This document shows positions 1 to 64,000 of a stretch of DNA of 64,000 bases, piece by piece. A program made the translations under genes and the position numbers. Position 1 is the stretch's first letter, and every line of letters starts with the position of its first letter. The DNA is from Rhizobium sp. CCGE531. Its GTDB lineage: Bacteria; Pseudomonadota; Alphaproteobacteria; Rhizobiales; Rhizobiaceae. The stretch lies in contig NZ_CP032687.1 in NCBI RefSeq assembly GCF_003627795.1, positions 372,001-436,000 on the forward strand, written 5' to 3'. The notes under the pieces were generated by a model. The model made no database searches and was not told where the DNA came from. It was given only the letters and a program-made list of their open reading frames with translations.

Positions 1-19
1 CGCAATACCACAACGCAAC

Positions 20-1441
20 GTGCAAGCCGGAGAAACCAGCTCCGCAGGCTTCCTGGATAGCGTTGACCAAAACTTCCGTCATGCCATGACATTCCTCGAC
101 CTGCCGGAAGGCCTGTCGGAGCGGATCATGCAGTGCAACTCGACCTACACGGTTCGGTTCGGCGTCCGCCTGCGGGGTCGCATGTACAGCTTTATCGGCT
201 GGCGCTCGGTCCATAGCGAGCACTGCGAGCCGGTGAAGGGCGGCATTCGCTATGCGTCGAATGCCGATGCTGAAGAGGTCGAGGCCCTGGCAGCGCTGAT
301 GACGCTCAAATGCTCGCTGGTCGATGTGCCGTTCGGCGGCTCGAAGGGCGCGCTAAAGATCGATCCGCGCGAATGGACGCCGCAGGAGCTCGAGCGCATC
401 ACCCGCCGCTTCACCCAGGAACTCAACAAGCGCGGCCTGATCGGCCCCGGCGTCAACGTCCCGGCACCCGACATCGGCACCGGCGAGCGGGAAATGGCCT
501 GGATGATGGACGAGTTCCGCCGCGCCAATCCGACCGATGTCATCAACGCGCGCGCCTGCGTCACCGGCAAGCCGCTGTCGAAGGGCGGTATTGCCGGCCG
601 CACCGAGGCAACCGGCCGAGGCGTGCAGTTCGCCATCCAGAGCTATCTCCGCGATCCGCGCACTGCCGGCCTGAACGGCAAGCGCGATCTGAAGGGTGCT
701 GCAATCATCGTCCAGGGCTTCGGCAATGTCGGCTACCATGCGGCAAAGTTCGTCTCTGAAGAAGACGGTGCCCGGGTGACGATTGTTGCCGAACGCGACG
801 GCTATGTCGCCAACGCCGATGGTCTTGCGATCGAGGCGCTGAAGCAGCATCATATCAAGACCGGCAGCATTCTCGGCTTCGAAGGCGCCACCTCGTTTGC
901 CGGCGATATGACGGGCATTGCGCAGCCATGCGACGTCCTCATTCCGGCGGCCATGGAGAATGCCATCCATGCGGGCAATGCAGACCGCATCAAGGCAAAT
1001 CTGGTCGTCGAGGCGGCCAACGGCCCGATCACCTTCGAGGCTGACAAGGTGCTTCGCACCCGAGGGATCACCGTTCTTCCCGATCTTTACGTCAATGCCG
1101 GCGGTGTCGTCGTCAGCTACTTCGAGTGGGTAAAGAACCTGACGCATATTCCCTTCGGTCTGATGGAACGGCGCCGGCGCGAGCGGCGCAACCAGACCAT
1201 CGCAATGGCGCTGGAACGCATGACCGGCAAGGAATTCCCCGCCGATATCCGCGATGAATTCCTCGAAGGCGGCGCCGAGATCGACCTCGTCCGGTCCGGC
1301 CTCGAAGACGTCATGCGCAGCACCTGGACACGGATCGCCGACCTCATCGAACAGCAACCGGAACTCGGTGACTACCGGACCGCCGCCTATGTCGCGTCGA
1401 TCCGGCAGATCGCCGATGCTTATGAAGCGATAGGAATCTGA
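20..1441 (+). CDS. gdhA: Glu/Leu/Phe/Val-type glutamate dehydrogenase
   Basis: Oxidatively deaminates glutamate to 2-oxoglutarate with NAD(P), in the cytoplasm. The 473-residue protein carries the family active-site stretch PFGGSKGAL (catalytic lysine, near residue 115) and a Rossmann nucleotide-binding loop VQGFGNVG near residue 235. The GTG at 20 is only the first start inside the window; the frame stays open to the left edge, so the true start may lie outside. The stop is 16 bp before the IS701 target site, so the IS did not cut the gene. A diverged 3' fragment of a second copy lies at 42573-42913 with the same downstream terminator and converging gabD. Family assignment is firm; coenzyme preference cannot be read from sequence. 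Confidence 0.9.
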   Translation: MQAGETSSAGFLDSVDQNFRHAMTFLDLPEGLSERIMQCNSTYTVRFGVRLRGRMYSFIGWRSVHSEHCEPVKGGIRYASNADAEEVEALAALMTLKCSLVDVPFGGSKGALKIDPREWTPQELERITRRFTQELNKRGLIGPGVNVPAPDIGTGEREMAWMMDEFRRANPTDVINARACVTGKPLSKGGIAGRTEATGRGVQFAIQSYLRDPRTAGLNGKRDLKGAAIIVQGFGNVGYHAAKFVSEEDGARVTIVAERDGYVANADGLAIEALKQHHIKTGSILGFEGATSFAGDMTGIAQPCDVLIPAAMENAIHAGNADRIKANLVVEAANGPITFEADKVLRTRGITVLPDLYVNAGGVVVSYFEWVKNLTHIPFGLMERRRRERRNQTIAMALERMTGKEFPADIRDEFLEGGAEIDLVRSGLEDVMRSTWTRIADLIEQQPELGDYRTAAYVASIRQIADAYEAIGI

Positions 1442-1457
1442 TCAATTGCCTGCCTAG

Positions 1458-2978
1458 TCTTACTGCGTCACAAATTTGTGGATTTTATCGATCCTTCATC
1501 CGGGAGCAGCATGGACATCGCTGGAGGTTGCGACTGAGTGCGACGGTCAAGTGCCTTCGGATTGTGGCGATCGAATTCGACACGTGTCGCTCGGGTCGGA
1601 TCGGGGGCTCCGCGGGGTCGATAACCCTGGGGAAGGCCAGATTGCGGGCGGTTTTTGGTTTCGGGCGGCGCTGAGGGGGGAATCGTCTCCCTTTGGGAGA
1701 TGAGGAATCCGTAAGCGGCAATGCAGAGGCTTGCATGATGATGGAAGCCGCGCCAACCGCGTCCCTCATAGTGGCCGAGCCCGAGTTCCTGTTTGAGTTC
1801 CTGATAGTCGCGCTCGATGCGCCAGCGCAGCTTGGCGGTGCTGACGAGCTTTGCGAGCGAAGCGGCGGCCGGGAGAGTGGAGAGCCAGTATTTGAGTGGT
1901 TCGGCATCACCCTCGGGCCATTCGATCAGCAGCCATTCCTCGGCGCGGGGCTCGGTCAATTTGTAATCCCTGGACGCGGGCCTGACGCGCACGGCGGCGA
2001 AGCGAGAGTTGAGGTCAGTGTTGGTTCCTTCCCGCCAGCCGATGATCTGCCAGGCATCTTGCGGCAGTTCCTGCGCCAACGCCTTGGCCGATATCGGGCT
2101 GTGCTCGGGGCTGCGGCGCATCAGCGAGGTTGGCCGCCCCTTTCCGCGCCAGGGCTCGGGTGGCAATGGTCCCTCGCCGGGTCGCCAGACGCTGAGTGTC
2201 GGCTGCACGCCCACGACATAGTCGAGGCCGAGTGCCGACAGGCCGGCGCGGAATGCGCCGTCCACGCCATAGCCGGCATCGGCCAACACCACACCGGGCG
2301 CCACTCCGGCTGCCTGGGCGGCTCGGATCTGCTCCAGCGCGATGGCCGGTTTGGTCTGGAATGCGACGCTGTCAGGGATCTTCGCCTTGCGCCGCCGCTC
2401 GGCATCGTCGGCCCAGATCTCGGGTAGATACAGCCGGTAGGCAATCGGCAAGCTCGCTGCGACGTTGGCGATCGACAAGCTGACCGCGACTTGGCAGTTG
2501 TCCTGCTTGCCGAGTTGGCCACAATATTGCCGCGCCACCCCGACCGAATGCCTGCCCTTCTTGGGAAAGCCGGTGTCATCTACAATCCACGCCTCGATCG
2601 GCCCATGTCGCTCGATCAGCGGCAGCACCAAATCGCCAATCCGCCGCAGAAGCGCCTCGTCCGACCACGGCGCCTGACCGACGAAATGCAGTAACGACTG
2701 ATGCTTGGACGAAACCCTCGCCGGTGCCGTTACCGCTGCCAGAGGCTCGACACTCTTGCGCTCCACCGGCAGCATGAGGCCAAGGCAGTAATCCTTCAGC
2801 GGCTCTGCCCGATCGGCATGGCCGATCACATCGACAAGCCTCTCGACATAATCCGCAAAGTCTGGTTCACTTCTTCCGTTCAGGCCATTCATCTCAGCTT
2901 GCTCCTGCTGACCACGAATCGCCACGCTAGCACATCATCGCAAACCGCGAATCTCCCGTTTTTTGTGACTCAGTAAGA
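1458..2978 (-). mobile_element. IS701-family insertion sequence, complete
   Basis: Terminal inverted repeats begin TCTTACTG at both ends (1458 inward; 2978 inward) and continue as GTCACAAA after one variable base. The element is flanked by CTAG at 1454-1457 and 2979-2982, fitting the 4-bp YTAR-type target duplication known for IS701. It sits between the gdh stop and the terminator that normally follows it, as the second gdh-gabD copy near 42.9 kb shows. Confidence 0.9.
1468..2892 (-). CDS. IS701-family DDE transposase
   Basis: Cuts and joins DNA for the surrounding element. Visible catalytic blocks: DDTGFPKKG (first Asp), LADAGYG (second Asp) and the RIERDYQELKQELGLGHYEG region (Glu), in the order and spacing of IS701 enzymes. 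About 474 residues from the ATG at 2892, which has an AGGAG nine bases upstream; an in-frame GTG at 2925 would add 11 residues. The frame is unbroken and the IS ends are intact, so the element may be active. Confidence 0.88.
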   Translation of the reverse strand: MNGLNGRSEPDFADYVERLVDVIGHADRAEPLKDYCLGLMLPVERKSVEPLAAVTAPARVSSKHQSLLHFVGQAPWSDEALLRRIGDLVLPLIERHGPIEAWIVDDTGFPKKGRHSVGVARQYCGQLGKQDNCQVAVSLSIANVAASLPIAYRLYLPEIWADDAERRRKAKIPDSVAFQTKPAIALEQIRAAQAAGVAPGVVLADAGYGVDGAFRAGLSALGLDYVVGVQPTLSVWRPGEGPLPPEPWRGKGRPTSLMRRSPEHSPISAKALAQELPQDAWQIIGWREGTNTDLNSRFAAVRVRPASRDYKLTEPRAEEWLLIEWPEGDAEPLKYWLSTLPAAASLAKLVSTAKLRWRIERDYQELKQELGLGHYEGRGWRGFHHHASLCIAAYGFLISQRETIPPSAPPETKNRPQSGLPQGYRPRGAPDPTRATRVEFDRHNPKALDRRTQSQPPAMSMLLPDEGSIKSTNL

Positions 2979-3036
2979 CTAGAGAGCCAGCGATTCTTCG
3001 ATGGCCCTGGCAATAAATTCGCCTCCCACGCGACTT

Positions 3037-3076
3037 GGCTGCCGTAGGACATGTGTCGACGGCAGCCTCTTTTTTT
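3037..3076 (+). terminator. Rho-independent terminator of the gdh segment
   Basis: Perfect 9-bp stem GGCTGCCGT / ACGGCAGCC (3037-3045, 3059-3067) followed by TCTTTTTTT. The same hairpin follows the second gdh copy at 42989-43027. The IS701 insertion has moved this copy about 1.5 kb from the gdh stop. Confidence 0.8.
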
Positions 3077-3138
3077 GAGGTGATCCGGATCTTAACATCG
3101 TCGAACCCGGCGTCGATGTTGGAGGGCGGCAACCAGCG

Positions 3139-3597
3139 TTAGAGGCCGCCCATGCAGAGGTACTTCATTTCGAGATAGTCCTCGAGACCGTGCCGAGAGC
3201 CTTCGCGTCCAATGCCGGACTGCTTGATGCCTCCGAAGGGTGCCACCTCCGATGACATGCGGCCAGTGTTGATGCCAACCATGCGCCTCGGCCACGCGCC
3301 AGACGCGTTTGAGGTTCGAGGCGTAGAAATAGGCGGCGAGGCCGTAGATCGTATCGTTGGCTTCCCGAATCACCTGCTCCGGGTCATCATAACGGATGAT
3401 CGGCGCCAGCGGACCGAACGTCTCTTCCTGCGCGATCCGCATCGAACCGACGACGTTGGTGATGACGGTCGCCTCAAAAAATGTTCCCTTCGCGCCGATC
3501 CGACGACCGCCGCAGCGAACCATCGCCCCTTTTTTGACAGCGTCATCGACATGCGCTTCGATCTTTTTCAGAGCATCATTGTCGATTAGAGGCCCGT
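3139..3597 (-). pseudogene. gabD: Succinate-semialdehyde dehydrogenase, 3' remnant
   Basis: C-terminal third of an NAD(P)-dependent aldehyde dehydrogenase that converts succinate semialdehyde to succinate. It matches the copy at 43080-44546 through the stretch EETFGPLAPIIR and the C-terminal end. Relative to that copy, about 11 bp are missing near 3280 (the segment encoding EYGMVG), which throws the downstream part out of frame. Homology stops near 3597; the catalytic Cys and Glu regions are gone. Non-functional. Confidence 0.85.
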
Positions 3598-3685
3598 TGC
3601 CGTCCGAAAAGCGGATGAAACTGATGTGTAACCAGCACTAGCTGCTGATCTGTGCTGGTCGAGGCTGCATTCTCAGATAAGGTAC

Positions 3686-4611
3686 AAGTGGTTGGAGGCT
3701 GGCAAGTTCGTTTGGCCACCCGGTCCGCGATGGCGCCATGCAGATGACGCGCGAAGAGTTCTCGCTTTTGCTAGCCGGTATTGACTGGACGCGCGTCAAA
3801 CGAAACGCTGTGAGGAGGCCCTCAAAAGCAGGCTGATCCTGTCGGTTTTACGTGAAGATTCAGGCTCCTATGGTAGGGCCAGTCATGCCGCTTCGACATG
3901 ATACCTTACCCCAGGACACCGTGCAACTGACCCGGATCATTCTCTCGCTCAACGAAGAGAATGCCGACCTTAAGGCGCGCGTGGCCTTCCTTGAGCGCCT
4001 GCTCTTCGGGACGAAATCGGAGAAGATGACGATCATCGATCCGACGCAGGCAATGCTCGATCTTGGCGATCTAAGCGACATTCCCGTTGCTGCCAATGAC
4101 GATGTCGTGCCGGTCATTGAAGACAAAATGCAGGCACGGCGATCGCCAGCGCGCAATATCGGCCGCTTGCCCAAGCACCTTCCGCGGTATGACGAGGTCA
4201 TCGAACCAGAGAGCAAGACTTGCCCCTGCTGTTCGTTCGAACTTCATTGCATCGGCACTGATGTCAGCGAGGCGCTCGACATCGTGCCTGCGGTTGTCCG
4301 GGTGAAACGGACGATCCGGCCACGCTATGCATGCCGGGCCTGCGAAAGTGTTGTTGTGCAGGCGTCCGCACCGGCACGCGTGATGGACGGTGGCATGGTG
4401 ACCACGGCGTTTGCCGCGCATGTCGCTGTTTCGAAGTTTGCCTGGCATCTCCCGCTCAACAGACAGGCGCAAATACTGGCCTCCTGCGGCGTCATCATTG
4501 ATCGCGGTACGCTCGGGGCATGGGTCACGCGTGTCGCCTGGTGGCTTGAGCTCCTCTACGATGCGCTCACCGCCTTCATCCGCTCGCAGCCGGGGGTATT
4601 CTGTGACGAGA
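3686..4611 (+). pseudogene. IS66 remnant: end of tnpB and N-terminal half of tnpC
   Basis: About 3690-3835 encodes the C-terminal part of an IS66 TnpB (TREEFSLLLAGIDWTR) and 3852-4611 the first 253 residues of TnpC, with the leucine-rich N-terminus and the Zn-binding block CPCC...CRAC. It is nearly identical to the copy at 18800-19750. The reading breaks exactly at 4611/4612, inside the FCDET motif of TnpC that carries the first catalytic Asp, where group II intron sequence begins. Left junction with the gabD remnant lies between about 3597 and 3686; those roughly 90 bases are unassigned. Confidence 0.85.
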
Positions 4612-4932
4612 GTATGCTGCAGAGGCACGGAAGGAGTTCAGTATGAACTGACACTGTGTCGTAAAGCTGCGTGAATGATGGAGGCTGGCCCTCCGGGATC
4701 GGTTTTCGGGAGCGGGTCTCACCAGTCCGAGCTGCTGCGGTAAAGAGCCGTGGTGGTGAGCGTCGGATGAAAAGTTCGGACGAGATCGAGCAGGTGCGTG
4801 TCCGAAAGACGAACGAAAGTGAACCATCCGAAGACGCGTCGTTAAGAAATTCAAGCGTCGTCGAAACCAGGACCGTTTCGTCATCCTGGGATAAGCCCGC
4901 GCAACGAGACAAGGAGCCTCCTGCCGGAGCGC
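4612..4932 (+). mobile_element. Group II intron, 5' fragment
   Basis: Starts GTATG (consensus GUGYG) directly after TnpC codons and runs parallel to the 5' region of the intron at 8281, sharing long blocks such as GTAAAGAGCCGTGGTGGTGA and CAGGTGCGTGTCCGAAAGAC. No reverse transcriptase or domain V follows; the similarity ends near 4930, so only domain I sequence remains. Exact right edge is uncertain. Confidence 0.7.
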
Positions 4933-4934
4933 CA

Positions 4935-5165
4935 CAGTTCACGCAGTTGCAGGGCCGATACCTGGTCTTCATTTATGCCTATACCAGGATCTTCAAACGC
5001 TCCCCGGCAGAAGCGGACATGCGTCGCCACTTTGAGGTGACCGCACCGTCTGTACACCAGATGGTGATAACCCTGGAAAAAGCCGGCCTCATTCAATGCC
5101 AGCCTGGAGAAGCGCGAAGCATTCAATTGCTCGTAGAACCTGAGGCGCTGCCAATCCTACGCTAG
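4935..5165 (+). pseudogene. LexA/MarR-like winged-helix protein, 5' end lost to intron fragment
   Basis: Encodes about 76 residues with the pattern of a LexA-type DNA-binding domain: a first helix FTQLQGRYLVFIYAY, a recognition region PSVHQMVITLEKAGLI, then a wing with QPGEARSIQLLV. Small stand-alone proteins of this kind occur in rhizobia with a short N-terminus before FTPLQG. Here the frame runs back without a stop into intron sequence (open from 4671), giving a chimeric reading frame with no ribosome site near the domain. A TTG at 4948 is the only near start. Probably a remnant. Confidence 0.5.
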
Positions 5166-5292
5166 CTCACCAGTCAGAATCTCTTAGGAGCGGTACTAGT
5201 TGCCGTGGTGGCATAGCGATTGAATGGATAAAAAAAGTTTCAAAGGGCTTCGCAAACTTACAGTTTTGGCACGGACAGTGAGAGGACGGAAA

Positions 5293-6894
5293 ATGGCACA
5301 AGATAAGCTAGTTGGCTTAAACCGGCGCAATCTTCTATCGCTAATCGGTATGACTGCAGGCAGTATGACGATGTACCACGCCATGACTACGCTCGGGCTG
5401 GCTGGTGAGTCTAGATACAACGGACCAATAAAGCTGGAAGGCGCTCCGAAGGACACTTCCGTCTTGATTCTTGGAGCAGGATTGGCGGGTATGACGGCAG
5501 CACTCGAACTGCGTCAGGCCGGTTACAACGTGAAAATACTGGAATACAACAATCGAGTAGGTGGCCGAAATTGGACGATACGCGGCGGCGATAGCGTGAA
5601 GGAACTGGGCGGCGAGATCCGGAATTGTGAATTTGATGAGGGGCTTTACATCAATCCTGGTCCGTGGCGAATTCCGTATCATCACCATGGCTTGCTCGCA
5701 TACTGCAAGCGGCTGGGCGTGGTGCTAGAGCCCTTCCAACAACTCAACCACAACGCGTTCCTGCACTCCACAAGGGGGGGCGGCGGCAAGCCGCAGCGAG
5801 TGCGTTACGTTATGACCGATATTCGGGGACACATATCAGAGCTGCTGTGTAAGGTGACGCGCAAGGGCGCACTCGAAGGGAGTGTCACTAAGGAAGATCA
5901 GGAGATGCTACTTGAGGCCCTTCGCTCCTGGGGCGCGTTGGATGAGAATTATGCCTACCAGAATAGCACACACGTGAGAGAGTTTCGCGGTTCGGTCGAA
6001 GCCTATCGCGCGGGGAGAAATAGCGTCGTGCCAACGTCCGGAAAGCCGCTGAGCCTTTCCGAAATACTAGGTTCGGGCCTTTGGAGCGATCTAGCCGCTT
6101 TTGCGCGCTATGAATTCCAAACAACCATGTTCCAGCCACGTGGCGGCATCGACCTGATTGGCAAGGCTTTCAGCAAGGAAGTGGACGACCTCGTCACCTA
6201 TAACGCCAAGGTGACAAAGATCGAGCAGGACGAGAAGCGCGTCACGGCCTATTACGAAGACAGCGAGAATCCCGGTACAATACAGCGGGCGAGCGGCGAC
6301 TGGTGCGTATGTACGATTCCCCTGACGATCCTCAGTCAAATCGACATCAATGTCAGCGCCGAAATGCTCGCAGCGATCAAAGCTGTACCCTATGCATCAT
6401 CCGTGAAGGTAGGCCTACAGTTCAAGCGTCGTTTTTGGGAGGAAGATGACCTGATTTTCGGGGGCGTGAGCTACACCAATCTGCCGATCCGGCAGATTTC
6501 TTATCCAAGCAGTGACTTCAATACGAAGGGAAAGGGCGTTCTGCTGGGCTGTTACACTTGGAATGGGCCGAATTCCTATGAGTTCACGTCAATGGCTCCC
6601 GAGGAACGCGTGAAGCGGGTTGTCGAATACGGTGCGCGGATCCATCCTCAATACAAAGAGGAATTCGAAAATGGCGTTTCCTGGGCCTGGCATCGCTCCC
6701 CGTTTACACTTGGCTGCGCCGGGGACTGGACGGAAGACACCCGCAGGGAACACTTCAATAATCTTTGCAAGATCGACGGTCGCGTAGTAATCGCCGGCGA
6801 GCATGCATCCCAAGTCCCGGCCTGGATGGAGGGGGCGATTCTCTCCTCACTAGACGCAATCACAAGGCTTCATAAGCGCATCATGGCTGGCTGA
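5293..6894 (+). CDS. Exported flavin amine/amino-acid oxidase or dehydrogenase
   Basis: FAD-dependent oxidation of an amine or amino acid; substrate not identifiable. Starting at ATG 5293 (GAGG 6-10 bases upstream) gives 533 residues; an upstream in-frame ATG at 5224 lacks a ribosome site. N-terminus has a twin-arginine motif NRRNLLSLIG followed by a hydrophobic stretch, predicting folded export to the periplasm. FAD-binding LILGAGLAGM (about residue 58), the RVGGRNW block, and the C-terminal flavin motif IAGEHASQVPAWMEGA are all present. The next gene, 33 bp downstream, is a cytochrome c, suggesting that electrons go to the cytochrome instead of oxygen, as known for the nicotine enzyme NicA2 and its partner CycN. 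Tat export fits that periplasmic partner. Confidence 0.85.
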   Translation: MAQDKLVGLNRRNLLSLIGMTAGSMTMYHAMTTLGLAGESRYNGPIKLEGAPKDTSVLILGAGLAGMTAALELRQAGYNVKILEYNNRVGGRNWTIRGGDSVKELGGEIRNCEFDEGLYINPGPWRIPYHHHGLLAYCKRLGVVLEPFQQLNHNAFLHSTRGGGGKPQRVRYVMTDIRGHISELLCKVTRKGALEGSVTKEDQEMLLEALRSWGALDENYAYQNSTHVREFRGSVEAYRAGRNSVVPTSGKPLSLSEILGSGLWSDLAAFARYEFQTTMFQPRGGIDLIGKAFSKEVDDLVTYNAKVTKIEQDEKRVTAYYEDSENPGTIQRASGDWCVCTIPLTILSQIDINVSAEMLAAIKAVPYASSVKVGLQFKRRFWEEDDLIFGGVSYTNLPIRQISYPSSDFNTKGKGVLLGCYTWNGPNSYEFTSMAPEERVKRVVEYGARIHPQYKEEFENGVSWAWHRSPFTLGCAGDWTEDTRREHFNNLCKIDGRVVIAGEHASQVPAWMEGAILSSLDAITRLHKRIMAG

Positions 6895-6927
6895 TAATAC
6901 GTTGCGACCAATTGAAGGTTTTTTCCG

Positions 6928-7329
6928 ATGGCGAAAAACTCCAAAGGGCCTCTAGGCTCCGTTGTTGTTTCAATCTTGACGATGGCGCTCGCTGTCCCCG
7001 TCGGAGCCCAAGTAATGTTGAGCGACGGTGAGAACTTCAGTGAACAAAGCGGGGAAGCGCTGTATGCGAACGTCTGTGCCGCTTGTCATATGAACCATGG
7101 GGAAGGTGCGATGGGGGCAGGCAAATATCCGGCCCTTACTCAAAATCAGAATCTAGTGGTCGGGGATTACCCAGTTTACTTGGTGCTCCACGGGCATACA
7201 GGCATGCCACCTATCGGTCATATGATGAGCGATGACCAAGTTGCTGCCGTCGTTAACTACGTGCGCACAAATTTCGGCAACAATTACGAAAATGAAGTGA
7301 CACGCGAGGACGTGGCGGACATCCGATAA
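6928..7329 (+). CDS. Periplasmic class I cytochrome c
   Basis: Small electron carrier of 133 residues. Signal peptide in residues 1-27 (hydrophobic core VVVSILTMALAV, Ala-x-Ala-like end), then the heme-attachment motif CAACH at residues 50-54 and a likely distal Met ligand at M93 or M99-M100 in TGMPPIGHMM. It follows the flavin oxidase on the same strand, so the two are probably co-transcribed and act as dehydrogenase and electron acceptor. The C-terminus is complete. No terminator was recognised before the IS5-type element at about 7397. Confidence 0.85.
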   Translation: MAKNSKGPLGSVVVSILTMALAVPVGAQVMLSDGENFSEQSGEALYANVCAACHMNHGEGAMGAGKYPALTQNQNLVVGDYPVYLVLHGHTGMPPIGHMMSDDQVAAVVNYVRTNFGNNYENEVTREDVADIR

Positions 7330-7396
7330 GGCGAACACGACGGTCCGTTTCGAAAGAAGAGAATGACCGCAGCAAGCCAAATTCTCTATGGCGTCG

Positions 7397-8226
7397 ACTC
7401 ATAAACTCTGGCACCATATTCTTGTTGCGACGAGCTTTACGGCGGCGAGGTAGTTTTCCGGGTGCTTGTCATATCGGGTTGCGATGCCTCGGAACTGCTT
7501 GATCCTGTTGAAGAACCGTTCCACGAGATTACGTTGCCGATAGACCCAGCGCGAAAATACAAAGAGCCCTTGCGATTACTCTTCGGCGGGATGTTGGCCC
7601 AGGCCTTTCTCTCGGCGGCCTTAGCCCGTATGGCATTCGTGTCATAACCCTTGTCGGCCAGCAGGATGTCCCCCTCGCCAAGCTCATCCGTCAGCGCGTC
7701 GGCTTCGGCACAATCGGCGATCTGTCCACCAGTCAGACGCAGATTGACCGGGCGACCTTCGGCATCGACGAGCGCATGGATTTTGCTCGTAAGGCCGCCG
7801 CGGGAACGTCCCATGCCACCATCGTCTCCATCCCTTTTTTCCCGTGTCCGCGTGCTGGTGAACGCGGACACAGGTCGAGTCGATCATGACGATGTCGCCA
7901 TCGTAGGCCTTGGACACCGCTTCAAGAAGCCGATCCCATACCCCGGCTTTGCGCCAGCGGACGAAGCGGTTGTAACAGGTCGTCGGCGGGCCATAGCGTT
8001 CCGGAACTTCCGCCCAAGGCGAGCCCGTTCGAAACCGCCAGAGGATGCCATTCAGTACCCGCCGATCATCAACGCGGGCAACGCCGCGTGGCTTGTTGGG
8101 TAACAACGGCGATATAATCGACCATTCGTGGTCAGTCAGTTCGTAGCGACGACGCGTCATCAAATGCTTCCCTACTTCGAAGCCTTGAATCACGGCGGTC
8201 GATAAATGCCAAGAAATTTTATGAGT
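7397..8226 (-). mobile_element. IS5-family element (IS427 group), decayed
   Basis: Short inverted match ACTCATAAA (7397-7405) and TTTATGAGT (8218-8226) bracket a two-frame transposase gene. Target duplication could not be resolved, so the outer limits may shift by some bases. Confidence 0.7.
7437..8193 (-). pseudogene. IS5-family (IS427 group) transposase, frameshifted
   Basis: First frame (8193 down to about 7840) encodes an N-terminal DDE part with MIDSTCVRVHQHAD (first Asp). The second frame (7871-7437) continues with GGLTSKIHALVDAEGRP and ILLADKGYD (second Asp). The switch occurs at a run of six A and G residues (7832-7840), where IS427-group elements use programmed frameshifting. A further break near 7565 is not programmed: after PPKSNRKGS the expected ERFFNRIKQFRG region is out of frame by one base, so the catalytic Glu is lost. 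Non-functional. Confidence 0.8.
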
Positions 8227-8833
8227 TTACGCTGTAATCTTCCAGGAGCGATCAATCCTGGCGGATCCAGGGGGACGAACGTGTGCTGCAGGCACACATG
8301 AAGGGAGTTCAACATGAACAACTAACGTGTGGACAAGCTGCGTGAAAGATGAGGGTGGGCCCCTCGGGATCGGCTTTCAGGAGCAGGTTCCAAACCAGTC
8401 CGAGCTGCTTGCTGCGGTAAAGAGCCGTGGTGGTGAGCGTCGGATCAAAAGCTCATGGCATGACCATGAGCAGGTGCGTGTCCGAAAGACGAACAAACGT
8501 GAACCCTCGAAGACTCGTCGTAAACTGGTCAGATACCGTCAAAATCAGGGGCGGTTCGTTCCTCTGAGACAAGTCCGTCAGGAGCCTGATTATCGGGCGG
8601 ACGGCGGTCGGCGGTGAGAGGGCGTGAGTCGGTCACAGGCTTTTGCGCGGAACTGCAGGAACCAGCTTTCTGATGCCAAGGGAGAAGCACAAGCGGCACA
8701 TCACCGTGAGGCGAGAGTACAGATACAGGAAGTTGGGGCGAACCGACCCGTAGTAGTGATGAAGGCGCTTTAATGGAGCTGGAGCAAAGGGGTCGGATCA
8801 GGTGGTCGTATTTTCGAAACAACTGGAGACAGG

Positions 8834-10084
8834 ATGACGTCGGCGGATACGACAGACAAGCCGTTTAGGATCGATAAGCGGCTGGTGTACGAAGCTTATA
8901 AAGCGGTCAAATCCAATGGTGGTGCGGCCGGAGTGGATGGGCAGACGATCGAGCAGTTCGAAGCCGACTTGAAGGCTAATCTCTACAAGATCTGGAACGG
9001 GATGAGTTCGGGAAGCTACTTTCCGCCACCGGTCCGTGCCGTCCCCATTCCCAAAAAGACTGGGGGCCAGCGGATTTTGGGTGTGCCCACCGTGAGCGAT
9101 AGGATCGCGCAAATGGTGGTCAAACGGCTCATTGAACCGGAACTTGATCAGATCTTCCGGCCAGATTCCTACGGCTACCGACCGGGCAAATCTGCTCTGG
9201 ACGCGGTAGGGATCACGCGTCAGCGGTGCTGGAAATATGATTGGGTTTTAGAGTTTGATATCAAGGGCCTAAATGACAACTTGGCGCACGATCTCTTGCT
9301 CAAGGCGGTCCACAAGCATGTCAAGGGTCAAGGGGCGTTGCTCTATATCGAAAGATGGCTGACGGCGCCCTTGGAACAGGATGGACAAAGGATAGGGCGG
9401 ATCGCGGTACCCCGCAAGGGGGTGTGGTCAGTCCGATTCTTTCAAATCTGTTCCTGCACTACGCATTTGATCTCTGACCGGACATACCCCGACCTCCCAT
9501 GGTGCCGGTATGCGGATGACGGTCTGGTGCACTGCCGGACCGAACAGGAAGCGGAGGCCGTCAAGGCTGCCCTTCAAGCAAGGCTGGCGGAATGCCAGCT
9601 GGAAATGCATCCCACCAAAACCAAGATCGGTTACTGCAAAGACCCCAAACGCAGGGGAACGTATCCGAACGTCAGCTTTGACTTTCTCGGATACTGTTTT
9701 CGACCGCGAGTGGTGAAAAATCCGCAAAATGGGCGACTGTTCTGCGGATTTACGCCGGGGGTTGCTCCCTCGGCGCTGAACCACATGCGGGCGACGATCC
9801 GGGACTTGAAACTCCGACAGAAAACGCATGTGTCGCTGGCCGACATTGCTCGCGAGATCAATCCGCTCCTCCGGGGGTGGATTGCGTATTACGGGCGGTT
9901 TACGCCATCGGCGCTGGATGCCTTGCGGCGTTACGTCAATCAGACGCTGTGCGTGTGGGTGAGAAGGAAGTTCAAGCGCTATGCCCGTTCGACCCAAGCA
10001 GGGAAATTTCTACAACGCCTTGCCCAAAGTCGAACGAAGCTTTTCGTGCATTGGCAGCTCGGAATAACCGGTAAGTTCGTCTGA
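8834..10084 (+). pseudogene. Group II intron reverse transcriptase/maturase, damaged core
   Basis: About 416 residues in one open frame, with RT blocks VPIPKKTGGQR, FDIKGLNDNL (first catalytic Asp), CRYADDG (YADD box), and the maturase/GIIM segment INPLLRGWIAYYGRF. Between about 9415 and 9480 the universally conserved TPQGG...LSNLFLHYAFD block is missing: the DNA still contains the codons for VVSPILSNLFLHYAFDL in another frame, showing a small deletion plus a compensating shift that restores frame before DRTYPDLPWCRYADD. The Phe expected after KGL is Asn. The open frame therefore hides a lesion in RT domain 4, and activity is unlikely. Confidence 0.8.
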
Positions 10085-10087
10085 TGG

Positions 10088-10121
10088 GAGCCGTGTGAAG
10101 CGACAGTTTCACGCACGGTTC
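10088..10121 (+). ncRNA. Group II intron domain V
   Basis: 34-nt hairpin starting GAGCCGTGTGAA, tetraloop-like centre GCGACA, closing with TTCACGCACGGTTC. It has the AGC-type catalytic triad position and two-base bulge geometry typical of domain V and sits just after the maturase stop, as expected. Confidence 0.75.
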
Positions 10122-10164
10122 TGAGAGCGCGGAGGGTGAAGTCCCTCCGCGACTCGCCCGATCG

Positions 10165-10602
10165 CGACATGGCTTCAAACGCCGCTACTAAGAATGGTCT
10201 CGTCCTCCCGAGCCTTTGCCGCAACGCAAGCGGAATGATGGTGCAGCCGCTCGGCGCGGCGACCGAATGTGAGTTTGAACCGGCAATGGAAACAGGCCCG
10301 TTCACGCGAACAGGCTCAGCCTTGGATGCCGAAAGAGCGACCGAAGAAAACATGCGATGGAGTTCTTGACCCGATCTTCCCCATATGAGTCGCTCGCTCC
10401 CAAGAACGTAAATGGTCAAGCGAGGACAGAAGCATCGGCGCTGCAGTTAACTGAACGGATCTGCGATGCTGTATCCTTCAGCATCGTTCGCGCTGTCGTC
10501 CAAGACATGACTGTTTGTTGGCAAGCCTGCCATCTGACAAGAGGGCACTAGCAAAAGGAATACGAAGCTCCCAGAAGAAGGCCTTGCAAACTCTTATTTA
10601 GA
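10165..10602. other. Gene-free stretch
   Basis: No convincing coding frame on either strand: the short open frames lack ribosome sites and recognisable motifs. It may hold the 3' exon of the intron and old IS debris, but nothing identifiable was seen. Confidence 0.5.
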
Positions 10603-11892
10603 TCATCCTTCGCGAGGCGCCTCCTTCGCCCCGGAGATTGAGGTCGATATTTCGTCCGGTTCGCAAAGGGACGGAAATGGTGCGATTGACCACCTGATCA
10701 GATTAACGGCACGCTCCAGCATCATTTCTGTCTGAGAACGACTTGACGAACATGCGATGACATGTCCAATCGAGTCTAAATAATCACCTCTTCTGACGAT
10801 TTGTGCCTTTGGTGTAACGTAAAATTTGACCTCGTTGACACCCGGTACAGCAGCCGCGCGATTGTCACCACTGATCCAATCGAGGATGCCATCGCCCTCC
10901 GGAAGCAGGCTCCTCACTGCTGCTATGTGCGAATGCTTTGCTCGCAAGTCACAAATTTGTTGGCCGATGACAAGATTGATGTGCGCCGTGATCAAATCAA
11001 CGCCGTACGCCAGTTGAACCAGTCTAGCTTCCCCGGTCGGAAGGCGGGGATTAACTTCAATGACAACTGGGCCATCGTTCGTCCATCGGAATTCAATGTT
11101 TGCCGGTCCCCATCCAAGACCGAGAGCTCGCAAGCAGCTAAGTGAAACATCGATGATGCGTTGAAGTTCGGTTTCAGTCAGCGGGGCAGGAAAGGTGTAT
11201 TCACGAAAGACGAAATGTGGCGGGGGGCCGAAGTCAGCGGTACCAATTGCAATGACTTGGTTTCCCATTGTATTAGCGCCGTAGTACGGGCCTTGTGCGA
11301 ATTCTTCGACGAGTATCTTCGGCGAAGATTGCCACGGGTGATCTCCGTCGAGCAGATGGCTCGTATGTTGAGCTAACTCTTTGGCATCCCGGCACAATCG
11401 GACACCGCTGCCGCCGAGGCCTGCGGTTGGCTTTAGTATCACCGGCAGACCAATCTTCTCCGCTGAGCATTCCACCTCCATTGCATCTGTTGCCAAGCGG
11501 TAAGCAGGTACTGGAACTCCGTATTCCGCGAGTACTTGGCGTTGCACAAATTTGTCGCAGCATCGATCAATCGATGCGGGGTCCGGTCCAGGTAGAGTGA
11601 AGTGTCGACAGAGTCGGGCAACTGTTGCATAGACTGTCTCGCTCGGGCTTGGAAACCCGGTAATGCCAGCAATCTCATAAGTCGTGCTTAACTGGTAGCA
11701 TTCGCGGATTAACGCATCGAGATCGTCTGTATCGACACAGATTGTCTGAACCTCGTTCGCGCCAAGATAGTCGTACTGAGCTGGATCTGCAGACAGAGTA
11801 ATAAGATGGAGACCAAGCCGCTGAGCCGCTTGGACGTACAGCGGGCCATTAGCCCGTGAACCTTCAATTAAGATGAGTGTTCTTCCTTTCAT
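10603..11892 (-). CDS. ATP-grasp domain ligase
   Basis: Likely forms an amide or peptide bond from a carboxylate activated as acyl-phosphate; substrates unknown. N-terminal preATP-grasp fold starts LILIEGSRANGPLYVQAA; the ATP-binding loop PVILKPTAGLGGSGV lies near residue 160; Mg-binding and catalytic residues are in the block IEFRW...VVIEVNPRLPTGE near residue 270, as in carbamoyl-phosphate-synthase-like or BL00235/L-amino-acid ligase-like members. ATG 11892 is preferred (GGAGG nine bases upstream) over the TTG three codons earlier. Stands alone on its strand. Other amide-handling genes (C45 hydrolase, M24 hydrolase, amino-acid ABC transporter) lie 19-31 kb away, and a link to them is speculative. 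Confidence 0.8.
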   Translation of the reverse strand: MKGRTLILIEGSRANGPLYVQAAQRLGLHLITLSADPAQYDYLGANEVQTICVDTDDLDALIRECYQLSTTYEIAGITGFPSPSETVYATVARLCRHFTLPGPDPASIDRCCDKFVQRQVLAEYGVPVPAYRLATDAMEVECSAEKIGLPVILKPTAGLGGSGVRLCRDAKELAQHTSHLLDGDHPWQSSPKILVEEFAQGPYYGANTMGNQVIAIGTADFGPPPHFVFREYTFPAPLTETELQRIIDVSLSCLRALGLGWGPANIEFRWTNDGPVVIEVNPRLPTGEARLVQLAYGVDLITAHINLVIGQQICDLRAKHSHIAAVRSLLPEGDGILDWISGDNRAAAVPGVNEVKFYVTPKAQIVRRGDYLDSIGHVIACSSSRSQTEMMLERAVNLIRWSIAPFPSLCEPDEISTSISGAKEAPREG

Positions 11893-12079
11893 TGGCGTCA
11901 ACCTCCATGTGGCGTGCTTTCAGGCGAGCTGAGGATGAATTTCCATCAGTTTTTACGCACGCCTCTCCGCGGATTTGCGGGTGAACGTATCATTGCCGAG
12001 CAATCTGCGAACGCGAAGATTTTGTAAATTTTTTCTGAGAGGACGTGCGACGACGTCTAATATTGCTGTGGCAAACTAC
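11893..12079. promoter_or_regulatory. Upstream region of the ATP-grasp gene
   Basis: AT-richer than its surroundings (for example GTAAATTTTTTCTGAG near 12025-12040). It should hold the promoter of the leftward ligase gene. No nod box, NifA site or clear -35/-10 pair could be assigned. Confidence 0.35.
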
Positions 12080-12168
12080 TGTCATCCGTGAGCGCGACGA
12101 ACAACCCACCTTTTCTTTTGTGAATGAGGCCGTGAGATAAGCTCCTTCATCGATAGGAGCGGAATGGA

Positions 12169-12639
12169 ATGGTTGGAGATCGCGTTGATGCCATGCTTGA
12201 AGTCATGGATGAAGGCATGCATGAAGCCAGGCATGAGGGAAAGTATCGCCGGATCGAGGTGATCACCGGTCGGCGCCAGCGGCGGAATTGGACTGACGAG
12301 GAGAAGGCGCAGATCCTTGCGGAAAGCGCAGAACCTGACGTGAACATCTCGGCCGTTGCCCGGCGCTGGGGCGTCAATCGCGGCTTGCTGAATGTGTGGC
12401 GACGGGATGCCGGACTAACCTCTCAACGGTCGGCAAAGGCCAGTTTGCCGTCTGCCGTGTTCGTGCCGGTGACAGTGGTTGGGGATGGCGCACGACACGA
12501 AGGCTCGCCATCGAATGCCTCGGAGGTTCTTGCTGGCCGAATTGAGATCGAAATTGCGGGCGCACGCATGACGGTTATCGGCTCGGTGGCGCCCGAGTTG
12601 GCGCAGGCGATGGTGGCGGTGTTGCGAGGGCGCCGGTGA
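12169..12639 (+). CDS. tnpA: IS66 accessory protein TnpA
   Basis: 156 residues with a helix-turn-helix of the transposase-8 type: NWTDEEKAQILAES, then VNISAVARRWGVNRGLLNVWRR. The C-terminal IEIEIAGARMTVIG stretch is typical of IS66 Orf1. Overlaps the tnpB start by GTGA (12636-12639), the usual IS66 coupling. Intact. Confidence 0.85.
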   Translation: MVGDRVDAMLEVMDEGMHEARHEGKYRRIEVITGRRQRRNWTDEEKAQILAESAEPDVNISAVARRWGVNRGLLNVWRRDAGLTSQRSAKASLPSAVFVPVTVVGDGARHEGSPSNASEVLAGRIEIEIAGARMTVIGSVAPELAQAMVAVLRGRR

Positions 12640-12755
12640 TCGGACTTTCACCAAGCGGTGTGAAGATCATGGTTGCGACGCGACCTGTCGACTTCCGGCG
12701 CGGCATGAATGGCCTGGTGGCGTTGGTGGCGTCAGCCCTTGAAGCAGATCCTTAT
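12636..12755 (+). pseudogene. tnpB: IS66 tnpB, 5' part
   Basis: Encodes the first 40 residues of TnpB, including VKIMVATRPVDFRRGMNGL, then is cut at GCAGATCCTTAT by the insert. The remainder resumes at CCTTATTGCGGCGAC (18731). The hexamer CCTTAT is present at both junctions, so removing the insert with one copy restores a continuous frame reading DPYCGDVFVFRAKR. Confidence 0.85.
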
Positions 12756-12790
12756 TTATGCGTCGGGTGAGATTTTGTGGCGGAGCCGTC
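12755..12790 (+). repeat. RIT left terminal inverted repeat
   Basis: Begins TTTATGCGTCGGGTGAGATT and ends GGCGGAGCCGTC. Its core TTTTGTGGCGGAG is itself inverted as CTCCGCCACATAA at about 12824-12836, so each end carries two facing recombinase-type sites about 50 bp apart. Confidence 0.85.
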
Positions 12791-12897
12791 CCGGCGTTAG
12801 CCGAGGCCCGTCTAATCTGGAATTCTCCGCCACATAATATTTCGTGCCTCTTGGGATGGGTGCGGGATCCCCCCGCGCCGCTATTCGGAGGGACAAC

Positions 12898-14136
12898 ATG
12901 CTCGACTTCTATTTCTGGTATCGTGGGGTGCTCAAGCGCCTGCGTAGTGGTGCGCTTGGTGGCGAGATGGATCGCCTCGCGGAGCATTTTTTCACGCTCG
13001 GTTATAAGCGAGCGTCCGCCAAGATTTACCTGAGCCGGATTGCGCGTTTTAGCCAGTTTGCCTTGACGCGCTGTGGTCCGATGCCGATCCATCAAGATGT
13101 TATCGACAGCTATTTGGGCGCGTTTACTGCTGATACTCCGCGCATTGGGGCAGTATCGGCTCTGGCACATGCACGGAGAGTGGCTCCGGAGCGGTTCATT
13201 ATTTCTGTTTCAAGTGAAGAGGATGATCCGGATGCTGCGCTTCTGGCCTCCTTTTCGGACTATCTGCGCAGGGTACGGGGGCTGGAGCCTAATACCCGCG
13301 AAGGCGTTCTTCTGGGCGGCCGCCGCTTTCTGGATTGGTTCCGCCATCACCATCTCGGCCAGGACCTCGAGGCGTTGACGGCTGAGCAGGTCCTTGCTGC
13401 TGTCGAGCATCGGCTGTCACTATCGGCGACCTCCGGCACCCGCACGGCAGCGACTGCTCACACTCGAACATTTCTTCGGTTTTTGTATTGGGCTGGCTAC
13501 CATCGCCAAGATCTCGCCGGCGTTGTCCCAAGGACGCCCTCTTGGCGTTTGGCACATTTGCCGCCACGCCTTGCATGGGATGACGTTCGGCAGGCGATCG
13601 ATGCGATCGGCGCAACGACGCCGGTCGACATCCGCGATCGAGCCGTCCTGCTGCTGCTCGCCACTACGGGCATTCGCAACGGCGAGTTACGCGCCATTCG
13701 GCTGAAGGATATCGACTGGCGTACTGGCGAGGTTTTTGTCCGGCGCACCAAGGGCAAGCGTGATCGGGTGGTGCCACTCCTAGAGGAGACCGGCGCCGCA
13801 CTCGCCGATTACATCCTGCGCGCTCGACCGAAGGTGGATAGTCCGTATCTGTTCCTGTCCTTCACGCCGCCGCTGGGGCCGTTCAAGTGCGCGTCGCCTG
13901 TTTCGAGGATCGTGCGGAAGCGGTTGCGGCATGGCGGGGTCGAACTTGGGCGAGTCGCAGGTGCGCATCTCCTGCGCCACAGCCTTGCCACCCAGCTCGT
14001 CAGGCAGCAAAGGCCAATCAACGAGGTCGCCGATCTTCTTGGCCACCGGAGCATCAACACAACGGCGTTGTACGTGAAGGTTGCGGCCTCGCAACTCGCC
14101 GAGGTCGCACTCCCCTTTCCGGGAGGCGCCGCATGA
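12898..14136 (+). CDS. RIT tyrosine recombinase A
   Basis: Site-specific recombinase, 412 residues from ATG 12898, which has GGAGGG five bases upstream; an in-frame upstream start at 12844 lacks a site. N-terminal core-binding domain, then the catalytic domain with Arg in TTGIRNGELRAI, Lys in KGKRDRVVPL, the HLLRHSLA box (His-x-x-Arg), and LGHRSINTTALYVK (His and nucleophile Tyr). Longer than a plain XerC, with an additional N-terminal segment. Stop overlaps the next start by ATGA, so the three recombinases are translated together. Confidence 0.88.
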   Translation: MLDFYFWYRGVLKRLRSGALGGEMDRLAEHFFTLGYKRASAKIYLSRIARFSQFALTRCGPMPIHQDVIDSYLGAFTADTPRIGAVSALAHARRVAPERFIISVSSEEDDPDAALLASFSDYLRRVRGLEPNTREGVLLGGRRFLDWFRHHHLGQDLEALTAEQVLAAVEHRLSLSATSGTRTAATAHTRTFLRFLYWAGYHRQDLAGVVPRTPSWRLAHLPPRLAWDDVRQAIDAIGATTPVDIRDRAVLLLLATTGIRNGELRAIRLKDIDWRTGEVFVRRTKGKRDRVVPLLEETGAALADYILRARPKVDSPYLFLSFTPPLGPFKCASPVSRIVRKRLRHGGVELGRVAGAHLLRHSLATQLVRQQRPINEVADLLGHRSINTTALYVKVAASQLAEVALPFPGGAA

Positions 14137-15065
14137 CCGCCTTTGCCCGATTCCTCGGCGAGAAGGTTGAGCGTTACATCGAACTGCGCCACTCGCTCGG
14201 CTATGCCTTCAGTAAGCAAGCTGGTACGTTGCGCGCTTTTGTCCGCTACATTGAACGCACTCAAATCGACGCGCCCGCCACCCGGACGATGGCGCTGGAC
14301 TTCGTCCTATCGTTCGGCGGGGCCGCCAACAGCCGCACCACTCGTCACGGCGTGCTCCGCAGATTCTACGAGTATCTCGCCGTCTATGACGCCCAAACCG
14401 AGAGCTTGGAGCGTAGGGTCTTTCCCAGATCCAGGGCAATTCCGCCGCCGCGGATCCTCAGCGAGTCAGAGTTGGCGTCGCTCATCGACGCATGTGCGCG
14501 CATTTCGCCAAGCATCCCTCTCAGGGGGCGGACGATGGCAACGCTAATCGGATTGTTGGCAAGCTCGGGACTGCGATCTGGCGAAGTGGTAAGGCTTGAT
14601 CGTTCCGACGTCGATCTGACCAACGGGGTTCTTCTCGTTCGGAAGACGAAGTTCCGCAAGGACCGTCTCGTTCCAGTTCACACGACGACCCAGGCTGCCC
14701 TTCGCCACTACGCCAGTGAGCGTGACGCCGCTTTTCCCACGCCCAAGGACCAGGGCTTCTTCCTCAGCTCTCGTGGCAACCGCCTCTCAGCGACCGGCCT
14801 GCAAAACGGTTTTGCCGAGGTGCGTAAGCTCTCCGGCCTTGATGGCGGTAAGCCCTTAAGGCCGCACGATCTCAGGCACCGGTTCGCCGTGACCCGCCTC
14901 AGCTTCTGGCATCAACAGCGCGCAGACGTTCAGGCGTTGCTCCCGTTGCTCGCCACCTATCTCGGCCACGCCAGCTACAGCGATACCGCTTACTACCTCA
15001 CTGGTTCGGCGGATCTTCTCGCCATTGCGGCGGACCGCGCTTTCCTCGATGGAGGTGCAGCATGA
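14133..15065 (+). CDS. RIT tyrosine recombinase B
   Basis: 310 residues. Catalytic residues visible: Arg in SSGLRSGEVVRL, Lys in TKFRKDRLVPVH, HDLRHRFA (His-x-x-Arg), and YLGHASYSDTAYYLT (His, Tyr). The segment between HxxR and the last box is expanded (RLSFWHQQRADVQALLPLLA), a pattern I associate with RIT B proteins. Overlaps both neighbours by ATGA (14133-14136 and 15062-15065). Confidence 0.88.
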   Translation: MTAFARFLGEKVERYIELRHSLGYAFSKQAGTLRAFVRYIERTQIDAPATRTMALDFVLSFGGAANSRTTRHGVLRRFYEYLAVYDAQTESLERRVFPRSRAIPPPRILSESELASLIDACARISPSIPLRGRTMATLIGLLASSGLRSGEVVRLDRSDVDLTNGVLLVRKTKFRKDRLVPVHTTTQAALRHYASERDAAFPTPKDQGFFLSSRGNRLSATGLQNGFAEVRKLSGLDGGKPLRPHDLRHRFAVTRLSFWHQQRADVQALLPLLATYLGHASYSDTAYYLTGSADLLAIAADRAFLDGGAA

Positions 15066-16069
15066 GCGAACATCTGCTCCTGGCGCCGCTCCTGGAATCC
15101 TACTTTCGCCGGCGCCTAACCAAGCAGCGCAACGCCACTCCCGCGACTGTCGCGAGCTATCGCGACGCCTTGCGCATGCTGATCCTCTTTGCCGCCGCCA
15201 GGTTGCGGAAGAGGCCGGCGGCGTTGGTGCTCGAAGATCTCGATCGAGACCTCGTTCTCGCATTTCTCGACGAACTCGAGGAGAAGCGGAACAACACCGT
15301 CGCCACGCGTAATGCCCGACTAGCTGCGATACGATCTTTCTTCCACCATGTGGCAGCCGCCGACCCGGCGTCCTTTGGTGTCGCGCAACGCGTGCTGACG
15401 ATTCCCACAAAACGCGCGCACATTGAGGTGACGCACCATCTCACCGACGCAGAAGTGGACACCGTCATTGCGGCGCCCGATCAGAGGACGCCCCGTGGTC
15501 GGCGCGACCGCGCGTTTCTGCTGTTCCTGGCGCGGACCGGCGCGCGGGTCTCCGAAGCCATCGGTGTCAATGCTGACGACCTTCAGTTGGGACGCCCGCA
15601 CTCGCAGGTGCTATTGCACGGTAAGGGGCGCAGAGATCGCGTCATCCCCGTTCCTCAGGATCTGGCGAGAGCGCTGGCGGCCTTGTTGCGCGAGCGCGGA
15701 ATCACCAACCACGAACCACGACCGATCTTTATCGGTGCCCACAATGAGCGCCTGACGCGCTTCGGGGCGACCCACATCGTACGACGAGCGGCGGCCAAGG
15801 CAGTGGCCACAAGGCCGGATTTGGCCGAAAAGCCCATATCGCCACACATCTTCCGGCACTCCCTTGCCATGAAGCTTCTCCAGTCCGGCGTGGATCTTTT
15901 GACGATTCAAGCCTGGCTCGGGCACGCACAGGTCGCCACCACCCACCGCTATGCCGCCGCGGATGTCGAGATGATGCGTAACGGACTCGAAAAGGCGGGC
16001 ATCAAGGGCGATTACGGGACGCGCTTCCGGCCCACCGATGCCGTTCTGCAACTGCTGAACAGCATCTAA
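15062..16069 (+). CDS. RIT tyrosine recombinase C
   Basis: 335 residues. Core-binding SAM-like domain to about residue 110, then the catalytic domain: Arg in RTGARVSEAIGV, Lys in HGKGRRDRVIPV, HIFRHSLAMKLL, and WLGHAQVATTHRYA with nucleophile Tyr. Ends 8 bp before the inner right-end site. All three catalytic sets (A, B, C) appear complete, so the element may still be mobile. Confidence 0.88.
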   Translation: MSEHLLLAPLLESYFRRRLTKQRNATPATVASYRDALRMLILFAAARLRKRPAALVLEDLDRDLVLAFLDELEEKRNNTVATRNARLAAIRSFFHHVAAADPASFGVAQRVLTIPTKRAHIEVTHHLTDAEVDTVIAAPDQRTPRGRRDRAFLLFLARTGARVSEAIGVNADDLQLGRPHSQVLLHGKGRRDRVIPVPQDLARALAALLRERGITNHEPRPIFIGAHNERLTRFGATHIVRRAAAKAVATRPDLAEKPISPHIFRHSLAMKLLQSGVDLLTIQAWLGHAQVATTHRYAAADVEMMRNGLEKAGIKGDYGTRFRPTDAVLQLLNSI

Positions 16070-16125
16070 GCTAAAACATTATGTGGCGGAAGATGCCAGA
16101 TTTGGCAGTCCCCGGCTGGCGCCAT

Positions 16126-16161
16126 GACGGCTCCGCCACAAAATCTCACCCGATGCATAAA
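16126..16161 (-). repeat. RIT right terminal inverted repeat
   Basis: Reverse complement of the left repeat with one difference (ATGCATCGGG for ATGCGTCGGG). The partner inner site, ATTATGTGGCGGA, is at about 16079-16091. Confidence 0.85.
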
Positions 16162-16286
16162 AAGGGTTGGACTAACCCGCTCCGCTACGCCGGAGCGGGA
16201 AGGAGGTCAGGTATTCAGTAGGAGCCCCAACTGCGAGAGGATGGGACGGCTGTTTTCAGCTATTCCATCAGACAGAGGAGCTCGTC

Positions 16287-17165
16287 ATGACCCCACTTCG
16301 CCAGCGCATGAGCGAAGACATGCAAATGCGCAATTTTTCGCTCAATACCCAGATCTCATATCTGCGGCAGGTATCGCTGTTTGCACGATACTTCGGCAAA
16401 GCGCCTGACTTGCTCGGCCGTGAGGATATTCGGACCTATCAGGTCTATCTGGCCAACGAGAAGAAGCTGGCGCCTACCTCAATCCATATCGCGGTTTCGG
16501 CGTTGCGCTTTTTCTTCAGCGTCACGCTCGAGAGGGACTGGGTGCCTGCAGAGGTCTTGCCGCTTCCCAAGAAGCCGCAGAAACTGCCGATCATCCTCAG
16601 TCCGGATGAAGTACGGCACTTTCTCGGCTGCGTGGCCGATCTCAAACACCACGCCATCCTGACGACCTGCTATGCCGCCGGTCTGCGCATTTCGGAAGCG
16701 GTGCAGCTGAAGCCCACGGACATCGACAGCCAGAGAATGGTCGTCCGTGTCGAGCAGGGCAAAGGCCAGAAGGACCGCTATGTGATGCTGTCGCCCAAGC
16801 TCCTGGAGATCCTGCGCGACTATTGGAGGATGCGGCGGCCAGAGGCATGGCTCTTCCCTGGCGATCGCACCGGCCACCCGATCAGCAGGGATGCAGTTGG
16901 GCAAGCCTGCGCAAAAGCGCACGATCTTTCCGGCTTGTCCAAACCAGTGACGCCGCACAGCTTGCGGCACGCCTTCGCCGTCCATCTTCTCGAGGCCGGC
17001 GCCGACGTGCGCACCATTCAATTGCTGCTCGGTCACCGCAGCCTCGCGACCACCGCCCACTATCTACGGATCGCCACCAACAAGGTCTGCGCTACGGCGA
17101 GCCCGTTCGAGCTATTGCCGCGTCCGGCGCCGACCCTGCCACCCGCCAAGCCGGAGTATTTCTGA
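16287..17165 (+). CDS. Tyrosine recombinase associated with IS91-like element
   Basis: XerC/D-sized recombinase of 292 residues. N-terminal core-binding domain (MSEDMQMRNFSLNTQISYLR), then Arg in CYAAGLRISEAVQL, Lys in EQGKGQKDRYVML, HSLRHAFAVHLL, and LLGHRSLATTAHYL. It is 7 bp ahead of the HUH transposase. A related protein occupies the same place in the second element (36261-37124), so the pairing is a real module, not chance. Its role is not established here. Confidence 0.85.
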   Translation: MTPLRQRMSEDMQMRNFSLNTQISYLRQVSLFARYFGKAPDLLGREDIRTYQVYLANEKKLAPTSIHIAVSALRFFFSVTLERDWVPAEVLPLPKKPQKLPIILSPDEVRHFLGCVADLKHHAILTTCYAAGLRISEAVQLKPTDIDSQRMVVRVEQGKGQKDRYVMLSPKLLEILRDYWRMRRPEAWLFPGDRTGHPISRDAVGQACAKAHDLSGLSKPVTPHSLRHAFAVHLLEAGADVRTIQLLLGHRSLATTAHYLRIATNKVCATASPFELLPRPAPTLPPAKPEYF

Positions 17166-17172
17166 GCTCCCG

Positions 17173-18369
17173 ATGGCCCGTTCGGGGCCGGAAGTGGCGG
17201 ACATCTTCCGCCGCTACGGCGAGGCCTATCGTGCCCAGCACACATCGCTGTCGACCGCTCAGCGCCGTGTCATGACGGCGATCGAGTTGTGCCGGACCGC
17301 CGCGCTCGGTGGGCACGTCGAAGCGTGCGATCAATGCGGCCACCGGCGCATCGCCTTCAACAGCTGCCGTGACAGGCATTGTCCCCGCTGCCAATCGCTG
17401 GCCCGGGCGCAATGGCTGGACGATCGACGCGCCGAGCTGCTCGACACCCAGTACTTTCACGTCGTCTTCACACTGCCGGAGGCCATTGCCGCCATCGCCT
17501 ATCAGAACAAGGCGCTCGTCTACGGGCTGCTCTTCCGGGCCACCGCCGATCCGCTGCGCACCATCGCCGCCGACCCCAAGCATCTCGGCGCCGAGATCGG
17601 CTTCTTTGCCGTCCTGCACACCTGGGGACAAAATCTGCTGCACCATCCGCACCTGCACTGCGTCGTCCCGGGTGGCGGGTTCTCGCCGGACGGCACGCGA
17701 TGGATCGCCTGCAAGCCCGGCTTCTTCCTGCCGGTCCGCGTGCTCTCGCGCCTGTTCCGCCGCTTGTTCCTGGAGCACCTGGCGAAAGCCTTCGACGCGG
17801 GCAAGCTGCAGTTCTTTTCCGACTTGCAGCGCCTTGGCGAGCGCAAAGCCTTCCGGCGCTATCTGGCACCGCTGCGAAAGGCCGACTGGGTCGTCTACGC
17901 CAAGCCGCCGTTCGCAGGGCCCGAACAGGTGCTCGACTATGTCGGCCGCTACACCCACCGCGTCGCCATCTCCAACAACCGCCTCGTCGATATCGAGGAT
18001 GGCGCCGTGCGTTTCCGCTGGAAGGATTATCGGCACGGCGATCGGCAAAAGGTCATGACCGTCTCCGCCGATGAATTCATCCGCCGCTTTCTGTTACACG
18101 TCCTGCCCGAGGGCTTCCATCGGATCCGCTATTACGGTTTCCTCGGCAACCGCTACCGCGAACAAAAGCTTGCCCATTGCCGCGAGCTGCTCGGCATGCC
18201 GGTACCCGAGCCATCAGAGAGCCGAGCCTCGAAGGACTACCGCGACCGCTACGAGGAACTTACCGGATGTTCCCTCAGGCAATGCCCGGCCTGTCGTCAA
18301 GGGCAGATGATCACCATCGAAGTTTTCGACGGCGTCACCGGACCGCCGCGTTACTGGGATACGTCATGA
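17173..18369 (+). CDS. IS91-family HUH transposase
   Basis: 398 residues. N-terminal zinc finger CDQCGH...CRDRHCPRC (near residues 53-77), HUH metal site HHPHLHCVVPGGG (near residue 158), and the catalytic tyrosine region YVGRYTHRVAISNN (near residue 257). IS91 enzymes nick one strand and move by a rolling-circle-like route. C-terminal cysteines CPAC fit the family. Intact frame. Confidence 0.88.
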   Translation: MARSGPEVADIFRRYGEAYRAQHTSLSTAQRRVMTAIELCRTAALGGHVEACDQCGHRRIAFNSCRDRHCPRCQSLARAQWLDDRRAELLDTQYFHVVFTLPEAIAAIAYQNKALVYGLLFRATADPLRTIAADPKHLGAEIGFFAVLHTWGQNLLHHPHLHCVVPGGGFSPDGTRWIACKPGFFLPVRVLSRLFRRLFLEHLAKAFDAGKLQFFSDLQRLGERKAFRRYLAPLRKADWVVYAKPPFAGPEQVLDYVGRYTHRVAISNNRLVDIEDGAVRFRWKDYRHGDRQKVMTVSADEFIRRFLLHVLPEGFHRIRYYGFLGNRYREQKLAHCRELLGMPVPEPSESRASKDYRDRYEELTGCSLRQCPACRQGQMITIEVFDGVTGPPRYWDTS

Positions 18370-18628
18370 AAGAAGCGCAGCGCTTTCATCGTCGCCGTTC
18401 CACCGGAAACCGGTCGGTCCCGAGAAGGTGTGTGCCGTCGCGCCTATCAGCCCTTCCCGGCAAGGTACAACGGCAATCCTTATCCTTATCGAATTCCAAA
18501 TCGGCGCTGTGTTCGTCCCGTGCACCCAGCGGCGACTCTCGTCAACACCGCGCCTGCGGCGCCTTTGCTCAGAGCCGCACCATTCAATCCCCATAGAACC
18601 CGGGTCGCGCCCGCGGCTTAGCCCAACA

Positions 18629-18703
18629 CGTTTTTAGCGCACCGTCGCTGTCGGCCTCGGCGCGCTCCTCAACGTGCATACCCGCGACGCCACGCTAAAA
18701 ACG
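18629..18703. repeat. Perfect 11-bp inverted repeat at element end
   Basis: CGTTTTTAGCG (18629-18639) and CGCTAAAAACG (18693-18703) are exact complements, 53 bp apart. The centre contains further short complementary pieces (CACCGTCGC / GCGACGC). Could be the terminal structure of the IS91-like element or an old recombination site. Confidence 0.6.
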
Positions 18704-18730
18704 CTCTGCATTATGTGGCGCGCCACATAA

Positions 18731-18973
18731 CCTTATTGCGGCGACGTGTTCGTGTTCCGCGCCAAGCGTCTTGATCGGCTTCGTTGCATTTACTGGGACG
18801 GATCAGGCATGATTTTAGCGACGAAGTGGTTGGAGGCAGGCAAGTTCGTTTGGCCACCGATCCGCGATGGCGCCATGCAGATGACGCGCGAAGAGTTCTC
18901 ACTTTTGGTTGCCGGTATTGACTGGACGCGCGTCAAACGAAACGCTGTGAGGAGGCCCTCAAAAGCAGGCTGA
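18731..18973 (+). pseudogene. tnpB: IS66 tnpB, 3' part
   Basis: Continues TnpB from the CCTTAT junction: CGDVFVFRAKRLDRL, then the conserved KRLEAGKFVWP-like segment and the end DWTRVKRNAVRRPSKAG. No start of its own. Together with 12636-12755 it would make a normal TnpB of about 115 residues. Confidence 0.85.
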
Positions 18974-18988
18974 TCCTGTCGGTTTTAC

Positions 18989-20596
18989 GTGAAGATTCAG
19001 GCTCCTATGGTAGGGTCCGTCATGCCGCTTCGACATGATACCTTACCCCAGGACACTGCGCAATTGACCCGGATCATTCTCTCGCTCAACGAAGAGAATG
19101 CCGACCTTAAGGCGCGCGTGGCCTTCCTTGAGCGCCTGCTCTTCGGGACGAAATCGGAGAAGATGACGATCATCGATCCGACGCAGGCAATGCTCGATCT
19201 TGGCGATCTAAGCGACATTCCCGTTGCTGCCAATGACGATGTCGTGCCGGTCATTGAAGACAAAATGCAGGCACGGCGATCGCCAGCGCGCAATATCGGC
19301 CGCTTGCCCAAGCACCTTCCGCGGTATGACGAGGTCATCGAACCAGAGAGCAAGACTTGCCCCTGCTGTTCGTTCGAACTTCATTGCATCGGCACTGATG
19401 TCAGCGAGGCGCTCGACATCGTGCCTGCGGTTGTCCGGGTGAAACGGACGATCCGGCCACGCTATGCATGCCGGGCCTGCGAAAGTGTTGTTGTGCAGGC
19501 GTCCGCACCGGCACGCGTGATGGACGGTGGCATGGTGACCACGGCGTTTGCCGCGCATGTCGCTGTTTCGAAGTTTGCCTGGCATCTCCCGCTCAACAGA
19601 CAGGCGCAAATGCTGGCCTCCTGCGGCGTCATCATTGATCGCGGTACGCTCGGGGCATGGGTCACGCGTGTCGCCTGGTGGCTTGAGCTCCTCTACGATG
19701 CGCTGACCGCCTTCATCCGCTCGCAGCCGAGGGTGTTCTGTGACGAGACGCCGCTTCCGCGCCTCGATCCAGGACGCAAGCGAACCAAGGTCTGCCAGTT
19801 ATGGGCGCAAGCGGTTGACGACCGCCCCTGGAATGGTCCGGCGCCGCCGGCGGTTGCTTATATCTTTGCCGAAAGCCGCAGTGCGCGCGAGATCGAGGGG
19901 CAATTGTCGTCGTTTGCCGGCGTGCTTCAGGTTGATGGATACCAAGCCTATAAAACCATGGTCAAACGACGCGGCAAGAGCAACGTTGCCCCCATGCGGC
20001 TGGCCTTCTGCCTCGCCCATGCACGGCGAAAGTTCGTTGATGTCGTCAAACTGACCGGCTCTTCGGAGGCCTTGTCGATCCTTGCCAGGATTGCCGAAAT
20101 CTATCGCATCGAAGCAAAACTACGAGGGGAAGATGAAGATACCCGGCTTAGCGGCAGGCGTCGTGAGGCGGCTCCCATCATGAGGGAGCTGAAGGTCCAT
20201 CTCACCGAACTGAGCGACGAGGTGTCGTCGAAATCAGCACTTGGCAAGGCAGTCACTTACATGCTCAACCACTGGGGCGGCCTGACAGCCTTCCTCGATG
20301 ATGGCCGGATCGAGGTGGACTCCAACGTAGTCGAGCGTTCAATGAAATCCGTGGCTCTGACGAGAAAGAACTCATTATTCGTGGGCAACGAGCGGGGTGG
20401 CCAGACCTTCGCGGTCCTGGCATCGCTCGTGAACACGGCAAAGCTTAACGGCGTGGACCCCGACGCCTGGCTTGCCGATGTGCTGGAACGCATCATCTCC
20501 GGCAAAGTCAAAGCCAACGAGATGGAGAGCCTTTTGCCTTGGGCCTGGAACGCCGAGCGCGAAGCGATGACACAGCAGGAGCGACAAGCGGCATGA
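18989..20596 (+). CDS. tnpC: IS66 transposase TnpC
   Basis: 535 residues. Leucine-rich N-terminal coiled region (LTRIILSLNEENADLKARV), Zn-binding block CPCCSFELH...CRACE, then the DDE core with FCDETPLP (first Asp), DGYQAY (second Asp), and the C-terminal VDSNVVERSMKSVALTRKN (Glu). Full length for the family and unbroken. TnpB is disrupted, so transposition would need TnpB from elsewhere. The 3' end overlaps the passenger gene by ATGA. Confidence 0.9.
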   Translation: MKIQAPMVGSVMPLRHDTLPQDTAQLTRIILSLNEENADLKARVAFLERLLFGTKSEKMTIIDPTQAMLDLGDLSDIPVAANDDVVPVIEDKMQARRSPARNIGRLPKHLPRYDEVIEPESKTCPCCSFELHCIGTDVSEALDIVPAVVRVKRTIRPRYACRACESVVVQASAPARVMDGGMVTTAFAAHVAVSKFAWHLPLNRQAQMLASCGVIIDRGTLGAWVTRVAWWLELLYDALTAFIRSQPRVFCDETPLPRLDPGRKRTKVCQLWAQAVDDRPWNGPAPPAVAYIFAESRSAREIEGQLSSFAGVLQVDGYQAYKTMVKRRGKSNVAPMRLAFCLAHARRKFVDVVKLTGSSEALSILARIAEIYRIEAKLRGEDEDTRLSGRRREAAPIMRELKVHLTELSDEVSSKSALGKAVTYMLNHWGGLTAFLDDGRIEVDSNVVERSMKSVALTRKNSLFVGNERGGQTFAVLASLVNTAKLNGVDPDAWLADVLERIISGKVKANEMESLLPWAWNAEREAMTQQERQAA

Positions 20597-21156
20597 CACA
20601 GAACAGCCAGGAGATGACGCCGCGACCGAAGCTCGATGACGACGCATTCGAAGCCTTTATCAGGAGACGTCGTCCGCCATCGCCTATCTGGTCAATGAGC
20701 AGTCTCGATGGTTATCTTACGGCCCTCATCATCGGCCCGAAGTTCATCGACCCACGCCAATGGATCCCGGAACTGACCGGCCCGGATGCCCTGAACCTGC
20801 CGATGGAAACAACCGAACATCGGGCCGTGCAGACGATCGTGGCGGAGTATAATCGGATATCTGCAAGCCTTTCCGAGAGACCGAAAGACCACCGGCCCAG
20901 GTTCACCAGGATCGATGATCAGACCCTTGATCCATTCGATTGGGACATCTGCTTTCTCCTCGGAACAGGATACGCGCCGAGGCTTTGGCAGCCTGTCCTT
21001 CGAGGTCATGCCGTCACTGGGGATATCATCGCGCCGATCCGCAAGCTCGGCGAGACAAAACGGAAAGCGACCCACCAGGATGCTGCTGCCGTCGCCGAAG
21101 CACTCGTCAATATCCGAACCTATTTTATGCCGAAGCGGGCAAAGCAGAAGTTCTAA
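20593..21156 (+). CDS. UPF0149 (YecA/YgfB-like) passenger protein in IS66
   Basis: 187 residues from ATG 20593, overlapping the tnpC stop by ATGA; the longer upstream frame is only readthrough of tnpC codons. The segment WSMSSLDGYLTALIIGPKFI is the UPF0149 signature. No catalytic residues are known for the family. It lies inside the IS66 terminal repeats, so it moves with the element. The C-terminus PKRAKQKF lacks the SEC-C-like zinc tail (CPCGSG) often seen in YecA proteins. Confidence 0.75.
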   Translation: MTQNSQEMTPRPKLDDDAFEAFIRRRRPPSPIWSMSSLDGYLTALIIGPKFIDPRQWIPELTGPDALNLPMETTEHRAVQTIVAEYNRISASLSERPKDHRPRFTRIDDQTLDPFDWDICFLLGTGYAPRLWQPVLRGHAVTGDIIAPIRKLGETKRKATHQDAAAVAEALVNIRTYFMPKRAKQKF

Positions 21157-21311
21157 AAGAAAGTGCTATTGCGATCCCGTCAACGCCGAAAGCAGTGGGC
21201 TGTTCGTCGCGCTCACTGTCATCCTGAATGTACGATGGTGTCAGAACCCAGCGAGTGTCTCTTGCCCATGTCATATTTCGACATTGATGTTTATAGAGCC
21301 ACCAGCGACGC

Positions 21312-22563
21312 CACGGCGCTGAATCCGGGTTAACAGTCATGCTCGGATGATTTCGGCCATGTATTGTGGGTTTCTGCCTGCTTTGTTTCGTCTGAGTTTG
21401 ATACTGCGCTTGTCGTTATGGCTTCGAACCATGTTGATGGCGAAGTGTCGGACGACGGCCATGTTGGCTGGTCCATGCCCGGTTCGAGATCGGGCGGCAT
21501 CCTCGTTGAAGGTGACGTCGAGTACCCAATGGAGGGAGTTCTCGATGGCCCAATGGCCACGTATGGCCTCGGCGAACTGGAGCGCGGTCATCGACCGCGA
21601 GGAGATATAGAAGCGGACCTGGCTGCTTTGCCTGGACTTTTCATAGACTTGTGCTTGCACCTTGACGATGGTGGCGATGGACGGGAAGCGGTATTCGCCG
21701 GGAAAGCGCCTGTCGCCGGAGAGCCAGTCGATTTGAGTGGAGACGGTGACCCGCCGCTCTTCGACCCGGCCATGGCCCTTGTCGACTTCGGTCACGGTTG
21801 AGGTGAGGTTTGCCGGAGCGTCGGCAAAGAAGCGCTCGATCTCACCCATCAGGCCGGGCTGATTGGCCTTGGCCGCCAGGAGGTAATCAGCGCCTGCATC
21901 GAGCACCGCCTGGGCGGTTTTGGCATTGCAGGCAATGGCGTCGATGGTCACGAGCGCGCCTTTCAGGCGATCTTTTTCGGCCAACCGTTCCAGCAGCAAG
22001 GGGATGGTGTCCTGCTCACAGCTTGTCGTTGCCACTGCCTCTTGTCCAAGAACCAGCCGTTCACGGGTGGCGAAAGCCGAGACGAGATGCAGCGCCGCCC
22101 GGCCGTTGGCCCGGTCATGACTGCCGCGCGAGGTCTTTCCGTCAATCGCCACCAGCGCCGGAGCATCGGGTCGAAGCGTCGCCGCCCAGGATATGAAGCA
22201 GTTCGAAAACAGGTCCGGATCGATCCGGTTGAGCAGAATGCGCAGCCAGCGCGAACCCGGTATGCCATGGTGATAGGGAAGAAACCGACGTAAAAACGCC
22301 AGGTTATCCTCCCCCCATTCGACGATCTCGTCAAAATCGTCGCATGCGCCGATCGTCCCGCAAACGACCAGAAGAAGCACCTCGGGTAACGGATGGGCGA
22401 CCCGCCATTGCTCCCGCTCATCCTCAACGAGACTAAAATGGTCCAGCAAAACCCGCAGCCGCGGGCGATCGTCTTCAAACATGTCGGCCTCCAAATCACC
22501 GACACTCTTGAATCACACCCAAACCGTTCAGGGAAGAAACGTTAACCCGAGTTCAGAGCCGTG
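21312..22563 (-). mobile_element. ISAs1-family element, complete
   Basis: 23-bp terminal inverted repeats (CACGGC.CTGAA..CGGGTTAAC; 21312-21334 and 22541-22563) with three mismatches, flanked by a perfect 10-bp target duplication CCAGCGACGC (21302-21311 and 22564-22573). Inserted 78 bp beyond the right duplication of the IS66 element. Confidence 0.92.
21337..22482 (-). CDS. ISAs1-family DDE transposase
   Basis: 381 residues from ATG 22482, chosen because GGAGG lies five bases upstream; an ATG four codons earlier is weaker. Catalytic blocks: LVAIDGKTSRGS (first Asp), LVTIDAIACN (second Asp), and HWAIENSLHWVLDVTFNED (Glu). N-terminal DDE_Tnp_1-associated region LLLVVCGTIGACDDFDEI. Unbroken, with clean ends: likely functional. 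Confidence 0.92.
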   Translation of the reverse strand: MFEDDRPRLRVLLDHFSLVEDEREQWRVAHPLPEVLLLVVCGTIGACDDFDEIVEWGEDNLAFLRRFLPYHHGIPGSRWLRILLNRIDPDLFSNCFISWAATLRPDAPALVAIDGKTSRGSHDRANGRAALHLVSAFATRERLVLGQEAVATTSCEQDTIPLLLERLAEKDRLKGALVTIDAIACNAKTAQAVLDAGADYLLAAKANQPGLMGEIERFFADAPANLTSTVTEVDKGHGRVEERRVTVSTQIDWLSGDRRFPGEYRFPSIATIVKVQAQVYEKSRQSSQVRFYISSRSMTALQFAEAIRGHWAIENSLHWVLDVTFNEDAARSRTGHGPANMAVVRHFAINMVRSHNDKRSIKLRRNKAGRNPQYMAEIIRA

Positions 22564-22573
22564 CCAGCGACGC

Positions 22574-22773
22574 ATCAATTCCCACAACATAGTCCCCGCT
22601 TGTCCCCCGCTTGATGCTTGGGGCCGAAATCATCGGACCCGCTTCACCATCGTCGCTCTGAGGCACAGTCATCTTCTTGGCTATGCGGAGCGCCGCCCCA
22701 TTGCGGCATCTGGCTTCGTCGTTTGAGCGCGCCCTCACAACGGGCATGCTAGATCGGAAACAGATATCAATCT
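22574..22773. other. Interval between ISAs1 and etfA, no assigned gene
   Basis: A leftward open frame (22777 to about 22553) was considered; it has no recognisable domain, and its end is altered by the ISAs1 insertion. Nothing else is visible. Confidence 0.4.
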
Positions 22774-23703
22774 TCACAGCGCCTCTTCGAGTTCCGGCAG
22801 TGCCTCGAAGAGATCGGCGACGAGGCCGTAGTCGGCGATCTGGAAGATCGGTGCCTCCTCGTCCTTGTTGATGGCGACGATGACCTTCGAGTCCTTCATG
22901 CCGGCGAGATGCTGGATGGCGCCTGATATGCCGCAGGCGATGTAAAGCTGCGGTGCCACCACCTTGCCGGTCTGGCCGACCTGCCAGTCGTTCGGCGCGT
23001 AGCCGGCATCGACGGCAGCGCGGGATGCGCCGACGGCGGCACCAAGCTTGTCGGCAACCGGCAGAATGACTTCCTTGAACTTCTCCGCCGAACCGAGTGC
23101 GCGTCCGCCCGAGATGATGATCTTGGCCGAGGTCAGTTCCGGACGATCGGAGGTCGACAGCGCATCGGCGACGAAGCTCGAAAGACCGGGATTGGCGACC
23201 GCCGGGATTGCCTCGACAGTGGCCGAACCGTCTTCTGCGGCGGAAGCGAAGGAGGCGGTGCGCACGGTGATCACCTTCTTGGCATCGCTTGCCTGCACCG
23301 TCTGGATGGCATTGCCGGCATAGATCGGCCGCTTGAAGGTGTTGGACGAAACCACCTCGATGATTTCCGAGACCTGGGCGACATCGAGGAGAGCTGCGAC
23401 ACGCGGCATGACGTTCTTGCCGACCGAGGTAGCAGCCGTCAGGATGGTGTCATAACCTGCCGCCAGCGAGACGATGAGATCGGCAAGCGGTTCGGCGAGA
23501 TTGTTGGCAAGCTCGTCGCTTTCGGCCAGCAGCACCTTGGAGACGCCGGCAAGCTTGGCGGCGGCATCGGCCGCAGCCTTGGCGGCTTTGCCGGCCACCA
23601 GCACATGGATATCGCCGCCGATCTGAGTGGCCGCCGTCAGCGCCTTGGCGGTCTGGTCGGAAAGATGGGCATTGTCGTGGTCAGCCAGAAGAAGAATGGC
23701 CAT
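22774..23703 (-). CDS. etfA: Electron transfer flavoprotein alpha subunit
   Basis: 309 residues. Binds FAD and, with EtfB, carries electrons from acyl-CoA dehydrogenases to ETF-quinone oxidoreductase. The C-terminal FAD domain is clear: [53 protein letters not shown], and the [20 protein letters not shown] end. Last gene of the glutaryl-CoA operon, 23 bp after etfB. Its presence beside gcdH supplies the electron acceptor for that enzyme; the alphaproteobacterial core set usually has another copy on the chromosome. Confidence 0.93.
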
Positions 23704-23726
23704 GGTGAAGTTCTCCCTTTCTATCC

Positions 23727-24476
23727 TCAGAGCACGCCGGCTTCGGTCTTCAGCTTCTCGACGAGCTCGGCGACCGACTTGACCTTGACGCCTGCCTTGC
23801 GGCCGGACGGCTCTTCGGTCTTCAGCACCTTCAGCCGCGGTGTCGTATCGACGCCGAAATCGGCAGGCGCCTTCTTGTCGAGCGGCTTCTTCTTCGCCTT
23901 CATGATGTTCGGCAGCGAGGCGTAACGCGGCTCGTTGAGGCGAAGATCCGTGGTCACCACCGCTGGCAGCTTGACCTCGATCGTCTGCAGGCCGCCATCG
24001 ACCTCGCGGGTCACCTGAGCTTTTCCCTCGCCGATCTCGATCTTCGAGGCGAAGGTGGCCTGGGCAGAACCCAGCAGCGCCGCCAGCATCTGGCCGGTCT
24101 GGTTCGAGTCATCATCGATCGCCTGCTTGCCGACGATGATCAGGCCCGGCTGTTCGGCATCGGCAACACCTTTGAGGATCTTGGCGACGGCCAGCGGCTC
24201 GACCTGATCTTCGGTCTCGACCAGGATGGCGCGATCCGCGCCCATGGCAAGGGCGGTGCGCAATGTCTCCTCGGCCTTGGCCGGGCCGATCGACACCACC
24301 ACCACTTCCTCGGCCTTGCCGGCCTCCTTCAGCCGCAGCGCTTCTTCGACCGAAATCTCGTCGAACGGGTTCATCGACATCTTCACATTCGCAAGCTCGA
24401 CGCCCGAACCATCCGGCTTCACCCGGATCTTCACGTTGTAATCAACTACCCGCTTCACGGGGACGAGAATCTTCAT
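23727..24476 (-). CDS. etfB: Electron transfer flavoprotein beta subunit
   Basis: 249 residues from ATG 24476, with AGGAG eight bases upstream. Begins [19 protein letters not shown], contains the AMP-binding/partner region [16 protein letters not shown] and [20 protein letters not shown], and the recognition-loop end [20 protein letters not shown] that docks to acyl-CoA dehydrogenases. Sits between hbd and etfA in the same transcription unit. Confidence 0.93.
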
Positions 24477-24491
24477 GTGCAGCACTCCTGA

Positions 24492-25367
24492 TCAGCGGCT
24501 CGGAACCGGCGTATCGCCGCAATAATCATAAAAGCCTCTGGCGACTTTGCGTCCTAGCCATCCCGCTTCGACATATTTCACCAACAGTGGACATGGGCGG
24601 TACTTGCTGTCCGCCAGGCCTTCATGCAGAACGTTCATGATGGCGAGGCAGGTATCGAGGCCGATGAAATCAGCCAGTTCCAGCGGTCCCATCGGATGAT
24701 TCGCGCCAAGCTTCATGCTCTGATCGATGTCGAAAACCGAACCGACACCCTCGTAAAGCGTATAAACGGCTTCGTTGATCATCGGGACCAGAATCCGGTT
24801 CACGATAAAGGCGGGGTAATCCTCCGCAACGACTGCGGTTTTGCCGAGTCGTTGTACGACGGCGCGGACAGCCTCGAAAGTCTCGTTGCTGGTCACGATT
24901 CCACGAATGAGCTCGACGAGCTGCATGACCGGAACCGGATTCATGAAGTGGAGGCCCATAAACTGCTCGGGCTTTCGAGTCCGTCCGGCTAGACGGGTGA
25001 TCGAGAGCGAAGACGTGTTTGAGGTGAGGATCGCTTCCGGCTTCAGGTGAGGTCGGAGATCGTCGAATAATTTCAGCTTGACCGGCTCGCTCTCCGCCGC
25101 CGTCTCGATGATCAGATCGAGCGTGCCAAGTTCGGGCAGGTTTACGGTCGTCCTGAGGCGTCCAACGGCGCTCAACATTGCCTCGGCCGCGATCGTTCCC
25201 CGTGCCACCTGCCGGTCCATATCCTCGCTAATTTTGGCGACCGCGGCGACGAGCCGATCCGCGTCGACGTCCATCAGCGAGACCTCGAATCCCGCAATTG
25301 CAAGCACATGAGCGATACCGCTGCCCATCTGCCCGGCGCCGAGCACTCCGATGGTTTCGATCGTCAT
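24492..25367 (-). CDS. hbd: 3-hydroxybutyryl-CoA dehydrogenase
   Basis: NAD-dependent oxidation of (S)-3-hydroxyacyl-CoA to acetoacetyl-CoA. 291 residues with the dinucleotide fold IGVLGAGQMGSGIAHVLA at the start, the catalytic MGLHFMNPVPVMQLVE (His) and the substrate segment MKLGANHPMGPLELADFIGLD. The ATG overlaps the preceding CoA transferase stop by ATGA (25364-25367). In the pathway it acts two steps after gcdH; no enoyl-CoA hydratase is encoded in the cluster, so that step must come from elsewhere. Confidence 0.9.
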   Translation of the reverse strand: MTIETIGVLGAGQMGSGIAHVLAIAGFEVSLMDVDADRLVAAVAKISEDMDRQVARGTIAAEAMLSAVGRLRTTVNLPELGTLDLIIETAAESEPVKLKLFDDLRPHLKPEAILTSNTSSLSITRLAGRTRKPEQFMGLHFMNPVPVMQLVELIRGIVTSNETFEAVRAVVQRLGKTAVVAEDYPAFIVNRILVPMINEAVYTLYEGVGSVFDIDQSMKLGANHPMGPLELADFIGLDTCLAIMNVLHEGLADSKYRPCPLLVKYVEAGWLGRKVARGFYDYCGDTPVPSR

Positions 25368-26542
25368 TTCGTGTCTACCCTCGACTCTTCGGAAGAAAAG
25401 CTCCAGCGTCCAGCACCCAAAAGCGGCGAGGCACTGTCGAGCGTGAGGAGGCTGCGCGACAAGCCGATCGGCGTTCTCAGGCCGGACAAGCCTTCCGGAG
25501 CGATCTTAAGCCGGCGCGCCTTGATCTGCGGATCGTCGATCGCCTCGGCGACGCTATTGATCGGTCCTCCCGGAACACCCGCCCCTTCAAGTGCGGCGAT
25601 CAGTTCTGCTTTCGGCCGAAGTCGCGTCTTTTCCGCAATCATCGCGCAAAGCTTCTCGCGGTTTTCCACTCGTGCGGGATTGGTGGCGTAGGCCGGGTCT
25701 CCGGCGAGCGCAGCGAGATCCAGCAGGTCGCAAAGGGATGCGAACTGCCGATCGTTGCCACAAGCGATAATGAGATGACCGTCGAAGGCCGGGAAAACCT
25801 GATAGGGCACGATATTCGGATGAGCGTTTCCCATACGGTGAGGCACGTTGCCGGTTGCGAGATAATTCATGGCCTGGTTGGCAAGGACGGAAACTCCGAC
25901 GTCGAAGAGCGCCAGATCGACATGCTGGCCAACGCCGGAGCGGTCGCGCTCGGCAAGCGCTGCCTGAATGCCGATGACGCCGTAAAGTCCGGTAAAGACG
26001 TCGATCCAGGCGACGCCGACTTTCTGCGGTTCACCGTCTGGCTCACCGGTCAGGTCCATAATTCCGCACATACCCTGTATGAGGAAATCGTATCCTGGCT
26101 GACGGGCGCGCGGGCCTGTCTGACCGAAACCGGTCACCGAAGCGTAGACGATCCGCGGATTGATCGCGGCGATGCTTTCATAATCGAGACCGAATTTTTG
26201 CAGCCCGGCAACTTTGAAGTTCTCAATCACAACGTCAGCTTCTGCGATCAATGCTTTGACGCGCTCAAGACCCTCGGGATCGCCGAAGTCACAAATGACC
26301 GACGACTTGCCTCGGTTTGCCGCATGAAAATACGCCGCCACCTTCTCAGCGCCGCCCTTACCGTCCGGGCGTTCGATAAAGGGTGGCCCCCAACTGCGGG
26401 TGTCGTCGCCCTGCGGGCTTTCCACCTTGATAACCTCGGCGCCGAGATCGGCGAGTGTCTGGCCGATCCAGGGACCGGCAAGGATGCGGGCAAGTTCGAC
26501 GACTTTCAGGCCGGCAAGCGGTGCACTGTTCGGACCGCCCAT
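25364..26542 (-). CDS. CaiB/BaiF (family III) CoA transferase, probably glutarate-specific
   Basis: 392 residues. Starts LAGLKVVELARILAGPWIGQTLADLGAEVIKVE, typical of family III, with the catalytic Asp in the region CGIMDLTGEPDGEPQKVG (near residue 167). Lies directly after gcdH (1-nt overlap TGATG at 26542) and before hbd. In animals and bacteria a family III enzyme (SUGCT type) transfers CoA from succinyl-CoA to glutarate, giving the substrate of GcdH. That role is inferred from the neighbour, not from specific residues. Confidence 0.85.
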   Translation of the reverse strand: MGGPNSAPLAGLKVVELARILAGPWIGQTLADLGAEVIKVESPQGDDTRSWGPPFIERPDGKGGAEKVAAYFHAANRGKSSVICDFGDPEGLERVKALIAEADVVIENFKVAGLQKFGLDYESIAAINPRIVYASVTGFGQTGPRARQPGYDFLIQGMCGIMDLTGEPDGEPQKVGVAWIDVFTGLYGVIGIQAALAERDRSGVGQHVDLALFDVGVSVLANQAMNYLATGNVPHRMGNAHPNIVPYQVFPAFDGHLIIACGNDRQFASLCDLLDLAALAGDPAYATNPARVENREKLCAMIAEKTRLRPKAELIAALEGAGVPGGPINSVAEAIDDPQIKARRLKIAPEGLSGLRTPIGLSRSLLTLDSASPLLGAGRWSFSSEESRVDTK

Positions 26543-27759
26543 CAGAAGAACGCCTGAATACCGGTCTGGGCGCGGCCGAGGATCAGTGCGTGGACATCAT
26601 GCGTGCCCTCATAGGTGTTGACCGTTTCAAGGTTCTGGGAATGGCGCATGACGTGGTATTCGATCTGGATGCCGTTGCCGCCGTGCATGTCACGGGCTTG
26701 CCTGGCGATATCGAGCGCCTTGCCGCAGTTGTTGCGCTTGACGATAGAAATCATTTCCGGCGCGAACTTGTGCTCGTCCATCAGGCGCCCTACCCGGAGT
26801 GAAGCCTGCAGCCCCAGTGCAATCTCCGTCTGCATGTCCGCCAGCCTCCTCTGGAAGAGTTGAGCGCCAGCCAGCGGTTTGCCAAATTGAACGCGGTCCA
26901 GTCCATATTGCCGCGAACGCAACCAGCAATCCTCGGCAGCGCCGAGCACGCCCCAGGAAATGCCATAACGGGCGCGGTTCAGGCAGCCGAACGGCCCCTT
27001 GAGACCCGAAACATTCGGCAGCAGGGCGTCCTCGCCGATCTCGACGCCGTCCATCACGATCTCGCCGGTGATCGAGGCACGCAGCGACAGCTTGCCGCCG
27101 ATCTTCGGCGCCGACAGGCCTTTCATGCCCTTTTCGAGGATGAAACCGCGGATCTGGCGGTTATGAGCTTCCGACTTCGCCCAGACAACGAAGACATCGG
27201 CGATCGGCGCATTGGAGATCCACATCTTTGAGCCGCGCAGGCGGTACCCGCCGTCGATTTTCTCGGCGCGGGTCTTCATGTCGCCGGGATCGGAGCCGGC
27301 ATCCGGCTCGGTCAGACCGAAGCAGCCGATCAATTCCCCGGATACGAGGCCCGGTAGATACTTGTCTCGCTGTTCTTCCGAGCCATAGGCATAGATCGGA
27401 TAGATCACCAGCGACGACTGGACGCTCATCATCGACCGATAGCCTGAATCGACGCGTTCGACCTCGCGCGCAACCAGGCCGTAAGAGACGAAGTTGGCGC
27501 CAGCCGCCCCATATTTTTCCGGCAACGTTACGCCGAGAAGCCCGGCCCTGCCCATCAGCCGGAAGAGACCGGGATCAGTCTTCTCCTCAAGATAGGCATC
27601 CCCCACGTGCGGCAGCAATTCGGCCTCTGCAAAGGCCTTGGCAGCATCGCGGATCATGCGTTCCTCTTCAGAGAGCTGCTCCTCCAAGAGGAAGGGATCG
27701 TCCCACGCAAACGCGCTCGTCTGTGCGGAAGACATGGCTGTGGCGAAATTTGTCGTCAC
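26542..27759 (-). CDS. gcdH: Glutaryl-CoA dehydrogenase
   Basis: Oxidises and decarboxylates glutaryl-CoA to crotonyl-CoA, passing electrons to ETF. 405 residues from GTG 27759, which has GAGGGA six bases upstream; the frame extends to 27810 without a ribosome site. Acyl-CoA dehydrogenase blocks: [20 protein letters not shown], the FAD/C-terminal [20 protein letters not shown], and the catalytic glutamate in [20 protein letters not shown]. The YEGTHD context and RARYGISWG stretch are typical for glutaryl-CoA rather than straight-chain enzymes. First gene of a five-gene operon and divergent from a LysR gene. Confidence 0.92.
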
Positions 27760-27847
27760 GGATTTCCCTCGAATGAAATGCGACCTCGGATATCGAAGCT
27801 GCTTGCTCATGCATTTACCGATTGTGTTTCGCGAGAAATAACCCTAT

Positions 27848-27862
27848 TTAGATGTGATCTAA
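27848..27862. promoter_or_regulatory. Candidate LysR operator between gcdH and its regulator
   Basis: TTAGATGTGATCTAA, a perfect 6-bp dyad with 3-bp centre, in the 124-bp divergent promoter region. A second, wider inverted pair ATGCATTT (27809-27816) and AAATGCAT (27869-27876) brackets it. Both fit sites for a dimeric regulator of the divergent genes. Confidence 0.5.
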
Positions 27863-27883
27863 TTCATAAAATGCATAGGTTTG

Positions 27884-28780
27884 ATGCGCCCGCGTCGGTT
27901 CCTTCCCTCCATGAGCCTCCTCTCTGCGTTCGAAGCCGTCTTGCGCACCGGCTCAACGGCGGCGGCGGCGCGTGAGCTTGATTTGACACAGAGCACTGTG
28001 AGCCGCCTCGTGCAGAATCTGGAGCAGCAGCTTGGCCGGCCGCTCTTCGAGCGACACAGGCAGAAGCTCATTCCGACGGAAGCAGCCCATGCCTACGGGC
28101 GGAACGTGAGCCGCGCGCTCGATCTCATCCAGCGGGGCAGCATGGAATTCGCCGCCAACCCAGGCGGCGGCACCCTGTCGCTGGCTATCCTGCCGGCTTT
28201 CGGTACGCGATGGCTGGCGCCGCGGTTGGGCGCATTCCTGGTCAAACATCCAGGTATCACGATCAACCTCGCGACGCGGCTCAAGCGCTTTAACTTTGCC
28301 GCCGAGAGTTTTGACGCAGCCATTCATTTTGGAGCAGACGATTGGCGGGATGCCGACCATATGAAACTCTTCGAGGAGCGCCTGACGGCGTGCATTTCGC
28401 CAGCGCTCCTCGCTGAACATCCGATTGACGACATCGCGGACATGGCGAGGTTGCCACTTCTGCAACTGGAAACCAGGCCGACCGGCTGGAGGATCTGGTT
28501 TGCCGCTCAGGGAGCGCGACCGGCGAACGTGACGGGGATGCTTTTCGACCAGTTCGCGACGATGACGCAGTCGGCGATCTCCGGGCTCGGCGTGGCTCTT
28601 CTTCCGGCCTATCTCGCTGACACTGAAATAATCGAAGGGCGCCTGGTACCGGTCCTGAAGAGATCGGTGCCGGGCTCGGGGTCCTACTGGCTCGTCTGGC
28701 CGCAATCGCGGACCAATTACCCGCCGCTCGAAGCTTTCCGCGCCTGGCTGGCCAAAGAAAAGGTCTCGGGAACCTCGTGA
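27884..28780 (+). CDS. LysR-family regulator of the glutarate operon
   Basis: 298 residues from ATG 27884 (a TTG codon directly precedes it). N-terminal winged helix: FLPSMSLLSAFEAVLRTGST, then DLTQSTVSRLVQNLEQQLGR (recognition helix). The effector domain starts about residue 90 and ends with a DNA-distal VSGLGVALLPAYLADTEI stretch typical of GcvA-like members. Divergent from gcdH, so it most likely senses glutarate or a CoA derivative and controls the operon; a LysR named GcdR has this job in other proteobacteria. Confidence 0.85.
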   Translation: MRPRRFLPSMSLLSAFEAVLRTGSTAAAARELDLTQSTVSRLVQNLEQQLGRPLFERHRQKLIPTEAAHAYGRNVSRALDLIQRGSMEFAANPGGGTLSLAILPAFGTRWLAPRLGAFLVKHPGITINLATRLKRFNFAAESFDAAIHFGADDWRDADHMKLFEERLTACISPALLAEHPIDDIADMARLPLLQLETRPTGWRIWFAAQGARPANVTGMLFDQFATMTQSAISGLGVALLPAYLADTEIIEGRLVPVLKRSVPGSGSYWLVWPQSRTNYPPLEAFRAWLAKEKVSGTS

Positions 28781-28945
28781 GTCTTAGCAGCAAGACGGGA
28801 AGCGGCTGTGTCGTTTTCGTGACAGTCATCATCGCCACATTATAGTCGGCCCGAGCTTGTGGGCATGCATGATGTGTCCCTCATTTCGGGCAACGGATCG
28901 TGTCCCGCCGGGTAGTGTAGGTCCTGAGGATTAGATGGCCATCAG
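28781..28945. other. Interval with no recognised gene
   Basis: Carries the region after the LysR stop and the approach to the IS256 left end. No coding frame or clear terminator. Confidence 0.4.
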
Positions 28946-28950
28946 TTTTT

Positions 28951-30166
28951 TTCCGGCAGGGTCGGGCTGTTCAAGACCAACCTGATGGAAAGACACCGAT
29001 GACCGACGATATGATGAACGTGCGCTCGCTTGTTGAGAAGAGTGCCGATGCCGATTTGCTACGGGAGATGATCGGCGTTGCCGCCGAACGGCTGATGGAG
29101 CTGGAGGTCGGCAGTGCGACCGGTGCTGGCTACGGCGAGAAGAACGCGATGCGGCTGGCCCAACGCAACGGCTACCGCGACCGAGACTGGGACACGTCGC
29201 ATGGCGGAAAAGGCTCTGACGGCTGTTATCCAGGAAGCTTACATCCAAGGCATCTCAACGCGTTCCGTCGACGATCTCGTCAAGGCGATGGGTATGAGCG
29301 GCATCTCCAAGAGCCAGGTGAGCCCTCTGTGCGAGGAGATCGATGTCAAGGTCAAGGTTTTCCTCGAAAGACCCATCGACGGGCTGGCCCTATCTCTGGA
29401 TCGATGCCCACCTATCTGAAGGTCCGGCGCGGTGGCCGCATTGTTTCCGTTGCCGTTATCATCGCCGTCGGCGTCAATACCGATGGCAGGCGCGAGGCTC
29501 TGGGCATGGAAGTTGGCACTCCCGAAGCCGAGCCGATCTGGACGGAGTCCCTGCGTAGGCTCGCCCGCCGAGGTCTGCGCGGTGTGAAGCTCGTCGTCTC
29601 CGATGCTCATGAGGGCCTCAAGGCCGCCGTCACCAAGGTTCTCAGTGCCACATGGCAAAGATGCCGGGTTCACTTCATGAGGAACGTGCTGGCGCACGCC
29701 GGAAAGAGCGGCAGACGCGTCGTATCCGCCTTCATCGCCACTGCTTTTGCTCAGGACACATCGGAGGCGGCGAGCACCCAGTGGCGCAACGTCGCCGTCC
29801 AGATCCGGCCGAAAGTGCAGAAGCTCGCCGCCATCATGAATGATGCCGAAGAGGATGTGCTCGCCTGCATGACCTTCCCGAAAGAGCACCGGGTCAATTG
29901 CATTCAACAAATCCGATCGAACATCTCAATGGCAAATCAAGCGACGCACCGAGGTCGTTGGCATCTTTCCCAACGACGAAGCCATCGTCCGTCTCGTCGG
30001 CGCACTGCTGCCCGAGCAAAACGATGACTGGGCCGTCCAGCGTGCCAGGTACATGACACTTGAGACAATGGCATCAATGAGCGATGATCCGGAAATCAGC
30101 CTGCCTGCAGTCACGCGCTGAAATCCCACTCCGGCGCTCGCCGGAAAACACGGCTACCTGCCGGAA
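28951..30166 (+). mobile_element. IS256-family element, dead
   Basis: Inverted TTCCGGCAGG (28951-28960) and CCTGCCGGAA (30157-30166) bracket a broken transposase. The true tips probably lie 20-30 bp further out, where similarity is weak; no target duplication was found. Confidence 0.65.
28999..30121 (+). pseudogene. IS256-family transposase with several frameshifts
   Basis: Frame 1 gives the N-terminus (MNVRSLVEKSADADLLREMI to [10 protein letters not shown]). A shift near 29195 moves the coding to a second frame ([20 protein letters not shown]), and near 29400 it returns ([20 protein letters not shown] with catalytic Asp region lost at the joint; VVSDAHEGLKAAV). A further break near 29900 puts the C-terminus (VVGIFPNDEAIVRLVGALL to the stop at 30121) in the third frame. 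At least three lesions: not functional. Confidence 0.85.
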
Positions 30167-30710
30167 GCTACACCAATCCCTTAGGCTGAGACACGATCGG
30201 GAAACGTGAAACAGCGCATGGGTAGTGCCTCCGGATGACGCTGGTCCGAGTTGAGTCGGCAATTCCGGGCCGTCCTCATTTCGAAGCTAGGCGTACTGAG
30301 CTATCGGCGCGAATATCGCCTCTCTTTGAACGTGGCGAGCGACGGCAACCTTGTTACGGATGGAAGTCTGCCGAACCTCTTGTTGACGATCCAGGATCGT
30401 TGATCGGATGTGTGGAGGGGCGGAATGTTCGGTCGCCTGCGTAGAGGGGGCACCTCTGGCGATCTCGCGTTTCGTAAGCCAACCAAACCGCCTTCGCGTG
30501 GATGACTGGCTCAACGCTTGCAGGCGCGCGCCCTTTGCCGGTTTGTCGCGTATTCGCGCGAAGCTTCGCGTTCTGCCGCGCGACGATCAAGGTGGAAGTT
30601 CCTCCCAGATCGCCGCGCTATAGCGTTCCGCCATTCGTTCCGCTGATCCTTGTCGATTATAGTTTATATCGAGGCCACCACGCGTGCATCAATCTAAATC
30701 AGACGCAAGT
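30167..30710. other. Gene-free stretch between IS256 and the C45 gene
   Basis: Several overlapping short open frames on both strands, none with a ribosome site or known motif. Composition is GC-rich and irregular; probably IS and intergenic debris. Confidence 0.45.
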
Positions 30711-31781
30711 TCACGTCCCTAAGCCAATATCCCGCCATGCCTCGACGCTCGGTGGTCCAGCGCAGACTGATATTTTAGTACGCTCGCCGATCTCATAGAC
30801 GACCGCGCCAACGGTCATCGGTTCCGTCGCCAGTTGCGGGGCAACTAGCGAAACCTCACCGCCGGCCCGGCATGCCGCCAGTGCCGCCTTGACATCATCC
30901 GTGGTTACCCGCACGTCATCAAGATCGAGATGCAAGCTTTGGAGGCGACCGCGCGAACTATCGCTTCCTGCGAGGGGTATTGTCGCCGAACGCCTGTCGT
31001 CGCTCGCAAGCGGATGATTGGTATGCAGCGAACATCTAGACTTAGTAGCGAGCGGCAATACTTTGCCCGCGGAGCATTCGACAGTCGCGATGTTCTGACG
31101 GTCTCCCAATTGATAGTTCTGTCCCGAGGCGTGCGGAACGTCATGCAGGAACCTAATGGCGTCCGACACGCTCGAGCAGGCGAGGGCGCCTCGCATCACG
31201 AAAGCCACTGGCAACCCTGTCGGGCTGACAGCCAGTTGTGATAAGGTGTTCACACAGACGCCGACCCCGCGCTCGGACACGCCCATCAGGCCAATCAGAC
31301 CTGCAGATGTGAAGACCATGGTCTCACCGGCTTCCGAGTCCTGCGTTTTCAGCAAAACCTGCGCCCCGTCGTGCCATCGTGGCAAGTCCATTGTTTGAGC
31401 AATTATTGTCGGGATAGGCCCGCAGGGGGCGATTGCAAGGCTGGAGCAATGTCCGTCTCCAGTGGAGCGGCCGAACCACCACTCCTCATCCAGTAGCTGG
31501 AGCGCAAATGCGGTTTCGTGGGCGATGTTGGATCCTTCCGCTATTCCTGCAACCTCTTCGGCGAGGTGGGGTGTGTATCGCTTCACCGCATCGCCGAACC
31601 GTGTTGCCGCCAAGAAGCGCGGAATGAACGTCTTGGCGGTGACGCCGTAGGCTTCCGCGATGGCGTCATGCCAGCGCATTATCTTTTCAGCGATAGCGGT
31701 GCGCAGCGCTTCTCCATGAGTGCGTCCTCGTTGACGGGGCGACCCAGCGCAGTCAATGACGGAAAGGAGATCGGTCTTCAT
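30711..31781 (-). CDS. C45-family autoproteolytic acyltransferase/amidohydrolase
   Basis: 356 residues in the penicillin acyltransferase (AAT/IAT) family of N-terminal nucleophile enzymes, which cleave or exchange amide-linked acyl groups after self-cleavage before a Cys. The predicted nucleophile is Cys112 in DGHCSSLAI; preceding family features include the GSPRQRGRTHGEALR start and EVAGIAEGSNIAHETAFALQ. The residue before Cys is His, where fungal IAT has Gly. ATG 31781 follows GGAGG closely. The gene lies 60 bp downstream of an M24 hydrolase on the same strand, so both likely serve one pathway for an N-acyl or peptide-like compound. Confidence 0.8.
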   Translation of the reverse strand: MKTDLLSVIDCAGSPRQRGRTHGEALRTAIAEKIMRWHDAIAEAYGVTAKTFIPRFLAATRFGDAVKRYTPHLAEEVAGIAEGSNIAHETAFALQLLDEEWWFGRSTGDGHCSSLAIAPCGPIPTIIAQTMDLPRWHDGAQVLLKTQDSEAGETMVFTSAGLIGLMGVSERGVGVCVNTLSQLAVSPTGLPVAFVMRGALACSSVSDAIRFLHDVPHASGQNYQLGDRQNIATVECSAGKVLPLATKSRCSLHTNHPLASDDRRSATIPLAGSDSSRGRLQSLHLDLDDVRVTTDDVKAALAACRAGGEVSLVAPQLATEPMTVGAVVYEIGERTKISVCAGPPSVEAWRDIGLGT

Positions 31782-31841
31782 TGGTCCTCCAATTTAAATG
31801 CGTGTCGCAAGCGGTGTTGCAACGGTATCGGCGTTTCAATC

Positions 31842-33080
31842 TCAGAACACCTCGAGAAGACGCTTCGTACGTGGTGTTAGGATTTCGAAACCTTCCTCTG
31901 TAATTGCAATGGAATCACCGAACCCGGCGGCGACCTCCCCAAACACTCTGAACGAGTAGCACGCGTGGAAGCACATCCCCGGCACGAGAATCTGGTCAGA
32001 CTCTGCCAGCCAGATCGAGTTTTCAGGCCAGGACGGAGGAAAGGCCAGGCCGACGGGATAGGCCTTCCACGACCTGAATTTCTCAGTCAGGTAGTCAGCC
32101 AAAGTGGAGCCTACTATTCGGGTTCCAAGGCGAGTTCGCGCGTCCAAACTCATCAGTTCGCACTTCGTGCTAGTCAGAACGTCTCGCATAGTTCGGCGGG
32201 GCTTCAGATTGCTATAAAGTGTCTCAAGACAATGGAGCGCGACATCTGACAGAAGGCGTGTACTATCTGACGCACGCCCTGCTATCGCCGTGGAATAAAG
32301 CGGCGCGTTATAGCGCTCATGGACCCCGCTCATCTCCATGATGATGGGGTCGCCCCGCTTGATCTTGTTCCTACGAAACGAAGAATGCACTATAGCATGC
32401 CAATCTCCGGTACGGATGATGGGATCAATGGAGAAATATTCACTGCCTGCGCGGATCATACCTGCAGACGCCGCCGCGGCAATGTCATTGTCGGTGATGC
32501 CCTCCTGGATGATCGCTTCTGCTGCCGTCAGACCAGCTACCGAATAAAGCCCGGCCTTGCGCATATAGGTAATCTCTGTTGGGGACTTTACGGCACGAAT
32601 GCGAGTGACCAAACCGGACGCATCGGCCACTATTGCATTAGGAAATGCAGAGCACAGTTTCGAGTAGGCATACGGAGTTAGTCCCTTTTGCCGACTCTCC
32701 AAGCCAATTTTTTTCGGCGTTGAATTTAAACTGTCTATGATTAAGGCTAGTTCCGTACCAGCCTCATCCATGCGACTCCACATTATCGACTCGATGCGCT
32801 CGACATTAGTATGGACGCGGCCAAGATCGACCTCCAGATCGCAAACATGGAGAACTAGGTTTCCCTGCGCAGGAAGGATCAAGCAGGAATACCAGTCCGA
32901 TACCAATGTTTGAAAACCTGTTAGATAGCAGATATTGGAAAGGTCGGTAACGAGCAGCACGTCAATCTCAGCTTGCGCCATTTTCTCGCGCACGCGCTGA
33001 ACGCGATAGTTGTAGTCTTTCTGCTCGAAAGCCGTAAACTTAAACGGTTGAACCTTTGGAGTCGCTTCAGTAGTAGTCAT
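31842..33080 (-). CDS. M24 (creatinase/DoeA-like) hydrolase without metal site
   Basis: 412 residues with an N-terminal creatinase domain (RVREKMAQAEIDVLLVTDLSN, YLTGFQTLVSDWYSCLILP) and a C-terminal pita-bread domain. The five metal ligands of aminopeptidases are not there: the usual D..D stretch reads EMSGVHERYNAPLYSTAIAG, and the His and Glu positions read VGLAFPPSWPEN and FGEVAAGFGDSIAIT. This is the pattern of metal-free members such as creatinase and ectoine hydrolase DoeA, whose GLAFPP-type segment it resembles. Substrate therefore more likely a small C-N compound than a peptide. Ribosome site is weak. Confidence 0.8.
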   Translation of the reverse strand: MTTTEATPKVQPFKFTAFEQKDYNYRVQRVREKMAQAEIDVLLVTDLSNICYLTGFQTLVSDWYSCLILPAQGNLVLHVCDLEVDLGRVHTNVERIESIMWSRMDEAGTELALIIDSLNSTPKKIGLESRQKGLTPYAYSKLCSAFPNAIVADASGLVTRIRAVKSPTEITYMRKAGLYSVAGLTAAEAIIQEGITDNDIAAAASAGMIRAGSEYFSIDPIIRTGDWHAIVHSSFRRNKIKRGDPIIMEMSGVHERYNAPLYSTAIAGRASDSTRLLSDVALHCLETLYSNLKPRRTMRDVLTSTKCELMSLDARTRLGTRIVGSTLADYLTEKFRSWKAYPVGLAFPPSWPENSIWLAESDQILVPGMCFHACYSFRVFGEVAAGFGDSIAITEEGFEILTPRTKRLLEVF

Positions 33081-33573
33081 TGAACGATGCTTTCTGTGAT
33101 GGTGGAGGCGTCGGGCGCAACGGCATACGCCTAAATGCGTCCGGGCGAACTCGGCTCGAATGCTGGATGAGAAAGAGCCTTTTCTGTGTTCTGCGTGTCG
33201 GTTCGCCGGTCGACTAATTTCCGCAGTTTATCTGCACTCACTCGGTGCAGTGTCCACAACGATCCTGTCCGATTCTCGAACTGCGAGTCTCCATCTTTAG
33301 TTGAGGAAACAACAAGCGCGGTTGCGATGCGGCAGTTACTCTCGTCTGAAGCTAGACCATTTGTAATTCCCTGTGTTTGTGGCTGGGACAAGCCTCAGTC
33401 TGCTCCTTTCAGCGACATCGGTACTTCTGATAGTTAGAATGCATAGCGAACTCTCTCCTGCAATGCAACACATGTTTTATAAGTTCAACTTGTGATGCAA
33501 ACGTCCCGCTCTTTTTCAGGAGGACAAGGTCCTTGGGTCTTGTGATCAAAGAACCTCTGGACCTCTGGACCTC
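33081..33573. other. Upstream region of the M24-C45 unit
   Basis: No convincing gene; open frames at 33131-33391 (minus) and 33186-33437 (plus) lack ribosome sites and motifs. The promoter of the leftward operon should be here. It ends in tandem copies of CCTCTGGA that abut the IS66 element. Confidence 0.4.
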
Positions 33574-33580
33574 TGGACCT
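33554..33580 (+). repeat. CCTCTGGA tandem repeat at an IS66 target site
   Basis: Three 8-bp copies (33554-33577) plus CCT. The IS66 duplicated TGGACCTC from within this run, and another partial copy lies beyond the right end (38900-38911). Removing the element leaves three copies, so the target was already a short tandem repeat. Confidence 0.8.
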
Positions 33581-33638
33581 CGTACGCATTCGGCGAGTAC
33601 CGCATTAATTTCGTATTTGCACGTGATAAGCTCTCGCA

Positions 33639-33872
33639 ATGGATATCGACGAAGACAAGATCGACGATGCGGTGCTGGCGCTGTTGTGGCTGACGCTGCA
33701 TGACGGGTATCGAGCCTGGAAGGGTTTGGACTGGGAGACGACGGATCGTTTGTTCAAGAAGGGGCTGATCGCCGATCCGGTGAACAAGTCGAAGTCGTTG
33801 ATCTTAACGGATGAAGGCCTGCAACGGTCAGAGGAGCTGTTTCGGGAACTGTTTACGCGGCCGCCGCAATAG
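33639..33872 (+). CDS. DUF6429-family small protein, IS66 passenger
   Basis: 77 residues, [20 protein letters not shown] start and [20 protein letters not shown] middle, a compact helical protein seen beside IS66 genes in rhizobia. Function unknown. Lies inside the IS66 ends and converges on tnpC, overlapping its 3' end by 20 bp (33853-33872). Confidence 0.7.
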
Positions 33873-34738
33873 GTGCCGCCTTTTCGGCCTTCCAAGCCCA
33901 CGGCAACAACTCGTCGATCCTGTTTGCCGGGTGGTCGGCGATACGGGCAAGCACATCGGCAAGCCAGGCCTGCGGATCGACATGGTTCATCTTTGCGGTG
34001 ACGATCAAACTGTACATGGCGGCAGCTCGTTGACCACCACGGTCGGAGCCGGCGAATAGCCAAGCCTTTCTTCCCAATGCAATTCCGCGCAGCGAACGCT
34101 CTGCCGCGTTGTTCGACAGGCAGATCCGGCCATCGTCGAGGAAACGAGTAAACGATACCCAGCGGTTCAACATGTAGTCGAACGCTTTGGCCAGATCATT
34201 GTCGCGAGACAGCTTGGCACGTTGCTCGCGCACCCACCGCTCCATGTTGGCGATCAGTGGCTTGCTATGCTGCTGACGCGTCGCCTTGCGCTCATCGGCC
34301 GTCTGGCCATTGATCTGACGTTCGATCTCGAACAGCGCATCGATCCGGCGCACCATCTCGATGGCGATTGGTGAGATGACGGCAGCGGGTTTGCCCTGAG
34401 CCTTGCGCCGGGCATTGGCCTCGAGATCGGCCATGATGAAGAATGGTCGCCTTGCGTGCGCCCAGCACGCTGCCTCATAGATCGGACCTGGACTGCGATC
34501 AGGAAGATAGAGCTTGGTAATACCGCCATAGGCATCTGCTTGCAGGATGCCGCAATAGCCGGCCAGATGCGCCTGCGGATGGTCACCGCTGCGGTCGCGG
34601 GAATAATAGAACATCGCCGACGGCGGCGCCGTGCCACCGAACGGGGCATCATCGTGCACATATGTCCAGATCCGAGCAGTATCGGTCTTGCCGGCTGCGA
34701 GAACCGGAACCGTGGTATCGTCGCCGTGAATCTGGAGG
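33853..34738 (-). pseudogene. tnpC: IS66 tnpC, 3' part
   Basis: C-terminal half of TnpC beginning [14 protein letters not shown] (first catalytic Asp region) and continuing through [13 protein letters not shown] (second Asp), [20 protein letters not shown] (Glu) and the end [11 protein letters not shown]. The 5' part is at 37217-38010. Codons before LQIHGDD belong to the inserted element, so no native start remains. Confidence 0.88.
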
Positions 34739-35067
34739 GTTATTTGAGGGCGCATCAGGCGGTCCGGCGAATTCGGGCGACCTCATGTAAGCCGGATTGA
34801 ACTAAGGCGCGGGTAGTTTGACGCTGCTATGGGGAATTTTAGAGCACGCCCGCCGGAGCGGTACCGGGAACAATTTAGCCACGGCCGGTCCATCGGGAAG
34901 ATAGGTCGAATGTACGCTTTCAGGAGCGGTTTGCCGTACGTTTCGGGGATCTATTTGCGAAATGGGTCGGTACCGGCGGTCTTTTGACCTGGCTAAGGTC
35001 AAGCGATATCGCACGCTGGAGATGCGCTGGGTCTGTGGTCGTATAACGTGGCGCGGATTGTCGGGCG

Positions 35068-36255
35068 TCATGATGTATCGCACCGGAAGGATGAAGGTCG
35101 GAGGGGCGCAACTGGTGCAACGTTGACGCCTGTCCTACGCATGGGGCGCCGGCAGTCGGGGCATTCGTAGGAGTGCGTTTGCTGCGATTTGGCTGAATGG
35201 GGTTGCCCGCCTGTTGGTGATGGCTGGCCGAGGAGGCTTCTGCAGAGACTGATACGATCCCGCCGATGACAATTGGCGAGAAAGCCGAAGTGGCGCATGC
35301 GGTGGAAACCATCCGGAATTACATGAAGGAGAAAGCGCCGAATGAACTCGTAGGGACGAAGGCGCATGATCTTGTCACGGTCGCGACCATTGCCACGATA
35401 ATCCTTCCATCGGAAGGCGACGTGGTCGCCATCGGCATGAACGATACGGCTGTTTGCGATAGCGACACGATGGGTGTAGCGGCCGAGATAGGCAAGCACC
35501 TGGTCCGGCCCACCGAAGGGCGGCTTGGCATAGACGACCCATTCGATGCTGCGAGCGCGCGAGAGATGGCAGGTGAATGTGTTGTCGTCGTTGAGATGAG
35601 CGAGTTCGTTGACGAAGTGCAGCTCACCTTGGGCGAAAGCTTCAGCGAGGGCGGTCAGAAAGAGTCGCCGAAACAGGCGTGACAACACCCGAACGGGTAG
35701 AAAGAAGCCCGGTCGGCACGCGACCCACCTTGATCTGTCTGGTGAAAGACCGCCGCCCGGCACGAGACAATGGGCATGGGGATGGTGGGTCATCGCCTGG
35801 CCCCAAGTGTGAAGGACGGCGGTGACGCCGATCTCGGCGCCCAGCCATTTGGGGTTGGCCGCGATGGTCTGCAGCGTCTCGGCTGAGATCCGCATCAGCA
35901 ATGCATAGACGACCGCCTTGTTCTGGAAGGCGATCTCGGCGACGCCACGCGGTAGCGTGAAGACCACATGGAAGTATGGGACTGGCAAGAGATCGGCGAC
36001 GCGTGCGTCGACCCACTCCTTGCGAGCCGCGCCCTGACACTTCGGGCAGTGGCGGTTACGGCAGGAATTGTAAGAGATGCGGGTCTTGCCGCACTCGTCG
36101 CAGGCATCGACGTGACCCCCGAGCCTGGGTGTCCGGCAAGCTTCTATCGCGCCCATGACGCGTCGTTCGCCGCGGCCAAGATGACCGACGTTCTCCCACC
36201 TATAAGAGTCCCCATGTCGCCGGAAGATGTCGGCGACTTCGAAGGTCGGGCGCAA
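35068..36255 (-). CDS. IS91-family HUH transposase
   Basis: 395 residues, clearly related to but distinct from the enzyme at 17173. Zinc finger CDECGK...CRNRHCPKC, HUH site HHPHAHCLVPGGG, catalytic tyrosine region YLGRYTHRVAIANS, and a C-terminal CPDC pair. Starts 6 bp after the stop of the upstream recombinase. Frame intact. Confidence 0.88.
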   Translation of the reverse strand: MRPTFEVADIFRRHGDSYRWENVGHLGRGERRVMGAIEACRTPRLGGHVDACDECGKTRISYNSCRNRHCPKCQGAARKEWVDARVADLLPVPYFHVVFTLPRGVAEIAFQNKAVVYALLMRISAETLQTIAANPKWLGAEIGVTAVLHTWGQAMTHHPHAHCLVPGGGLSPDRSRWVACRPGFFLPVRVLSRLFRRLFLTALAEAFAQGELHFVNELAHLNDDNTFTCHLSRARSIEWVVYAKPPFGGPDQVLAYLGRYTHRVAIANSRIVHADGDHVAFRWKDYRGNGRDRDKIMRLRPYEFIRRFLLHVIPDGFHRMRHFGFLANCHRRDRISLCRSLLGQPSPTGGQPHSAKSQQTHSYECPDCRRPMRRTGVNVAPVAPLRPSSFRCDTS

Positions 36256-36260
36256 CCGAT

Positions 36261-37124
36261 TTACGATCCCGGCGGCGTCACCTCCAGCTGCAACAGATCA
36301 AGTGGGCTGGCTGTTGATCGGATCGTGTCGGTGGAAACCTGCGTATAGTGTGCCGTGCTCGACAGATGGGCATGGCCGAGCAGGACCTGGATGATCCGGA
36401 TGTCAGTGCCATTCTCCAGTAGGTGAGTGGCAAAGGAATGCCGCAACGTATGAACGGTGACGCGTTTTGAAAGACCCGTTGCGGCAACCGCCGATCGGCA
36501 AGCGGCATTCAAGACTGTCGGTTCGATCGGTTTGTCGGCATCACGCCCTGGAAAAAGGAATGCCGTGGGGCGCGATAGACGCCAATAGCTGCGCAGGATG
36601 CCGAGCAGTTCTGTCGACAGCATAACGTATCGGGCTTTGGCGCCTTTACCATGGCGAACATGCATCACCATGCGGGAGCTGTCGACATCCTCGACCTTCA
36701 GTCCGCAGACCTCACCGACCCTGAGGCCAGCAGCATAAGCCGTAGTCAGCGCCACGCGCGCCTTCAGACTGGAGACGGCCTCAAGAAATTGCACCACTTC
36801 GTCCGCCGACAGAATAACAGGAAGTTTCCGTGGCTCGCGCGCGTACGGGATCCGCTCGGGGACATCGTCCTGACCCAGAGTGATCCCATAGAAAAACCGA
36901 AGAGCGCATACAATCTGGTTCAACGATGCCCAGGATATCCCGGTTGAGACGAGGTAAACCTGGAAGCTACGAATATCGTCAAGATCGAGCCGATCAGGCG
37001 ATCGGGCGAAATAGCGGCTGAACTTCCGGACTGCACTGATGTAGGATCGTTGGGTCGCCGGGGACAAATTGCGGACCGTCATGTCCTCAATCATCCGGCG
37101 GCGAAGAGGGCTCATCTCAGCCAT
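36261..37124 (-). CDS. Tyrosine recombinase associated with IS91-like element
   Basis: 287 residues from ATG 37124, which has GGAGG five bases upstream; the frame runs open to 37160. Same build as the protein at 16287: MIEDMTVRNLSPATQRSYIS core-binding region, Arg in AYAAGLRVGEVCGL, HTLRHSFATHLL, LLGHAHLSSTAHYTQ with nucleophile Tyr. Precedes the HUH transposase directly, repeating the two-recombinase architecture. Confidence 0.85.
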   Translation of the reverse strand: MAEMSPLRRRMIEDMTVRNLSPATQRSYISAVRKFSRYFARSPDRLDLDDIRSFQVYLVSTGISWASLNQIVCALRFFYGITLGQDDVPERIPYAREPRKLPVILSADEVVQFLEAVSSLKARVALTTAYAAGLRVGEVCGLKVEDVDSSRMVMHVRHGKGAKARYVMLSTELLGILRSYWRLSRPTAFLFPGRDADKPIEPTVLNAACRSAVAATGLSKRVTVHTLRHSFATHLLENGTDIRIIQVLLGHAHLSSTAHYTQVSTDTIRSTASPLDLLQLEVTPPGS

Positions 37125-37216
37125 CGGGGCCTCCTGTCTGAAGGGTGGGTTGCAACACAACCATCCTCTCAGTCAGGGCGCTCTCGTCAAAGCCTGCCTC
37201 AAATCGCCGCGATCAG

Positions 37217-38010
37217 CGGCTTAGTTCAATCCGCTCGGCTGCAAAGGTGTGAGCCTCGATCCGCCTCAGGATTGGATCAAGGGCATGGCAACAAGAACCG
37301 ATAGCATCGGCTGCCGTCGACAGGCTGATTGACACGCCCTCAAGCGCAAATCGTTCCACCTGACGATTAAGGGGAATGTGTTGGCCGAATTTGTCGTAGA
37401 GGATCATCGCCAGAAGGCTTGGACCTGCCCAGCCTCTGGGAATGACGTGGAATGGGGCCGGTGCCTGGCTGATCTTCTCGCAGTCGCGGCAGGTGAACTT
37501 CTCGCGCACCGTCTGAATGACTTTCCAGGAGCGTGGAATGCTCTCCATCGTCTCGGTGACATCTTCGCCCAGCTTGCGCAGCCGGTCACTACCGCAGCAG
37601 CTGCAGGCGACCGGACCGGGCACAACGACACGCTCGCGCGGCAGGTGATCGGGGAATGGCTTCTTAACGGGGCGTTTGCGTGTGAAGCCGGCGACAGCAA
37701 TGGGGGCGGCCGCAGCAATGGCCATTTCAGCGGCAAGTTCATCCTCGGTGGCCGCCGCCTCGGCATCCTCGAGCATCAGCTCCATTTGAGCGATCAGCCT
37801 GGCAGTCCGCTCCGATTTTTGACCACGCAATTGCCTTTGCAGCTTTTCGATATGGACCTTCTGACGCAGAATGGTGGCTTGATCGTCCGCTTCCTTGGCT
37901 TTGGCGACGGCAAGTTCGGCTAAGGCAACGGCGCGCTCCGCACGCGCCACGACCAGCTCTGCTTCAAGTGCAGCGGCATAATCGGAGTGGTTTTCCAGGC
38001 CGTTTTCCAT
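37217..38010 (-). pseudogene. tnpC: IS66 tnpC, 5' part
   Basis: N-terminal half of TnpC: an Ala/Glu-rich coiled coil (VARAERAVALAELAVAKAKE), LRGQKSERTARL, then the Zn block CSCCGSDRL...CRDC and the HIPLNRQVERFALEG segment. Ends at FAAER where the IS91-like element enters. ATG 38010 is a likely start; the open frame reaches 38103. Confidence 0.85.
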
Positions 38011-38078
38011 GTCCGGATCAAACCACAAAGCCACTGATTTGCATAGCTTTTCTTCAAGGTTCAAGCCGCAAAATGCAC

Positions 38079-38426
38079 CTATCCGGCGCTCGTCGGACGC
38101 CATGTCTGTTGCGGATTTCGCCAGTCTATTCCCTCAAGAAGGTAGGACATCTGCCCGGCTGTAAGGGCAATGGCTCCGTCCACTGTCGCCGGCCAAATAA
38201 AGTGGCCTCGGTCGAGCCGTTTGGCATAAAGCGATAGTCCGACACCGTCATGCCATAGGGCCTTGATCAATCGACCATTTCTCCCGCGGAAAACAAAAAC
38301 GTCGCCCTGGAACGGATTGCGGCCAAGCCCCTCTTGCACGATGAGAGCCAACCCCTGCATACCCTTGCGCATATCGCAGTGACCGCTGGCAATCCACACT
38401 CTGACGTTCGAACTGATCGGGATCAT
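38079..38426 (-). CDS. tnpB: IS66 accessory protein TnpB
   Basis: 115 residues, full length. Begins with VRVWIASGHCDMRKGMQGLA and contains the family core DVFVFRGRNGRLIKALWHDG. Required with TnpA and TnpC for transposition. Overlaps the tnpA stop by ATGA (38423-38426). Confidence 0.9.
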   Translation of the reverse strand: MIPISSNVRVWIASGHCDMRKGMQGLALIVQEGLGRNPFQGDVFVFRGRNGRLIKALWHDGVGLSLYAKRLDRGHFIWPATVDGAIALTAGQMSYLLEGIDWRNPQQTWRPTSAG

Positions 38427-38800
38427 CGTCCCTCCAGCACATCAAGCACGCGCGACAACGTCGAGGCATCAAAGTCACGAGTGACCCGCACCGACCGGCC
38501 CCGGCCAACATGGATTTCGATCGCAGAAGACGCCGTCGCAGCCGGCATTCCCATTGCCGAGTCCGGCGCCTGTTGTACCTTCACCGGAACGAAGGCGCGC
38601 GGCTCTTCCGCTCTCTCTGCAACACCAAGCTCACGACGCCACCGATAAACCAGTGACCGATCAACGTCGTGACGTCGCGCAACCTCCGTCACCGTCATCT
38701 CGCCAGTCAGCGTCTCCGAAACGATCGATTCCTTGGAAGTTCGTGTGAACTTCCGGCGCCGCATACTGCCCGCCAAAATCTCAAGCTGATGGATAGACAC
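38423..38800 (-). CDS. tnpA: IS66 accessory protein TnpA
   Basis: 125 residues with a transposase-8 helix-turn-helix: RRRKFTRTSKESIVSETL, then MTVTEVARRHDVDRSLVYRW. The C-terminal RVTRDFDASTLSRVLDVLEG is typical of IS66 TnpA. First gene of the element, about 100 bp inside the right end. Confidence 0.85.
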   Translation of the reverse strand: MSIHQLEILAGSMRRRKFTRTSKESIVSETLTGEMTVTEVARRHDVDRSLVYRWRRELGVAERAEEPRAFVPVKVQQAPDSAMGMPAATASSAIEIHVGRGRSVRVTRDFDASTLSRVLDVLEGR

Positions 38801-38907
38801 GTCGTTATCCTCGTTGTTAGCAACGTGGCGATACCGCTCACCTCAGCAAAACATCGCTATCACCGTGACAAAGCAAGGCGGTCCTCGGCGTGGGGATACT
38901 GGACCTC

Positions 38908-39222
38908 TGGAACTCCGGACTTCCTGTGAAGGATCACCAAACATGTAACCGATCGCGCAAGTCTGTGGTTACGACGGCTTCGGTAATATTGTTGGGAGAT
39001 ATCGACAAGCATGGGTGACGGCTAGCTCGCCGGATGCGGTGCCGCTGCGACGGCACCAAGCTGCCGCACGCCTCCTTGCGAAGGCGTTAGACGATAATCA
39101 ATTGCGTCTTCGAGAAGATATAGGTCGACGCACGCAAAGCCACATTCTCGATAGTTCGCCACGTTAATGACGTCTGGTGTCAGAAGTCTAACCAGACAAA
39201 GCCAAGCGTGAAATAACAGCTT
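38908..39222. other. Interval between IS66 and the ABC transporter
   Basis: No gene seen. TCTGGT...ACCAGA (about 39173-39198) could form a weak hairpin after the transporter operon but lacks a T run. Confidence 0.4.
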
Positions 39223-40092
39223 TCAATGTGTCAAGATTTGGCTGAGGAACAGCTTTGTTCTGTCGTGCTTGGGGTTGCCAAAGAAGTCATCGGGGTTGCC
39301 CTCTTCGACAATTCGACCACAATCCATGAAAATTACCCGATCCGCGACGGCTCGGGCAAAACCCATCTCGTGGGTGACGCAAACCATGGTCATTCCCTCA
39401 CGCGCCAGACTAGTCATAGTTTCTAGTACCTCCGAAACCATTTCAGGGTCGAGTGCTGAGGTAGGCTCATCAAATAACATCACTGCTGGTTCCATACACA
39501 GAGAACGGGCAATCGCGACGCGCTGCTGTTGTCCGCCTGATAATTGGGCTGGGTATTTGTTCGCTTGATCGGGGATGCGAACGCGCTCTAGGAACTTAAG
39601 AGCGATCTTTTTGGCCTCTGCCTCGGGCACGCCATTAATCCACATTGGACCGGCCATACAATTCATCAGCACGGTCATGTGGGGAAAGAGATTGAAGTGC
39701 TGGAACACCATACCGACATTCTTGCGAACTTCGGTGACGTTACGCATTCTGTTGTGCAACCTGATCCCGTTAATGGCAATCTCACCCTCCTGATGCGCCT
39801 CAAGTCGGTTGAAACATCGGATCAGTGTCGATTTTCCCGATCCGGAGGGGCCGCAGATGACGATGCGTTCGCTTTTGCTGACAGTAATATTGACATCAGT
39901 GAGTGCCCTGAAGGCGCCGTACCACTTGGAAACGTTCGTCGCTTCAATTATTTTTTCTGCGCTCATCGAGACCTGCTTCTGCTTCGAAGACTTGTGGGAT
40001 GACGGCACATGCACTGGCGGCATGTTGTCAATCCCCTGCAAAGAGTTGCGCTCATCGGCCCCCTTCACTTCAAATGTATTGCTAAGGGTCAT
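39223..40092 (-). CDS. Polar amino-acid ABC transporter, ATPase
   Basis: 289 residues from ATG 40092 (GGAG upstream). Energises uptake: Walker [13 protein letters not shown]-loop [15 protein letters not shown], signature [15 protein letters not shown], Walker [16 protein letters not shown], and the H-loop VTHEMGFA, all typical of the GlnQ/HisP class. An N-terminal extension of about 55 residues precedes the nucleotide domain, with the internal [16 protein letters not shown] as the usual beginning. Overlaps the permease stop by ATGA (40089-40092). Third gene of a binding protein, permease, ATPase operon. Confidence 0.9.
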
Positions 40093-41063
40093 CGTACCAT
40101 ACTCCTCCCGAAATGGCGCTCGAGCCGTGATTGACCAATCTCGAGGCAGACAGACATTGTCCAATAGATGAGCGATGCTGCTATCAGCATCTCCATGTGA
40201 TGAAACGTCGGCTGACCGATTGTGCGGGCAAGGAACGTCAATTCCCACACGCCGAGTACCGACACAAGCGAACTATCCTTTAGCATTGAGATGAACGTAT
40301 TTCCCATCGGTGGAATGATGACAGGAAAAGCCTGCGGCAAGATGATCTTGCGCATGGTCAGACCGAAGCCAAAACCGATGGATCTTGACGCTTCCCATTG
40401 GCCCCGGTCGATACTCTGGATACCGGCGCGAAAGATCTCTGTCATATAGGCTCCCACACAGAGCGACAACGCCAAGATGCCCGAGGGAACGGCATTGAGC
40501 ACAATCCCCAACTGAGGCAAACCGAGGTAAATCAGATAAATCTGCATGAGAAGGGGCAGACCCCGGAAAAAAGAGGTATAAAAACTGGCGGTGGCATATG
40601 CGAAGCCATTGCTTGAAAGCTTTGCGACCGCGGCGACAATCGCGATTAGCGAGGCAAAGAAAAGCGAGACCGCTGAAACATAGATCGTAGTCACCACCCC
40701 TTGGGAGATGAGGTAAGGCAAATTCTCCCATATGAAGGGCATGCTCAGATTGAATGATCTGAAAAAGGCGAGAAACAGCAGCAAGAGTTCCATCCATACG
40801 ATGCCAATCTGCACCTGTAATGGAATAAATCCAACTACTACGATGTTGAGGCTAAATATGATCGCAAGTACGAAGGCGATCGCAAAACGCCCGTAAATTC
40901 CGCTTTGTAGCGGGTCGCCAATAACCGGCCGCATAAGTTCGCCGAAGGTCGTGCCCGCAAGGTTGAACGAAAGAAAAAATGCAAGCACTGCGACGAAGAT
41001 CAGGGCGACGAACCAAGGCTTATGAACAAGCACCTCGGATTCAACTGTATCCCGATATAGCAT
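40089..41063 (-). CDS. Polar amino-acid ABC transporter, permease
   Basis: 324 residues from ATG 41063 (AAGGG six bases upstream). Two extra hydrophobic segments at the N-terminus ([36 protein letters not shown]) precede the conventional HisM-type domain starting [20 protein letters not shown]. The EAA loop is [20 protein letters not shown]. One permease is encoded, so it should form a homodimer. The extended N-terminus is usual for a subset of these permeases. Confidence 0.88.
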
Positions 41064-41119
41064 GATAGACCCTTCAAGAAAATGGGCCCGGCCGAGCCGG
41101 GCCGCTAACGCGTGATGTC

Positions 41120-41956
41120 TTATTTTTGTTCGGAGTAGTCCACCCCGAACCACTTGATCGACATCTTGGAAAGGGTACCGTCATCTTTCATACTCTTGAC
41201 GGCGGCCGCGATCTTGTCATTGAATTCGTCGTCGCCCTTCAAAATTGAGATTGCACCTGGCGCGTAGAAGAGGGTACCAAGCACCTTGATCGGATAGCCT
41301 GATTTTATTGCTTCACGGGCCACCGTATCATCACCGAGAACCGCATCTAAACGAACACCGTCGCCGAGACGAAGGTCGTCGAATGCGACGTTGCTGGATC
41401 CATACGTCTTCACTTGGCCTGGCGTAAATTGGTACTGCACCGGCTTGGCGTCAATCCAACTGGGATTGAAGTTGTGATTGGCGTAGGATTCCGCCACGTT
41501 GCCCGCTCCGACGCCGACAATCTTTCCGTCCAAATCCGAAAGCGTCGTCGCCTTGCTGTCTTTGTGAACAACGGCAACTTCTGGCGCCCACACGTAGACA
41601 GCTGGGAAGTTTAATTTTTCCGCACGCTCCTTGGTTGGCGTCATTTGACCCATAGAAAGATCCCAGCGACCCTCCCACTGGCCAGAGGTGATGAGATCCC
41701 AGGCAGGCGTAACAAACTTGACCTCCACCCCTAGGTACTTAGCAACTCCCTTAGCGATATCGACATCGTCACCATCAAGTTCGTGCTTGTCATTCATGCG
41801 CGACATCGGCCCCCAGTCCGTTCCGACCGCAACTGTCAGCGTCTTGGTTGCGCGTACGCGATCAAGTACCTCACCGGCATTTGCTTTGGCTAATGGAATT
41901 GCCGAAGCAACCGCGACCGACGACGCCGCTGTCAACATTTTTAAAAATTTGTTCAT
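41120..41956 (-). CDS. Polar amino-acid ABC transporter, periplasmic binding protein
   Basis: 278 residues from ATG 41956, preceded by AAGGGG. Signal peptide MNKFLKMLTAASSVAVASAI to about residue 27 (KANAG). Type II solute-binding fold: RATKTLTVAVGTDWGPMSRM start, DVDIAKGVAKYLGVEVKFV, then MGQMTPTKERAEKLNF. The usual carboxylate-binding Arg appears in PTKERAEKL. Ligand unknown; amino-acid or small amine. Heads the operon, 56 bp before the permease, with promoter in 41957-42100. Confidence 0.88.
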   Translation of the reverse strand: MNKFLKMLTAASSVAVASAIPLAKANAGEVLDRVRATKTLTVAVGTDWGPMSRMNDKHELDGDDVDIAKGVAKYLGVEVKFVTPAWDLITSGQWEGRWDLSMGQMTPTKERAEKLNFPAVYVWAPEVAVVHKDSKATTLSDLDGKIVGVGAGNVAESYANHNFNPSWIDAKPVQYQFTPGQVKTYGSSNVAFDDLRLGDGVRLDAVLGDDTVAREAIKSGYPIKVLGTLFYAPGAISILKGDDEFNDKIAAAVKSMKDDGTLSKMSIKWFGVDYSEQK

Positions 41957-42570
41957 CCGATATTCCCCTTTGTTAGTGCTTCTTGATTGTCGGCGCGGCT
42001 CATCGCGGCGCACCTCGGCTCAGCTTGTGCGTCCCGATCGGTATCCCAGGCTGCTGCCCCGTTTTCGAAGCGTATCGTGTGGTAAATCGAAATGCAACAT
42101 TTGTTTTAAGTATGTCTGTTCGACCCGAATGTATCGCCGTGAGTTATTGGCTTAATAACGCTGCGGTATCCGTGTTGTGTAGCCGCTTGGCCCGGACCGA
42201 AGGGGGCGCGGGTGTCGTCACTTCTTGGAACTAAGTGTAATCGGTCGTCAAAGCGGACGGCCCGGAAGGCCTGATCAGTGGCCACGCCATTTACATTTAA
42301 ACTTGCCAGGGTGCGGTGTCGCAACCTCGATTGGGGAGCGACATCCAATGGATGGCTCGTGCGCTGGCGCATCAGATGCAGCCCAATGATCTTGAAAGCG
42401 ATGTTACACCTGATCCATATATCGCAAACTAAGACACTCGTTGCATTAGTGGTCATATTGCGTTAGGCATTGGTTCCGGCTCGTAGGGTCCTTGGGAGTG
42501 TGCCCCTACTTACCGGTCCGCCAGACTTGTGCCGTGTTGTTAATGGAAGGATGTTCGCAACAAAGAAGCG
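41957..42570. other. Upstream region of the ABC operon, no gene
   Basis: AT-rich near 42080-42120, likely promoter for the leftward transporter. Open frames at 42106-42456 and 42470 onward are not convincing; the latter merely runs into the gdh remnant. Confidence 0.45.
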
Positions 42571-42572
42571 GC

Positions 42573-42913
42573 CTGATCGTCAGCTACTTCGAATGGGTGA
42601 AGAATCTCACGCATATCCCTTCGGCTTCGGCTTGATGGAGCGCCGCCGGCGCGAGCGGCGCAACCAGACCATCGCACCGGCCCTCGAATGCATGACCGGT
42701 AAGGAGTTCCCTGCCGACATCCGTGACGAGTTCCTCGAAGGCGGCGCGGAAATCGATCTCGTTCGTTCCGGACTGGAAGACGTGATGCGAAGCACCTGGG
42801 GGCGCATTGCTGACCTGATGGAGCAGCAACCGGAACTCGGTGACTACCGAACCGCCGCCTATGTCGCGTCAATCCGACAGATCGCCGATGCCTATGAAGC
42901 GATAGGTATCTGA
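42573..42913 (+). pseudogene. gdhA: Glutamate dehydrogenase, 3' fragment of second copy
   Basis: Matches the last 110 or so residues of the gene at 20-1441, starting at VSYFEWVKNLTHIP. A small insertion repeating TTCGGC near 42620 puts the first 15 codons out of frame with the rest (GLMERRRRERRNQTIA to the identical end YEAIGI). Left limit 42573 is sharp. DNA identity to the intact copy is high but not complete, so this is an old duplicate. Confidence 0.88.
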
Positions 42914-42988
42914 TCGGCGACACGTACGAAAAGGGCTTCGTTTAGGGGATCAGTCGCTTGAGCTTTGAATTCGCCTCCCAAGCGACTT

Positions 42989-43027
42989 GGCTGCCGCCGA
43001 ACAAGTTTCGACGGCAGCCTCTTTTTT
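42989..43027 (+). terminator. Rho-independent terminator, second gdh segment
   Basis: GGCTGCCG (42989-42996) pairs with CGGCAGCC (43012-43019), followed by TCTTTTTT. Same hairpin as at 3037-3076, here in its original place between converging gdh and gabD. Confidence 0.8.
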
Positions 43028-43079
43028 GCGAGAGAGACTGGTATCAACAGCGTCAAATCGCGGGAGGTCTTAATCCGCG

Positions 43080-44546
43080 TCAGAGGCCACCCAGGCAAAG
43101 GTACTTCATTTCAAGATAGTCCTCGAGGCCGTGGCGGGAGCCTTCACGTCCAATGCCTGACTGCTTGATCCCTCCAAAGGGTGCAGCCTCCGACGACATG
43201 CGGCCGGTGTTAATGCCGACCATCCCGTATTCCAGCGCCTCGGCCACACGCCAGACCCGCCTGAGGTTCGAAGCATAGAAATAGGCGGCGAGGCCGTAGA
43301 TCGTATCGTTAGCGTATCGCACGACTTGCTCCGGGTCGTCGAAACGGATGATTGGTGCCAGAGGACCGAAAGTCTCTTCCTGGGCGATGCGCATTGAGCT
43401 GACGACATTTGTAATCACGGTCGGCTCAAAAAATGTTCCGGACGTGCCGATGCGCCGCCCACCACATCGCACTATTGCCCCGTTTTTGACAGCGTCATCG
43501 ACATGCGCTTCGATCTTTGTCAGAGCATGATTGTCGATCAGAGGCCCGATCGCGGTGTCCTGTTCAAAGCCGTCGCCAACGCGAAGTCTTCGCGCGTGCG
43601 CGGTGAACTTTTCAGCAAATTCGTCATAGACGCGTTTTTGGACGTACAGCCGATTGGCGGACACGCAGGTCTGCCCAGCATTGCGAAACTTGGCTCGGAT
43701 CGCGCCGTCAACGGCGGCGTCGATATCAGCATCGTCGAAGACGATGAAAGGGGCGTTCCCGCCGAGTTCGAAGCTGATGCGCTTGATTTGGTCGGAGCAC
43801 TAGCGCATCAGTAATCGGCCGACTTCGTTCGACCCTGTGAAACTGATCTTTCGCACCTTTGGGTTTGAACACAATTCACGACCGATAGCGTCACCCTCTG
43901 ACGCATAGACGAAATTGAGAACGCCCTCCGGGAAACCAGCTGCACGCGCGAGGGCGAACATGGCCCCGGCAACGAGGGGCGTTTGCTCAGCGGGCTTCAA
44001 GACAACGGTACAGCCAGCGGCAAACGCCGGCGAAATCTTGCGCGCTACCATCGAGGCCGGAAAGTTCCAAGGGGTAATGGCCCCGACAACACCGATTGGT
44101 TGCTTGATCACCAGCATACGCCTGTCATTGGAGGGCGCTGAAATGGTCTCGCCGTAAATGCGGTTGGCCTCTTCGGCGTACCATTAGAGATATGCCGCCG
44201 CGTACAAGACTTCCGATTTCGCCTCTCCCAGCGGCTTTCCCATCTCAGCCGTCAAGATCACGGCAAGATCGTCGCTATGTTCGAGGATCAGCCGGTGCCA
44301 CTTCCACAGGATGTCCGAGCGCGCCCGGGCGGTGAGCCCAGCCCAAGGCGCTTGGGCAGCATGCGCCTTGTCAATGGCTGCGGAAACCTCTTCGGCACTC
44401 ATGTCCGGCACCTCGGCCAGCAGATCGGACGGGTTAAAGACCGCAAAGCGCTTCATAGATGTAGCCGTGTGCGTGCTAGGCTCGGATAGGTCGAGGAATT
44501 GCTCCGGATTTTTTAGATGCCTCGTTAACGCAGCAGTGAGCGTCAT
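43080..44546 (-). pseudogene. gabD: Succinate-semialdehyde dehydrogenase with two in-frame stops
   Basis: Would be 488 residues from ATG 44546 (AGGAA upstream). The frame is unbroken by indels across three open pieces. Stop 1 (TAA, about 44186-44188) replaces the codon before WYAEEANRIYGE, where relatives have Glu; stop 2 (TAG, about 43801-43803) follows GRLLMR. Substrate and cofactor parts are otherwise present: TPWNFPASMVARKISPA, KPAEQTP, FELGGNAPFIVFDDAD (catalytic Glu), NAGQTCVSANR (catalytic Cys), EETFGPLAPIIR. Looks recently inactivated. An incomplete second copy lies at 3139-3597. Confidence 0.88.
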
Positions 44547-44754
44547 TCCCGTTCTTCCTGTTCCGATCGTCAACGTCTACAGCTTTGTTCATCTGAACGT
44601 TTATGCTGAACGGGGACGCCGGAGCAATGTTGTTCCTGATCGTTGCGGTGAAGGCGGCGCGCAGCTTGACTGAGAGCGATCAAGGTCTCGATTTCACTTT
44701 TGCACCTTTCGCCAACGCCTTCCACCGCCAGCAGGGGTAGGGGGTCTAGAGGGG

Positions 44755-44960
44755 GGCGGCATAGATACGTTTGACGTCCGCGAAGTCGCTGAGTTCAACG
44801 AGCAGAACGGTCGCTTTCAACGTCTTCGCATGCTCGCGCTAGGCCTTCGCAAGGGAAGCAAGATTCGTCAAGCACCACTGTTCGGTCGCCATTGCATTCA
44901 ACCCTGCGAGATCGCAGCTGAGCAGCCGGGTATTCGTTTCATCACGGATGTCGCTCAGCG
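44755..44960 (-). pseudogene. Possible RidA/YjgF remnant after citrate synthase
   Basis: Reading leftward, TEQWCLTNLASLAKA, a stop, then REHAKTLKATVLLVELSDFADVKRIYAAP resembles the middle and C-terminus of RidA proteins (enamine deaminases): NLKA..LEAAG and a KTTVFLADMNDFA-like strand. Short, interrupted and without start. Tentative. Confidence 0.35.
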
Positions 44961-46244
44961 CTTTGAAAGCGGAACGTATTCGCGCAGCGGTGCGCCGGTA
45001 TAGAGCTGGCGCGGGCGGCCGATACGCTGATCCGGATCTTCGATCATCTCGTTCCACTGGGCAATCCAGCCGACGGTGCGGCCGAGCGCAAATAGTACCG
45101 TGAACATGGTCGTGGGGAAGCCGAGCGCCTTCAGCGTGATGCCGGAATAGAAGTCGACATTCGGGTAAAGCTTCTTCTCGATGAAATAGTCATCGGTCAG
45201 CGCGATACGCTCCAGTTCGATCGCGATGTCGAGCAGCGGATCGTCCTTGATGCCGAGTTCGCCGAGGACCTCGTGCGCCGTCTTCTGCATGATCTTGGCG
45301 CGCGGATCGTAGTTCTTGTAAACGCGATGACCGAAGCCCATCAATCGGAACGGATCGTTCTTGTCCTTGGCGCGGGCGATATATTCCGGAATGCGGTCGA
45401 CCGTGCCGATTTCCGTCAGCATGTTGAGCGCAGCTTCGTTGGCGCCGCCATGGGCCGGGCCCCAGAGGCATGCGATGCCGGCGGCGATGCAAGCAAAGGG
45501 ATTGGCGCCGGAAGAGCCGGCGAGGCGAACCGTCGAGGTCGATGCGTTCTGTTCATGATCCGCGTGCAGGATGAAGATGCGGTCCATGGCGCGGGCAAGC
45601 ACCGGATTGACGACATATTCCTCGCAGGGCACGGCAAAGCACATGCGCAGGAAATTCGACGCATAGTCGAGATCGTTCTTCGGGTAAACGAAGGGCTGGC
45701 CGATATGGTACTTGTAGGCCATGGCGGCAAGCGTCGGCATCTTGGCGATCATACGAAGGCTTGCGACCATGCGCTGGTGCGGATCGGTGATGTCGGTGGA
45801 GTCGTGATAGAAGGCCGACAGAGCGCCGACGCAGCCGCACATGACGGCCATCGGATGCGCATCGCGGCGGAAACCGGTGAAGAAGCGGGACATTTGTTCA
45901 TGCACCATGGTGTGGTGCACGACCCGATAGTCGAAGTCCTTCTTCTGGGCTGCGGTCGGCAATTCGCCGTAGAGCAGCAGGTAACAGACTTCGAGGAAGT
46001 CGCCGTGCTCGGCAAGCTGTTCGATCGGATAACCGCGATGCAGCAGAACGCCTTCGTCGCCATCAATAAAGGTGATGCTGGACTCGCACGACGCAGTCGA
46101 AGTGAAGCCAGGATCATAGGTGAACATCTTCGTCTGCTCGTAGAGGGATCCAATGCCGAGGACGTTCGGACCGATCGTGCTTGATCGAAGTTTCAATTCG
46201 GCACTATGGCCGTCGACTAAGACACAAGCATTGTTGTTATCCAT
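44955..46244 (-). CDS. gltA: Citrate synthase
   Basis: Condenses acetyl-CoA and oxaloacetate to citrate. 429 residues, the length of the hexameric Gram-negative type. Active-site residues visible: [23 protein letters not shown] (His), [13 protein letters not shown] (Arg) and [14 protein letters not shown] (Asp). Ribosome site GAGGA nine bases before ATG 46244. A plasmid-borne citrate synthase (pcsA) is known from R. tropici symbiotic plasmids, and this gene could be its equivalent. It lies next to isocitrate lyase on the same strand, linking entry into the TCA cycle and the glyoxylate shunt. Confidence 0.92.
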
Positions 46245-46387
46245 GATATTTTTCCTCAGGGCTCGCTAGCTGGGAACTAACAGCTGCCGAATGAACTGAT
46301 CTGTGTTCTAATTGTCTTCCCGCAGAGGGGGTTCGGAACGAAACTCTTCGAGCGCAATTGCGACGCGCGATTACAAGAGCTGCGATC
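46245..46387. other. Upstream region of citrate synthase
   Basis: No gene. Likely contains the gltA promoter; none of the usual boxes could be placed with confidence. Confidence 0.4.
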
Positions 46388-46567
46388 TTAAGATATCCGG
46401 CCGAGCCGGTGATGCAGGTTTGAGTATTTTACTGCCACTGGCTCGTTTTTCACCACGTGCAGATAGTGGGCGACAGCTACCCGGATGAGCTCAAAGTCCT
46501 CTTGCGAAAAGACAGCCCGCGGTCGCTCCAGCAAGATGGGTTTCTTTTTCTCTTCATCGTTCGACAT
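46388..46567 (-). CDS. Small conserved protein next to isocitrate lyase
   Basis: 59 residues from ATG 46567. Charged N-terminus (NDEEKKKP) and a helical segment FSQEDFELIRVAVAHYLHVV. I recall similar short proteins directly downstream of aceA in rhizobia; the role is unknown. It begins 63 bp after the aceA stop on the same strand, so co-transcription is likely. ORF extension upstream to 46618 adds residues without a ribosome site (GGAGG lies just before ATG 46567). Confidence 0.65.
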   Translation of the reverse strand: MSNDEEKKKPILLERPRAVFSQEDFELIRVAVAHYLHVVKNEPVAVKYSNLHHRLGRIS

Positions 46568-46630
46568 TACTTCCTCCGGTAAGGTAAAGGACGCAGGCCT
46601 GCTGCAGGTCCCTTGCAAGGTAGGTCTGCA

Positions 46631-48223
46631 TCAGGCCGCAAACTGGTTCATCGTGTTATTGGCTCCGCCGGCCTTAAGCGCCGCCTCGCCGGCAAAATAC
46701 TCTTTGTGATCGTCGCCAATGTCAGAACCAGCCATGTTCTGGTGCTTCGCGCAGGCAATGCCCTGGCGGATTTCCTTTCGCTGGACGTTGGCGACGTAAC
46801 CGAGCATGCCCTGCGCGCCGAAATATTCTTTGGCGAGATTGTCCGTCGAGAGCGCCGTGGTGTGATAGGTCGGCAGCGTAATCAGGTGATGGAAAATGCC
46901 GGCGCGTTTGGAGGCGTCATGCTGGAAGGCCCTGATTTTTTCGTCGGCTTCCCGCGCCAAATCGCTGTCGTCATATTGTTCGCTCATCAGCTTGGCCCTG
47001 TCGAACCCAGAGACGTCCCTTCCTTCGCTCTGCCAACCATCAAAAACCTGCTGCCGGAAATTCAGCGTCCAGTTAAAAGAGGGCGAGTTGTTATAGACCA
47101 GCTTGGCATTGGGGATCACCTGCCGGATGCGGTCCATCATGCTCGCGATCTGTTCGACATGAGGCTTTTCGGTCTCGATCCACAGCAAGTCGGCGCCATT
47201 GTTAAGCGCATTGATGCAGTCAATCACGCAGCGGTCGGCGCCTGTGCCTTCACGAAACTGATAAAGGTTGGAACGCAGCCGCTTCGGCCGCAAGAGCTTC
47301 GAGCCGCGCGTGATCAACACGTCGCCGTTGGAGGGTGGCTGGCCGGTGACATCGTCGCAATCCAGGAAGCCGTTGTACTGGTCGCCGATGTCGCCTTCGC
47401 TGACGCTGAAGGCGATCTGCTTGGTAAGGCCTGCGCCGAGTGAATCGGTGCGAGCCACGATGATGCCGTCGTCGATGCCGAGCTCGAGAAACGCGTAGCG
47501 GCATGCGCGGATCTTGGCGACGAATTCCTCGTGCGGAATGGTCACCTTTCCGTCCTGATGGCCGCACTGCTTTTCATCGGAGACCTGGTTCTCGATCTGC
47601 AGCGCGCAGGCGCCGGCTTCAATCAACTTTTTCGCCAGCAGGTAGGTTGCTTCGGCATTTCCGAAACCTGCATCAATATCAGCAATGATGGGAATGACGT
47701 GGGTCTGATGATTGTCGACCGCCTGAACCAGCTGCTGTTCCCGCGCTTGGTCACCCTCCACCCGGGCTTTGTCGATTTCCCTGAACAACATGCCGAGTTC
47801 GCGTGAATCTGCCTGGCGCAAGAAGGTGTAGATCTCCTCGACAAGGGCCGGCACGCTCGTTTTTTCATGCATGGACTGGTCGGGGAGCGGACCGAACTGC
47901 GACCGCAGTGCCGCAACCATCCAACCTGAGAGATAGATGTAACGGCGTTCCGTCGTGCCGAAGTGCTTTTTCAGCGAGATGACTTTCTGTTGGGCAATAA
48001 ACCCATGCCAGCATCCGAGCGACTGCGTATATTTGCTCGGGTCTTGATCATAGGCGCCCATGTCCCGACGCATGATCGCAGCGGTATAGCGCGCAATGTC
48101 TAGACCGGTTCTGAATCTGTTCTGAAGGCGCATGCGAGCGACAGCTTCGGCAGTGAGGCCGGACCATGCGTGGTTTTCGACAATCAAGGTTTTGGCTCCT
48201 TCAACACTATCTGAATACGACAT
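46631..48223 (-). CDS. aceA: Isocitrate lyase (long form)
   Basis: Splits isocitrate to glyoxylate and succinate, first step of the glyoxylate shunt. 530 residues, matching the long Pseudomonas-type enzyme and not the 430-residue E. coli type. Active site: ADIDAGFGNAEATY (Mg site), EKQCGHQDGKV (catalytic Cys), ARTDSLGAGLTKQIA. C-terminal NQFAA is complete. Divergent from a ScfR/RamB-type regulator. No malate synthase is encoded in the window, so the next step must be supplied elsewhere. Confidence 0.93.
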   Translation of the reverse strand: MSYSDSVEGAKTLIVENHAWSGLTAEAVARMRLQNRFRTGLDIARYTAAIMRRDMGAYDQDPSKYTQSLGCWHGFIAQQKVISLKKHFGTTERRYIYLSGWMVAALRSQFGPLPDQSMHEKTSVPALVEEIYTFLRQADSRELGMLFREIDKARVEGDQAREQQLVQAVDNHQTHVIPIIADIDAGFGNAEATYLLAKKLIEAGACALQIENQVSDEKQCGHQDGKVTIPHEEFVAKIRACRYAFLELGIDDGIIVARTDSLGAGLTKQIAFSVSEGDIGDQYNGFLDCDDVTGQPPSNGDVLITRGSKLLRPKRLRSNLYQFREGTGADRCVIDCINALNNGADLLWIETEKPHVEQIASMMDRIRQVIPNAKLVYNNSPSFNWTLNFRQQVFDGWQSEGRDVSGFDRAKLMSEQYDDSDLAREADEKIRAFQHDASKRAGIFHHLITLPTYHTTALSTDNLAKEYFGAQGMLGYVANVQRKEIRQGIACAKHQNMAGSDIGDDHKEYFAGEAALKAGGANNTMNQFAA

Positions 48224-48313
48224 TTACTCCTCCAAGGGTCGGCCAGTTGTGTGCACTGCAATAGCGGGTCGCCGTTTTCTTTTCAGCCGGTGCCTTTGTG
48301 ATGTTGTCAAACT

Positions 48314-48332
48314 TTACAAGGATATTTTGTAA
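48314..48332. promoter_or_regulatory. Candidate operator between aceA and scfR
   Basis: TTACAA-GGATATT-TTGTAA, a perfect 6-bp dyad with 7-bp spacer, ending 15 bp before the regulator start. It resembles in form the AAAGT/TTTGCAAA-type sites of RamB, and its location suggests autoregulation plus control of aceA. Confidence 0.5.
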
Positions 48333-48347
48333 TGCTGTAATCGGTGT

Positions 48348-49745
48348 ATGGAAAAACTCTGCGTTTATCTCGGTCCGCGACTTCGACGCTTGCGGAAAAA
48401 TCTTGGCCTCACTCAAGCCGACATGGCATCTGACCTCGATGTCTCCCCTTCTTATGTCGCGCTCATGGAGGGGAATCAGCGACCAGTTACGGCCGAGATT
48501 CTTCTGCGACTTGCGAAGATCTACAAGCTCGACATGTCGCTCTTTGCCGACGACGGCACGCCCGAAATCCTTGCGCGACTACAATCGACCATGAAGGATC
48601 CAATATTCAGTGGCATAGAGATATCACCGCTCGAAGTCGCAGACGTGCTCAGCAGCTTTCCGGGGTTTGCAGAAGCGATGCTGCGGCTCTACACCTCGTA
48701 CAAGGAGGAACAGATTGTTCTTGCCGATCAACGACAGGCCGCCCTCGACGGAGGGATCGATGAAGGAGCAGATCCTGTTGCGGGCGTGCGACGGTTCCTC
48801 GCAGCTCGACGTAATTGCTTTCCTGGCCTTGATGTTGCGGCAGAAAAGTTGGCGGCGGCGGTGAAGGAGGCTGGCGGGCTTCCATTCTATCTTATGCAAC
48901 GTCACAATCTTCGAGTGAGACGATTACCAACGGAGATCATGTCAGGATCGGTCCGCCGACTGGACCGACACAGGCATGAGGTTCTACTTGACGACTGCTT
49001 GGATCTGGCAAGCCAAAACTTTCAACTTGCACAGCAACTCGCCTATCTTGAATCCGAGGGCGATATTCAAAAGTTCGTTCAAGAAGGCAATCTTGCGACA
49101 GAGAGTGGGCGACGATTAGCGTACCGGGCGCTCGCAGGCTACTTTGCAGCAGCCGTTGTCATGCCCTACACGCAATTTGCCAAAGCGGTTGAAGCGCGCC
49201 GCTATGATGTCGAAGCGCTCTCGCGTCAATTTGGCACCAGTTTCGAACAGACGGCACATCGGCTGACCACACTGCAGAAGCCCGGACAAGAGCGGATCCC
49301 CTTCTTCTTTATCCGTGTGGATTCTGCAGGCAACGTGTCCAAGCGCCTCGACAGCGCAAATTTTCCCTTCGCACGACATGGCGGTGGTTGCCCCCTTTGG
49401 ACGTTGCACCAGGTTTTTACAACGCCGAGGACGGTGGTAACGCAGTGGCTAGAGTTGCCGGATGGCCAACTATTTTTTTCGATCGCTCGAACCGTAAGTT
49501 CCGGGGGAGGTGCCTTTGGACTTCCGCGCGTCGATCGGGCCGTGGCGCTGGTTTGCGAAGCCAGCCACGTCGAACGTCTGGTCTATCATAAGGACAACAC
49601 GTCCGTTGTGCCAACGCCCATCGGCATTACCTGTCGTCTTTGCCAACGCGATAGCTGCACATCCCGGTCGGAACCGCCAATCGGCCGACAGATCTTGCCT
49701 GATCACTACCGGCGCACGGACGCGCCATTTGGGTTTTCCGACTGA
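48348..49745 (+). CDS. ScfR/RamB-family (XRE + IrrE-like) transcriptional regulator
   Basis: 465 residues. N-terminal HTH (LGPRLRRLRKNLGLTQADMASDLDVS), a middle IrrE/ImmA-type region around residues 170-290 without an intact HExxH site, and a C-terminal short-chain fatty-acyl regulator domain with conserved cysteines GITCRLCQRDSC. In actinobacteria, the relative RamB represses aceA and aceB in response to acetate metabolism. Divergent placement to aceA supports the same role here. No Shine-Dalgarno is visible before ATG 48348. Confidence 0.85.
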   Translation: MEKLCVYLGPRLRRLRKNLGLTQADMASDLDVSPSYVALMEGNQRPVTAEILLRLAKIYKLDMSLFADDGTPEILARLQSTMKDPIFSGIEISPLEVADVLSSFPGFAEAMLRLYTSYKEEQIVLADQRQAALDGGIDEGADPVAGVRRFLAARRNCFPGLDVAAEKLAAAVKEAGGLPFYLMQRHNLRVRRLPTEIMSGSVRRLDRHRHEVLLDDCLDLASQNFQLAQQLAYLESEGDIQKFVQEGNLATESGRRLAYRALAGYFAAAVVMPYTQFAKAVEARRYDVEALSRQFGTSFEQTAHRLTTLQKPGQERIPFFFIRVDSAGNVSKRLDSANFPFARHGGGCPLWTLHQVFTTPRTVVTQWLELPDGQLFFSIARTVSSGGGAFGLPRVDRAVALVCEASHVERLVYHKDNTSVVPTPIGITCRLCQRDSCTSRSEPPIGRQILPDHYRRTDAPFGFSD

Positions 49746-49954
49746 GGATGAGGGCCGCAGGAGGTGCGCCCTCGTGTTGTATCGGCGCCAAGGTGGAACG
49801 AATTCGGATCGGCTCCGCCGTTCAATCCGGGATCGTGGCATGTCACTCCTAAAGTGACGCTCTCTTAGTCAAAAAGCTTCCCGCCAAAGGGCGTCAACCT
49901 GTCTATTAATGCAGGTTTCCTGCTTCATCAACGTTGTCGGCGCCGCTGAACAAA

Positions 49955-50610
49955 TCCTACGTTTCGCGCCATCTGGCCCGCCAATCAGTTCTCCAGTCTC
50001 GGCCGGCTAATGTAAGCGGTTGCGATCAGTTGGCTGATGGCGACCCTTTCGACCTCGGATGTGATGGTCGCATTGGTCCAGGCGTCTTCAACGTCACCTG
50101 CATTCATTCTGGCCATTTTCGTCGGGGCGATCGCTGACAACTTTAGCCGACGTAAGGTGATGATCATTGGCCGAAGCCTTATGATGACCGCATCCGCCAT
50201 GCTCACGCTTTCCGTTGCTTTCGACGAAACTGATCCGTGGATCATTCTCGGTTTCAGTTTTCAGGCTGGCTGCGGCATTGCTCTCCACGATCCCGCCTGG
50301 CAGGCATCGGTCGGGGATATCGTCGAACGGCCCCACCTGCCGGGTGCAGTCACGCTTATTTCTGTCGGGTTCAATACTGTTCGCAGTGTCGGTCCCGCAC
50401 TGGGAGGGATCGTCGTTGCCTCAGCGAGGCCCCTCTCTGCCTTTGCGATTGCAACATTTGGTTTTGCAGTTCCGCTGATCACCTTGTGGCAAAATAAATG
50501 GAAAACGCTTTCCTCATCCTTGCCGCGTGAGGCGATGTTTACAGCTATCTGTGATGGCTTGCGCTTCACCGCTATGTCCTCAGAAATCAAGGGAACGGTT
50601 GCACAGAGCC
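49955..50610 (+). pseudogene. MFS transporter (EntS-like) remnant
   Basis: Encodes the first four to six membrane segments of an MFS_3 exporter: FRAIWPANQFSSLGRLM, a stop codon (TAA near 50009), then AVAISWLMATLSTSDVMVALVQA, DNFSRRKVMIIGRSLMM, and NTVRSVGPALGGIVVA. After about 50600 the frame leaves the family. One nonsense change and a missing C-terminal half: non-functional. Confidence 0.75.
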
Positions 50611-51453
50611 ACTCGCTTTCGGTCGCATTTGGCTGCTCCACGGGCTGGCTGAGTGCCCGGCCGAAATCAAGTGGATCGATACCTAAAGGAACTGGAAGCT
50701 TTGAAAACGCCCAAGGCAGGAACCATAAACATGATGACCCAAGATCAAGAAATTGCCGTGCATCGCGTCGCCGAGGTTATGCGCGGTTCCAATTCGGCTG
50801 TGGGAGGCCTTGGCCGCTGGCCCGAAGGCTGTCGCCGCAGCTCAGCGTGGTTTGCAAAAAGCGCCGGCGTCTCCCATCATCCCCCAGCTCGACTTCAGCT
50901 GTTTGCAAGACATCGGTTCGCATCGGCAAATAGGTATGGTAAATCAATCAGTGGTAGAGCTTCGTGCTACAGCTATTTCAAAGTGACCGTTGCAATATCA
51001 AAATTGAAATTCTACTATGGCTTAGGCGAATTTTCCTTTCATTCGCCAAAGTGGCTGCACGAGCAGTCACCTTTGGGCCGCCAATAGCCCCTTCGAGGCG
51101 GCCCTTCCTTTGTGAGACGTCAACGGCATTTCGAATATTGGAACGAAAAGGATTCACATCGGCAAAGTGTTGCCCGCCGTGACCGGCAAGGTCGCTATCA
51201 AACCACGCCTCCCTGGCTCCTCTGCGATTCGGTGCCAGACAAGGAATCACGAGCGCTTCCTGCTACGGCAAGAGGGCAAATCACGAAAGCACTCACTGGA
51301 ATAAATGTGGTAATTGAAAACCCAGTCGAATGGATACTTGGTTTGGGACGTCGTGCGCGGGGCTCGAAAGCGAAAATTCAGTGCAACCGTCTGGTGTTTG
51401 GATGCCAGCATGGCTACAATCTCAATCGTACGGAATGGGGAGGCTGCACTGAC
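50611..51453. other. Stretch before hxsD with no clear gene
   Basis: Open frames 50653-51087 and 50753-50986 (plus) show pieces such as MTQDQEIAVHRVAEVMRG and ALAAGPKAVAAAQRG, which could be one frameshifted helical protein, but no family was recognised. The hxs promoter should lie near its right end; no -35/-10 was assigned. Confidence 0.35.
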
Positions 51454-51741
51454 GTGAAACCGCAAAACTCTCACACCTCGTCCCCAGAGAAAACTCGCCG
51501 CAGTGCGATCGAGCTCGATCCGACATTCCGTCCATATCTCGCAGTGGCTATCGTTCGGTTTAGTGCGTCGCATCCAGATACAGAAATCGAAATATCGCAA
51601 ACCATCAGCCTGTTGGATAACGGCGCAGCGCCGAGTGATCTGCTCGTTCGAGAGTTCCACCACTGTCTGTATCGCGAGAAAATTTATGCCGAGACGCTTC
51701 CGCTCAGGCGTGCCCTGGTCGACGGTGTCCTCGGGCGATGA
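51454..51741 (+). CDS. hxsD: His-Xaa-Ser system protein HxsD
   Basis: Small cytoplasmic partner, 95 residues from GTG 51454, chosen because GGGGAGG lies 10 bases upstream; the open frame extends to 51112 without one. The pattern fits HxsD: IELDPTFRPYLAVAIVRFSA (strand-helix), EIEISQTISLL, and the conserved end EFHHCLYREKIYAETLPLRR. First gene of hxsDBCA and overlapping hxsB by ATGA (51738-51741). Role unknown; small size and fixed linkage suggest a precursor-recognition or chaperone function for the two radical SAM enzymes. Confidence 0.8.
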   Translation: MKPQNSHTSSPEKTRRSAIELDPTFRPYLAVAIVRFSASHPDTEIEISQTISLLDNGAAPSDLLVREFHHCLYREKIYAETLPLRRALVDGVLGR

Positions 51742-53144
51742 CCGTATTTCCCCTTAAGTTCAAACCGTTCGGCGCCGGCTATCTTTTTGCGGATGATGCG
51801 GGCGGTTACTTCAAAGCCGACGCTCACTTTCTCAATCGCTATGCGACCGGAAAGCTGACGGCACTGGATAGGGGCTTTCTTGAAGCAAATGGTCATGCGT
51901 TCAATGAGATCGACGATCCAGCCTATATGGGATTTGCCTACCGGTGGGCCCAACGGTTGCACCGTCCTCAAGAGCTGAATTACGTCATTCTCGTTCCGAC
52001 CCTCCGTTGCAATTTGGCATGTGCCTATTGCCAGGTGTCTCGGGTGAACGAGAGCACTCCGGGCTTTGATTGGACGGATGAGACGCTTGAGCGCGTTCTC
52101 CGATTTCTCGATGCCATGACGTCCGCGAGCGTCAAAATCGAATTCCAGGGTGGCGAGCCACTGCTCCGATTAGACCTATTGGAGAAGGTTCGTGATTTCG
52201 CTCGCCGCAAGTTCCAAGAAGTTTTCTTTACGGTATGCACCAATCTGCAATCAGTATCGGAAGAAGCTTGGGATTTCCTGGATGCCTCGGACGTCTTCGT
52301 GAGTACGTCACTTGATGGCGAATTTTCGACGCATGAGCGGCAACGAACCGTAAACGCCAAAGACACGCAGCAATTCGTATCGAACCTCAGCTATGCCATC
52401 GAGCGCTTGGGGCAGGGAAAGGTCTCGGCTCTCCCGACGCTAGACATCAACCAGTTGCCGAGCGTTTCCGAGATCATTGATACATTTGGCCGGTTCGGAT
52501 TTCGGTCAATTTTCCTTCGACCAGTTAATCATCAGGGTTTTGCCAGAAAACGGTTTCAGACCACCGGTCTCGAAGACAAATGGAATGCCTACCATGCCGA
52601 TTTTATCGACGCTCTGATCGAGCACAATTGGACCGCCGGGCAGCCGGTTGAGGAGTTCTATTTCACACACTGCCTGCGGCGGGTTCTGCGTGGCGGCCAC
52701 AATCAGCACGTCGACCTTCGTAATCCGAATATTCTCGGCCGAGACTACATCGTTATTGACTACGATGGCACCTTCTATCCGACGGATGAAGCCAGGATGG
52801 TCACGCGGGTTGGACAGGTCGATCTTAGCATTGGCAATCTTTGTGACGGCATCGACCAGTCCAAGCTAGACGTGCTGAACGAAGAGTCTTCCAATTCATT
52901 CCATCCCGACTGCATCCATTGTCCATACCAAGCCGCGTGTGGTGCGGACGTTGTTGACGATCTATCCCGTTATGGGCGCATCGATCTACCGAAGGCCGAC
53001 ACAGCCTTCTGTCGCCGTCATACCGCAATCTTCGACAAGATCTTCGAGCTGCTCTATTCGGCTGACGAGAAAGTCCAAAAGAGCCTTGCGTTCTGGGCCG
53101 GAATTCCGGAATTCGATCCGTCACTGGCGCCGGTACACACATGA
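51738..53144 (+). CDS. hxsB: His-Xaa-Ser system radical SAM maturase HxsB
   Basis: 468 residues. Radical SAM cluster ligands C91, C95, C98 in LRCNLACAYC; the SAM glycine motif is FQGGEPLL. N-terminal region (about 80 residues) resembles the peptide-engaging part of RiPP maturases. The C-terminal SPASM-like set C392, C395, C401, C425 (CIHCPYQAAC and FC) should hold an auxiliary Fe-S cluster. Expected to modify the HxsA repeat together with HxsC. ATGA overlaps on both sides (51738-51741, 53141-53144) imply coupled translation. Confidence 0.9.
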   Translation: MTVFPLKFKPFGAGYLFADDAGGYFKADAHFLNRYATGKLTALDRGFLEANGHAFNEIDDPAYMGFAYRWAQRLHRPQELNYVILVPTLRCNLACAYCQVSRVNESTPGFDWTDETLERVLRFLDAMTSASVKIEFQGGEPLLRLDLLEKVRDFARRKFQEVFFTVCTNLQSVSEEAWDFLDASDVFVSTSLDGEFSTHERQRTVNAKDTQQFVSNLSYAIERLGQGKVSALPTLDINQLPSVSEIIDTFGRFGFRSIFLRPVNHQGFARKRFQTTGLEDKWNAYHADFIDALIEHNWTAGQPVEEFYFTHCLRRVLRGGHNQHVDLRNPNILGRDYIVIDYDGTFYPTDEARMVTRVGQVDLSIGNLCDGIDQSKLDVLNEESSNSFHPDCIHCPYQAACGADVVDDLSRYGRIDLPKADTAFCRRHTAIFDKIFELLYSADEKVQKSLAFWAGIPEFDPSLAPVHT

Positions 53145-54223
53145 TCGATTTGCGGCTCAAGATCGATGACGTCCCGATCGACAATCCAAGTATCGTTCGC
53201 TTGCGCTCGCACGCGGTGGACAGTGAATATGATGCACTCCTGATCGACAGAGATCAGGAAAGTCAAACCTTCGATCTCGCGGGTTACTCGCTTCGCGTCC
53301 ACTGCGGTCCCGAAACCGATCTTGACGGTGACGTCCTGCTTCTAGTTCCTGGGCGAAAGTCAGCGCATCGATTGGTGCGATCCCGGTCGAGACACAACAC
53401 CTTCTTGGTCACCGAGCAATGCGACCAGCTCTGCGTCATGTGCTCGCAGCCTCCAAAGAAATATCACGCCGACCTCTTCGACCAGTTCACAGTCGCCGCC
53501 ACCTTAGCGCCGGAAAACGCTCGGATCACCATATCTGGCGGCGAACCGCTGCTGCACAAAGGAAGGCTGTTTCAGTTTCTTCTAGCAGCCGTGAAAGCCC
53601 GGCCGGATATCTCATTTCATGTTCTGACCAACGGCCAGTTTTTCGAACCGGGCGACAGCACCGTGATGGATGAGATCGGACGTGATCGCGTGCTATGGGG
53701 CATTCCGCTCTATGCGCCTTATGCGGGACTTCACGACAGCATTGTTGGAAAATCCGGAGCCTTTGAAACGCTGTCGTTGAACTTGACGGCGCTGATGAGG
53801 GCGGGGGCAGCGGTCGAGCTTCGTACGGTTGTCCTCCAGCAGAACTGGGATGTGTTGCCACAGCTTGCGAACTATGTCTCGACCCGGCTTCCGTTCATTG
53901 ACGTATGGGCGATCATGCAACTGGAAAATATTGGCTACGGCAGAATGAACTGGGCCCATTCGTTCAAGGATACGTCGCTGGATTTCGGCCGACTCCGCAC
54001 AGCCATCAACCTCGCGATTGGGCGCGGTATTCAAACGCTGCTCTATAATTTCCCTCTTTGCAGTGTCCCTCCAGGGTACCGACATCTGGCACCAGGCACG
54101 ATTTCAGATTGGAAGAACAAATTTTTGGAACAGTGCAGCGGATGTTCGCTGCGCTCTACTTGTGGTGGATTTTTTGAATGGTATAAAGCTGATCAGGGGT
54201 TTGGGGGACTCTCACCACAATGA
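53141..54223 (+). CDS. hxsC: His-Xaa-Ser system radical SAM maturase HxsC
   Basis: 360 residues. Radical SAM ligands C94, C98, C101 in EQCDQLCVMCS, glycine motif ISGGEPLL, and a C-terminal cysteine group C307, C332, C335, C341 (QCSGCSLRSTCGGFFEWY) that probably binds a second cluster. Distinct in sequence from HxsB, so the system uses two different radical SAM enzymes, either for separate steps or as a complex. Overlaps hxsA by ATGA (54220-54223). Confidence 0.9.
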   Translation: MIDLRLKIDDVPIDNPSIVRLRSHAVDSEYDALLIDRDQESQTFDLAGYSLRVHCGPETDLDGDVLLLVPGRKSAHRLVRSRSRHNTFLVTEQCDQLCVMCSQPPKKYHADLFDQFTVAATLAPENARITISGGEPLLHKGRLFQFLLAAVKARPDISFHVLTNGQFFEPGDSTVMDEIGRDRVLWGIPLYAPYAGLHDSIVGKSGAFETLSLNLTALMRAGAAVELRTVVLQQNWDVLPQLANYVSTRLPFIDVWAIMQLENIGYGRMNWAHSFKDTSLDFGRLRTAINLAIGRGIQTLLYNFPLCSVPPGYRHLAPGTISDWKNKFLEQCSGCSLRSTCGGFFEWYKADQGFGGLSPQ

Positions 54224-54843
54224 AGAAGCGCAAGATCTACCTGGTGCCGTCGTTGATCGCGGCCGGTTTCATGCCATCGAAAGGTGATGCTGCGCCAATC
54301 ATCGGCCTTACCGAAAAGAAGCCTGCCACCTCCTTGTTCGAACGGTTGCGGGTCAAGCAGGTCTACACCCTTGCGGGCCATAGCTCGCATTCGAGCCACG
54401 CAAGTCATGCCAGTCACGCAAGCCACGCATCCTCAGCTGGAGGTGGCTACGTCCCACGGGGCGATTATGACACTGCTTATCCATCGCCCGATCCGACACC
54501 GCGCTATCAGCCCAACCCGGGGCCGGTCATCAGAAGTCTCCCAACCACTCCAAACTTACCGGGGACGACGTCAACTGGCACCTATTCGACGCAATCCTCT
54601 TCGACGAGCGCGCAGCCAGTGCCACTGAAGACGTTGCCAGGCAACTCGGATAAATTTCGCCGTATCGTCATACAGGTCCAGACCGCTCTGATCGCCTTTG
54701 GTTATTTCGGCGGCCCGATAACAGGGCAAGTCGATGCCGCCACCAAGGGCGGGCTCAGTAAAATGCAGGATGCGTACGGTCTCAAAGTCACCGGCACCAT
54801 AACTCCGCAGGTCCTGTCGGCCCTGGGGATCGCGACGAACTAA
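54220..54843 (+). CDS. hxsA: His-Xaa-Ser repeat protein HxsA, predicted modified substrate
   Basis: 207 residues. N-terminal basic/hydrophobic leader MKKRKIYLVPSLIAAGF suggests export. Residues 54-71 are six consecutive His-Xaa-Ser triplets (HSS HSS HAS HAS HAS HAS). A Pro/Ser/Thr-rich linker follows, then a C-terminal peptidoglycan-binding-1 domain (about residues 148-204: VIQVQTALIAFGYFGGPITG, GLKVTGTITPQVLSALG). The design suggests a wall-anchored protein whose HxS tract is altered by HxsB/HxsC. The chemical product is not known to me. Followed 6 bp later by a periplasmic protein gene. Confidence 0.88.
   Translation: MKKRKIYLVPSLIAAGFMPSKGDAAPIIGLTEKKPATSLFERLRVKQVYTLAGHSSHSSHASHASHASHASSAGGGYVPRGDYDTAYPSPDPTPRYQPNPGPVIRSLPTTPNLPGTTSTGTYSTQSSSTSAQPVPLKTLPGNSDKFRRIVIQVQTALIAFGYFGGPITGQVDAATKGGLSKMQDAYGLKVTGTITPQVLSALGIATN
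54379..54432 (+). repeat. hxsA: Six HxS codon triplets in hxsA
   Basis: Nine-base units encoding His-Ser/Ala-Ser, with mixed synonymous codons (CAT/CAC; AGC, TCG, AGT, TCC), so the repeat is maintained at protein level and not as recent DNA slippage. Confidence 0.85.
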
Positions 54844-54849
54844 GCCAAC

Positions 54850-56034
54850 ATGCGAATGAAACGGCGTTTCCTTTATACGATTATCACAATTGTTTTGTCT
54901 GTTTCGGTTTCGATGGGCGCCGCGACTGCTGCGGTCTCCTACCGTCATCTCTCCACGACGAACGGGACCACGATCCTCCTTGTTGAGGGCAGCTTCGAGA
55001 CTGGCGATGATCCTCAACGCATCGCCTTAGAACTTGCTGCGAGCCCGGCCAAATACATCGCGTTTAATTCGGCGGGTGGCGATCGATCAATCGCGATGGC
55101 TTTCGGGAAGGCAATCCGCAAGACCGGCCTTCCGACGCTCCAGACAAAAGGCTCCCCTTGTCTCGAAACCTGCCTTTTGGCTTTTATGGGTGGCCTTAAT
55201 CGTTATGCCGAAGATGAGAGCATAGGCATATCTGTAGAGACGTTTGCGACATCTGCGGAATCTGACGGTCGTCTCAATCCCTCAGTGTCAGCAGCCCTCA
55301 AAGACTACCTCGGCACGATGGGTGTCAGCGCTTCGCTTCTGGACGCAGCGTTGTCAATGCCGCTGGGGCAATCGAAAGAATTGAATCTTGTCGATATGGC
55401 GGGCTATCAGCTGGTAACGGCGCAGCTCAATGGAGAAAGCGCTTCGGCAGATGAAGTGCAGGACATTCAGCCTACCGATCAAGCAGGGGCAGTGGAAGTG
55501 TTCAATGAGTTCCAGCGGGTATGGTCGGGCTCGAGCAGCGAGGCGGTAGCCTTTCTTCGCAACGTCTATGCCGACCGCATCCAGTACTACGGAAAAGACC
55601 TTTCGCGAGAAGATGTGCTTAAGGAGAAGAGCGCTTTCGTGGACCGATGGCCGACAAGAATCTACACAGCGCGGCCGGGTTCAGTTCATGCGCTTTGTGC
55701 AGACAAGTGTTCAGTCTTCGGCGTTGTCGACTGGTACGCCTTCAGTGCAACCAGAAAAAAGGGTGCTTCAGGCGCAGTCAACCTGGCGCTGACTTGGGAC
55801 CCGGTTAGTCGAAGGATAGTCAGTGAGACGGGCAGGGTCATTGAGACCGACAAAGCAGTCGCCGGCCCCGATCGTATCATCCGCCGTTGGATTCTCGACG
55901 CTACCGCCTGCTCGATTGGGAACGCTGTCGACGCTGAAGTATGCAAATCGCGCTCGATCCTGGAGGCCGATTTGAATAGCTCTGGATGGTGTGATCAGCG
56001 GGGATTGGGCTGGAGGCAGTGCGCCAGCCCGTGA
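54850..56034 (+). CDS. Periplasmic ClpP/crotonase-fold protein (COG3904-like) with C-terminal NTF2-like part
   Basis: 394 residues. Signal peptide to about residue 28 (IITIVLSVSVSMGAATAA). Residues 40-180 resemble COG3904 ClpP-fold proteins: YIAFNSAGGDRSIAMAFGKA (oxyanion-type glycine stretch) and SPCLETCLLAFMGGLNRYA. The serine nucleophile expected in the ASAC motif is replaced (CLETC, with C104 and C108), so protease activity is doubtful. Residues 215-330 (VFNEFQRVW to VSRRIVSETG) look like an NTF2/SnoaL fold. Six bp after hxsA and before a converging operon; likely fifth gene of the hxs operon. Confidence 0.7.
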   Translation: MRMKRRFLYTIITIVLSVSVSMGAATAAVSYRHLSTTNGTTILLVEGSFETGDDPQRIALELAASPAKYIAFNSAGGDRSIAMAFGKAIRKTGLPTLQTKGSPCLETCLLAFMGGLNRYAEDESIGISVETFATSAESDGRLNPSVSAALKDYLGTMGVSASLLDAALSMPLGQSKELNLVDMAGYQLVTAQLNGESASADEVQDIQPTDQAGAVEVFNEFQRVWSGSSSEAVAFLRNVYADRIQYYGKDLSREDVLKEKSAFVDRWPTRIYTARPGSVHALCADKCSVFGVVDWYAFSATRKKGASGAVNLALTWDPVSRRIVSETGRVIETDKAVAGPDRIIRRWILDATACSIGNAVDAEVCKSRSILEADLNSSGWCDQRGLGWRQCASP

Positions 56035-56038
56035 TCAA

Positions 56039-56791
56039 CTAGCGGCCGCCCTCGCGGCGTGGAGTTTCGACTGACCGTGCTGCAGGAGTCGGTTTGCGAG
56101 CAACAGAAAGCACCGGACTGGAGGAAATCGTCCCAGGAGGCACCCAGCCAATGGCGTCGCCGGCGCTAACGTGGGTCCAACCCGCTTCTTGCTCCATAAG
56201 AGATACAAGGGCGTTCTGCCCAAGACTGCCGACAACGATGTACTTAGGACCAGGGCCGTCTCTGAGTTCAAGAGGTAGCCGAATGTAAGCGAACCTCGCG
56301 GCAGGGGGCGGGGTGGCCTTATCGAAAGGATCGACCGCAGGCGCGATGGTGGTCGCCTCCGATTTCTCGATGGACGCGATCAATCCATCGAAGACGTAGG
56401 GATCAGGTTCAGGGGCGCCGCTCGTGATTGGCTGCGTGATCGGAAGCCGAGGGCTCGCCTCGGTGCTTTGAGGCGTAGGTGCGGAGAAAGACGGAGCCGC
56501 TTCCGAAACGGATGTCGCATTCGCTGTACTGGAAGATGTGGGCGACGGCTCTGCACCTGCAGGAGTCGCGGTTACCACCGAAGTTTGAGACGCGGGAAGC
56601 GCTTTTTCCTGAGCGCGTGTTGGGGTAGTAACCGGCGCTGTCACGATCTGATTGCGAGAGGGAATAAGTGACGAAACAGGGGCGTGAGACGCCGTTCCCG
56701 GCTTTGACGTCGTATTCGCTGCGAAGACAGCGCCCCCGATCATCGCCAGCATTACCCAGAAGTCTCGGTATGCTCCGGCCACGCGCGTCAC
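56039..56791 (-). CDS. Membrane-anchored SH3-domain protein
   Basis: 250 residues from GTG 56791, 2 bp after the kinase stop. One N-terminal membrane segment (FWVMLAMIGGAVFAA), a Pro/Ser/Thr/Ala-rich extracytoplasmic linker of about 130 residues, then a bacterial SH3 domain (RLPLELRDGPGPKYIVVGSL through WTHVSAGDAIGWVPPGTI). Such domains often bind peptidoglycan, matching the wall-binding domain in HxsA. Last gene of the VWA-PP2C-kinase operon; its stop is 4 bp from the stop of the converging hxs operon. Confidence 0.75.
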   Translation of the reverse strand: MTRVAGAYRDFWVMLAMIGGAVFAANTTSKPGTASHAPVSSLIPSRNQIVTAPVTTPTRAQEKALPASQTSVVTATPAGAEPSPTSSSTANATSVSEAAPSFSAPTPQSTEASPRLPITQPITSGAPEPDPYVFDGLIASIEKSEATTIAPAVDPFDKATPPPAARFAYIRLPLELRDGPGPKYIVVGSLGQNALVSLMEQEAGWTHVSAGDAIGWVPPGTISSSPVLSVARKPTPAARSVETPRREGGR

Positions 56792-56793
56792 CG

Positions 56794-58701
56794 TTACCCT
56801 ATATCCATTTGGACTTGCTTAAGCCGCACATACGCTTCAACCAATTGCGGGGGCGGGTTCCTTCGCAGTTCGGAGGCAGTATCCAGAAGTTCCTTGAGCT
56901 CATCCGGAGCACGCCTCAGCTCTCCTTCCAGGTCAGCCCTCTGACGCGCTATGTCCGTTTTGACCTCATTGATAGCCTGCGGATCGGTGGCAATGTGACT
57001 ATTGAATACAAATTTCTTTTCAACAGACGACGACCAATTCGCAAGGGCGTCGGCTTTTTTGGGACCAATGCCGGGAACGGCTAAAACCGAGCGAGTCTTC
57101 ACATCCCACGCGCTGTCAAAACCAAACGACGAGAGCGTTACCGTCCTGCTCTGTCCAATGCCAGCGATTTTTGCGCGGGAGATCAAGTGCCCCTGCATGT
57201 GGCTCCTGAATTGAAGGTCTCTTTTCTTTCGCTCGAGCTCGGCGAGCCGTTCGCGTTCCTGTTCCGGAAGTTTGCCATGAGCCGAGGCCAGGGACAGATA
57301 GTGGCTTTTTCGTTTCAGGAACACGGCAGGCCCGGCGTGCTCTTCCCAAATTTTCTTCTTCTCCTCCCATGCTGCGGTAGCCGCCTGCAGTTCGACCCTA
57401 AATTCTTCCGCAGGACGGCGGGATCGGATCATCATTATGATTGATGCGATAACCAGAGCTGCACCCCAGAAGCCATTCAACTGGTTTGCAAGGAAAATAC
57501 CTATCAGCAGTCCCGCAACCGAGGCGAAAAACGCCAGCTGCTTTCCACGTGAGAAGGATACCGCCACAGGGCTGCGGGTGAGAGACGGAACCGCAATGAT
57601 GCTTTCAGGTGCTGGGGCTTGGTTTGGTGGAGCGGGACGGTTGATCAGAGCAATGAGGTCACCGATGTTCAGTGTGGAAACAGTGCTTGAAATCTTCGCG
57701 GCGAAGAGGCTCCTGCCCATCGATTTCTCGAGGCGGCACCAGGGACACGACGAACTCCGAAAATATGCATGCGATTTGTCAGCAGAGCACTCCAGCAAAC
57801 CCTTCTCGAGCTTGCCGAGGATTTGGACCCACGAGGTCGCATTCGGTCGACCGCCCGGAAGATCACCACTCTTTCCGAAAGCGGATTCGAATGCGTCGGA
57901 AACCTCCTTGCCAAAGTCACCCAGCGCTGGTGTTAGCGGCGGAGGTTCCATGCGCGTCTCAGCCCTGCGTGCGCTATAGGCGAAACGGTGGTCGCCTATA
58001 GCGGTCGGGATGTCTATGTCGCCAGGACCGAGATGCTTCCCAGCAAACGGATGTCTCCCAAGAAAAAGCAGCTGAAAGATGAGGACGGCTAGACCAAAGT
58101 TGTCGTGGTTCGCCATCCGAACCACTTTTTCGAAGTCCGCGCCTCTCAGCTCAGGCGGCGTGTAATCCGGCACGCCTACGGTGCAGCGATAGACCTCTGG
58201 CCCCTTTTTGAACTGAAAGGAGTCGCTGTCGATCAGAGTTACCATAGCCTGGTTTGAAACGAGGATGCCGGAGTGGTTTACGTCGCCGACCACGCAGCCC
58301 GTGCTGTGGATTGCAGCAAACGCGTTCGCAAGATTGAACGCGCTGCGCACCAGGAACCGGGCGTCGGCAGAAGGAAATTCCGTCCGCCTGCTGCCAGGCC
58401 CATAGAGTTCATGGATATTCTTAAAACCTGCGACCTTCTTCATGGAAAACCCCATGAACATTCCGCTCTTGTCACTGACAGTGTCGATCGGGAAGGCGAC
58501 GATGTCGGTTGTCTTGTGGAGTGCGGCCGACGTCATGGCAAGGATTTTTGCTTTCCTCTCGAAGGCCCTGCCGGGATTATAAATCTTCACCGCCAAATCG
58601 CCCTCCTCGTGGACGTGGTAGACCGCGCCTTCGCCGCCTTTTCCTAGCATCCCGCCAAGCGTCACCTTCCTCCCATCCGATCCGAATACGATAGTGCTCA
58701 T
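56794..58701 (-). CDS. Ser/Thr-type protein kinase with zinc knuckle, membrane segments and HhH domain
   Basis: 635 residues. Kinase domain 1-300: glycine loop GKGGEGAVY (20-28), Lys39 in LAVKIY, catalytic loop GDVNHSG (D140, N142) in place of HRD...N, DSD (158-160) in place of DFG. A C/H set (C305, H311, C319, C322) may bind zinc; membrane segments at about 388-406 and 411-425; a charged coiled coil 430-500; and a helix-hairpin-helix around 536-555 (VLAVPGIGPKKADALANW). This matches kinases of TerY-P triads. Overlaps the PP2C stop by ATGA (58698-58701). Confidence 0.85.
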   Translation of the reverse strand: MSTIVFGSDGRKVTLGGMLGKGGEGAVYHVHEEGDLAVKIYNPGRAFERKAKILAMTSAALHKTTDIVAFPIDTVSDKSGMFMGFSMKKVAGFKNIHELYGPGSRRTEFPSADARFLVRSAFNLANAFAAIHSTGCVVGDVNHSGILVSNQAMVTLIDSDSFQFKKGPEVYRCTVGVPDYTPPELRGADFEKVVRMANHDNFGLAVLIFQLLFLGRHPFAGKHLGPGDIDIPTAIGDHRFAYSARRAETRMEPPPLTPALGDFGKEVSDAFESAFGKSGDLPGGRPNATSWVQILGKLEKGLLECSADKSHAYFRSSSCPWCRLEKSMGRSLFAAKISSTVSTLNIGDLIALINRPAPPNQAPAPESIIAVPSLTRSPVAVSFSRGKQLAFFASVAGLLIGIFLANQLNGFWGAALVIASIIMMIRSRRPAEEFRVELQAATAAWEEKKKIWEEHAGPAVFLKRKSHYLSLASAHGKLPEQERERLAELERKKRDLQFRSHMQGHLISRAKIAGIGQSRTVTLSSFGFDSAWDVKTRSVLAVPGIGPKKADALANWSSSVEKKFVFNSHIATDPQAINEVKTDIARQRADLEGELRRAPDELKELLDTASELRRNPPPQLVEAYVRLKQVQMDIG

Positions 58702-59468
58702 TTGCGCACACCGAGTACGAGCGTCTTGTCGTCATCGGTTCTTTCGCAAACGGATGGGCTTTCAAGATATTCTCGCAGCGCCATCGACAGAGGAAGGTTC
58801 CTGCCGGCTTCCTCCGAAAGAGCCAGCGGCGTCACCATCCGATTGAAAAATGGCTCATGAGCCGAACGATTTGCGCTATTGAGGACTAGACGTTCGATGC
58901 CGTCGGAGAAGACTGCAAATCGATCGACACGACGGTCATTTCGAACGAAAGTGAGATGCGGTTGGGGATCATCGGTGATGAAGCTGGTTGTCGATGCATA
59001 TTCGCCTTGATACGGCCACGACGGCACATCCCAGGCTTCGTCTCCTTCGTAGCGTACGACAGCCGCGCCATCGCCGATGTGAAAGATCACAGTACCGTTT
59101 TCAGACATGAGAGCAGCAACGCTTGTGGCCGCGAAATCGCGTCGCTGTGTTCCAGAGCGACTAGCCTTCGCGCTGATGTATTCGCGGATATCGTCTATCC
59201 AGTCCCAGACCATTTCTTCACGAAGCTGGGAGAGGGAGTGATTTGCGAGATATCCACGGATGAGCCGAAGCAGACCGATGCAGACTGATTTTGAACCAAT
59301 CTGCGCCAGTTTTGCGCTTCCCGCACCATCTGAAACGATCACTGCCATGACGGTTTCATCGACGCTGGCTAAAGTCTCACTCAATGCAAAATCCTGACAT
59401 GGCAAACCCGTCTTCACATGGGAGGTGCCACAAGCACGGGCCGCAGCCCATCGCCAGCCATCGGTCAT
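58698..59468 (-). CDS. PP2C-type protein phosphatase
   Basis: 256 residues from ATG 59468, which overlaps the VWA stop by ATGA; an earlier in-frame start at 59483 would overlap more. Metal-binding Asp residues in [40 protein letters not shown] and [10 protein letters not shown] show the PPM fold. It is the PP2C_2-like group common in TerY-P triads, expected to reverse the phosphorylation made by the following kinase. Confidence 0.88.
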
Positions 59469-60145
59469 GCGATTGAGGCCCATCCGTCTGGCGTTGCAGG
59501 ATTAGAGAGAGGAACGGCGTCACCGGGATTGGATTGCGAGACGGAGCTTAGAGAGCTGGAAAGCCACTGGAACAGATCTCGGAACCTGAGTTCCTTCAGC
59601 GCCAAAGGCTGGCGCACGCAGATATGGGAAAGCGTTTCGAAATTAGCGCCGTCGACGCCCACAGCAAAAAAGCTGAAGGCCTTTTCAACTTCTCCAGCCT
59701 TGACCTGCGCCGCCGCACTCTGCCAGGCGTCTGTTGGGGCTCCGTCCGTAATCAGGAAAACCCACGGGCGATAGTATGAGATTCCGTTTTGGCGATAGGA
59801 GTTCTTCCGGTCGCGCAGAAGCCGGAGCCCTTCCTCGATTGCATGGCCCATTGGCGTATCTCCCTGTGCGGCTAACTCGGGGACGATCCAGTTTTGCATG
59901 CTTGTAAAGTCGTTGACGATGGTCACAGGGCCGAAGGAGACTATGCCTATCTCAACGCGCTTAGATGCGAGAGAGTCCGCATAGAGCTCGTCTTTGAACT
60001 GAACGAGACCTTCATTGAGTTCCCTAAGCGGGCGTCCCCGCATCGAACCAGAGACGTCTAGCAATAACAGGCAGGGACAACGCGGTTCGGGATTGTCCAC
60101 GAACTCCGCGCCATCAAAGGGGATTTGCTCAAATGGATTCGGCAT
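59465..60145 (-). CDS. VWA domain protein, TerY-like
   Basis: 226 residues from ATG 60145 (GAGGAG six bases upstream); the open frame to 60199 is ignored. MIDAS metal site D30-x-S32-x-S34 in [10 protein letters not shown], with the later T and D in QGDTPMGHA and LITDGAPTD. Stand-alone VWA proteins of this size lead the VWA-PP2C-kinase triads linked by comparative genomics to tellurite-type stress and surface-associated signalling. First gene of the four-gene leftward operon. Confidence 0.88.
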
Positions 60146-60298
60146 GTGGTTCTCCTCAAGCTTGTGAACAATGCATAGCAGCTCTCGTCGGCGCTGCATT
60201 TACAAAAGAGCGCTCAAAGATATTTTTTCGCCGGGTGTGGCTTTTTGGAAAGGCACCGGAACCGCGACTCTGGGGTTCGAGATGGCAGCATCGAGGTG

Positions 60299-60544
60299 TT
60301 ACCGAAGTGCGCCGTGCAAAAGTGCAAACAGCCAGGCGACGACTAGCACCCAAAACACGGCCGAGTACATTATTTCGCAAGTGCGGCTGCGATAGCGGCG
60401 GCCAGTAGCAATGACATTGCCGAATTTAGGAAAGTGATACTGAAACCATAAGATGGCCTTCCCGGGAAATAGAAATGCCATCCACCAGAGTCGCGGCCGA
60501 GTGCTCGAGCCGCTTTGTGGTGAGGGGAGCTGGTGCATTGCCAT
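60299..60544 (-). CDS. Possible small membrane protein
   Basis: 81 residues with a C-terminal membrane segment (YSAVFWVLVVAWLFALLHGA) and a basic stretch before it. Same strand as the VWA gene and 150 bp upstream. No clear ribosome site, and no family recognised. May be a real gene or chance. Confidence 0.35.
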   Translation of the reverse strand: MAMHQLPSPQSGSSTRPRLWWMAFLFPGKAILWFQYHFPKFGNVIATGRRYRSRTCEIMYSAVFWVLVVAWLFALLHGALR

Positions 60545-61071
60545 CGCGATCTCGTTGCCTGCGGACTAAGATTCGTCAGGCAGCATATACGAGTCTCCGG
60601 GAGAAGCTACCCAGGGTTTTTCTCACGCCGACGTTATACAATCATGATGTTCGATTTAGCTCGTGGACGTTGCCGACAGCAATCTTCTTCCCACCTGGGT
60701 TCGTATTGGTCGTTGGCGACCGCAGGGCGGTGAATCAGGCGGAGAACGCCATCGACACTTCCAAGCGTGCTCTCCTTTTTGATCACGGCGTGGAAGTGCC
60801 GAACAAATGGGCGGCGATCTCCGAATTTACGCGGACCAAGAGGCTCCGAACCTCAAGCTAACAAGGGAGCCGTTGCGGAAGCCGTGGCCATTGCGCCTGG
60901 CCTATTTTGGAAGACCATTCGAAAGGGTTGCGGTTTCGATGAGACATTGGGGCGTTTGCGTTTGCTGCAATTGCAGCCAAAGTTAACCGAGCGAAGTCTG
61001 GCGAGGTGGTACGGACCTGCGTAGCGTAAGAGGCTACGGCGCGGCCTGCGATTGGACGTTAACGCTCGTTT
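60545..61071. other. Gene-free stretch
   Basis: A plus-strand open frame (60475-60861) has no motif or ribosome site. Nothing else recognised. Confidence 0.4.
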
Positions 61072-61290
61072 ATGACGTTGCCGAGTGGCGTAGACGGTCT
61101 CGACTTTGCACGTGCACGCTCAAACGCACCGAGTCTGCTCTTCATCGACGAAATCGATTCCGTTGGACCGTGCGGCGAGAAAAAAGAGGGCGTCTTTATC
61201 GTGGGCGCCTGTATTTTCCCTGAGCGTCTCGACCCCGCGCTCAAGCAATCGGCGTGTCTCGCAAACACATCGAAATTGCGCTGCGTTCGG
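61072..61290 (+). pseudogene. AAA+ ATPase fragment
   Basis: FARARSNAPSLLFIDEIDSVG contains a Walker B box, followed by VFIVGACIFPERLDPALKQS, the sensor-1 and arginine-finger-adjacent part of an AAA+ domain (FtsH/VCP-like NPERLDPAL). Walker A and the rest are absent, and the reading then degenerates. Remnant. Confidence 0.6.
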
Positions 61291-61391
61291 CTGAGCAACA
61301 GCCGTCAAACCGCTCGGGTGTTCCATAATAATTCTTATCTGATTTTTTCTATGTAACAACCTGAAATTGCTGCATAATGGATGGCCGAAGT

Positions 61392-61838
61392 TCATCGTGC
61401 AATATTTCGGGAGTCTTTGGTCGCCTTCTTAAACGGATCCATGATTGTGACGCCGCGCTCCTGAAAATCAGCGACGTTGCGGGTGACGATGACCAGACCA
61501 TTCGCCAGCGCCGTCGCGGCTAATCCTTTGTCGTCAATGTTCTTGTCGGAGTGTCCGAGCATCTGCCCCCAGCGGCGAGCGACAGCTTCATCGACAGGAA
61601 GGATACGCACATCGTAGGCTGCGAAGATGGCATCGGCCGCCTTGGCGATCTCGTTCGCCACAGCGTCGTCGGTTTTCCGCGTTTTTTCAATGCCTTTCGA
61701 GATCTCTCGGACCGAGGTCACGCTGATCGCGAGATCGGTATCGTCAACCGTATCGAGCCAAGCCGCCACATTTTCGTGCGGCACGGGTCGACCTATCTCT
61801 TTCAGAACATTGGTATCGAGCAGATATTTCAAGCTCAA
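61392..61838 (-). CDS. vapC: PIN-domain toxin (VapC-like)
   Basis: 148 residues. PIN fold with acidic residues in YLLDTNVLKEI (Asp8), SVREISKGIEKT (Glu) and DDKGLAATALANGLVIVTRN (Asp). VapC enzymes cleave specific RNAs. The start overlaps the upstream antitoxin by ATGA (61835-61838). Confidence 0.85.
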   Translation of the reverse strand: MSLKYLLDTNVLKEIGRPVPHENVAAWLDTVDDTDLAISVTSVREISKGIEKTRKTDDAVANEIAKAADAIFAAYDVRILPVDEAVARRWGQMLGHSDKNIDDKGLAATALANGLVIVTRNVADFQERGVTIMDPFKKATKDSRNIAR

Positions 61839-62425
61839 TCATCCAGCGCACTAAGATCGGCGGCTCGCATGGCGGCCTTTGCCGTTTGCTTCGGATATGG
61901 CCTGCCTGCCTTCGGATGCGCCTCCGCATAGACTCGCGCTGCAACGATCTGTTGTTCCTTCAGAGAGGGATAGTCGCGCATGACATCTTTGACAGTGGCG
62001 CCGGTGTCGAGGAGAGCGGCAATCCGATGCGCCTCGATTTGCGTTCCCCGGATTAGCGGTTCCTTGCCGGATAGGTCGATTTGAGCAGTGAGCTTGTCGA
62101 GTTCCTTCAGCTTACGCTCGACGAAGACCAGGTGCTGACCAATGTCGTAGCGCTGTTTACCGAACACGACCTCTTTCGCGTGACCGCGTTTGAGAGAGCT
62201 TCGCAACGCCTCGTAGAATTCGGACTGGCTCTTGGGTGTCAGCGCCTGTTTGAGTTCGTCATAGGCATGGAGAAATACCAGCTCGGCTTGACCGAACTGC
62301 CTGATATTCCGACCGCCTCGCTTCACGAGTTGTGGCTTGATCGGCGCGCGCTCGACAACCTTTTTGAAAGTGTCTAGAGGCGCATCAACCACAAAAGCCG
62401 CTTGTGCCGTCGTCAGATGTTCCAC
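61835..62425 (-). CDS. DUF433-containing antitoxin for the PIN toxin
   Basis: 196 residues from GTG 62425, which has AAAGGG upstream. An N-terminal MerR-like DNA-binding half (LTTAQAAFVVDAPLDTFKKV) and a C-terminal DUF433 part: PLIRGTQIEAHRIAALLDTG, then DYPSLKEQQIVAARVYAEAH. DUF433 proteins pair with PIN toxins (VapBC45-type). Coupled to the toxin by a 4-bp overlap. Confidence 0.8.
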   Translation of the reverse strand: MEHLTTAQAAFVVDAPLDTFKKVVERAPIKPQLVKRGGRNIRQFGQAELVFLHAYDELKQALTPKSQSEFYEALRSSLKRGHAKEVVFGKQRYDIGQHLVFVERKLKELDKLTAQIDLSGKEPLIRGTQIEAHRIAALLDTGATVKDVMRDYPSLKEQQIVAARVYAEAHPKAGRPYPKQTAKAAMRAADLSALDD

Positions 62426-62506
62426 CCTATTGCCCTTTCTAATACACCCCCAAAGATAGGGGCGAATTAGAGAGAGTGCAAGGCCCGGACCGATGTGAGC
62501 CAAAGA

Positions 62507-63796
62507 CTACGATTGACGCCGCACTTCGTCCACCAGGGTCAGAGTTTCGAGGCGATCAAGAAGCTGCTTGGCTTTCGATTCTCCGAGCAGTTCAGGTGCC
62601 ATTGTCGGCCAATGTTCAAGCGCACGTCTGATTGTCGCAACGACCTCGCGTGTGATCAGCTTCGCGTCCAGGCGAAGAAAACTTGCGACCCTCTCAAAGC
62701 GATGCAGGTTCACGCTTTCGAAGCTGTGGGTTTTGACGAACCTCAGCGCCATAGTGTCGGACGGCATGTAAAGAACGGTCGGGACAATATCGTAGGCCGG
62801 CGACAGCCGGATTTCGCCAGGTGCCGGGAAACGGAAAGACCAGTTCTTGAGATGGTTGTCGCCATTTCCTAAAAGCACGTCTGCAACGACCCTGCGGATA
62901 GCTTCCAATATGTCATCACGATGGTCGGTGCTGAAGCGGCGCACCATGTTGATGATGGTCTCGGTCGTCGCCATCGTATATTTTCGATCGCCTATCGCTC
63001 CCAGAATTTGGGCCGCGTCTTCGATGTGGATGCGACGATCATCGTCGGCGCGGTCGAAGCGATCGACGACGAGAACGCGCTCGCCATGAGCCGACAGTTC
63101 CGCAGGGACGCCGCTGATTGCGGTGCTGGAGACAAGCCGGCAGTTTGCTGTTCGCACGCCGATCGTCCTTGCCATCTGCATGGCCGCATGTTCAGCTTCC
63201 GGCAGCCCTGGGTATCGCTCGCTTGCCACCTTGATGATGCAGCGGCCGGTGTTACCGCGACCGGGAACTGTCAATCTGTCGCCCTCGACGTTGGCCGTGA
63301 ACTTGAGCTGCACACCGGCGAGCGAGAATTTAACCGCGCCGTCGGGCAGCGCGACATCCACGCCATGTACCTTTTCGATGGTGATTGGCCCGGCTGACGC
63401 TGGGATCGCGGTTTCCGGTACGACGAGGATTGCGCCAGGGAGATCGCCACCAAGGCGGGTCAGGACGTCGAACTCGTCGTGATCGCCAGGCCCCATTTCG
63501 TTCAACACGAGATCCCTGAGGGCGCCCTCGGGAAGCAATCCTGAAAACCATGGGGGCAATGTGCCGTGAAGCCCAATTTTGTCGCCACGCCGCGCCAGAC
63601 GATTGCGTGTGCCCTCGTCATCGTCAGGATCGAACCAACCCAGGCTGAAAATTGGCCGCCTTGGATCCCGCAGAAATGTTTCGGCAACGACAAACGCGAC
63701 CGCGCCGTCACTATCGCGCGTCAGGGTCCCTACCCTAACCTTCCCGAGTGTCTGATCGAGAAGATGGACGCCGAGGATCGCCGATGATTTCGCCAT
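62507..63796 (-). CDS. hipA: HipA-like Ser/Thr kinase toxin
   Basis: 429 residues from ATG 63796, touching the HipB stop as TGATG. N-terminal HipA_N region (VGTLTRDSDGAVAFVVAETF), activation region SLAGVQLKFTA, catalytic LGNGDNHLKNWSF (Asp) and LSPAYDIVPTVLY metal site. HipA of E. coli phosphorylates glutamyl-tRNA synthetase and causes dormancy; the target here is unknown. Confidence 0.88.
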   Translation of the reverse strand: MAKSSAILGVHLLDQTLGKVRVGTLTRDSDGAVAFVVAETFLRDPRRPIFSLGWFDPDDDEGTRNRLARRGDKIGLHGTLPPWFSGLLPEGALRDLVLNEMGPGDHDEFDVLTRLGGDLPGAILVVPETAIPASAGPITIEKVHGVDVALPDGAVKFSLAGVQLKFTANVEGDRLTVPGRGNTGRCIIKVASERYPGLPEAEHAAMQMARTIGVRTANCRLVSSTAISGVPAELSAHGERVLVVDRFDRADDDRRIHIEDAAQILGAIGDRKYTMATTETIINMVRRFSTDHRDDILEAIRRVVADVLLGNGDNHLKNWSFRFPAPGEIRLSPAYDIVPTVLYMPSDTMALRFVKTHSFESVNLHRFERVASFLRLDAKLITREVVATIRRALEHWPTMAPELLGESKAKQLLDRLETLTLVDEVRRQS

Positions 63797-64000
63797 CACG
63801 GTTCCCCATTGTCGTCTTCATCGAGATCGACGAAAAGTTCCTCAAATGCGCTCACCGCCGTACCTTTATTCAGCTGTTCCCCAGCATCGCCAATCAGCTG
63901 CCTTACTTCCCCGATCCGGGACTTCGGCAGCAGGACGGGCACAAGGTCGAGGGCATCGCAGATTTCGGCAAACAGCGTCAGTCGATCCCTACCCCGTCGA
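63796..64000 (-). CDS. hipB: HipB-like antitoxin, C-terminal part (runs off window)
   Basis: Partial frame of 67 codons open to the right edge, ending FEELFVDLDEDDNGEP. The start RRGRDRLTLFAEICDALDLVPVLLPK-type segment (split here for length) is typical of the HipB/XRE antitoxin tail that follows the DNA-binding domain. Adjacent to hipA with 1-nt overlap. Confidence 0.75.
   Translation of the reverse strand, partial: RRGRDRLTLFAEICDALDLVPVLLPKSRIGEVRQLIGDAGEQLNKGTAVSAFEELFVDLDEDDNGEP

Follow-up and report, generated by a model that had tools for sequence, protein, structure and literature searches.

A His-Xaa-Ser (Hxs) locus lies within the window, the whole 64,000-nucleotide stretch of Rhizobium sp. 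CCGE531 DNA analysed here, and that it represents an hxs operon is practically beyond doubt. The carrier is a rhizobial plasmid. No MauG-like gene was found at the locus, and the operon adjoins a module encoding a kinase, a phosphatase, a VWA-domain protein and an SH3-domain protein (Table 1). The complete reading, i.e., a genuine hxs operon of a MauG-less and signalling-linked kind that works by the mechanism proposed below, has in our judgement a little under an even chance. In a tractable group, the window locus provides a compact core of four genes and points to the adjoining module as a testable partner. Rhizobium tropici CIAT 899 carries a copy of the locus that is 99.3% identical.

Table 1 Features of the hxs locus and the adjoining module (window coordinates).
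Feature	Coordinates	Strand	Description	Basis
hxsD	51454..51741	+	small partner of a divergent HxsD subfamily, 95 aa from GTG; start uncertain	
hxsB	51738..53144	+	radical SAM maturase	TIGR03978, PF04055
hxsC	53141..54223	+	second radical SAM maturase	TIGR03977
hxsA	54220..54843	+	putative exported substrate; six HxS triplets, peptidoglycan-binding domain at the C-terminus	TIGR03979, PF01471
HxS codon triplets	54379..54432	+	six triplets in hxsA (HSS HSS HAS HAS HAS HAS)	
ClpP/crotonase-like + NTF2-like protein	54850..56034	+	394 aa	AF2, Foldseek, VIA, hydropathy, alignments
SH3-domain protein	56039..56791	-	fourth signalling-module gene; convergent with hxs	PF08239 under cut-off
Protein kinase	56794..58701	-	two predicted membrane segments	PF00069
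PP2C-type Ser/Thr phosphatase	58698..59483	-		PF13672, 141 bits
VWA-domain protein	59465..60199	-	DVSGS metal-site motif	PF00092, 40.5 bits

The hxs core and the genes that follow hxsA

The His-Xaa-Ser system was reportedly described by Haft and Basu, and in NCBIfam it comprises TIGR03976-TIGR03979, with TIGR03981 and TIGR03982. A first-pass annotation of the window had called a complete system joined by ATGA overlaps. The locus is real, as curated profiles place HxsB (455.1 bits against TIGR03978, cut-off 370), HxsC (321.2 bits against TIGR03977, cut-off 267.9) and HxsA (223.5 bits against TIGR03979, cut-off 121.65) over their cut-offs. HxsC scored 26.7 bits against the Pfam Radical_SAM profile, slightly below its cut-off of 29.5, and HxsA 46.5 bits against PG_binding_1 (PF01471). 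The overlaps were indeed seen at the D/B, B/C and C/A junctions; hxsA and the ClpP-like gene are separated by a gap of 6 bp, with no overlap. "Complete" holds for the four-gene core but does not extend to the MauG-like protein and the TIGR03982 partner, which occur in 19 of 62 relatives and were not found at the locus.

The profile check that the annotation had proposed for HxsA-D succeeded for three of the proteins, but HxsD was missed by its own NCBIfam model and was recovered by profile-profile comparison. With the threshold relaxed to E ≤ 10, the protein still matches no NCBIfam model, TIGR03976 included. TIGR03976 gave no match in genome G000 at E ≤ 1 and matched two of 54 relatives at this threshold. 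Alignment to TIGR03976-type HxsD by hhalign yielded a probability of 90.3 (E = 1.5e-6), against at most 1.2 for 30 column-permuted controls and 0.8 for a reversed one. A similarity search found 18 homologues, and 59 of the 62 dereplicated hxs loci have an ORF in the HxsD slot, of which at least two (L140 and L143) look spurious. We therefore regard 51454-51741 as encoding a remote HxsD, as judged by position and remote homology. Its AF2 model (pLDDT 90) has the order b-a-b-b-long helix; compared with a PqqD-like RiPP recognition element (a three-strand winged helix), the model reads b-a-b-b-a, and fold searches gave no significant match. The CIAT 899 annotation, which has a longer form of hxsD, leaves the divergent protein as hypothetical, and it is now identified. 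It will probably be needed for reconstitution. The window locus hence resembles the Hxs system in three proteins over curated cut-offs and an HxsD slot held by a remote homologue, and differs in its unrecognised HxsD, in that no TIGR03981 or TIGR03982 protein was found there, and in its ClpP-like and kinase-module neighbours.

Neighbourhoods were compared across 86 loci, 80 of which came from a search with the patterns [KE][IVL]EFQGGE and YP[TS]DEARM, so that conservation of these motifs in the set holds by construction. The pattern search returned the best 80 of 530 relatives, and the set leans towards near kin of the window. Dereplication at under 90% HxsB identity left 62 loci. In nine of these the sequence available past the hxsB start is shorter than 8 kb, and in three of the nine (L081, L092 and L103) shorter than 3 kb; counts of loci with no partner are therefore upper bounds. 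A MauG-like di-heme protein with two CxxCH motifs and a small partner (TIGR03981/TIGR03982) follow hxsA in 19 of the 62 dereplicated alphaproteobacterial loci. The best TIGR03981 match in the genome of the window reached 55 bits against a cut-off of 340, and an NCBIfam search with the nine proteins predicted in 51454-60199 gave no match to TIGR03982. Hxs loci do not all have the MauG-like partner, and MauG and the kinase module occur together at none of the 62.

The last gene of the operon had been described as ClpP-fold. The 394-aa protein has a hydrophobic N-terminus by hydropathy and no Pfam or NCBIfam match at E ≤ 1. Its AF2 model (pLDDT 75.7, pTM 0.48) contains an NTF2-like domain at residues 208-338. 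The 50 Foldseek matches listed for this model are mostly NTF2-type and include a single enoyl-CoA hydratase (E = 4.6e-4, TMq 0.28). A degenerate ClpP/crotonase-like domain, weakly supported, may span residues ~29-190 at most. Of nine hxs-linked rows, L038 (CESAC) is alone in keeping CxSAC, the pattern present in P0003 and P0004; the corresponding residues are CLETC in the window, CLNTC in P0002, CEGSC in L080 and CxAAC in five others. None of the nine has the His of P0003 (GVHQ). These positions, which we take by motif to be the catalytic Ser and His, are thus not conserved in the nine rows.

Maturases, the HxS tract and candidate chemistries

Two radical SAM enzymes with CxxxCxxC motifs and additional C-terminal cysteines had been predicted, and both features are present and invariant in alignments. 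The core motif is C91/C95/C98 in HxsB and C94/C98/C101 in HxsC; the C-terminal cysteines are C392/C395/C401/C425 in HxsB (9 rows) and C307/C332/C335/C341 in HxsC (12 rows). The SPASM motif has seven cysteines, and with four invariant C-terminal cysteines each, neither protein shows it. Those of HxsB may bind one auxiliary cluster. Matches of HxsB to other NCBIfam families, PapB among them (102 bits), lie far below the cut-offs.

The PDB relatives of HxsB are 5wgg and the anaerobic sulfatase-maturating enzyme (anSME), which is the best by profile (E = 7.6e-14). The substrates of anSME are Ser or Cys, as opposed to the HxS tract in Hxs. HxsB scores 70 bits against TIGR03942 (cut-off 349.45) and has only one C-terminal Cys set. 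Its D350, within YP[TS]DEAR, aligns with the Asp of the maturase YPCD motif, whose Cys is replaced by T or S, and HxsB has no Cys at the second cluster positions. The cyclophane enzyme YhhB also has an Asp in this column. Triceptide/cyclophane maturases act on motifs of three residues that begin with an aromatic one, a likeness to the Hxs system. HxsB is distinguished from them by the His-Ser motif of its system, its only four C-terminal cysteines and scores far from the cut-offs for YhhB (57 versus 445 bits) and FxsB (44.8 versus 370 bits). As judged from the alignment, D350 fits both Ser oxidation and ring formation and does not separate them.

HxsA was expected to be a peptidoglycan-binding protein with six consecutive HxS triplets, and this is what residues 54-71 (HSSHSSHASHASHASHAS) and the PG_binding_1 domain bear out. 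His and Ser codons are mixed in the tract, and a three-triplet DNA pattern has four overlapping matches in the window, all within it, against 0.03 expected from shuffles. Homologues were collected by similarity to the window HxsA, tract included, and all 120 listed of 411 found have an HxS tract. The tract comprises five triplets in 91 and six in 22 of the 120 listed (five or six in 113). Position x varies (S, R, A or G), and the tract is defined by H and S; the flanks are conserved, commonly YTLAG before and SSGGGY after. This conservation supports the suggestion that HxsB and HxsC act on the tract, which is very probably the modified site. A 2022 paper describes the motif as putatively dependent on these two enzymes. 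As the annotation had also stated, no modification chemistry is established within the literature searched. Cys is absent from 114 of the 120 listed homologues, which excludes Cys thioether chemistry for these. HxsA shows no hydropathy peak over 1.5 that would mark a signal peptide; its export is plausible, and the proposed anchoring in the wall is supported by the PG_binding_1 domain.

In the mechanism we propose, HxsA would be made in the cytoplasm, where HxsD would assist HxsB and HxsC in acting on it. HxsB would abstract a hydrogen atom from the beta carbon of every Ser, and each resulting radical would bond to the imidazole of the His that precedes it by two residues. The tract, which is free of Cys and nearly fixed in length, would in this way acquire as many as six rings, each spanning three residues. 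HxsC might install a second change or act on other triplets. HxsA would then be exported and dock on peptidoglycan via its C-terminal domain. A di-heme MauG-like protein follows in related lineages; in the window lineage, HxsA may work at the envelope with the degenerate ClpP-like/NTF2 protein and the membrane kinase, PP2C, VWA and SH3 module. These His-Ser rings are the chemistry we favour, if tentatively, and they may well turn out to be wrong. By its title, PMC10206099 concerns histidine-to-butyrine crosslinked copper-binding peptides, i.e., His side-chain crosslinks and copper binding in ribosomal peptides; the likeness to Hxs is taken from the title.

HxsB and HxsC might instead oxidise Ser to formylglycine-type aldehydes, perhaps trapped by the neighbouring His, with the aldehydes as functional groups. 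The anSME relationship, the Asp350 alignment and the conserved Ser of the tract speak for this. Against it, HxsB has no second-cluster cysteines, and the strict spacing to His would be left unexplained; we consider Ser oxidation rather doubtful. A further reading takes the tract as a metal- or redox-active ladder, in which every third residue, a His, binds metal or carries electrons, modification tunes it, and MauG oxidises it further in relatives, as with quinone cofactors. It agrees with the MauG-like protein downstream of hxsA, with the NCBIfam short name SAM_quin_mod, which suggests quinone-type modification, and with a three-residue spacing that, in an extended helix, would bring the His residues to the same side. 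The window tract, however, has no Trp, Tyr or Cys for a known quinone, and the genome no TIGR03981 protein over cut-off. A redox role, raised in the first-pass annotation, is thus plausible in relatives with the di-heme protein and weaker at the window locus because that protein was not found there, and we judge the ladder unlikely. Very unlikely, finally, is that HxsA serves as a precursor from which the tract is excised to yield a small free peptide, modified and bacteriocin-like. Its conserved flanks resemble leader and follower signals and a protease-like gene follows hxsA, but the tract is not C-terminal and lies ahead of a wall-binding domain, the ClpP-like protein lacks a conserved catalytic Ser or His, and no ABC exporter is among the identified operon genes.

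The adjoining kinase-PP2C-VWA-SH3 module

The four genes in 56039-60199 code for SH3, membrane kinase, PP2C phosphatase and VWA proteins and form a TerY-P-like set. The first-pass annotation was silent on this module, which is the more telling context for the window locus. In PMC7699616 and PMC11090510, the TerY-P triad (VWA, PP2C and Ser/Thr kinase) is described as an antiphage system. The window genes resemble it in forming one overlapping run, with PF00092, PF13672 and PF00069 (39.2 bits for the kinase, cut-off 31.7) over gathering scores; they differ by the two predicted kinase membrane segments, the added SH3 protein and the adjoining hxs genes. PADLOC models assigned no family to the window VWA and PP2C proteins at E ≤ 0.01. 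IS elements and Shedu-like genes lie near the CIAT 899 copy, and HipA-like and PIN-like genes, named by eye, lie in the window.

Of the 16 plasmid records that contain a full-length relative of the kinase, 13 have hxsC within 4 kb; the 16 are not dereplicated, five being of the same type as the window (93-99% identity) and seven from Sinorhizobium. Among 247 family genomes, which are related and not independent, six have a kinase relative, nine HxsC and three both (P = 6.4e-4). The kinase relative in G872 aligns solely outside the kinase domain (query 333-634), and without it co-occurrence is 2/5 (P = 0.011). Plasmid records with the kinase number 21 versus 71 with HxsC, and most hxs records are without the kinase. 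In the HxsB tree, where the window row stands in for the near-identical L071, 31 of 62 rows carry the label "none" (neither MauG nor a triad, Clp or SH3 gene nearby; some end at contig ends), and therefore the hxs core can do without the module.

HxsA and the kinase module may be functionally coupled, a possibility that we place somewhat below even. The module could equally be ordinary mobile or defence cargo of rhizobial plasmids whose linkage to hxs is hitch-hiking, which is compatible with either chemistry and to which we assign nearly half of the weight. Related triads do exist without hxs: in Mesorhizobium NZP2077 beside UvrD and AbiEii genes and with an SH3 gene, and in Methylocystis close to genes for HipA and conjugation; the IS, Shedu-like, HipA-like and PIN-like genes fit such cargo as well. 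Against hitch-hiking stand the closeness of hxsC in the plasmid records and three different arrangements, with the module upstream in L033, downstream and codirectional in L040, and convergent in the window lineage. In S. meliloti and R. rhizogenes, the module also follows hxsA codirectionally and in tight packing. Moreover, at least two changes of hxs label are forced on the kinase tree, and the trees suggest at least two hxs-kinase associations; both were built by a quick method, with a long-branch warning for that of the kinase.

If HxsA and the module are coupled, the modified tract could act as a sensor in rhizobia. Wall-bound HxsA and the SH3 protein would then signal phage attack or damage to the envelope through the membrane to a switch of kinase, PP2C and VWA proteins, which would replace the MauG-based redox partner of other lineages. 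We consider this quite improbable. If true, it would to our knowledge be the first radical-SAM-modified protein to serve as a phospho-signalling (possibly antiphage) input, on conjugative plasmids of root-nodule bacteria. The SH3 protein scores 21.7 bits against PF08239, below the cut-off of 27, and has no hydropathy peak over 1.5 marking a membrane segment; its L040 homologue is above the cut-off with 43.6 bits. The VWA DVSGS motif starts at residue 48. The membrane segments of the kinase are predicted by hydropathy at residues 388-425, and a C-terminal stretch resembles a helix-hairpin-helix (HHH 15.9 bits, below the cut-off of 24).

The hxs core and a remote HxsD

The window (G000:C4:372001-436000, in a genome of 7.1 Mb) carries an hxs stretch with 99.3% identity to Rhizobium tropici CIAT 899 plasmid pRtrCIAT899b, the symbiosis plasmid of this strain, which is classed as conjugative. 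Translations and alignments bore out the CxxxCxxC positions given for HxsB and HxsC in the first-pass annotation, as well as the six His-Xaa-Ser (HxS) triplets of HxsA and the ATGA overlaps at three hxs junctions. Its assignment of the Hxs families held for HxsA, HxsB and HxsC, which exceed the NCBIfam cut-offs, but HxsD, the 95-aa protein upstream of hxsB, lacks any NCBIfam match even at E ≤ 10. The hxs system at this locus is real and belongs largely to a known family; new are the partner swap and the HxsD assignment.

The CIAT 899 counterpart of the 95-aa protein is annotated as hypothetical, and a TIGR03976 protein over cut-off was present in 6 of 17 hxs genomes searched. Across the 62 dereplicated hxs loci, an ORF fills the hxsD slot in 59, with the 4-nt overlap of the window in 40 of these; some slot ORFs look spurious (e.g., L140 and L143). 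An alignment (A7) of the 95-aa protein with 48 slot ORFs and five database sequences was compared by hhalign with an 11-row alignment of proteins retrieved by TIGR03976 from other hxs genomes, yielding a probability of 90.3 (E 1.5e-6), while 30 column-permuted controls all scored ≤1.2 and a reversed one 0.8. Judged from this score and the low controls, the 95-aa protein is, at the level of sequence profiles, a remote HxsD. Its confident AF2 model (pLDDT 90) shows the order strand-helix-strand-strand-long helix; no fold search with it returned a significant hit. In 10/62 loci a ~380-aa protein lies 5' of hxsD, whose C-terminal part resembles, by eye, the extra C-terminal domain of the ClpP-like fusions P0003 and P0006.

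The HxS tract and its putative modification

The HxS DNA pattern has 4 overlapping matches against 0.03 expected, placing the tract beyond chance; because its His and Ser codons are mixed, selection on the protein, rather than DNA repeat slippage, probably shaped it. Of 411 HxsA homologues found, the 120 listed all possess the tract, with 5 triplets in 91, 6 in 22, 4 in 4, 7 in 2 and 3 in 1; as the query was the whole of HxsA, tract presence is partly built in, the near-fixed copy number not. The latter argues for a defined modified core. Position x is most often S, R, A or G in the listed homologues, the common flanks are [YF]TLAG and SSGGGY, and Cys is absent from 114/120.

Whereas SPASM enzymes have a seven-Cys set, HxsB (C392/C395/C401/C425) and HxsC (C307/C332/C335/C341) each keep four conserved C-terminal Cys in the alignments, from which we infer one auxiliary cluster each. 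The nearest solved structures to HxsB by profile are the anaerobic sulfatase-maturating enzyme (E 7.6e-14) and 5wgg (E 1.1e-13). In the alignment with the former, HxsB Asp350 falls on the YPCD motif, the Cys of which is replaced by Thr or Ser in HxsB; the cyclophane-forming maturase YhhB has Asp at the same column as Asp350. This residue is consistent with hydrogen abstraction at Ser but cannot tell oxidation and ring formation apart. We favour His-Ser rings over Ser oxidation, since His and Ser are the only residues retained and their spacing is the one used by three-residue cyclophane enzymes. On R. tumorigenes pRt1078, hxs is preceded at a distance of ~3.5 kb by genes for a YhhA/YhhB cyclophane RiPP pair.

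A 2022 paper describes the HxS motif as putatively dependent on HxsB and HxsC, and a Pseudomonas paper merely lists Hxs annotations. The open-licence literature searched yielded no paper that establishes the His-Xaa-Ser modification; an experimental paper may exist beyond it.

Distribution and partner modules

HxsC exceeds its cut-off in 15/398 phylum and 9/247 family genomes, and 55 of the 71 plasmid records with HxsC fall into the conjugative class; hxs is therefore patchy and often carried on mobile plasmids.

Downstream of hxsA, 19/62 dereplicated loci encode two further proteins, one of ~132 aa and one carrying a pair of CxxCH motifs. Three of five scanned two-CxxCH proteins (430, 382 and 371 bits) exceed the 340-bit cut-off of TIGR03981, 'His-Xaa-Ser system-associated MauG-like'; the remaining two (337 and 251 bits) are each the second such protein at their locus. 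The single ~132-aa protein scanned passes TIGR03982. Neither model is among the NCBIfam matches of the nine proteins called in 51454-60199 of the window, no protein of the window's genome exceeds the TIGR03981 cut-off (best 55 bits), and stretches fetched from 14 loci of other genomes contain no two-CxxCH protein >300 aa. The core is thus free of MauG in 43/62 loci, some of them cut off at contig ends.

In the window, the neighbouring module encodes VWA, PP2C and kinase proteins (the triad) and an SH3 protein. The kinase matches 21 plasmid records at E ≤ 1e-60, and in 16 of them the match spans ≥80% of its length; these 16 were counted undereplicated and include seven from Sinorhizobium and five of the same type as the window. 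Kinase and hxsC are at most 4 kb apart in 13 of the 16, as established by coordinate comparison for 12 and by direct reading for one. That leaves two Mesorhizobium NZP2077 records and Methylocystis; only two Mesorhizobium plasmid records, from other strains, have HxsC, and Methylocystis is absent from the plasmid HxsC tally. A partial kinase also adjoins hxs in plasmid record T136, while the genera of four further partial matches (Sphingomonas, Sphingobium, Cupriavidus) are absent from that tally. Among 247 family genomes, a kinase relative occurs in 6, HxsC in 9 and both in 3 (P 6.4e-4); leaving out genome G872, whose match falls outside the kinase domain, both occur in 2/5 kinase-bearing genomes (P 0.011).

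Six triad-bearing rows require four changes on the HxsB tree. In the kinase tree, the seven hxs-linked rows other than locus L033 form one clade (support 99), and the L033 kinase is sister to that of genome G649 (support 100); G649 lacks an HxsC match at E ≤ 1e-30, though its contig ends just beyond the kinase. Against linkage count the 31/62 tree rows without a labelled partner and the lack of the kinase in most hxs plasmid records (21 kinase versus 71 HxsC). Judging from these trees, association of hxs with the kinase module at least twice is likely, not proven.

An envelope system is suggested by the membrane kinase, with two hydrophobic segments in its hydropathy profile, by the SH3 protein and by an HxsA that binds the wall. 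Published accounts present VWA-PP2C-kinase triads as signalling switches, one form being antiphage (PMC7699616, PMC11090510). HxsA might feed such a switch.

Several further features accompany these loci. Thermonuclease-like proteins recur beside hxs, some with SH3 or zinc-ribbon parts (L124 and L144 named by eye); one upstream cluster occurs in 7/62 loci, and a further such protein is annotated in S. meliloti LMB1. The two hxs matches in two pieces are probably natural interruptions.

Coordinates of accompanying features
Record	Position	Strand	Feature
Window	44955-48223	-	Plasmid-borne citrate synthase and isocitrate lyase (annotation of matching pRtrCIAT899b stretch)
Window	50037-50933		Truncated MFS transporter; PF05977 positions 37-228 of 524
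Window	61392-63799	-	Toxin-antitoxin-type cargo (by eye)
Window	61392-61838	-	PIN-like toxin, beyond VWA gene (by eye from translation)
Window	61835-62503	-	Possible antitoxin (by eye from translation)
Window	62507-63799	-	HipA-like protein (by eye from translation)
Rhizobium sp. CCGE532, NZ_CP032692.1	186811-192748		hxs match in two pieces; IS256 transposase annotated beneath, no hxsB listed
CB3090, NZ_CP121664.1	345416-351375		hxs match in two pieces; best ClpP-like match covers 57%
L124	1795-2766		Thermonuclease-like
L144	16372-17490		Thermonuclease-like
L175	10631-11443		Thermonuclease-like
L090	8436-9665		~380-aa protein
L037 (CIAT 899)	30221-32701		Shedu SduA-domain, SLATT and reverse transcriptase genes ~11 kb past hxs; defence-like neighbourhood
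L039 (pRt1078)	1693-4108		YhhA/YhhB pair
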